DNA of 29,142 nucleotides. It comes from a virus. The notes beneath the pieces were generated by a model, which worked only from the letters and a program-made list of their open reading frames with translations, had not been told where the DNA came from and did no database searches. The position numbers were made by a program, and so were the translations under genes. The DNA lies in IMG/VR virus record IMGVR_UViG_3300007539_009602, positions 1 to 29,142 of that record, one strand, 5' to 3'. Of this stretch, positions 1-29,142 are shown in pieces; the first letter of the stretch is position 1, and each line of letters starts with the position of its first letter.

Positions 1-52
1 TATTATAAAAGCTAAAGTTAATGAAGCAATTGATTTATTTGAAGATGCTATC

Positions 53-790
53 ATGGACAACTCAATAACTGTAATTCTAAACTGCTACAGAAGACCAGAA
101 TATTTAAAAGAACAGATAATGTCCATCAAAGAACAAACTGTCAAACCAAAAGAGATTTGGTTGTGGGTAAATTATCATGAAGATAATAAAGATATTGACT
201 TTGCTGAATTTGATGTAGATAGAGTAATAAGAAACGATTACAATTGGAAATTTTATGGAAGATTTGCTGGTGCAATGCTAAGTGACTCTAAATTCATAGC
301 TATGTTTGATGATGACACAATTCCCGGTAAAAAATGGTTTCAGAACTGTTTAGACACTATGAAAACTAATGAAGGTATTTTAGGTGGAGCTGGAGTAATT
401 TTAAATGGAAACAGATATACAGGACATGATAGATTTGGATGGTCTTCTAGAAATGAAAAAATAGTAGAAGTTGATCTCGTTGGACATGCTTGGTTTTTCA
501 AACAAGAATGGTTGAAGTATCTTTGGATGGAAAAACCATTTACATGGGAAAATGGAGAAGACATACAATTCTCATATTGTGCTCAAAGATTTGGAGGAAT
601 AAAAACATATTGCCCTCCACATCCAAAGTACGATAAGGAACTGTTCAGTTCAATGAAAGGATACGAATTAGGGGTTGATGATAAAGCAACCTCTAAAGCA
701 AGAAATCATAAAATATTTTATCCACAAAGAGATGCTTGCGTAAAAAACGCAATAAACAATGGTTGGAAGACCGTAAGGAGTAATAAATGA
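53..790 (+). CDS. GT-A fold (GT2-like) glycosyltransferase
   Basis: Probably transfers a sugar from a nucleotide-sugar donor to an unknown acceptor. The N-terminus (residues 5-20, ITVILNCYRRPEYLKEQI) is the usual first strand and helix of GT2/GT-A enzymes. The metal and donor-binding DxD motif is D86-D87-D88 in MFDDDTIPG, and a later ENGEDIQFSY segment fits the acidic catalytic-base region of this fold. At 245 residues it is one GT-A domain with no membrane segment. It is the first of six sugar genes and ends in a 4-base ATGA overlap with the next, which suggests coupled translation. Start: ATG at 53 has only a weak ribosome site, and the same frame is open from base 2 to 53 with no stop, so the real start may lie upstream of the window. 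Family call is good; donor and acceptor are unknown. Confidence 0.82.
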   Translation: MDNSITVILNCYRRPEYLKEQIMSIKEQTVKPKEIWLWVNYHEDNKDIDFAEFDVDRVIRNDYNWKFYGRFAGAMLSDSKFIAMFDDDTIPGKKWFQNCLDTMKTNEGILGGAGVILNGNRYTGHDRFGWSSRNEKIVEVDLVGHAWFFKQEWLKYLWMEKPFTWENGEDIQFSYCAQRFGGIKTYCPPHPKYDKELFSSMKGYELGVDDKATSKARNHKIFYPQRDACVKNAINNGWKTVRSNK

Positions 791-1380
791 AAAAAAACTT
801 TAATAGCGCTGAATATTGGGAAAAAAGATACAAATCAGGTAGAAACTCTGGTGGTGGATCTTATGGTGATAACTGTACGTACAAAGCTTCTATTATTAAT
901 CAATTTTTAGAAGAAAACAATATTTCATCTGCGATAGAACTTGGGTGTGGAGATGGTAATCAATTGTCTCATATTGACTACAAAAAATATTATGGTTATG
1001 ATGTTAGTGAAACTGTGGTAAATTTATGTAAAGAAAAGTTTGCTAACAGTCAACAATTTAAATTTACAAATAAAATAAATGATTTACCTTCAAAAGCAGA
1101 ATTAAGTTTGAGCCTAGATGTTATTTATCACTTAATAGAAGACGAGGTTTATGAAGAATATCTAAAACAACTATTTGATAGATCTAGTGAATATGTTATT
1201 ATTTTTAGCAGTAATTTTATCGACAAAAAGAGTAGTGAACATGTAAAACATAGAGAATTTGTAATTGATATAGAAAAAAGAATACCTAATTTTTTTCTTT
1301 ACAAAACAATAGAAACTCCAAAAAGTATCCATTCCTCAGCTAATTTTTATTTCTTTAAAAAAGGTGACAAAAATGTTTGA
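787..1380 (+). CDS. Class I SAM-dependent methyltransferase
   Basis: Probably transfers a methyl group from S-adenosylmethionine. The SAM-binding glycine motif I is ELGCGDGN at residues 51-58. It is preceded by an N-terminal lead-in (SAEYWEKRYKSG) of the kind seen in many small methyltransferases. An acidic strand and helix (YYGYDVSETVV) would bind the ribose, and SLDVIYHLIEDEVY resembles the motif IV-V region of the TylF/UbiE-like group. At 197 residues it is a single catalytic domain. It overlaps the glycosyltransferase upstream by ATGA and the GT-D-like gene downstream by 8 bases. Being in a sugar cassette, it may methylate a sugar or glycan, but that is inferred from position only. The substrate cannot be read from the sequence. 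Confidence 0.8.
   Translation: MKKNFNSAEYWEKRYKSGRNSGGGSYGDNCTYKASIINQFLEENNISSAIELGCGDGNQLSHIDYKKYYGYDVSETVVNLCKEKFANSQQFKFTNKINDLPSKAELSLSLDVIYHLIEDEVYEEYLKQLFDRSSEYVIIFSSNFIDKKSSEHVKHREFVIDIEKRIPNFFLYKTIETPKSIHSSANFYFFKKGDKNV
1361..1366 (+). promoter_or_regulatory. Ribosome binding site deciding a start
   Basis: The bases AAGGTG sit 6 bases before ATG at 1373. The GTG at 1364 in the same frame is itself part of this Shine-Dalgarno-like element, so it is unlikely to be the start. I therefore begin the next gene at 1373 rather than 1364. Confidence 0.55.
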
Positions 1381-2107
1381 TATCAAAGAAAAAAATTATA
1401 GAAATGATTTGACTTACATAATCGAAAAATTAAGATCAAAACAAAGTTTTGCATTTTCAAAATATGCTGATGGAGAATTGCATATTTTATCCAACAAACC
1501 TATTAATAACGGAGAGTTTTGGTTTAATCCAAAAACAGACACACTTTACAGAAAGCAATTGATTGACTCTCTTAGGTACAAAAATGATAATTATTATGTT
1601 GGCATTTCTTGTCCTTGTTGTATTGGAGGAAAAACAGTACATGAGTGGTACAAGAAACAATCTGATCAAAAGTTAGAGAATCTAACTTGGGCTAATATTT
1701 TTGTAAATGGAAATCACAAATATTACATAGAAAATATGGTACCACTATATTCTAACTATGATGTAATCTTGGTATCAAACACAGATTCTAATTTGCAAAG
1801 ACTTCCATTTGAAGTAAAAAAACACTTCAAAATTGGCAAAAACGCTTGGATCAAAGACACTGATCTGATAAATGAAATGAAAAACTTTATTGATAATGAG
1901 AGAGTAGAAAAAAGTTTATTTTTATTCTGTGCGGGTCCTTTTGGCAACATATTGGTACAACAATTATTTGATTATAACAAGAAAAATACTTACATAGATA
2001 TTGGCTCAACCTTGAATCATTACCTCCTTGGAAAAGATGGAAATAATAGAGGATATTTGAGAGGAGAAAGATCTATCAATAAAGTATGCATTTGGAGTGA
2101 ACAATGA
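1373..2107 (+). CDS. GT-D fold (DUF1792-like) glycosyltransferase
   Basis: Probably a glycosyltransferase of the GT-D fold, first known from streptococcal adhesin glycosylation. The family hallmark, an N-terminal R/K-Y-x-DGE motif, appears as FSKYADGEL with D33-G34-E35. The C-terminal half has LFCAGPFGNILVQQLF and then YIDIGSTLNHYLLG (residues 207-220), matching the usual 'GP...' helix followed by 'xDIGs' in that family. At 244 residues (ATG 1373) the length fits one domain. It lies between two methyltransferase genes, overlapping the earlier one by 8 bases and the later one by ATGA. A CPCC cluster in the middle (around residues 77-80) is unusual and could be structural. The family call comes from motif resemblance, not from a search; donor and acceptor are unknown. 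Confidence 0.62.
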   Translation: MFDIKEKNYRNDLTYIIEKLRSKQSFAFSKYADGELHILSNKPINNGEFWFNPKTDTLYRKQLIDSLRYKNDNYYVGISCPCCIGGKTVHEWYKKQSDQKLENLTWANIFVNGNHKYYIENMVPLYSNYDVILVSNTDSNLQRLPFEVKKHFKIGKNAWIKDTDLINEMKNFIDNERVEKSLFLFCAGPFGNILVQQLFDYNKKNTYIDIGSTLNHYLLGKDGNNRGYLRGERSINKVCIWSEQ

Positions 2108-2742
2108 TTAAAATTGAAAAATATAAAAATGATGGATGGGGAATAAGCCAAGAAGGCTTCTCTGATCTTTTAAGTTTAATAAAACAACATGATAAACAAA
2201 CATTGTCAATTCTAGAGTTCGGTTCAGGAATATCGACTCAATTTTTAGTTGACGTAGTGGAAAGCAATGTAAAACAATTACAAATTGAATCATATGATAA
2301 TGATCCTAAATGGGCTTTTAAACAACCAGAAAAGTATGATTTTTTAAATTTAAAAATAAGAAATTTGGTAGAATGTACTGATAAAGAATATGCAAATATG
2401 TTTTTGAAAAAAGAATATCACAAAGACAAAATGAAGATCAAAAAAACAGCACCGACAACAAGACAAAAGAACTGCTTCTATGAGATAAAGGAAGATGACT
2501 TATGTAATGAATATGATATCGTAATATTGGATGGTCCAAATGGAAATGGAAGAAGCTTCGCTTTTTTGCATTTAAATACGATTTTGAAACCTGGTTCTTT
2601 TATTTTTATTGATGATTATCTTCACTATCCATTTGTTGAAACATTAAAACATTTTTTTGATGTAAAGTTGTTTAGTGAAAAAAACAATGGTCTAAGTCAA
2701 CAATATGTTATTTATGAAATTTTAAAAAAGAGGAAAAAATGA
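2104..2742 (+). CDS. Class I SAM methyltransferase-like protein
   Basis: Probably a Rossmann-fold methyltransferase. ILEFGSGISTQFLV (residues 36-49) is a motif I variant with G40-S41-G42, followed by an acidic turn at IESYDNDP. VILDGPNGNGR (residues 140-150) looks like the motif IV acidic loop found in O-methyltransferase-like and FkbM/TylF-like proteins. LKPGSFIFIDDYLHYP resembles the late strand that in TylF-type enzymes carries a metal-binding DD. At 212 residues it is one domain. It overlaps the GT-D-like gene by ATGA at its start and the dehydrogenase gene by ATGA at its end. The pair of unlike methyltransferases in one cassette suggests two separate modifications of the same product or linked substrates, but this is inference. 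An inactive or non-methylating Rossmann protein is possible. Confidence 0.66.
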   Translation: MIKIEKYKNDGWGISQEGFSDLLSLIKQHDKQTLSILEFGSGISTQFLVDVVESNVKQLQIESYDNDPKWAFKQPEKYDFLNLKIRNLVECTDKEYANMFLKKEYHKDKMKIKKTAPTTRQKNCFYEIKEDDLCNEYDIVILDGPNGNGRSFAFLHLNTILKPGSFIFIDDYLHYPFVETLKHFFDVKLFSEKNNGLSQQYVIYEILKKRKK

Positions 2743-3587
2743 AAATAGGAATAATAGGAAACGGTTTTGTAGGATCTGCAATAATTCACGGGTTCGTGCT
2801 TCATGTCGAAGATATTTTAATCTTTGATTCTGATAAAAGAAAGAGCACACATACATTAAAAGAAATATCGGAACTTTGCGATATTATATTTATTTGCGTT
2901 CCAACGCCAATGTTGAAAAATGGTAAATGTGACTTGTCAATAGTAGAGGAAGTTGTAAGTAATATTTGTCTCTATCAAAACAGAAACAAAGATGCAGCTG
3001 TTGTAATCAAATCAACCGTAGTTCCCGGAACAGTAGAGTCGTTAGCAAAAAACTTCCCAGATGTAAACTTTGTATTCAATCCAGAGTTTTTAACAGAAAG
3101 AAAAGCTAGGCTTGACTTTATTAATACTTCTAGAGTTGTGTTAGGTGGAAGTTTAAGTGGTGTTGAGAAAGTAGAAAAACTTTACAGATTAAGATTTCCG
3201 TATGTTAAGATTATTAAAACAGATTTAGGAACAGCTCAATTGATAAAATACATGGCAAATTGTTTTTTTGCTACCAAGGTGTCTTTTATGAATGAGATGA
3301 AACAAGTTTGTGATGCGATTGAAGGAGATTGGGATAAAGCTTTAGAAGGGTTTATAACAGATGGAAGAATTGGCAACTCTCATATTGATGTTCCTGGTCA
3401 TGACGGAAGTTTAGGCTTTGGTGGTAAATGTTTTCCTAAAGACATAAATGCAATGATAGTGAGATGTAAAGAATTAGGAATAGACCCGAAAGTTATGAAA
3501 GCTGCATGGGAAAAGAATCTAGAGGTTCGAGATGATTTGGATTGGCTGAGAATAGAGGGAGCTACTAACTTCGAGGATAACAAATGA
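2739..3587 (+). CDS. Short UDP-glucose/GDP-mannose dehydrogenase family protein
   Basis: Members of this family oxidise a nucleotide sugar at C6 in two NAD-dependent steps, for example UDP-glucose to UDP-glucuronate. The N-terminal NAD site is IGIIGNGFVGSA. The strand ICVPTPM and the segment KSTVVPGTVE (about residues 88-97) are typical. NPEFLTERKA covers the conserved NPEFLxEG-like substrate loop, with ER in place of the usual EG. GFGGKCFPKD carries the catalytic cysteine at C231. At 282 residues it is much shorter than bacterial enzymes (about 390-450): it stops soon after the catalytic motif and lacks most of the C-terminal sugar-nucleotide-binding domain. A good ribosome site (AGAGGA) precedes the start. 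The exact sugar cannot be assigned, and the truncation leaves activity uncertain. Confidence 0.85.
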   Translation: MKIGIIGNGFVGSAIIHGFVLHVEDILIFDSDKRKSTHTLKEISELCDIIFICVPTPMLKNGKCDLSIVEEVVSNICLYQNRNKDAAVVIKSTVVPGTVESLAKNFPDVNFVFNPEFLTERKARLDFINTSRVVLGGSLSGVEKVEKLYRLRFPYVKIIKTDLGTAQLIKYMANCFFATKVSFMNEMKQVCDAIEGDWDKALEGFITDGRIGNSHIDVPGHDGSLGFGGKCFPKDINAMIVRCKELGIDPKVMKAAWEKNLEVRDDLDWLRIEGATNFEDNK

Positions 3588-4423
3588 GAGTTCTAGTAAC
3601 TGGTGGTTTAGGATTTATTGGAAGTAACTTGGTAGATATCTTAATCGATAAAGGTTATGATGTAGTCATATTGGATAATTTATCTTCAGGCATTATTTCT
3701 AACAGAAACAAAAAAGCAAAATTAGTTATCTCTGATGTAAGGGAAATCTTTAATTCACCAATTACCGGTAAATTTGATGTAATTTATCATTTAGCTGCCG
3801 AGGCAAGAATACAGCCAAGTTATAAAAAGCCTTTGAAATGGTTACAGTCTAATGTAGATGGGACCTCCACTATCTGTGAATTTGCTAGAAGTCAAGGTGC
3901 AAAGCTAATCAATGCAGGATCATCTTCTTGTTATGGTGGTAAATATATGAATCCATACACTTTTTCTAAAAAAATAGGAGAAGAAATATGTGAAATGTAC
4001 TCAAAAGTTTTTCAAACTTCAACTGTTACTGCGAGATTTTTTAATGTATATGGTCCTCGTAATCCTTTGATAGGAGAGTTTACTCCAATAATAGCAAAAT
4101 TCGAACAACAATACAAGAACAGTCAACCACTTACAATTGTTGGAGATGGTTCACAAAGAAGAGATTTTACACATGTGTATGACATTTGTGAGGGATTATA
4201 TGCTCTCTCAAAGAACAGTTGGAAAGGTGAGATATTTAATTTAGGAACTGGAAAAAACTATTCTATTTTAGAAGTAGCAGAGATGTTTGGAGGTGAAAAA
4301 AAGTTTTTACCTAAAAGACCTGGTGAATCACAAGAAACTTTAGCTGACATATCTGAAACTACTAAAAAAACCGGATGGAAACCAAAATATAATTTAGAAA
4401 ATTACATAAAGGAGAAAAAATGA
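3584..4423 (+). CDS. NAD-dependent nucleotide-sugar epimerase/decarboxylase (extended SDR)
   Basis: An extended short-chain dehydrogenase acting on nucleotide sugars. The N-terminal Rossmann motif is VTGGLGFIGSNL, followed by the acidic VILDNLSSG that selects NAD. The catalytic set is visible: GSSSCYGG (residues 112-119) supplies the Ser, and Y125-x3-K129 in PYTFSKKIGEE is the Tyr-Lys pair. ARFFNVYGPRNP and GDGSQRRDFTHVYD are conserved substrate loops of GalE/UDP-glucuronate epimerase-decarboxylase types. At 279 residues it is slightly shorter than the usual 310-340. It directly follows the dehydrogenase (ATGA overlap, GAGG ribosome site), so a two-step route such as UDP-glucuronate to UDP-galacturonate or UDP-xylose is plausible. 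The product cannot be fixed from motifs alone. Its end overlaps the next small gene by ATGA. Confidence 0.88.
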   Translation: MRVLVTGGLGFIGSNLVDILIDKGYDVVILDNLSSGIISNRNKKAKLVISDVREIFNSPITGKFDVIYHLAAEARIQPSYKKPLKWLQSNVDGTSTICEFARSQGAKLINAGSSSCYGGKYMNPYTFSKKIGEEICEMYSKVFQTSTVTARFFNVYGPRNPLIGEFTPIIAKFEQQYKNSQPLTIVGDGSQRRDFTHVYDICEGLYALSKNSWKGEIFNLGTGKNYSILEVAEMFGGEKKFLPKRPGESQETLADISETTKKTGWKPKYNLENYIKEKK

Positions 4424-4611
4424 AATTATCTGATCAAGCACTTGCCGCAATAATGATGGCATTACAAAAAGCTCTAACCGAACAAACAGATATTGTCCCT
4501 GTTCTTAAATCTTTCGAACTGGACCTTATGGATAACGGAGAGCTTCTTGTTAAGAACCCTCCAACCGTTAAGGCTCAACCAAAGATTTACACTGGTGAAG
4601 AAGATGCCTAG
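4420..4611 (+). CDS. Small conserved-looking phage protein, function unknown
   Basis: A 63-residue protein that I do not assign to a named function. It starts with a helix-like stretch (KLSDQALAAIMMALQKAL) and ends in a more polar, proline-containing tail (LLVKNPPTVKAQPKIY). There is no signal peptide and no clear membrane helix. Gene evidence is strong for such a short frame: GGAG lies 5 bases before the ATG, it overlaps the epimerase gene by ATGA, and it overlaps the zinc-ribbon gene by 8 bases. It marks the change from the sugar cassette to the small regulatory module leading to the late sigma factor. The sequence style recalls small proteins of T4-like marine phages, but that is memory rather than a search. 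Confidence 0.7.
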   Translation: MKLSDQALAAIMMALQKALTEQTDIVPVLKSFELDLMDNGELLVKNPPTVKAQPKIYTGEEDA

Positions 4612-4852
4612 GTACGTCTATAAATGTACAAAATGCGAAGGAGAGTTTCAAGTTCGTCATGGAATGAGTGAAACTCAGGAATCATGTGAATTGTGTGAGG
4701 CCACAGGAACTCTTCAACGCATCCCTCAATTAACTTCTATTTCAAAACCTCCGTCGGAAGAGGGAAAGAGAGTTAAAGAAGCTATCGAGGACAATAAGAA
4801 AATTTTCAAAGAACTATATAACGAAGCGAGGAACCAAACTTATGACGATTGA
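4604..4852 (+). CDS. FmdB-type zinc ribbon protein
   Basis: An 82-residue protein starting MPRYVYKCTKCEGEF, the usual opening of the FmdB/putative regulatory zinc-ribbon family. Two CxxC knuckles, C8/C11 and C28/C31, would bind one zinc ion. The segment after them (GTLQRIPQLTS) also fits the family, in which the ribbon is followed by a 'xRxxS/P' strand. The C-terminal half is a charged helix (GKRVKEAIEDNKKIFKELYNEA). The frame is open further upstream to 4493, but only the ATG at 4604 gives the family N-terminus, so I use it. It overlaps the small gene before it by 8 bases and the membrane-protein gene after it by 11. Function in phages is unknown; a role in transcription or as a protein adaptor is possible because it sits two genes before the late sigma factor. 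Confidence 0.85.
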   Translation: MPRYVYKCTKCEGEFQVRHGMSETQESCELCEATGTLQRIPQLTSISKPPSEEGKRVKEAIEDNKKIFKELYNEARNQTYDD

Positions 4853-5267
4853 TGCTGCACTTACAATTGTGCTTTTAATAAGCTTAGGATCAAATCTGGT
4901 GGGTTTTTTCTACATCCGAGACCTACTAGGTAGGCTTGGCTGGTTAACACAAAATTTGGCTAATTTAAGCGAATTAATCAATGGTTATAAAGAGCATATC
5001 AAAGGTGTGTATGAGTTAGAGAAGTTTTATGGAGATGACGATATAAAGATCTTGGTTCAACACACCAGTGATTTGATAGAGGTGATGGATGATTATTTAG
5101 AAGTCGGTCTTGATTCTGAATTAATCGAGGAAGATCTAACAGAGGACATAACAAATGACACAGAGACGACGAAAGACGAAAAACAAGAGAATGTATTTTA
5201 CTCAGATTCACGAGGACGCGATTCTGAAGTATTGCGCTCCAAATACAACATATCGGGAGAGATGTGA
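4842..5267 (+). CDS. Membrane-anchored acidic small protein
   Basis: A 141-residue protein with one clear N-terminal hydrophobic segment, about residues 5-24 (AALTIVLLISLGSNLVGFFY). An amphipathic region rich in Leu, Asn and Glu follows (LAQ/LANLSELI-type helix, about residues 38-75), then a strongly acidic tail (EEDLTEDITNDTE). It probably sits in the inner membrane with the tail in the cytoplasm, or acts as a signal-anchor protein. I do not recognise a family. The last 113 bases are shared with the late sigma gene in another frame, so its C-terminal 37 residues overlap the basic N-terminus of that protein. It overlaps the zinc-ribbon gene by 11 bases. Its place next to the late sigma factor is suggestive but does not reveal its role. 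Confidence 0.7.
   Translation: MTIDAALTIVLLISLGSNLVGFFYIRDLLGRLGWLTQNLANLSELINGYKEHIKGVYELEKFYGDDDIKILVQHTSDLIEVMDDYLEVGLDSELIEEDLTEDITNDTETTKDEKQENVFYSDSRGRDSEVLRSKYNISGEM
5141..5145 (+). promoter_or_regulatory. Ribosome binding site for the late sigma gene, inside its neighbour
   Basis: AGAGG lies 9 bases before ATG 5155 and within the coding region of the membrane-protein gene. It supports starting the sigma gene at 5155. The next in-frame ATG, at 5191, has a poorly spaced site (AAGAGA directly before it). Confidence 0.5.
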
Positions 5268-5853
5268 GCTGTATGAATCTTTAATTCAACCTGCCTTCTC
5301 AGAAATGGTTGATAAAATTGTATTCACTTACAGATTTACAACACTTCCAAATATAGAAGAACTGAGAGATGATTGTAAGGTGTGGCTTACTACCATTCTT
5401 GCAAAATATGATCCAAATCGTGGATCAAAAGCCTTTTCTTATTTCTCAGTGATAACCAAAAACTGGTTTATTGCTCAAGTGAAAAAGAACACAAAGAGAG
5501 CAAAAAGAGAAGTAGATTATGAATCAGCTGATGCTGAATTACAAAAATCTAGAATGACATCAGAAATGACTTTCCTTCAAGATGAGATGGAGAAAGAGTT
5601 TTGGGAAAACTTAAACAAAGAGATTGACTCTTGGGACTCAAAGAATATGAACGAGAATGAGAAGAAGGTCTTAGACGCGATAAGGATTCTTTTAAATTCG
5701 GTTGATGAGATTGATATCTTAAACAAGAAAGCTGTGTATCTTTATCTTCGAGAATTAACAGGATTTTCAACAAAACAGATTGTATCTCAATTAAATAAAC
5801 TAAGAAAGAAGTACAGAATCTTTAAAGATAACTGGGATGAAGGTAAAATTTAA
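5155..5853 (+). CDS. 55: T4 gp55-type late-transcription sigma factor
   Basis: Probably a phage sigma factor that directs host RNA polymerase to late promoters, as T4 gp55 does with the sliding clamp and gp33. The core match is the region-2-like stretch ILAKYDPNRGSKAFSYFS, then TKNWFIAQVKKNTKRAKRE (about residues 80-120), which has the pattern of gp55 homologues and sigma-70 region 2: a 'YDPxRG...FxYF' turn and an aromatic, basic recognition helix. A C-terminal helical part (NENEKKVLDAIRILL, then RELTGFSTKQIVSQLNKLRKKY) resembles a helix-turn-helix. It is 232 residues, somewhat longer than T4 gp55 (185). The N-terminus is very basic (MTQRRRKTKNKR). The gene begins 113 bases inside the membrane-protein gene. 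It is the best sign that late genes downstream follow the T4 late regime. Confidence 0.82.
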   Translation: MTQRRRKTKNKRMYFTQIHEDAILKYCAPNTTYRERCELYESLIQPAFSEMVDKIVFTYRFTTLPNIEELRDDCKVWLTTILAKYDPNRGSKAFSYFSVITKNWFIAQVKKNTKRAKREVDYESADAELQKSRMTSEMTFLQDEMEKEFWENLNKEIDSWDSKNMNENEKKVLDAIRILLNSVDEIDILNKKAVYLYLRELTGFSTKQIVSQLNKLRKKYRIFKDNWDEGKI

Positions 5854-5870
5854 CAGAGACTAATTATTGT

Positions 5871-6158
5871 ATGTCGAAAAAACTAGATGAAATCATACAA
5901 AAAACCCTTGCTAATATAGAGGAAGACCGATTGGTTACTCGAGATTTGCTCGAGGACGCTATGGAATATCTTGCAAAAGATGAACACCGCCATAGAGAAA
6001 TTGGCCTTACTTTGGCAAAGTATGTTGAAACACTTCAGCGTTCAAATGAACAAATGGTGAAGGTTGCTTCACTTATACAGAAAGAAGAGAAGAAAGAGGA
6101 CGGAATCTCAAAAGAAGAAATGGACAATATTTTCTCTGCGATTGCGGAGGAAGACTAA
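5871..6158 (+). CDS. Small helical acidic protein beside the late sigma gene
   Basis: A 95-residue protein without Cys that appears entirely helical (KLDEIIQKTLANIEEDRLVTRDLLEDAMEYL, read as separate helices, then IGLTLAKYVETLQRSNEQMV). I do not recognise a named family. Residues 80-95 form an acidic tail with hydrophobic residues (SKEEMDNIFSAIAEED), of the general kind phage transcription proteins use to bind the sliding clamp. It lies 17 bases after the late sigma gene with only a weak ribosome site. Its stop overlaps the next start in TAATG, which links it to the tail gene that follows. A role with the sigma factor (gp33-like coactivator) or as a small terminase-like or assembly protein is possible; neither is shown. 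Confidence 0.68.
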   Translation: MSKKLDEIIQKTLANIEEDRLVTRDLLEDAMEYLAKDEHRHREIGLTLAKYVETLQRSNEQMVKVASLIQKEEKKEDGISKEEMDNIFSAIAEED

Positions 6159-7408
6159 TGGCCAAAACTTTTGATAGAATATCCACTTTTTTGTCCAAAC
6201 CTAGAGCAAGAGTCAAACACTCTAATGATAGAATTGTGGAACTGGAAACCAAAAAAGAACTTAACAAGTTTTTGGGAAAAACACAATTCAAAGCTAGAGT
6301 TGTTGGCTTGCCTAGAATTGATGAAGGAGCTACATTCACTTTGGCAAGTTCTGCTAATGATGATTTAAACGAAAATATTGTATATGTAAGATTAGAAGAA
6401 ATAGAAGATTATTTCTTACCAGATCCATCTACCACAAAATTAAATGGAGCACAACAACTTATTGATTTAATCTTAGCTCATCCTGTGGCGGTTGTCGAGC
6501 CTAATGTAACTGGTATTAAGCTAGGGAGCTTAGTTACTTGTGAATTTAATGAAGGACCTGGAAACTTAGGAAAACAAAGAGGTTTGAAAGTGGTTGGATC
6601 TCTAGCCACATCCGATCAAGAAGAATATGCTGACTTAATTATGAAAAAGCTTCTAGCAGCAGAATTAACTCCTGCTCAATTAGCCATGGAGAATGGTGGT
6701 TATCAAGAACAATCTCAAGTAGAAAACCCTAGTGCTGAAGATTTTGCTGGACGTTATGGACAAGCCTCTCCAACAGTTAAAAGATTTCTAGATGATTTAG
6801 TCAAGATAATAAAAAAGAATAATAGACAAGATTTATTGCCAATCAACATTGGATCTTTGTTTAGATCTTTAGGAAGTCAAGCTTCAATAATGTGGGGCAA
6901 TGTTGTGGAAGGAAACCAAGCAGCAAAAATGGGTTGGTTTGACACCACTTACAAACCAAATAAATCATATGCATCTTATGTAGCAACCGCTACAATAGGA
7001 ACAAATTATGGATTTTATGGCACTGAAAAAAAGAAAGGTGGTTACATGAGAAAATACATGCAATATGAAGCTAAGTTGGTGTTACAAGATGGAATAGATG
7101 GAAAGATAAAAAAAGATGATGGAATAAAAAAGATAACTGAGATATATGAAAAATATTACAATAACTATCAAATTGTTCCCTCTAGACATAATCTTGGAGA
7201 AGCAATAGACATCAGAACAGTTAATGGTTCCAGAGCTGGTATTCCAGCTAATGAATACACAACTCAACAAAAAGAAGATTTAAAAAAGTTTGCAAAACAA
7301 TCACAATATTGTACGTTTGCTAATATTGAAAGTTTAGGAAGAAGAGGAGAGCATTTACATTGCAACTCTAAGAAAGAAGAAGGAGGTAGTCATGGGTCGG
7401 ATATTTAA
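6158..7408 (+). CDS. Tail lysin/hub protein: OB-fold-like domain plus M15 peptidase
   Basis: Probably a virion protein that opens the cell wall during DNA entry. The N-terminal part (about residues 42-152) has strands like the OB-fold of T4 gp5/P2 gpV hub proteins: KARVVGLPRIDEG, VYVRLEEIEDYFLPDP, KLGSLVTCEFNEG. A linker of about 180 residues follows. The C-terminal region carries M15 (VanY/DD-peptidase, hedgehog-fold) zinc residues: SRHNLGEAID with H344 and D351, and HLH at 399-401. These fit the SxHxxGxAxD ... HxH signature. At 416 residues it recalls gp5 in layout, with a peptidase in place of the lysozyme. It likely cuts peptide bonds of the stem peptides. GGAGG stands 7 bases before the start; the end overlaps the spike gene by 17 bases. 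The M15 call is strong, the OB call weaker. Confidence 0.82.
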   Translation: MAKTFDRISTFLSKPRARVKHSNDRIVELETKKELNKFLGKTQFKARVVGLPRIDEGATFTLASSANDDLNENIVYVRLEEIEDYFLPDPSTTKLNGAQQLIDLILAHPVAVVEPNVTGIKLGSLVTCEFNEGPGNLGKQRGLKVVGSLATSDQEEYADLIMKKLLAAELTPAQLAMENGGYQEQSQVENPSAEDFAGRYGQASPTVKRFLDDLVKIIKKNNRQDLLPINIGSLFRSLGSQASIMWGNVVEGNQAAKMGWFDTTYKPNKSYASYVATATIGTNYGFYGTEKKKGGYMRKYMQYEAKLVLQDGIDGKIKKDDGIKKITEIYEKYYNNYQIVPSRHNLGEAIDIRTVNGSRAGIPANEYTTQQKEDLKKFAKQSQYCTFANIESLGRRGEHLHCNSKKEEGGSHGSDI

Positions 7409-8399
7409 CAAAACAGAAGAGTTTTTTAAAAAAGAAGTTGCCGAAGGAACTCAAAGACCCGGAATTCTTCACAATGCTTTTAAAGAAAAGATGCCTACAT
7501 TTGAAAAAGCAGGTTGTGAATTTGTTTATCCAGATGTCAATTATGCAGTTGATGGTGGTGGAGATACAAAGATAAATGCTAATATTGTAATAGGTAGAGA
7601 TAGACCATCTCACTTAATGTCAGGATATGGAAAAATCGCTGGTCCTCCGTGTGCATCAATTGACCTTGTAGCTGGAAGAATGTCTGGAGCTAACAAGAAA
7701 AAAGGAGCAGTTAAGAAATATCTTGATGTTATAGGTAGAGATACTGTTGTTGGAAATAATTTTGCTTTAGATGCTTCTAGAATTTACATTTCTCAAAAAT
7801 GTGATATTGACCATTACTTTGGACTACCAGAAGGAAAATTTGGCAGGCCAAAGGGTGAAGCTGGAATTGGTATTAAATCTGATCATGTAAGAATGATTGG
7901 AAGAAATTCAGTCAAAATCTTTGCTGGAGGATCACAGTTTGAAAACTTAGGCTTAAAAGGTGAACTTGATTCAAATGGAGATAAATTGATTGATCCAAGA
8001 ATTGAATTCATAACAGGGGATGGACAAGATTTACAACCAATTGTTCGAGGTAATAATTTGGTTTTCTTATTAGATGAAATATTAAACCAATTGTCTTCTC
8101 TGCAACAAGCTTTTCTTTTGCAAAATAAGAATATGGCAAAATTAAAAACTGTTTTATCAACACACTTTCATGCTGGAGGTGGTGCTGGGGTTGTGGTTGT
8201 TGGACCAGATCCGATTTTGGCAACAGCAGCTTTGTCTGATGTTCCAAAAGATCTTTTAAAAATAACAGATAATATAACAAAATCTTTGAATTTTGAAATT
8301 TTAAAATTAAACTATCTTGGAATCGGAGATCCTGATAATCCAACATTAAGGTTGAAAACAAGAAAAAACATACTTAGTAGAACAGTACATTCATCATAA
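7392..8399 (+). CDS. Probable tail spike/needle protein
   Basis: A 335-residue Gly-rich protein without a signal peptide or membrane segment. The central region has strand-like repeats typical of beta-helical or spike proteins: ASRIYISQKCDIDHYFG, GIGIKSDHVRMIGRNSVKIFAGG, RIEFITGDGQDLQPIVRGNN. H258-F259-H260 in STHFHAGGGAGVVVVGPDP resembles the HxH metal-binding motif near the tip of P2 gpV-type spikes. In T4 the OB, lysozyme and beta-helix form one gp5; here they may be split, with OB and peptidase in the gene before and the needle here. AGGAGGT ends 4 bases before the ATG and lies inside the peptidase gene, which overlaps it by 17 bases. The last 75 residues are helical and Leu/Ile-rich with no clear match. 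The spike role rests on position and style only. Confidence 0.5.
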   Translation: MGRIFNKTEEFFKKEVAEGTQRPGILHNAFKEKMPTFEKAGCEFVYPDVNYAVDGGGDTKINANIVIGRDRPSHLMSGYGKIAGPPCASIDLVAGRMSGANKKKGAVKKYLDVIGRDTVVGNNFALDASRIYISQKCDIDHYFGLPEGKFGRPKGEAGIGIKSDHVRMIGRNSVKIFAGGSQFENLGLKGELDSNGDKLIDPRIEFITGDGQDLQPIVRGNNLVFLLDEILNQLSSLQQAFLLQNKNMAKLKTVLSTHFHAGGGAGVVVVGPDPILATAALSDVPKDLLKITDNITKSLNFEILKLNYLGIGDPDNPTLRLKTRKNILSRTVHSS

Positions 8400-8408
8400 G
8401 GAAATACA

Positions 8409-11400
8409 ATGGCAGGACAAGGATTACCAACAACAACAGAAACTACTGGTGAAATAAACAAGCAGTATATAAGAATCTATCTAGATGAGAATGAAACAAG
8501 TAACAATTATTTAGAAATTAGAGTAAATTTAAAAGAAAAAGTTGCTACTGCATCTGAGGAGTCTTTTACATATGCAGTCGAAAATATTGATTTTATTAAT
8601 TCTCTTAACAGCGCAATAGACAACTTAGATCCAAATTCTTTAGGTTATATTCAAGATACTTCATTGGTTAGATTTAGATTTGAAAGAAGAAGAAAGAACG
8701 GATTTAAGTTAAGAACAGCTTATAACTCCAACAATGGAAGGTATTTCATAACTTTTCTTTATGATGGTGGAAAGAAAAAAGAAACATTTGAAAAATTAAT
8801 GGAAATTTTACCAGAAGTGGAGACACAATTTAATAATGATAATGGGTTTATTTTACCATTTACTTTAGATTACAATTATTTCGGAAGTGGAGTGTTGGAT
8901 AGTGTTCCATGGAAAAGTGGAATAGATGCTGGAGAACAACATTTAAATACAAAAACGTTGATCAATGATGAAGAAACAGTAGAAGTTGTAGATGATTCTT
9001 TCTATACAGCAGAGTCAAATACGCAATCGTACACAGAGCCTGTTATCTCTTATTCTATAGAAGATCCGGATGGTATCTCATCAACATTCGCAGATCTTCA
9101 AAAAGATATATGTATCAAAGAGCCGGTTGTAGATGAATTTGGATTAAATCAAAATCCTGATCTCAAAAGAATTTGCCCAACCTGTATCCCTAATCCAGAC
9201 TTTATTCCTCCTGATTGGAGATATGAAACAATTTGGTTGAATGAGAAAACTTGCAATTGGACTGTTCGAGTAAGATCTGAAGAACTTTATTCTGAAGTAG
9301 CGAGTAATCCACAATTAAAAGAAAAGTATGTAAGAAAAGGAATAGTAGATATTTTAGGATATCTGAACAAACAGATCATCGACCAAGATATATGCTGGAA
9401 TCCTCCAGAAAATGCATCAGAATCTTGTGCCCAAAGACTACCTCAATCAATTATTAATCAATACCTTGAAATCTATCAAGTCCCAACAGGAAATGGTGAT
9501 GGATCAACTTTCACTGTTTATCGTATGAATCCTTCGATTTATGACAATTACCAAATCAGAAACCCAATAGCTTTGGAATTGTTCGGAATGGCAGGAAGGA
9601 TAAACCCTTCTTCTACTTCATCTGAAGGTGTTCCTTCGGATAATGCTAAAGCTCATATTGAGATCGTTGTTCCTGCTAATTTGATTAACTTAATACCTCA
9701 AGATTATCTCGCAGAAGAATCAGAAGACCAACAGCAAGAATTAGAAAGTGTTGAAGAAGTGACATTCAAAGGTCCTACAATTAAAAGAACATTTAAAAAG
9801 ACATTGCCAAAGTTATTCAAAACGTATTCTGAATATCAGTCATTTTACAAGAAAACCGAAGGTGGACACTTAAGGATTGGTACTGACTTTGATCAAGAAA
9901 CACCAGATACAAAATTGTATTATTTCATTAAGTATCAAAAGCAGTTTAAACAATTTTATTCTGATTTAAAAAATCTCTTAGGAGAGAACAACTATAAACT
10001 TTATTCAGATGAATATGGTTCAAGTGCTTCCTACAAATCAAATTCAAAGTACAGCGGCGGGCTCACACAAAAACTAGCTGGTTCTGGTGTGAAATATCGA
10101 GAAGCTGTTGAGGTAAAGATATTATTTGACAAGAGTGATGAGACCAATCCATTCAAAATAAGATCAGTAAAAGCGAAGTACGCTGGTTGCCCTTTTTACA
10201 GATGTGGTGTTGGACTAAACGCATTTAAAGAAAAATACAACAATAGACCAACTCTTATGGCTTATGTTTCTAAAGCAAATGAAATGATGACAGACATTGA
10301 TAATTCCAGACAATTACCAGCTTGGAAAGATTTTGGAGTTAAATATACTTCACCGGAATTAACCTTTGTTTCCGGAGACCCTGATGGTAATCCAGATGCA
10401 GATAGTTGTTTAGACCAAAACGAAAGTACTTTTAATGACCTGGTGCTAGGAGCTGAATTATCTTTTTCAAAAGCCGTAGAATATGTATTTAATTCATTAA
10501 ACTGTAGAGACTTTGAAAAATACGACAAAAACGAATACTTGAAGATTATGGAAGGATTAAGTGAAGGTTCTCTAAAGCCTACTATAAATATTCATGCTCA
10601 AGAAGAATTTGAAGCTTTTAACAAGGCTTTGGAAATACAAAAAGACTATTGGAGGCTAGCTACCGATGAAAACTCTCCTATTGCTAAGTTTTACAAGTCA
10701 TTAACAAATGAAGAAATGAAAGAAAAAGGATTTTTTGAGAAATTAACCGGAAAAACAATAGAAGATGCTGTTACTAATTTAAAAAACAAAAGCTCTCGAG
10801 AAGAGTTTGTTGGAGAACTTATTGAGAAGATAAATCCTTGTAATTGGGAATCTTTAACTTTGGATATAATTAATTGTTTATTAAAAGGACTAAACCCGGC
10901 TGAGGCTTTAACAACAGCAGTAAAGAGTTTACTCAACTCTCAAGATCCTGAATCTTGGGAAAAAATATTTATTGGATTAACACCTGAGCAACAACAAAAA
11001 ATAAAAGAAGAAATACAAAACAATTTTGGAAATCTTCCAACACCTTGGGAATTTAAACAACAACAAGAGAAAAAAGGTGTTGTAAAGATAAACGATTATG
11101 AAGCCCAAAGGCAACCTCCTCAAAATCCCGGAGACCTAACACAACAAGAAAACACACAACTTCTTGATTCTTTGCAAGAAGCAGACGATGAAATATTGCA
11201 ACTAGAAGAATCAATAAGAGAAAATAATAATAAAATAAATTCTTACAGACCTATTATTGGGGATATGTTTATTATTAACTCAAAGCCAATAATAGGTGAA
11301 TATAAATCTGAAGATAAAGAAAATGAAAAATCAGAATTTATGTTTTTGAAAAGTATATCTGATAAAGATATCTTTTTATTATTTTACACAGAAGAGGAAA

Positions 11401-14400
11401 TCCCAAACACGGTTATAAAATTTGATGAATTTTACAATTATTTAATTGATGAAGTCTCCATTCTAGAATCAGAAATATTTAATTACAATAATTCAATATC
11501 TCAACTTAAAACACAAAAATCAAATACCACTAACGATGTAATCAAAGGACTAGAAGACGATAGATTTAGAAATGACGTAAATGCTTACGAACAAGCTGTT
11601 CAAAGAGTTGCAAAGGTTCTTTTAGAATCTTACACACAAGCATTGATAAATTCTTTTTCAATTAATGAATTAAGAGAGTTAATTGATAGCATTCCCGGAT
11701 CTGAGATATTTGCCACAGTTGTTGCAACAGCATCTTGCCCTAATACATCATCAATAGATGAGTTTCTAGATGATATTGTTGGAGGAATAGAACTAAATCC
11801 ATGTATGGGAAAAAATACTTGGTATTTTCCTGATATTCCTACTTTACCCGGTTTTGCTTGGCTCGATGTGTTAAAGTTTATGTTAAATAAATTTATCGAA
11901 AAGATAGTGAAATCAATCTTCGCAATATTAACCAAATATCTTCTAAAGACATTGCAAAAGATTTTAGCAAGAGCTTGTGATTTATTATCAGGCGTTGGTA
12001 GAACCTTGTTAGGAAATGATGATACAGGCTTGTTAGACGCCATTGCTGACGCTTTCTGCGAAGGAGATAGGTTTACACCCTTTGGAGAAACTCAAGAGGA
12101 TTTAGGGGCAATTTCGGACGCTACAACAACACTTCAAGATTTTGTTTATCGCTACAGTACGCAAAAGATAGATAGAGAACCTGTTGTAGACTGGGCTACA
12201 GCTGTAAGTCAAAACATTAATTCAAGTCAATTTTTAAATATATTTTTAGAAGGAGCTCCTCAAGGCTCTCCTTTGTTTGATTTAATATGGGAAGCAACAC
12301 AAGAAACTGAAATGTCTAATATTCTAAGAACCGAAGACGACTTGGAAGAGTTAATAAACTTGATAGGTAGTTATCTAAATGAAGACCAAAAAGACACAAT
12401 AAGAGGCTTGTTAGAAAATCAATATGAGACATTTAATACATCAGAAGATGGCGAGACAACTTATGAAGAATTTTGTAAAAGATATTTGTGTCTAGAAGCA
12501 GACACCGGTTTCATTCCCGGTGATGACCCAAGCGATGTAATTAATTCTGATTTAGAAGATTTGTTTGATTCATTTTTAAATGGACCCGATAGCGAATTTG
12601 AAGAAGAGTTTAGCAAAATATCACTAGATCCCGGTGGTGATCCTTTCTGTGATGATCTAAATGATCCAGATGATCCAGTGGAAATAGAAGGGTCTTCGTT
12701 AATGTCACAATTACCACCAGAACTTAAAGACTTTCAAAAAGAATTAGCCGACTCTGTGTTTGCCGATTTAGAATCCGCATACATCTCAGACACAATTGAG
12801 GGAAGACATTCGTTTTTCAATAATGTCTTAGCTGATCAAGATAATGTACCATTGGTTCGAGGAACTATCTCATCGCACGAAGCAAGAGTTAGGAGAAAGA
12901 TATTATTCCCAAATGCAGCCAACACAGTTGAAGACCACCAAGACAAGTATGATGATGCAAGGAACTTCCTAAGAAGAATAATGCATTTATTTGATTTTAA
13001 AAATGAAGATGGTGGAGTTAGAACCAGCAAGGCTGATGGTGATTACCCAACACCAACAAATTTATTTCCATTGACTGTTGGAGCTTGGTTAAGATACCAA
13101 AGTGGAAGGTTTATCTTTAATGCTGATTATAAAACAAGAATTTATCTTGAAGAAGAGACATCTAGAATAGTTTCTAAAAAAGAATGGAAAAGACTTGGAT
13201 TCACCAGCAATAATATTGAATCTTTCAAAAGATTTAAACAAAAGCCTGATTTAAGATTATCTTATCGCGATAGAAATGGTGGAGATCATTTTACTTGGGG
13301 ATTTGATTTAAATTATAATTCAGTATATCTGGAAGAAAGAAACGAAGACGAGGCATTTTACAACACATCAGCTTCACCTTCATATGAATTAGAGATAAAC
13401 GAATTTATCGCAACAGCTCCCCCTTCCGGATTTAAATCAGCATTATTGAAACTTTTGCCATCTGTATTACAAACAACCTATGAGATAGATGAGGAGACTC
13501 TATTACAACTTCAAATTCCTTTTAATTTATCTGGATTCGAAGATCTTTATGAAAAATACAAAGAAGAAACCCTTGTTGTTAAGATAGATAAAGATTCTCC
13601 TGTTGGAAGAAAAAGTCCTCAAGAAGCAGCATTTATTAACTTTTTACTAGACAATCCTGAAAGAAAAGTGATCATCAATGTAGGTCAACAATTTAAAGAA
13701 AAATCTGGATTTAGTGATAACTTGGCAACATCTGAGGTCACTTTAGCTCTTGGTAAGTTTGATTCTTTGCCAAATAGACTCTATGGCAAAATGAAAGACA
13801 TGTTTGCAAAAAAATTAATTCATGGAATCTATTCTGCTTCTCGAGAAGGAAATTCTAATTCTTTCTTATTTGGATACACAAAAGATTCTGAAATAAATTA
13901 TCAAGATTTATTGTATGTAGATCCAACAGCCGATCCTAAAAACAGTGCCACTTGGAAATATTCTTACCGAGAACAAGATAAAGTATTAGGAAAATCAGCA
14001 ACAGAAAATAAGAGAGTTGTGTTTTTAGATCCTGAGGTCTATGGTGGAACCTACAAAAAACCAAAGATCTATATTCACCCTCATCCTTACAAAGGCTGGC
14101 TTGGAATTATGCAAGCATTTAATCCTGAAATGGATGGTTGCTCTCCAAAGCGTTCTGGCTGGTTATTTCTAGGAGAAGTTTCTGAGAGAGTCAATAAGCT
14201 AGAAAACTCTTTGAAAAAAGACAAAAGATTAGAATACGATCCCGATTGCGTTAGAAAAGTGCCATATGATTTGATAGCTGATTCTTCAACACACGCATAT
14301 CTAGATGGTATTGTTACTTCGACCATCAGAACTTATATAATAGAAAATATCTTAAGAACCATGCCAACCCTAGGGCAGTTAAGATTTAATTCACAAAACT

Positions 14401-16520
14401 TTGATACAGGTATGGGTTTATTTTTAATCAATAGAATGAAGGAAGAAATGAAAGACTTTCCAAATAATAGATTGTCTGGAATGATTTCTAAGCTAAGATA
14501 TTGGTATCTATTTTTAGAACAAATGGTTCAAACAGTTGAGAGAAGAATAATAACTGGTGAAATTACAAAGGATGAAAAATTAGAAGAATTATTTGCACAA
14601 ATATTAGAAGTAAAAACCTCTTATTATTACCCTTCCAGAAGAGACAGAAAGATATTCAAAAGAATAACTAAAATTGCTTGGAATAGTGATGGCGTAGTGG
14701 ATTACATGCTTTATGACTATGGCCAAGGTGCTGTGAAAACTTTGAGAGAAGGAGATCCACTATATTCAAAATTGTCCAACTTTATTGATGCGATTTCTTT
14801 TAATGCATTTGGTCCAAGCTTTAGACAAGTGCTTAAAAATATAACTGATTTCAATTTTAAAGTTAAAAAAATAAAACTGAAAGAATTGAGAATGTACACT
14901 AAAATTTATGACATTTATAGAAGTGAAGAAATAGCTACACAAATCTCATCTTATTTGGTCTTGAATGAATTTAACTCTTATCAATATAAGATACAAAAGT
15001 ATCTACCGGAAGAGCCTTATATACAAGATTTAAATAAATTTGTATTAAATCCAAAATCCGGATTAACTATTGGTCCTCCAATAAATGTCGGAACTGTAGA
15101 TGGAGAATACGCTGATTCAATTGAGAAAGAGTTGTACGGAGATGTTGTTTCTGTTGTTGATGACCCAATGACACAACACCCATTAGAAAACTTATCACCT
15201 TTCATGGATGGATTACAAAAACAAACACTAAAAGTATTTGGTGGATTTTATTTAGAAAAATATGTCATTGTAATTCCAAAGAAAGAAGTTAAAAGTGAAG
15301 ACTTTCAGGATCAATTCTCGGATGTAAGTAATAGACCAATTTCAGTTGAAAAATTTGCTGAGGTTTTTGGCGCTTTCAAACAATCAACTAAATATTCAGA
15401 AGAAACTGGTGAGCTTTTCATTTCTGATTTATTTGGAAACGCTGTTAGAGAGGAAGAAGGTTACTCTGGATCAATCGGAATAAGATTTGGAGTTAGGCTA
15501 AGCTATCTACCTCCAGAAGGATTTGATCCAAGATCAGAAGATTTTGATAATGATTACTTTAGAAACATCAGAGGCTTTAGAGGTGTTCATTATTACAAAA
15601 ACATTCCTAGTGAATTTGATTCTGAATCTTTTAAATATCCAATATCATTGGTTAATTTTGAAGAAGATATTACTGATTTCAAGATAAAAAATGTGCCTCA
15701 ATATAAAATTGACAATTTGTTGAAATGTTATATTGATAAATTAACAGAGAAGCCAGAATACAAATTCTTAATGAATTATGTTTTCAATGTCAAAGGTTTT
15801 GCAACTATGGCATCAATTTACAGTTACTATGGTTTTCCTGATTCTATTGGAGAAGATCCGGGAGAAAGACCTGATCCTTCTAGAGAATCAAATAAAACTT
15901 GGATAAGTAGAATCATGAAGAAAACAAAAATGAAAAATTATCGACTATTCAAAAAATATTACGATGTTCAAAGTTTTAATAAAGAAGAACAAACAGATCT
16001 AAAACATTCAGATGCCTTTAGAGGAAGAAGTAAACCAAAATTAGATAAAAATCTAAGCGACAACATTAGATGGTGGCAAAGAAGAAGGTTTTATGAACGT
16101 CCTTTTGATGAAGAAGGAAGAGAATGTGCAGATGGAGCATTGGCTGCATTTGATCAAAATCCTGGTAAACCTCCAAGAACAGATCAAAATATCTACAGTA
16201 CCTCAACTGTTGCTGAAGAAGAAGATCCATTAAAGAAGATTGACCCAACTCCACAAGAAGCAGAGAAAGAATTGCAAGAGCAATTTATTGAACAAAGTGA
16301 AAATAATGCTTTCACAATGCCTAATTATGATGAAGAAGAGGAAGAACAAGAGGAAGCTACTGTAACTTCTCAAACAAATACTACTGTTGCAACAACCTCT
16401 GTTGCTTTTGCAACAGAAGTTTATCAAGAAGCACAAGAAGAAGAGTCTTTATTTGGGGAAGAAGATAGAGTAGAAGGAAGCACGATTAATCAATTTAGTA
16501 ATATAACAAAGAATTTGTAG
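8409..16520 (+). CDS. Giant virion protein (2703 aa), function unknown
   Basis: A very large soluble protein between the probable spike and gp25, so probably a tail or baseplate component. I do not recognise a family. Visible parts: an N-terminal mixed domain; a Cys-bearing segment with C256/C259 (ICPTCIPNP) and C282; helical, Gln/Glu-rich coiled-coil-like stretches at about 905-950 and 1008-1050; a long amphipathic helical region at about 1149-1200 (WLDVLKFMLNKFIEKIV and after); an Asp/Glu-rich segment at about 1355-1428; a Trp/Tyr-rich region near 1889 (HPHPYKGWL); and a low-complexity acidic tail from about 2600 with a Glu run near 2641. The 8.1-kb frame has no internal stop and codon use like its neighbours. 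Ribosome site AAGGA is close before the ATG. It might be a tape-measure-like, hub or adhesin protein; sequence alone does not decide. Confidence 0.85.
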   Translation: MAGQGLPTTTETTGEINKQYIRIYLDENETSNNYLEIRVNLKEKVATASEESFTYAVENIDFINSLNSAIDNLDPNSLGYIQDTSLVRFRFERRRKNGFKLRTAYNSNNGRYFITFLYDGGKKKETFEKLMEILPEVETQFNNDNGFILPFTLDYNYFGSGVLDSVPWKSGIDAGEQHLNTKTLINDEETVEVVDDSFYTAESNTQSYTEPVISYSIEDPDGISSTFADLQKDICIKEPVVDEFGLNQNPDLKRICPTCIPNPDFIPPDWRYETIWLNEKTCNWTVRVRSEELYSEVASNPQLKEKYVRKGIVDILGYLNKQIIDQDICWNPPENASESCAQRLPQSIINQYLEIYQVPTGNGDGSTFTVYRMNPSIYDNYQIRNPIALELFGMAGRINPSSTSSEGVPSDNAKAHIEIVVPANLINLIPQDYLAEESEDQQQELESVEEVTFKGPTIKRTFKKTLPKLFKTYSEYQSFYKKTEGGHLRIGTDFDQETPDTKLYYFIKYQKQFKQFYSDLKNLLGENNYKLYSDEYGSSASYKSNSKYSGGLTQKLAGSGVKYREAVEVKILFDKSDETNPFKIRSVKAKYAGCPFYRCGVGLNAFKEKYNNRPTLMAYVSKANEMMTDIDNSRQLPAWKDFGVKYTSPELTFVSGDPDGNPDADSCLDQNESTFNDLVLGAELSFSKAVEYVFNSLNCRDFEKYDKNEYLKIMEGLSEGSLKPTINIHAQEEFEAFNKALEIQKDYWRLATDENSPIAKFYKSLTNEEMKEKGFFEKLTGKTIEDAVTNLKNKSSREEFVGELIEKINPCNWESLTLDIINCLLKGLNPAEALTTAVKSLLNSQDPESWEKIFIGLTPEQQQKIKEEIQNNFGNLPTPWEFKQQQEKKGVVKINDYEAQRQPPQNPGDLTQQENTQLLDSLQEADDEILQLEESIRENNNKINSYRPIIGDMFIINSKPIIGEYKSEDKENEKSEFMFLKSISDKDIFLLFYTEEEIPNTVIKFDEFYNYLIDEVSILESEIFNYNNSISQLKTQKSNTTNDVIKGLEDDRFRNDVNAYEQAVQRVAKVLLESYTQALINSFSINELRELIDSIPGSEIFATVVATASCPNTSSIDEFLDDIVGGIELNPCMGKNTWYFPDIPTLPGFAWLDVLKFMLNKFIEKIVKSIFAILTKYLLKTLQKILARACDLLSGVGRTLLGNDDTGLLDAIADAFCEGDRFTPFGETQEDLGAISDATTTLQDFVYRYSTQKIDREPVVDWATAVSQNINSSQFLNIFLEGAPQGSPLFDLIWEATQETEMSNILRTEDDLEELINLIGSYLNEDQKDTIRGLLENQYETFNTSEDGETTYEEFCKRYLCLEADTGFIPGDDPSDVINSDLEDLFDSFLNGPDSEFEEEFSKISLDPGGDPFCDDLNDPDDPVEIEGSSLMSQLPPELKDFQKELADSVFADLESAYISDTIEGRHSFFNNVLADQDNVPLVRGTISSHEARVRRKILFPNAANTVEDHQDKYDDARNFLRRIMHLFDFKNEDGGVRTSKADGDYPTPTNLFPLTVGAWLRYQSGRFIFNADYKTRIYLEEETSRIVSKKEWKRLGFTSNNIESFKRFKQKPDLRLSYRDRNGGDHFTWGFDLNYNSVYLEERNEDEAFYNTSASPSYELEINEFIATAPPSGFKSALLKLLPSVLQTTYEIDEETLLQLQIPFNLSGFEDLYEKYKEETLVVKIDKDSPVGRKSPQEAAFINFLLDNPERKVIINVGQQFKEKSGFSDNLATSEVTLALGKFDSLPNRLYGKMKDMFAKKLIHGIYSASREGNSNSFLFGYTKDSEINYQDLLYVDPTADPKNSATWKYSYREQDKVLGKSATENKRVVFLDPEVYGGTYKKPKIYIHPHPYKGWLGIMQAFNPEMDGCSPKRSGWLFLGEVSERVNKLENSLKKDKRLEYDPDCVRKVPYDLIADSSTHAYLDGIVTSTIRTYIIENILRTMPTLGQLRFNSQNFDTGMGLFLINRMKEEMKDFPNNRLSGMISKLRYWYLFLEQMVQTVERRIITGEITKDEKLEELFAQILEVKTSYYYPSRRDRKIFKRITKIAWNSDGVVDYMLYDYGQGAVKTLREGDPLYSKLSNFIDAISFNAFGPSFRQVLKNITDFNFKVKKIKLKELRMYTKIYDIYRSEEIATQISSYLVLNEFNSYQYKIQKYLPEEPYIQDLNKFVLNPKSGLTIGPPINVGTVDGEYADSIEKELYGDVVSVVDDPMTQHPLENLSPFMDGLQKQTLKVFGGFYLEKYVIVIPKKEVKSEDFQDQFSDVSNRPISVEKFAEVFGAFKQSTKYSEETGELFISDLFGNAVREEEGYSGSIGIRFGVRLSYLPPEGFDPRSEDFDNDYFRNIRGFRGVHYYKNIPSEFDSESFKYPISLVNFEEDITDFKIKNVPQYKIDNLLKCYIDKLTEKPEYKFLMNYVFNVKGFATMASIYSYYGFPDSIGEDPGERPDPSRESNKTWISRIMKKTKMKNYRLFKKYYDVQSFNKEEQTDLKHSDAFRGRSKPKLDKNLSDNIRWWQRRRFYERPFDEEGRECADGALAAFDQNPGKPPRTDQNIYSTSTVAEEEDPLKKIDPTPQEAEKELQEQFIEQSENNAFTMPNYDEEEEEQEEATVTSQTNTTVATTSVAFATEVYQEAQEEESLFGEEDRVEGSTINQFSNITKNL

Positions 16521-16530
16521 AGGATAACAC

Positions 16531-16953
16531 ATGTCAGTTAAAAACAATTATTTCGGAATATCAGCTCTAAGAGATATTACAGTAAAAGTGCCATTAAATA
16601 TTGAAGGTGACAATGTAGGCTATGAAACTTTAAATGAAGAAGAAATATCTGAGGTTATAAAGTTCAATTTAAAGTCAATAATCTTAACACACCCTGGGGA
16701 GCGGATGGATACCCGTTTTGGAGTTGGAATAAAGCGTTTTTTATTTGAACAAGCCGGTGATGAACTTTACCAAACAGTGCAATCTACAATATTTAATCAA
16801 ATAAGAACATATATGCCTTGGTTAACCAATGTAAACGTTCAGGTTTTTGGAGAAGACAACGAAAGAAAACTATCTGTAGCGATAAAATACAAGTTGAATA
16901 GTCCCGAGATTGTGGATTATTTTGAACTTTCTCTTTCAATGGATGAATTATAA
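16531..16953 (+). CDS. 25: Baseplate wedge protein gp25 (GPW_gp25 family)
   Basis: A core baseplate wedge component shared by T4 gp25, P2 gpW and contractile injection systems. The signature lies at residues 54-72: HPGERMDTRFGVGIKRFLF, matching the family 'T.PGER...FG.G' block with the EPR-like core. The preceding helix (EEISEVIKFNLKSIILT) and the C-terminal strands (NVNVQVFGED, KLSVAIKYKLN) are as expected. The length of 140 residues is close to T4 gp25 (132). AGAGGAT precedes the ATG; the gene begins 10 bases after the giant gene. It is followed by a 44-base gap and the gp6-like wedge gene, the same neighbour order as P2 W-J and many myophages. It should act in the virion baseplate, binding gp6 dimers. 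Confidence 0.93.
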   Translation: MSVKNNYFGISALRDITVKVPLNIEGDNVGYETLNEEEISEVIKFNLKSIILTHPGERMDTRFGVGIKRFLFEQAGDELYQTVQSTIFNQIRTYMPWLTNVNVQVFGEDNERKLSVAIKYKLNSPEIVDYFELSLSMDEL

Positions 16954-16997
16954 AAATTTTATTGCCTTAATCCTATTTATTATCAGAGGATTGACAG
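16954..16997 (+). other. 44-base gap before gp6, no gene
   Basis: This is the longest gap in the window. It is AT-rich and holds the gp6 ribosome site (AGAGGA at 16985-16990, 7 bases before ATG 16998). The stretch CCTATTTATTATC before it is only loosely like an AT-rich late promoter; no exact TATAAATA is present. I see no convincing terminator hairpin. Confidence 0.5.
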
Positions 16998-18809
16998 ATG
17001 CCGAAGAACAAAAATATTCCAATAAAGTACACTAGTAGAGACTTTAATTCAATAAAGAAAGACTTAATAGAACATGCTAAGAGATATTATCCTGATAACT
17101 ACAATGATTTCTCTGAAGCTTCCTTTGGGTCTTTAATGTTCGATACCGTTTCGTATGTAGGAGACGTGTTATCTTACTATCTAGATTATTCAGTTAATGA
17201 AGCGTTTTTAGATACAGCAATCGAGTTTCCAAATGTCAGAAGACATGCAAAGAATCTAGGTTATAATTTCACAGGAATTCCTGTTGCTTTCGGCTCAGTT
17301 GCTTTATTTATTGAAGTACCAGCAAACTCAGATGGAAACGGACCAAACCCATCATACATTCCAGTCCTTAAAAAAGGAGCTGAATTTCTTGGTGGTAATG
17401 GAACAACTTATACTTTATTAGAAGACGTTAGGTTTGATAGACCTGAGAATGATATTATAGCGGTTAAATTTAACAATGTAACAGGTCAAGCAACTCATTA
17501 TGCAATAAGATCTTTCGGTCAAGTTTCATCAGGTAAATCATTCACAGCTATTATCGACTTGTCTCAAGCAACGTTTGAGAAGTTTAGAAGAGTACAAGTA
17601 GGTGACAACACAATTTCTGAGATAATTGATGTAAGAGATGCCGAAGGTAATGTGTTTTACGAGGTTGATTTCTTATCTCAAGAAACAGTTTTCATTGAAA
17701 CTACAAACCCAACAGCTTTATCAGACGGTGTTAGATCTATAATGAAGCCATACGTAACAGCCCGTAGATTTATCTTAGAACAAGACGATACAGGTACTTA
17801 CATACAATTTGGTTTCGGATCAGATGACGATGACGATTCAGGGCTTGCAGATCCATCTCAAGTAGCTATTCAAATGCATGGCAAGAATTATGTTACAAGT
17901 AAAGCAATAGATCCAACAAAACTTTTAGGAACAGATAAGCTTGGTATTTCTCCACAAGGGACAACACTAACAGTTACCTACAGAAAAAATGATGGTAATA
18001 TCACCAATGCAGGACCAAGAACAATTAAAGAGGTTTCTTTTTCGAATCTAGTATTTAGCAATCCTAATACTTTAAATGATGGCCTTGTTAATACTGTTAA
18101 ATCTAGTTTAGAAGTTATCAATGATGAGCCGATAGTTGGTTCCTCCGTTGATTTTACAATAGATGAATTGAAAGTAAGATCAAAGAATTTCTTTGCTTCT
18201 CAAAATAGAGCTGTTACCAAAATGGACTATGAAGCAATTGCCTACAATATGCCAACAAAATTTGGACAAGTAAAAAGAGTTAACGTTATCAACAATCCTT
18301 TTGCAACCAATAAAAAGTTAGCTATTTACGTTGCTTCGACGGATGATCAAGGTGCATTTGTTCAGACAAATCAGGCAACAAAAAATAATTTAAAAAATTG
18401 GTTAAACCAATATGCATCGATAAATGATGTTATTGAAATATTTGACGCTAAGATAGTAAACTTTTCAATTGATTTTTCAATAATGACAGATAACAGGTAT
18501 GATACCTCGACAGTATTGGCTAACGCTATCACAAGACTTAAGAATAAATATTCAGAAAAGTTTTACATTGGTGAGCCGATTTACATCAATGACATCTATA
18601 ATCTTCTCTCAAAAACAGAAGGTGTGATTGATGTTAAAGAAGTTAAGATTGAAAATAAAAACGCTTCAAACCACGGAACAGGATATTCGAATATTCAGTT
18701 GGAAATGCAGGATATGATCTCGCAAGACAGAACTTACTACAAGGCTCCAAAAAACGTAATATTTGAACTCAAGTTTCCGAATCAAGACATCAAAGGAAAA
18801 GCAAAATAA
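16998..18809 (+). CDS. 6: Baseplate wedge protein gp6 (Baseplate_J-like)
   Basis: The main wedge protein that joins the inner baseplate into a ring, as T4 gp6 and P2 gpJ do. N-terminal IKYTSRDFNSIKKDLI and SFGSLMFDTVSYVGDVLSYY (residues 10-60) are typical for gp6 homologues of T4-like phages. The C-terminal half has the J-type block RAVTKMDYEAIAYNMP (from about residue 404), then a strand with VKRVNVI. The region YASINDVIEIFDAKIVNFSI fits the late J domain. Length 603 is near T4 gp6 (660). An acidic DDDDD run around residue 275 sits in a surface loop. The gene follows gp25 and its stop overlaps the next start in TAATG, so it is co-translated with the DNRLRE-like gene. Confidence 0.92.
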   Translation: MPKNKNIPIKYTSRDFNSIKKDLIEHAKRYYPDNYNDFSEASFGSLMFDTVSYVGDVLSYYLDYSVNEAFLDTAIEFPNVRRHAKNLGYNFTGIPVAFGSVALFIEVPANSDGNGPNPSYIPVLKKGAEFLGGNGTTYTLLEDVRFDRPENDIIAVKFNNVTGQATHYAIRSFGQVSSGKSFTAIIDLSQATFEKFRRVQVGDNTISEIIDVRDAEGNVFYEVDFLSQETVFIETTNPTALSDGVRSIMKPYVTARRFILEQDDTGTYIQFGFGSDDDDDSGLADPSQVAIQMHGKNYVTSKAIDPTKLLGTDKLGISPQGTTLTVTYRKNDGNITNAGPRTIKEVSFSNLVFSNPNTLNDGLVNTVKSSLEVINDEPIVGSSVDFTIDELKVRSKNFFASQNRAVTKMDYEAIAYNMPTKFGQVKRVNVINNPFATNKKLAIYVASTDDQGAFVQTNQATKNNLKNWLNQYASINDVIEIFDAKIVNFSIDFSIMTDNRYDTSTVLANAITRLKNKYSEKFYIGEPIYINDIYNLLSKTEGVIDVKEVKIENKNASNHGTGYSNIQLEMQDMISQDRTYYKAPKNVIFELKFPNQDIKGKAK

Positions 18810-20605
18810 TGGCTATTAAAAAATACTTTGCAACAGCAGACAACACCATCTCTAATGCTTTTGATGAAACTCTTTTATCATCAAACAAAGCAACAGGCTC
18901 CAATATGGGAGCTTCTGATATTTTGGAGGTCTTTCAAATTTACGGACAGGTTACAACCAGCTCATCAGAGCTTTCAAGAATTTTGATTCAATTTGACACA
19001 GATCAAATATCAGCGGATAGAACAGCTGAAAAAATACCAGCATCTGGTTCTGTTAAGTTCTATCTCAATCTTTACAACGCTGAACATTCCTCGACTTTGC
19101 CTGAGAATTTTGATCTCACAATCTCCGCTGTGTCTCAATCATGGCAAGAAGGTAATGGACTTGATATGGTCAATTACACTGACAAGACATACAACGGAAC
19201 CGGTTCTAACTGGCAAAACGCTTCAGGAATTCCAATATCTGAAATAACAAAATTTACATTTAGCAGCGACACAGCTTCTGATTATGGTGCCGATGCAGCT
19301 GCAAACTATATAAAACTTTATAACAAAAGTACACTTATTAATTTTTGGTTTGACGATGGAGCAGGAGATAGCGATGGTGGAAGTGGAACTTGGGTTGAAA
19401 CCACTATTAATAACACAGGATCAAAAACTGACTTTGCAGCAGATTTTGCAGCTGTTGTTAATGGTAATTCTAACTTCTCTGCAAATGTGATAAGTAATAT
19501 TGTTTATGTAACAGCTTCAACAGCTGGAAAGGCAACTGCCCCTGTGGAAGAAATAGGAACAATATCAGGTCTAGCAACTGAGGTTCATCTTTCTGGTGCC
19601 AACTTTACTGCTTGGGATTCTGCCGGAGGTGATTATCACGCTTCTCCAACATTTAATAAAAACTTTTATGAAGGCTATGAAAATCTTTCTGTTGACGTCA
19701 CATCTCTTGTTGAAGAGTGGCTTGATGGAACAAAAGACAATTATGGTTTTGGAATAAAACTTAAAGATAACTTGGAATCAGCCACAAAGTCTTATTACAC
19801 AAAAAAATTCTTTGCAAGAGGAACCGAGTTCTTTTTCAACAGACCAAGTCTAGAAGCTAAGTGGAATGATGCTTTAACGGACGATAGAGGTGCTTTCTTT
19901 GCGTCTTCTTCGCTTGCCCCTGCCAATGATAACCTAAACACTTTGTACCTCTACAATCGCATTAGAGGGCGTTTAAGAGACATACCTGCTGTGGGCACTG
20001 ATGACATCGAAGTGTCACTTTACACAGAAGCCGGAGGAACTCAAATTGGTTCTACGTTTACTGGTTCACATGTTTCAACTGGAATCTACAAATGTAGCGT
20101 TTACGCTGACACAGATGATACGTCAATAATTGATGTTTGGCATTCAGGTGGAGTTGAGTATCACACAGGTTCAATCTCGGTTTTATCAGAAAATGCGGAG
20201 ATATTAGACGAAAACACAAGATATCTTCTTTCAATTCCAAACTTGAATAAAGAATACAGAAACACAGATAAAGTAAGATTTAAGCTATATGTAAGACCAA
20301 AGAATTGGTCTCCGACAATTTACACAGTTGCAAAAGCGACACCAGAATCGACAGTTATTCATTCAGCTTCATATGAGATTTGCAGATCAATTGATAACTT
20401 AGTGGTTATTCCGCACGATACAGGCTCTAATTTATCTACTAAATTGTCATACAATGTTAGTGGTAATTATTTTGACATAGATATGTCTTACTTTGAGCCC
20501 GGTTATGATTACGATATAAAGTTTGCTTTTTATGATGAATATCTTGAAAACTGGAACCACCAACCTTATCAATTTAAATTTAAAGTGAGAGAAGATGAGT
20601 ATTAA
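18809..20605 (+). CDS. DNRLRE-like virion protein with an inserted domain
   Basis: A 598-residue beta-rich protein, probably extracellular on the virion. The opening (IKKYFATADNTISNAFD, then SRILIQFDTDQI) and the block VDVTSLVEEWLDGTKDNYGF (residues 295-314) followed by IKL look like a DNRLRE-type domain: a beta-sandwich in which 'D(V/T)T.lV..Wl.G...N.G' is the usual mark. Between the two halves lies an insert of about 120 residues (about 145-270) rich in Ala, Ser, Thr and Asp (TASDYGADAAANYIKLY), probably a separate beta domain. The C-terminal part (about 350-598) is more beta-strands with no match I can name. It sits between gp6 and the LamG giant, overlapping the latter by 11 bases, so it may be an accessory baseplate or fibre attachment protein. 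Family call is by motif only. Confidence 0.62.
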   Translation: MAIKKYFATADNTISNAFDETLLSSNKATGSNMGASDILEVFQIYGQVTTSSSELSRILIQFDTDQISADRTAEKIPASGSVKFYLNLYNAEHSSTLPENFDLTISAVSQSWQEGNGLDMVNYTDKTYNGTGSNWQNASGIPISEITKFTFSSDTASDYGADAAANYIKLYNKSTLINFWFDDGAGDSDGGSGTWVETTINNTGSKTDFAADFAAVVNGNSNFSANVISNIVYVTASTAGKATAPVEEIGTISGLATEVHLSGANFTAWDSAGGDYHASPTFNKNFYEGYENLSVDVTSLVEEWLDGTKDNYGFGIKLKDNLESATKSYYTKKFFARGTEFFFNRPSLEAKWNDALTDDRGAFFASSSLAPANDNLNTLYLYNRIRGRLRDIPAVGTDDIEVSLYTEAGGTQIGSTFTGSHVSTGIYKCSVYADTDDTSIIDVWHSGGVEYHTGSISVLSENAEILDENTRYLLSIPNLNKEYRNTDKVRFKLYVRPKNWSPTIYTVAKATPESTVIHSASYEICRSIDNLVVIPHDTGSNLSTKLSYNVSGNYFDIDMSYFEPGYDYDIKFAFYDEYLENWNHQPYQFKFKVREDEY

Positions 20606-23600
20606 AGATTTTTTTTACAAAAAAGAAGTTGTTCTTGAAGACCAATCAAAGCTAACTTCTTCGGTTGAATCTGCGGATTTAATTGAGGAAATAAGAGAGC
20701 AAAATAAAACTTTTGTTCCTGATGTAGATTTTTCTGATCCAAAAAACTTCGCAAGATTTGGTTCTGCTAAAGAATATTACGAAGGCTCTATCAAAAGAAT
20801 TTATGAACAATACCCTTACGATGGCTCCGAAGCAGAAAAACTAAGCTTTTATAATGATTCAACGTTTCTCGATCAATGGTTATTTGACAACAAATATCCA
20901 AAATCTACCGGTTATGCCATATTCTCAGCTGGAGGTTGGGGAACTGGTACAACAATTACTGACTATGGGAAGCCAAATAATTTGGAATACATATATTCTG
21001 CCGGTGGATTGCGAGAAGCTTCTCTTTATCAACATACAGGTTCTGATACAATTAGCTCAGGACAACTGAAGAATGTTTTTGACAAAGGAATCAAACATGA
21101 TTCTGATAAAAATAGAACTTTAAATTACAGAATGAAGATGGACGATGGTCTCACAATTCAATTTTGGATGAAAAAAGATGAATTCCTTCCTTCCTCAACA
21201 AAACGCGAAGTTATTCTTGACCTTTGGAATGGCGTAACCACATCTGGTTCGCATGATTACGGACGTTTGATACTTGAAATGTCTGCTTCCGATAAGCAAG
21301 AGTCTACACTAAGACTAACTCTGTATTCAGGTTCTTATGGTATTGTTGATCAACCAATAGCTCTTAGTTCTTACGGTTCAGCGTCGATAGCAAACGGAGA
21401 ATGGCAACACCACACAATTACTGTTAAAGCAGCTTCTCAAAATCTTGAGATAAACTACTACAACAACGGTATTTTGAATAGCGGTTCAATATACGGTACC
21501 ACCAATACACTAGGTGAGATACCCAACAACATTAACGGATATCTTGGAGCTTTACAAACAGCTTCATATGGAGATGATTATCATAATCAAGATATGGTTG
21601 GAGCTGGAAAGCTTTCTGCTTCTCTCGATGACTTCAGATACTGGAAAAAAGAATTAGATGCTCAATACATTAAAAACACTTGGTTCTATCCAATTGGTGG
21701 AGGATCAAATTCTGATGATAACAGAACTTCACTTGGAGTTTATTATAAGTTCAACGAAGGTGTTGTAGGAAACACAGCATACGATGCGACCGTCTTGGAT
21801 TATTCAGGAAGAATTGCAAACGGAACTTGGACAGGATACACAACTAGTTCTAGAAACACAGGATCAGCATACGTTAGTGCCTCAATATTGCAATCTGAGC
21901 CTGGTGATCCCATCATCCGGTTAGATCACCCTAGCGTTCAATCTTTGTTAACTGAGATGGCAACAAGCGGCTCTAATCACGATAGAGATAATACAATAAG
22001 AATGTATGATATGGTTCCTGCTTGGCTTCGAGAAGAAGACACAAATGGAAATATAAATTATCTTTTTCAAATACTTTCTTCGTACTTTGACACGCTTTAT
22101 TGTCAAATCAAAGAAGTACCAAAACTAAAAGACAAGAACTACTTTGACAGTGGTAATATGCCTTATGAATTTATCGACAGAATGTTGTCCGAGAAAGGAT
22201 TGTTGGTTCCAAATACGTTTGTATCCTCAGAAATTTTGAACACATTTTGGCAAAGAGACAACCAGAACAATTATTTTGAGCAATCAATTGAGAAGACAAA
22301 ACGACAAATTTATTATAACATCTACAATAATCTCGAGTTTATCTTAAAATCGAAAGGAACTGAAAAGTCGTTCCGTAATCTATTAAGATGCTTTGGTATT
22401 GACGACGAGGTCATTAAACTAAATGTTTACACTGATAATGCAACTCATTATTTAAAAGATAGATATAAGAACTCGTCTGTTAAATCTAAGTTTGTTAATT
22501 TCAACAAACCTTCAAGATTTGGAGCTTCAATAACACAAACAAGTTCCTCGATTAATTCATTGACATTTATCTCTGGCTCCGATACAGCAAGACTTGAAAG
22601 AAATAATGCTTTTACAATTGAAGGTGACGTGTTGTTCCCCGAGCCAAGAAAAGTTGAAGATAATGATTACTTTGTTGCATCATTTATTTCAAGCTCGATA
22701 TTTGGCTTTCACGAGGCGAATTCTTCGGATAGCACCGATTACACCTTTGGTGGCTCAAACGACGCCAATTTGCAATTTTACGCCGTTAAAGAGGAAGTTG
22801 GATCTACCTCTGTAAAGTTCGTTGTAAAAAATGCTGATGATTCAATTGTTGTCGAATCTGATTTGTTCGAGGAAGTATACACAAATGAGAGATGGAACTT
22901 TTCTTTGACTGTTGAACCGGTTGGATATCCTTTTGCTGGTTCTTTCTTAAGCTCATCAAATCCAGATTACAACATCAGACTTTATGGCGTTACCTACAAT
23001 AATGAAGAAATCAAAAACGAATTCACCTTAACTGCTTCTGTTAGCAATACCATTGGTAACTCTTTGTTAACAAAACCAAAAAGACTGTATGTTGGAGCAA
23101 ATAAGACCAATTTTACAGGTTCAACAATAGCTTCAACAGATGTAAAGATCGGTTCAATAAGAATGTGGATGGATAAATTGTCTAACGAAGCTATTCAACA
23201 ACACAATTTAGACCCCAAAAATTATGGACACAACAAAATCTATGGTTCGCCAACCGTATTTTTCCATGATATTTCTGGTTCTTCGCAAATTCCTGCCATG
23301 GATTCTCTTATTCTTCATTGGAATTTTGATGAAAATGCGTCTTCTGATGCAAGTGGAGAGTTTATTGTTGAGGATTTCTCAAGCGGATCGACCTCAAGTC
23401 TCTATGGTTGGGCGTCAAATATTATTGAAAGAGAAAACAAAGGTCTTGGTTTGGACTTTCCTGCGTCTGAAGAAGTGTTTACAAACGAATTTATCTTTGC
23501 GAGAAGAAAAGAATTGCCCGAAATATCGTTCACCGACGATAGAATCACAATAATGGACGATGAAAAAGAGTTTTTTATTGAAGACGAAGACACAACCGAC

Positions 23601-26600
23601 AATATTTTCTCTCTTGAGAAGTCAATGAATCAATCAATTTCCGAGGAAATGATAAGAACATTCTCGACAATGAAAGAATATGCAAATCTTTTTGCCAAAC
23701 CTGTTGATTATTATCGCCAAGATTACAAGCGTTTAAGAAAAGCTCGCTCTCTATTCTTTGAGAGAACCACCGGAAATCCTGACTTTGATAAGTTTACTGA
23801 ATATTTTAAGTGGATTGATACATCCGTATCTTTCTTTATCGAACAATTAAAGCCCGCTTCTGTTACATTCAATGAAGGAATTGCAAACGTTGTTGAGTCT
23901 CATATATTTGAAAGACCAAAGAACGAAAGAAAGTTTCCAACCGTAAAAACCCTTCAATCTACAATGGGTTCTTTGCGAGGTATTGGAGAGCTTGACTACA
24001 ATTGGAAGTTTGGACATGCTCCTGACTACAAAAGCTCAACAGATGATATTCATTGTCTTTGGAAAAAAGAAAGAGAAGTTCGAGAAGACATAGCTGATAG
24101 AGAAACAATAAGAAAAATACTTGGTTCAAAGACCTCTGGAATAATCAAAAGACTTGGAGATCCTACAACCAATCCTCAAACTGCTTACATAGCTCAAGGT
24201 TACGCTGAGGCAACGAGAAGGTTTTCAAAACCTTACAAATTAACAGCAGAGGCTTCAACTACAATTCATGGCGGAACAAATTACAACGAGAATAGAAATA
24301 GAGACTTTATTTTTGATAATATCAAACCTCATGGCTCAAAGACATCAACAGGAATTCCTGTAAATGTTGTCGTAGTAGGTGTGGGACCAGGTCAAGGAAT
24401 AATTAATTCATCTGTATGTGATGATATAGAAGATCCAAACAAAAAAGAAAAATACAACTTTAGAATGACCGTTGGTAAAGACTCGTCAGGTGATGGTTCA
24501 CAACCCTCAACAGGATCTTTGGACTTGGTTTATGAAGTTAAGTCCGCTTATGGTTCTCCATTTAATATTGTTTCAGGAAATGTAGACGATGGAACAAATA
24601 GAACTGTAGATCAGAATTACAAAGATAGTGTAATTTTGACTAACTTGCATTCTGATACCACATATATTTCAAATGATGTTCCAATGCAAGGACCTTTTAC
24701 TGAAACTTGGGTTGGAGGTCGTCAAAATAGACATGTTCAATTGAATAAATATAATGAAGATTACACAACAACTAATAAATTGGACGATCAATACACAAGA
24801 CCAGAAGCTTATAGAATTTTGTTTGGAGAACATCCTGATGAATCTGTTCAAGATGGTGCTCTTGGGATTGTTGGCCCTGATTATGGTGGACCTTATCCTG
24901 ATACCACAAGAAAGTGGGCAATTTATTACAGAGACCTCAGAGGAAAGCGTCCTTACAATATTCAAAATATCCAAGGCGACCAGTATCGTCAAGGAAACTA
25001 CACGGAGAAGTATGAATACTTTAATTCTGTTGGTCGTTCTGAGAACAATTTAAGATTTAAAAAACAAGCAGACACTTGGGATTTTCTTGCAGAGGAAGTG
25101 AAAAATGAACTTCCTGAAACGACAAATCAAATTGGTCTATTTGCTGTTGAACCTTCCAATGACGGAAACATAGCATCAGGTTTTGATTCTAACAGACATA
25201 ATGCAATTTCTGATGCTGTGTTTGGAAATTTCTCAATTGCTTTGCCAGATCAGTATTCTCCACCAACTAGTGAATTTATTGGAATAACTGCTTCTATTAA
25301 TGAAGTTTCTACTGAAACACAGATAGAGATAACCACAGCAGATATAGCCATAGATAGCGAAACTGACATTAGCTCTTCTTTGTTTTCTGAATTTAGAAAT
25401 AGATTTTTTGCACTAGGAAATTTTGTTAATTCATTTTTATTACAAGGTGCCGGCAATACAATCAATGGACTATCTGGTTCTTTTAGTTTCTCGTTTTTTT
25501 ACGAAGCTGAGACCAACACAACAAGTTTTAACAGATTTGACATTAATGAAGGATCTAACCTTAGACTTTATGTTTATCACGATGTTGGTTCCAGCGATCA
25601 GTGGAACGTAGGGTTTCGTGATACATCAGGTAATAATGAAGATCTTTTTGTATTTCAAGGAGGATACACACAAGCAAACACAATTCATCACATTGTTTTT
25701 GTTATTGATGAAGACATGGCAAACGTTAGTCCAAAATTATACATAGACGGAGACGAAATTTCTCTAACCACTACTCCTCCTTCGACACACCCAGCCTTGA
25801 ACATAGATGAAATACATTCAATAAGATTTTCAGATAACTCGTTTTTACAAGACTTAGTATTTTGGGAAAAGAAATTAACACAAGAAGATATTAACTCATT
25901 AGTTGAATTTAAACAAATTTATGCTGGTTGGTCTTGGAAAGACCCTTCTACTCATGTATCAGCAAGTTACATCAATAACTGGTGGAAAATAGGATATGAA
26001 GATTACTTAGATGATATTTTAACTGTTGGAGATAATTTAAAAGATCATTCTAGTAATATCACTATTTCTTCAAGTTACTCTGGAACAGGCAATGGAATTG
26101 ATTTAAATTTACTAGCCAATAACGCAAATTACAATACCTTATATACCACCGGTGGTGTTGGAACAGTTAGATCTGAGTTGGAAATATTATCAGACGTGCA
26201 ACAAAAAATGTTAAATAGATTTACCGATTACACCTCCAATACAAGTTCAGCCGGTTGGAGTGCGTATAATCCTTTTACTATGACTTTTACTTTTGGAACT
26301 CAATATTATGTTGAAATGACAAGTAGCACAGCCGGAACAAATATAATATCTTTAAATCCCACAGTTATGGATTTTGCAGCAGGCGGAAACATTTCAAACA
26401 ATGGAACTCCCAACACCCTATTTAGAAACATTGTTCAAGTTGAATCTGATTTTATCACAGGGTCAACAAGAAATAGAACCATAATTACCTCTCGATTCTC
26501 TGCGCCGGGTGGTGTTGAAGTTCAAACCTATGGATATCTTGATGCTTATGCTCATGAATACTCAGTTCACAATAACTTAAACTACAGAAACTTATCGATT

Positions 26601-27791
26601 AGAGGCTCGGGAAGCGGTGAATCTGGAACGATAAGAGTAAACAGTCATGCTAACACTAGAGACGGTTTAAGAACGCTCTATCAACGTCCTATGGGTCGCG
26701 GAGGAGTCGATTCTGTTTATGAACAACTCGATGAGACAGATTATAATCTAACAGCATCATTTCACAAAGTTCCGAGAAATACCTTGGTTAGACCAAAGTC
26801 TTCACCAACAAAAGCAGTAAACCTATCAGGATCTTCTGTTTTAACTCAAGAATCCAAGTTAATAAACTACAGTTTAACTGGGTATTCAAGTTCTGGTGCT
26901 ATATCGTTTTCTGGTTGGATGAAGCTAATTTCATTCAATGGGCATCTTTTTGCATTTCAAGACTCTGCGACCGATTATCCTTATGATTTTTCCTATCAAG
27001 CCTACAATGCTATTAGTGGAATTTATATTTTTATGTATTCAACTACCGGATTAATGAATTTTTATTCTTGGAATAATGCTGATCTTGGAGTAACAAATGA
27101 TTATTGGCTTGATTGGCATCACTATGTGATCTCTTGGGATGGTAATCTTTCAAGTGCTCCAATATTGTATTTAAATGGACAAACAGGAGTTACAGCAAAT
27201 TCTGTTGTTGTAAACGGTGGTACTAGAAAAGATTTTGACAAAATACAAATAGGTTCAAGTCAACAATTACCATATTATGACAACAATAATGCAAACTATC
27301 AAGACCTTGTTTTCTTTTCATCAACAATTAATCTAGCACAAGCTCAAGAACTGTATAACAATGGAAAACGTTTTGATGTCACAAAACATAGTTTAAAAGC
27401 AAATATTATTGACTATTGGAACTTAACCAATGAATATCAAGACATTGTAGAACCTGGGGAAGATTTTGGAGAGAATCTAGAATTTAGTCCAAAAATAGGA
27501 AGTAACATCTTGTCATCAGTTGGTAAAATTTATGAACAAGACCCAGTTCAAGGCAGTTTTGTGATTTCTACTAAAAATTTAAAAAACAATCTTAATTACC
27601 AATCAACAATACCGGCATCTGATTACAACTATTCTTGGGTAACTTCTTCGCTTGGTGATAATTATAATGTGCGAAGTGGAACACAAAAAGTGTTTGGTTA
27701 TTGGCCAAAAGATGGACTAAATAAAGTCAATGGAGTTATCGACACAGCAATAACTTTTCCATCATCTTCAACTGAATATATTTACTTGTAA
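20595..27791 (+). CDS. Giant baseplate/adhesion protein: gpI-like region with multiple LamG domains
   Basis: A 2398-residue virion protein. Residues about 184-390 form a LamG/concanavalin-like domain (LTIQFWMKKDEF ... NGEWQHHTITVKA ... LDDFRYWKKELDAQYI ... YYKFNEG). Residues about 469-620 resemble the P2 gpI/'phage tail protein' family: MVPAWLREED, NYLFQILSSYFDTLY, then LEFILKSKGTEKSFRNLLRC, like the family's KGT segment. More LamG-like regions lie at about 661-875 (IRMWMDKLSNEAIQQHN), 1609-1776 (HHIVFVIDED ... DLVFWEKKLTQEDIN) and 2099-2259 (WLDWHHYVISWDGN ... DLVFFSSTINLAQAQELYNN). Such domains commonly bind glycans, so a receptor or host-surface role is likely. The gp25-gp6-gpI order fits P2 W-J-I. 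It ends with TAA directly followed by TAG, and the next gene is in the same frame. The LamG calls are fair, the gpI call moderate. Confidence 0.8.
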   Translation: MSIKDFFYKKEVVLEDQSKLTSSVESADLIEEIREQNKTFVPDVDFSDPKNFARFGSAKEYYEGSIKRIYEQYPYDGSEAEKLSFYNDSTFLDQWLFDNKYPKSTGYAIFSAGGWGTGTTITDYGKPNNLEYIYSAGGLREASLYQHTGSDTISSGQLKNVFDKGIKHDSDKNRTLNYRMKMDDGLTIQFWMKKDEFLPSSTKREVILDLWNGVTTSGSHDYGRLILEMSASDKQESTLRLTLYSGSYGIVDQPIALSSYGSASIANGEWQHHTITVKAASQNLEINYYNNGILNSGSIYGTTNTLGEIPNNINGYLGALQTASYGDDYHNQDMVGAGKLSASLDDFRYWKKELDAQYIKNTWFYPIGGGSNSDDNRTSLGVYYKFNEGVVGNTAYDATVLDYSGRIANGTWTGYTTSSRNTGSAYVSASILQSEPGDPIIRLDHPSVQSLLTEMATSGSNHDRDNTIRMYDMVPAWLREEDTNGNINYLFQILSSYFDTLYCQIKEVPKLKDKNYFDSGNMPYEFIDRMLSEKGLLVPNTFVSSEILNTFWQRDNQNNYFEQSIEKTKRQIYYNIYNNLEFILKSKGTEKSFRNLLRCFGIDDEVIKLNVYTDNATHYLKDRYKNSSVKSKFVNFNKPSRFGASITQTSSSINSLTFISGSDTARLERNNAFTIEGDVLFPEPRKVEDNDYFVASFISSSIFGFHEANSSDSTDYTFGGSNDANLQFYAVKEEVGSTSVKFVVKNADDSIVVESDLFEEVYTNERWNFSLTVEPVGYPFAGSFLSSSNPDYNIRLYGVTYNNEEIKNEFTLTASVSNTIGNSLLTKPKRLYVGANKTNFTGSTIASTDVKIGSIRMWMDKLSNEAIQQHNLDPKNYGHNKIYGSPTVFFHDISGSSQIPAMDSLILHWNFDENASSDASGEFIVEDFSSGSTSSLYGWASNIIERENKGLGLDFPASEEVFTNEFIFARRKELPEISFTDDRITIMDDEKEFFIEDEDTTDNIFSLEKSMNQSISEEMIRTFSTMKEYANLFAKPVDYYRQDYKRLRKARSLFFERTTGNPDFDKFTEYFKWIDTSVSFFIEQLKPASVTFNEGIANVVESHIFERPKNERKFPTVKTLQSTMGSLRGIGELDYNWKFGHAPDYKSSTDDIHCLWKKEREVREDIADRETIRKILGSKTSGIIKRLGDPTTNPQTAYIAQGYAEATRRFSKPYKLTAEASTTIHGGTNYNENRNRDFIFDNIKPHGSKTSTGIPVNVVVVGVGPGQGIINSSVCDDIEDPNKKEKYNFRMTVGKDSSGDGSQPSTGSLDLVYEVKSAYGSPFNIVSGNVDDGTNRTVDQNYKDSVILTNLHSDTTYISNDVPMQGPFTETWVGGRQNRHVQLNKYNEDYTTTNKLDDQYTRPEAYRILFGEHPDESVQDGALGIVGPDYGGPYPDTTRKWAIYYRDLRGKRPYNIQNIQGDQYRQGNYTEKYEYFNSVGRSENNLRFKKQADTWDFLAEEVKNELPETTNQIGLFAVEPSNDGNIASGFDSNRHNAISDAVFGNFSIALPDQYSPPTSEFIGITASINEVSTETQIEITTADIAIDSETDISSSLFSEFRNRFFALGNFVNSFLLQGAGNTINGLSGSFSFSFFYEAETNTTSFNRFDINEGSNLRLYVYHDVGSSDQWNVGFRDTSGNNEDLFVFQGGYTQANTIHHIVFVIDEDMANVSPKLYIDGDEISLTTTPPSTHPALNIDEIHSIRFSDNSFLQDLVFWEKKLTQEDINSLVEFKQIYAGWSWKDPSTHVSASYINNWWKIGYEDYLDDILTVGDNLKDHSSNITISSSYSGTGNGIDLNLLANNANYNTLYTTGGVGTVRSELEILSDVQQKMLNRFTDYTSNTSSAGWSAYNPFTMTFTFGTQYYVEMTSSTAGTNIISLNPTVMDFAAGGNISNNGTPNTLFRNIVQVESDFITGSTRNRTIITSRFSAPGGVEVQTYGYLDAYAHEYSVHNNLNYRNLSIRGSGSGESGTIRVNSHANTRDGLRTLYQRPMGRGGVDSVYEQLDETDYNLTASFHKVPRNTLVRPKSSPTKAVNLSGSSVLTQESKLINYSLTGYSSSGAISFSGWMKLISFNGHLFAFQDSATDYPYDFSYQAYNAISGIYIFMYSTTGLMNFYSWNNADLGVTNDYWLDWHHYVISWDGNLSSAPILYLNGQTGVTANSVVVNGGTRKDFDKIQIGSSQQLPYYDNNNANYQDLVFFSSTINLAQAQELYNNGKRFDVTKHSLKANIIDYWNLTNEYQDIVEPGEDFGENLEFSPKIGSNILSSVGKIYEQDPVQGSFVISTKNLKNNLNYQSTIPASDYNYSWVTSSLGDNYNVRSGTQKVFGYWPKDGLNKVNGVIDTAITFPSSSTEYIYL

Positions 27792-27797
27792 TAGGAG
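27789..27797 (+). promoter_or_regulatory. Tandem stops TAA TAG merging into a ribosome site
   Basis: The LamG giant ends at TAA 27789-27791, followed in the same frame by TAG 27792-27794. The bases TAGGAG (27792-27797) then act as the Shine-Dalgarno site for GTG 27804, six bases further on. Double stops make readthrough unlikely and tie the end of one gene to the start of the next. Confidence 0.6.
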
Positions 27798-27803
27798 AAA
27801 AAA

Positions 27804-29142
27804 GTGAGTTTACCATTAGATTTTGTAGGCCTTAATAGCCTAGTGGCCAAAAAAGAAAGTTTTAATAATAATACAATTGTTGATGATAAAACAGTAGTTG
27901 ATATTGTAACCAAAGATAAAGGAATAATAGTTAGAATAGAAGATATCATAGGAAAAGATATAGATTCTTTTTTAACTAATAATTTAATAGAAACTCCACC
28001 AACAGATTATGTAAGTGATAGAAGGGTCGAAGATGTAGCCCTTAAAAACATAACAATTCATTTAAATTTTAAACTCAGAGAACAACTTAGTAGATACGAC
28101 TTGACTAGTTATTCCTATGATTTTGAAGATAAAGCCAGTGTATCAGTTAACGATAGAATAATTATCATTGTAGGTTCAAGTATTTACAATCAACAAGAAG
28201 ATGAATATTATTCTTGGCCATATGCATTGGGCATTGATGGTGATGATAATTTTGTAATATTACATTCTGAAGAAAACGGTGCCTCTTATTATGTTTACAA
28301 AATAAAAGACGAAACTTACACAACAATTCAAAGAACATCAGGATACAATTCTATCACTTTAACACTTCTTGATTATGACAAAAACTTGTATAGATCATCA
28401 AGAGCAGATAAGTTTACGCAATATACAAGTAAATATTTATCATTAAAAATTAATGGTAAAGAATGGGATCATGCGAATAGAGATTTATTAAAATACGTCT
28501 TTTATCCTTTTTTTAAAGTAGCAAAAAACAAAAGTTTTTTTGCCACAAATCAAGAAATAAATAGAACTAGTGAATTTCCATTTTCTGATGGAACGGCTGA
28601 TAATATCACCATAGAAAAAAACTACGAATATGTTTTTAATTTTTGCAGTGTAGCCAAATTAAACAAGTACGGAAATAACTTAAATTTTGATGATTTTTAC
28701 AGATTTGAAGAACTTGTAAGAACAGGAACATATCCTAACTTCTTTGATCTAGAAAAATGGTTTGATGTTACAAATTTAAGTTTTTGGAGTTCAAAAATAA
28801 ACCATAAAAATTTAGTAGAATTAAATAGTGTTAGAAAAGACTATTTTAAAGTTATAAGCCTTTTGAAGAATGAAGAAAAGATAAACATACCCGATCCTAA
28901 CTATCAGATTTTAGGAAATCTAGTTAAAAGTAGTGAAAATTTTTATTCTGATCATGACGAAACACAAGTAGGAATCATTAATGCAGAATTTAATAGACTA
29001 CTTCCTTATGTCGGAGCTTTTAGTGGTGCTCCAAGATTACCTGTTTACTTTTCTGCATTGATGAATAATCTTAATGGTCCGTACGGATATAGTTCCTTCA
29101 AACAACTTCGAGCATCTCAAAATTGGATTATGAGAGCTCACA
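27804..29142 (+). CDS. Virion-associated protein, partial (runs off the window)
   Basis: An open frame of about 446 codons from GTG 27804 (MSLPLDFVGLNSLV) to the window end, with no stop. The site TAGGAG and 6-base spacing support the GTG. The protein is mixed beta and polar: IIIIVGSSIYNQQEDEYY, KYLSLKINGKEWDHANRDLL, LEKWFDVTNLSFWSSKIN. Near the window end, LMNNLNGPYGYSSFKQLRA is a segment I associate with the C-terminal part of giant LamG-type virion proteins of marine phages; this is recollection, not a search. It is in the same frame as the preceding 2398-residue protein, separated by two stops, which suggests that the pair was one gene or that this is a partner subunit. No enzyme motif is seen. 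Confidence 0.78.
   Translation, partial: MSLPLDFVGLNSLVAKKESFNNNTIVDDKTVVDIVTKDKGIIVRIEDIIGKDIDSFLTNNLIETPPTDYVSDRRVEDVALKNITIHLNFKLREQLSRYDLTSYSYDFEDKASVSVNDRIIIIVGSSIYNQQEDEYYSWPYALGIDGDDNFVILHSEENGASYYVYKIKDETYTTIQRTSGYNSITLTLLDYDKNLYRSSRADKFTQYTSKYLSLKINGKEWDHANRDLLKYVFYPFFKVAKNKSFFATNQEINRTSEFPFSDGTADNITIEKNYEYVFNFCSVAKLNKYGNNLNFDDFYRFEELVRTGTYPNFFDLEKWFDVTNLSFWSSKINHKNLVELNSVRKDYFKVISLLKNEEKINIPDPNYQILGNLVKSSENFYSDHDETQVGIINAEFNRLLPYVGAFSGAPRLPVYFSALMNNLNGPYGYSSFKQLRASQNWIMRAH

Follow-up and report, generated by a model that had tools for sequence, protein, structure and literature searches.

A LamG-bearing giant as the probable third wedge protein in the baseplates of uncultured T4-superfamily phages

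When the genes for gp25 and gp6 are followed by a DNRLRE gene and then by a 2398-aa giant with LamG modules, which product serves as the third protein of the baseplate wedge, and what might lectin-type modules be doing in it? We addressed this question in a 29,142-base IMG/VR contig (hereafter the window, meaning this entire stretch of DNA), which, given its size, is a piece of a larger phage. Our data suggest that the giant is likely a wedge protein of the BW3 class (T4 gp7, P2 gpI and TssG) in a T4-superfamily contractile tail, doubling as a putative glycan-binding adhesin.

A conserved four-gene baseplate block

Four consecutive genes, all on the plus strand and overlapping or almost so, span positions 16531-27791 of the window. 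The first (16531..16953, +) encodes a gp25/gpW-type wedge protein (BW1) of 140 aa, which matched PF04965 above the cut-off (1.7e-8) and the baseplate wedge subunit family phrog_261 (8.7e-13). The second (16998..18809, +) encodes a 603-aa gp6/gpJ-type wedge protein (BW2), which matched another baseplate wedge subunit family, phrog_219 (3.2e-21), as well as TIGR02243, a "putative baseplate assembly protein" (4.9e-12), and aligned by tblastn over its full length with gp6 of phage immuto at 31% identity. Judged from these matches, the identities of gp25 and gp6 are secure. A 598-aa DNRLRE protein (18809..20605, +) is encoded between gp6 and the giant, and the giant itself, our candidate BW3 (gp7/gpI-class) wedge protein with LamG modules, occupies 20595..27791 (+). 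The initial annotation had placed gp25, gp6 and then the giant in this interval, and the open reading frames fall exactly there.

The order gp25-gp6-DNRLRE-giant was kept in 61 of the 64 loci with sufficient upstream DNA, and cultured Flavobacterium and Microcystis phages have an equivalent gene order too. Four reading frames that are collinear, unbroken and conserved to such a degree are not a matter of chance. The DNRLRE gene had been described as inserted between the wedge genes, which is accurate relative to P2 and T4 only: since it is conserved in so many loci, it is a constant component of the block here, and a sporadic insertion is ruled out. Its product scored 28.8 bits against NF033679 (E = 1.1e-6; cut-off 34) and, as far as sequence goes, is DNRLRE-like rather than a formal member of that family. 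The relative of this protein in Microcystis phage Mel-JY01 matches CBM96 (5.5e-5). We regard the DNRLRE protein as probably a second part of the wedge periphery. It was also considered as the equivalent of T4 gp8, and that comparison gave no match.

A gpI/gp7-like domain within the giant

Scans of the whole 2398-aa chain against family libraries (Pfam, PHROG and NCBIfam) returned no match, and residues 443-616 were the sole part of the giant found in sequenced phages by tblastn, with E-values of 5e-5 for Mel-JY01 and 3e-4 for Flavobacterium phage immuto. The counterpart genes in these two phages encode 1336 and 1265 aa, respectively, and are likewise preceded by the genes for gp25, gp6 and a DNRLRE-like protein; both blocks also contain one extra small intervening gene. 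Furthermore, an alignment-based search located the domain, always within a long reading frame, at no fewer than 80 loci from uncultured viruses. In the giant, we delimit this gpI/gp7-like helical domain to residues 463-626 (21981..22472, +) from tblastn, alignments, TIGR02242, Tail_P2_I and hhalign. The motif PAWLREED begins at residue 475, FILKSKGTEKSFRNLL corresponds to residues 582-597, and KSKGTE lies at 585-590; the K-KGT signature is among the invariant residues of a 65-member alignment.

The families that recur in searches with this domain are those of phage tail proteins. TIGR02242 ("phage tail protein domain") was the top recurrent NCBIfam match, found at E<=1 in 25 of the 65 members (best 9.2e-4; 0.039 for the window segment), while every other NCBIfam family matched at most two members. 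For independent members, which these are not, the library-wide E-value predicts about 0.003 matches of this kind to any single named family. Tail_P2_I (PF09684) was the most frequent Pfam family (6/65 members, best 0.029), and over 16 whole records it gave three matches at E<=1, all inside giants at the KGT motif, the best at 3.0e-4. In hhalign comparisons, the domain profile matched 11 relatives of P2 gpI (E = 7e-5, score 35.8) and eight cyanophage gp7-like proteins (E = 1.3e-4, score 34.9); both scores exceeded those of all 100 column-shuffled control profiles, which reached maxima of 21.9 and 21.4, respectively. The cyanophage gp7-like proteins in turn matched T4 gp7 at 5.7e-8 by profile comparison. 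The core aligned with a small T4 gp7 alignment by hhalign did not reach significance, and the link to T4 gp7 runs only via the cyanophage proteins.

These results bear out the initial annotation, which had described residues of about 469-620 as gpI-like in appearance: a profile search does return gpI/gp7 families, though all below threshold. No family match in the gpI-like region attains its curated cut-off, the domain alignment A3 and its profile gave insignificant results against single P2 gpI and T4 gp7 sequences, and an hmmsearch of domain profiles A1 and A3 against PDB sequences recovered no wedge protein. The AF2 model of the window protein has helices followed by strands, which is the order of the gpI/gp7 fold; Foldseek comparison of this model with the PDB gave matches only in the lectin part and none to gp7 or gpI. 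An AF2 model of the insert-free core of a relative (A5) was poor (pLDDT 49.7), making a fold search with it meaningless. Since the gpI/gp7 matches, all of them weak, centre on the same 30-60 residues around the KGT motif, we take them as good evidence of class membership, short of proof.

Matches this short and weak, with no solved structure among them, could alternatively mean that the giant is an adhesin or tail fibre whose helical domain is a docking adaptor sharing the KGT motif with gpI, the true BW3 being another protein; domains resembling TIGR02242 and Tail_P2_I could serve again as adaptors. Copy number and gene position make this improbable in our estimation. The wedge core was single-copy in 13 of 13 records (52-484 kb), no Tail_P2_I match occurred outside the giants in 16 records or in the window, searched over its 29 kb, and the giant's place downstream of gp25-gp6 is that of gp7 and gpI. 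The cyanophage gene at the equivalent position is, moreover, annotated as gp7-like. A separate gpI/gp7 homologue, which the initial annotation had named as the finding that would speak against its assignment, was thus not encountered in these records. T4-type portal (PF07230) and sheath genes were present in 8 and 6 of the 13 records, respectively, and the relatives are contractile phages of the T4 superfamily, each with a single BW3 candidate. Relatives in BFVD share the whole architecture, at up to 62% identity, and carry no descriptive name.

LamG-type modules in a discontinuous wedge core

The wedge core is discontinuous, with LamG-type modules in both of its joints in the clade of the window. 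Three conserved segments keep a fixed order through the giants, at residues of about 43-91 (segment 0), 463-626 (segment 1, the gpI/gp7-like domain) and 988-1114 (segment 2). Segment 0 (20721..20867, +), probably the N-terminal helical hairpin of the core, is present in 83 giants and matches, by profile-profile comparison, the segment that immediately precedes the gpI-like domain in relatives (E = 6.6e-5). Segment 2 (23556..23936, +; alignment A2) is kept in 76 of 85 giants. By eye, residues 988-1114 resemble the C-terminal half of gpI, with a strand, helices and then a P-A motif. Their identification as that half failed by profile (E = 0.11, in the wrong register), and we keep it as a tentative suggestion only.

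The joints differ in length between groups of giants. Segments 0 and 1 lie 21-90 residues apart in 62 giants and 334-621 residues apart in the window's clade, in all 21 of its members where this joint was found. The joint between segments 1 and 2 is bimodal, at 45-137 residues in 18 giants and 283-554 in 58. In a maximum-likelihood tree, the giants with an N-terminal LamG module form one clean branch (support 100/100), and the inserts of the second joint are related between the two main clades (E = 4.3e-8). In the midpoint-rooted tree, the 18 members without the insert fall among those that have it, and insert loss is therefore likely under that root.

In the window, the first joint holds LamG module 1 (residues of about 183-359; 21141..21671, +). 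It matched PF13385 (Laminin_G_3) at 2.7e-7, with 31.3 bits against a cut-off of 27.6, when scanned as a segment, and was not reported by Pfam when the whole chain was scanned. LamG-type module 2 (residues of about 628-982; 22476..23540, +) separates the two halves of the core and is identified by AF2, Foldseek and Laminin_G_3 matches in relatives: it is modelled as a beta-sandwich with pLDDT mostly 85-97, Foldseek relates it to ConA-fold proteins (ConA-like lectins and lyases) at probabilities of 0.99-1.00, and Laminin_G_3 matches at this position in 9 of 49 relatives. The LamG label of the initial annotation is thus confirmed by an above-cut-off family match for the first module and by a predicted ConA-like fold for the second. 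Its broader proposal, a wedge protein and several glycan-binding domains in one chain, holds in that the gpI-like core and the LamG modules share a chain; glycan binding stays putative.

Because the top Foldseek matches are ulvan and alginate lyases, which would be plausible in a marine phage, the ConA-like modules could be read as depolymerases of the alginate- or ulvan-lyase type, with the wedge protein as an enzyme carrier. We consider this very unlikely, since identity to the lyases is only 10-11%, the TM-scores are modest and about equalled by those of galectins, laminin and pentraxin-like folds, and Pfam returns Laminin_G_3.

Comparison with the giant of a closely related locus (L001), in which an in-frame stop is present, suggests that different parts of the chain evolve differently. 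The two proteins are 90-100% identical over residues 1-1450, fall to 19-47% at about 1501-1950, a stretch occupied in each by a LamG-type module of its own, and return to 92-98% beyond it. At the nucleotide level, similarity ends at 25064 and restarts at 26442, which bounds a variable C-terminal stretch with a LamG-type module (residues of about 1491-1949; 25065..26441, +) that has been exchanged relative to L001, whose counterpart module matches Laminin_G_3 at 3.2e-8. A LamG-like module farther on (residues of about 2068-2329; 26797..27580, +) is present in the window and missing from L001, window residues 2101-2300 having zero aligned L001 residues. Profile C4 picks up the remaining LamG-type regions of the giant as well as this one. 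This mosaic C-terminal pattern fits host-binding modules.

Alternatively, the giant may be BW3 while its LamG modules are structural, interlocking neighbouring wedges or docking separate fibres or spikes and making no contact with host glycans. The position of LamG 2 inside the core is ancient and deeply shared, as the nesting of the insert-free members indicates; the module is 92-100% identical between the window and L001, unlike a fast-evolving receptor binder, and immuto has separate tail spike or fibre genes downstream. Against this, phages that otherwise share about 98% identity in this protein have gained and exchanged C-terminal modules, in the manner of receptor-binding modules; the fold is that of lectins, and a BW3 protein with carbohydrate-binding modules, Gp119 of phage Vp4, binds cells (PMC11406892). 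Having weighed these points, we think a purely structural role rather unlikely, though it is the most credible of the alternatives discussed here.

If the giant is indeed BW3 and a glycan-binding adhesin, it would join two copies of gp6 in a (BW2)2-BW3 heterotrimer with gp25 at the tip, in each of six wedges, and segments 0 and 1 would form the helical core bundle together with gp6. The LamG modules may project from the wedge periphery, the site at which BW3 usually docks receptor-binding proteins, and may themselves bind glycans of the host surface, which would give each virion six times several weak lectin sites. In that case, attachment to the host could exert force on the wedge directly and contribute to triggering the baseplate. 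A more far-reaching version would make the wedge protein itself the receptor-binding apparatus, with the lectins in both joints coupling glycan binding to wedge rearrangement and to sheath triggering without a separate fibre; we hold this to be unlikely.

Assignment of the giant to BW3 fills the vacant place of the third wedge protein in a large group of uncultured phages, where these giants carry no annotation, and implies that a core assembly protein of contractile machines can accommodate large lectin insertions at two positions within the chain. Should the modules indeed bind glycans of the host, a single chain would serve both host recognition and the triggering of contraction, signal transmission through the baseplate would be open to direct testing, and the C-terminal modules that have been exchanged would be candidate determinants of host range.

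Comparison with known contractile systems

In known systems, BW3 is the usual attachment point of receptor-binding proteins (PMC10811340). The closest precedent for the giant is Gp119 of the Bacillus phage Vp4, in which BW3 and carbohydrate-binding modules lie on one chain; this protein decorates host cells, and its carbohydrate-binding modules are missing from its close homologues (PMC11406892). Gp119 is an 831-aa protein of the Herelleviridae with CBM16/xylanase-type modules, whereas the 2398-aa giant has modules of LamG/ConA type. The giant further differs from it in carrying modules in both internal joints, in its long mosaic C-terminus and in the DNRLRE gene between gp6 and BW3.

T4 gp7, like gp7 of Straboviridae, resembles the giant in being large, in following gp6, in having gp25 and gp6 as partners, and in having a short hydrophobic strand after its KGI/KGT motif region, but it has 1032 aa, and no DNRLRE neighbour lies between gp6 and gp7. 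The gp7-like proteins of Kyanoviridae (e.g. S-SCSM1 PQC12_gp015, T4-GC 826), at about 1,450-4,460 aa and encoded directly after gp6, share the KTKGT domain and a long C-terminal extension with the giant; in these cyanophage proteins, the gpI-like domain is N-terminal, within the first 230 residues, and no DNRLRE gene intervenes. Since T4 gp7 and its cyanophage counterparts are already large chains, the giant is better called gp7/BW3-class.

P2 gpI and the Tail_P2_I/TIGR02242 families have in common with the giant the KGT motif followed by a strand, and the W-J-I gene order. P2 gpI anchors tail fibres; unlike the giant, it is a single domain of 176 aa, and the second core segment of the giant has no match in it. 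In type VI secretion, TssG has the BW3-class role in a (TssF)2-TssG wedge that resembles (gp6)2-gp7, a 2:1 heterotrimer likewise formed by gpJ and gpI (PMC6300606), and TssK is a separate adaptor in that system. BW3 proteins with carbohydrate-binding modules and giant gp7-like proteins are thus already on record; the new elements here are LamG modules that occupy two joints inside the core, and a block of four genes that is conserved.

An in-frame stop and a length difference in the closest relative

In L001, the closest relative of the window, the counterpart of the giant LamG-bearing probable wedge protein (window 20595-27791) contains an in-frame TAA at L001 11243-11245, where the window reads TAC. 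This stop falls at a domain border, after LamG 1 and ahead of the gpI-like segment. It could be an error in the sequence, or else the chain could be divided there into a LamG protein and a separate wedge protein. The DNRLRE protein also differs in length (598 aa in the window versus 473 aa in L001): approximately 125 additional residues, encoded at window ~19214-19611, are missing from L001, and nucleotide similarity within the gene stops at 19213 and restarts at 19612.

Surrounding genes

Upstream of gp25, an ORF of 2703 aa (window 8409-16520) is retained in L001 at ~92% nucleotide identity and returned zero matches against PHROG and Pfam. Downstream of the giant, a partial ORF (window 27804-29141) had no family matches and is dissimilar to L001 until its final 72 bases, where similarity returns (motif PYGYSSFKQLRASQNW). 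The C-terminal part of a 416-aa protein (window 6158-7408) weakly matches VanY-like peptidases (0.0026, short of the cut-off), making the protein a candidate tail-associated cell-wall enzyme. Several sugar-metabolism-type genes are found in a row at window 53-4423, putatively encoding a glycosyltransferase 2, methyltransferases, a UDP-glucose/GDP-mannose dehydrogenase, and an NAD-dependent epimerase.

Giant gp7-like proteins in cyanophages

T4-GC 826 of cyanophages Syn1 and S-BM3 (L108 and L111) is likewise a giant, annotated as "hypothetical protein". Its gene adjoins gp6, immediately downstream, and the gp7-like KGT domain lies within the first 250 residues.
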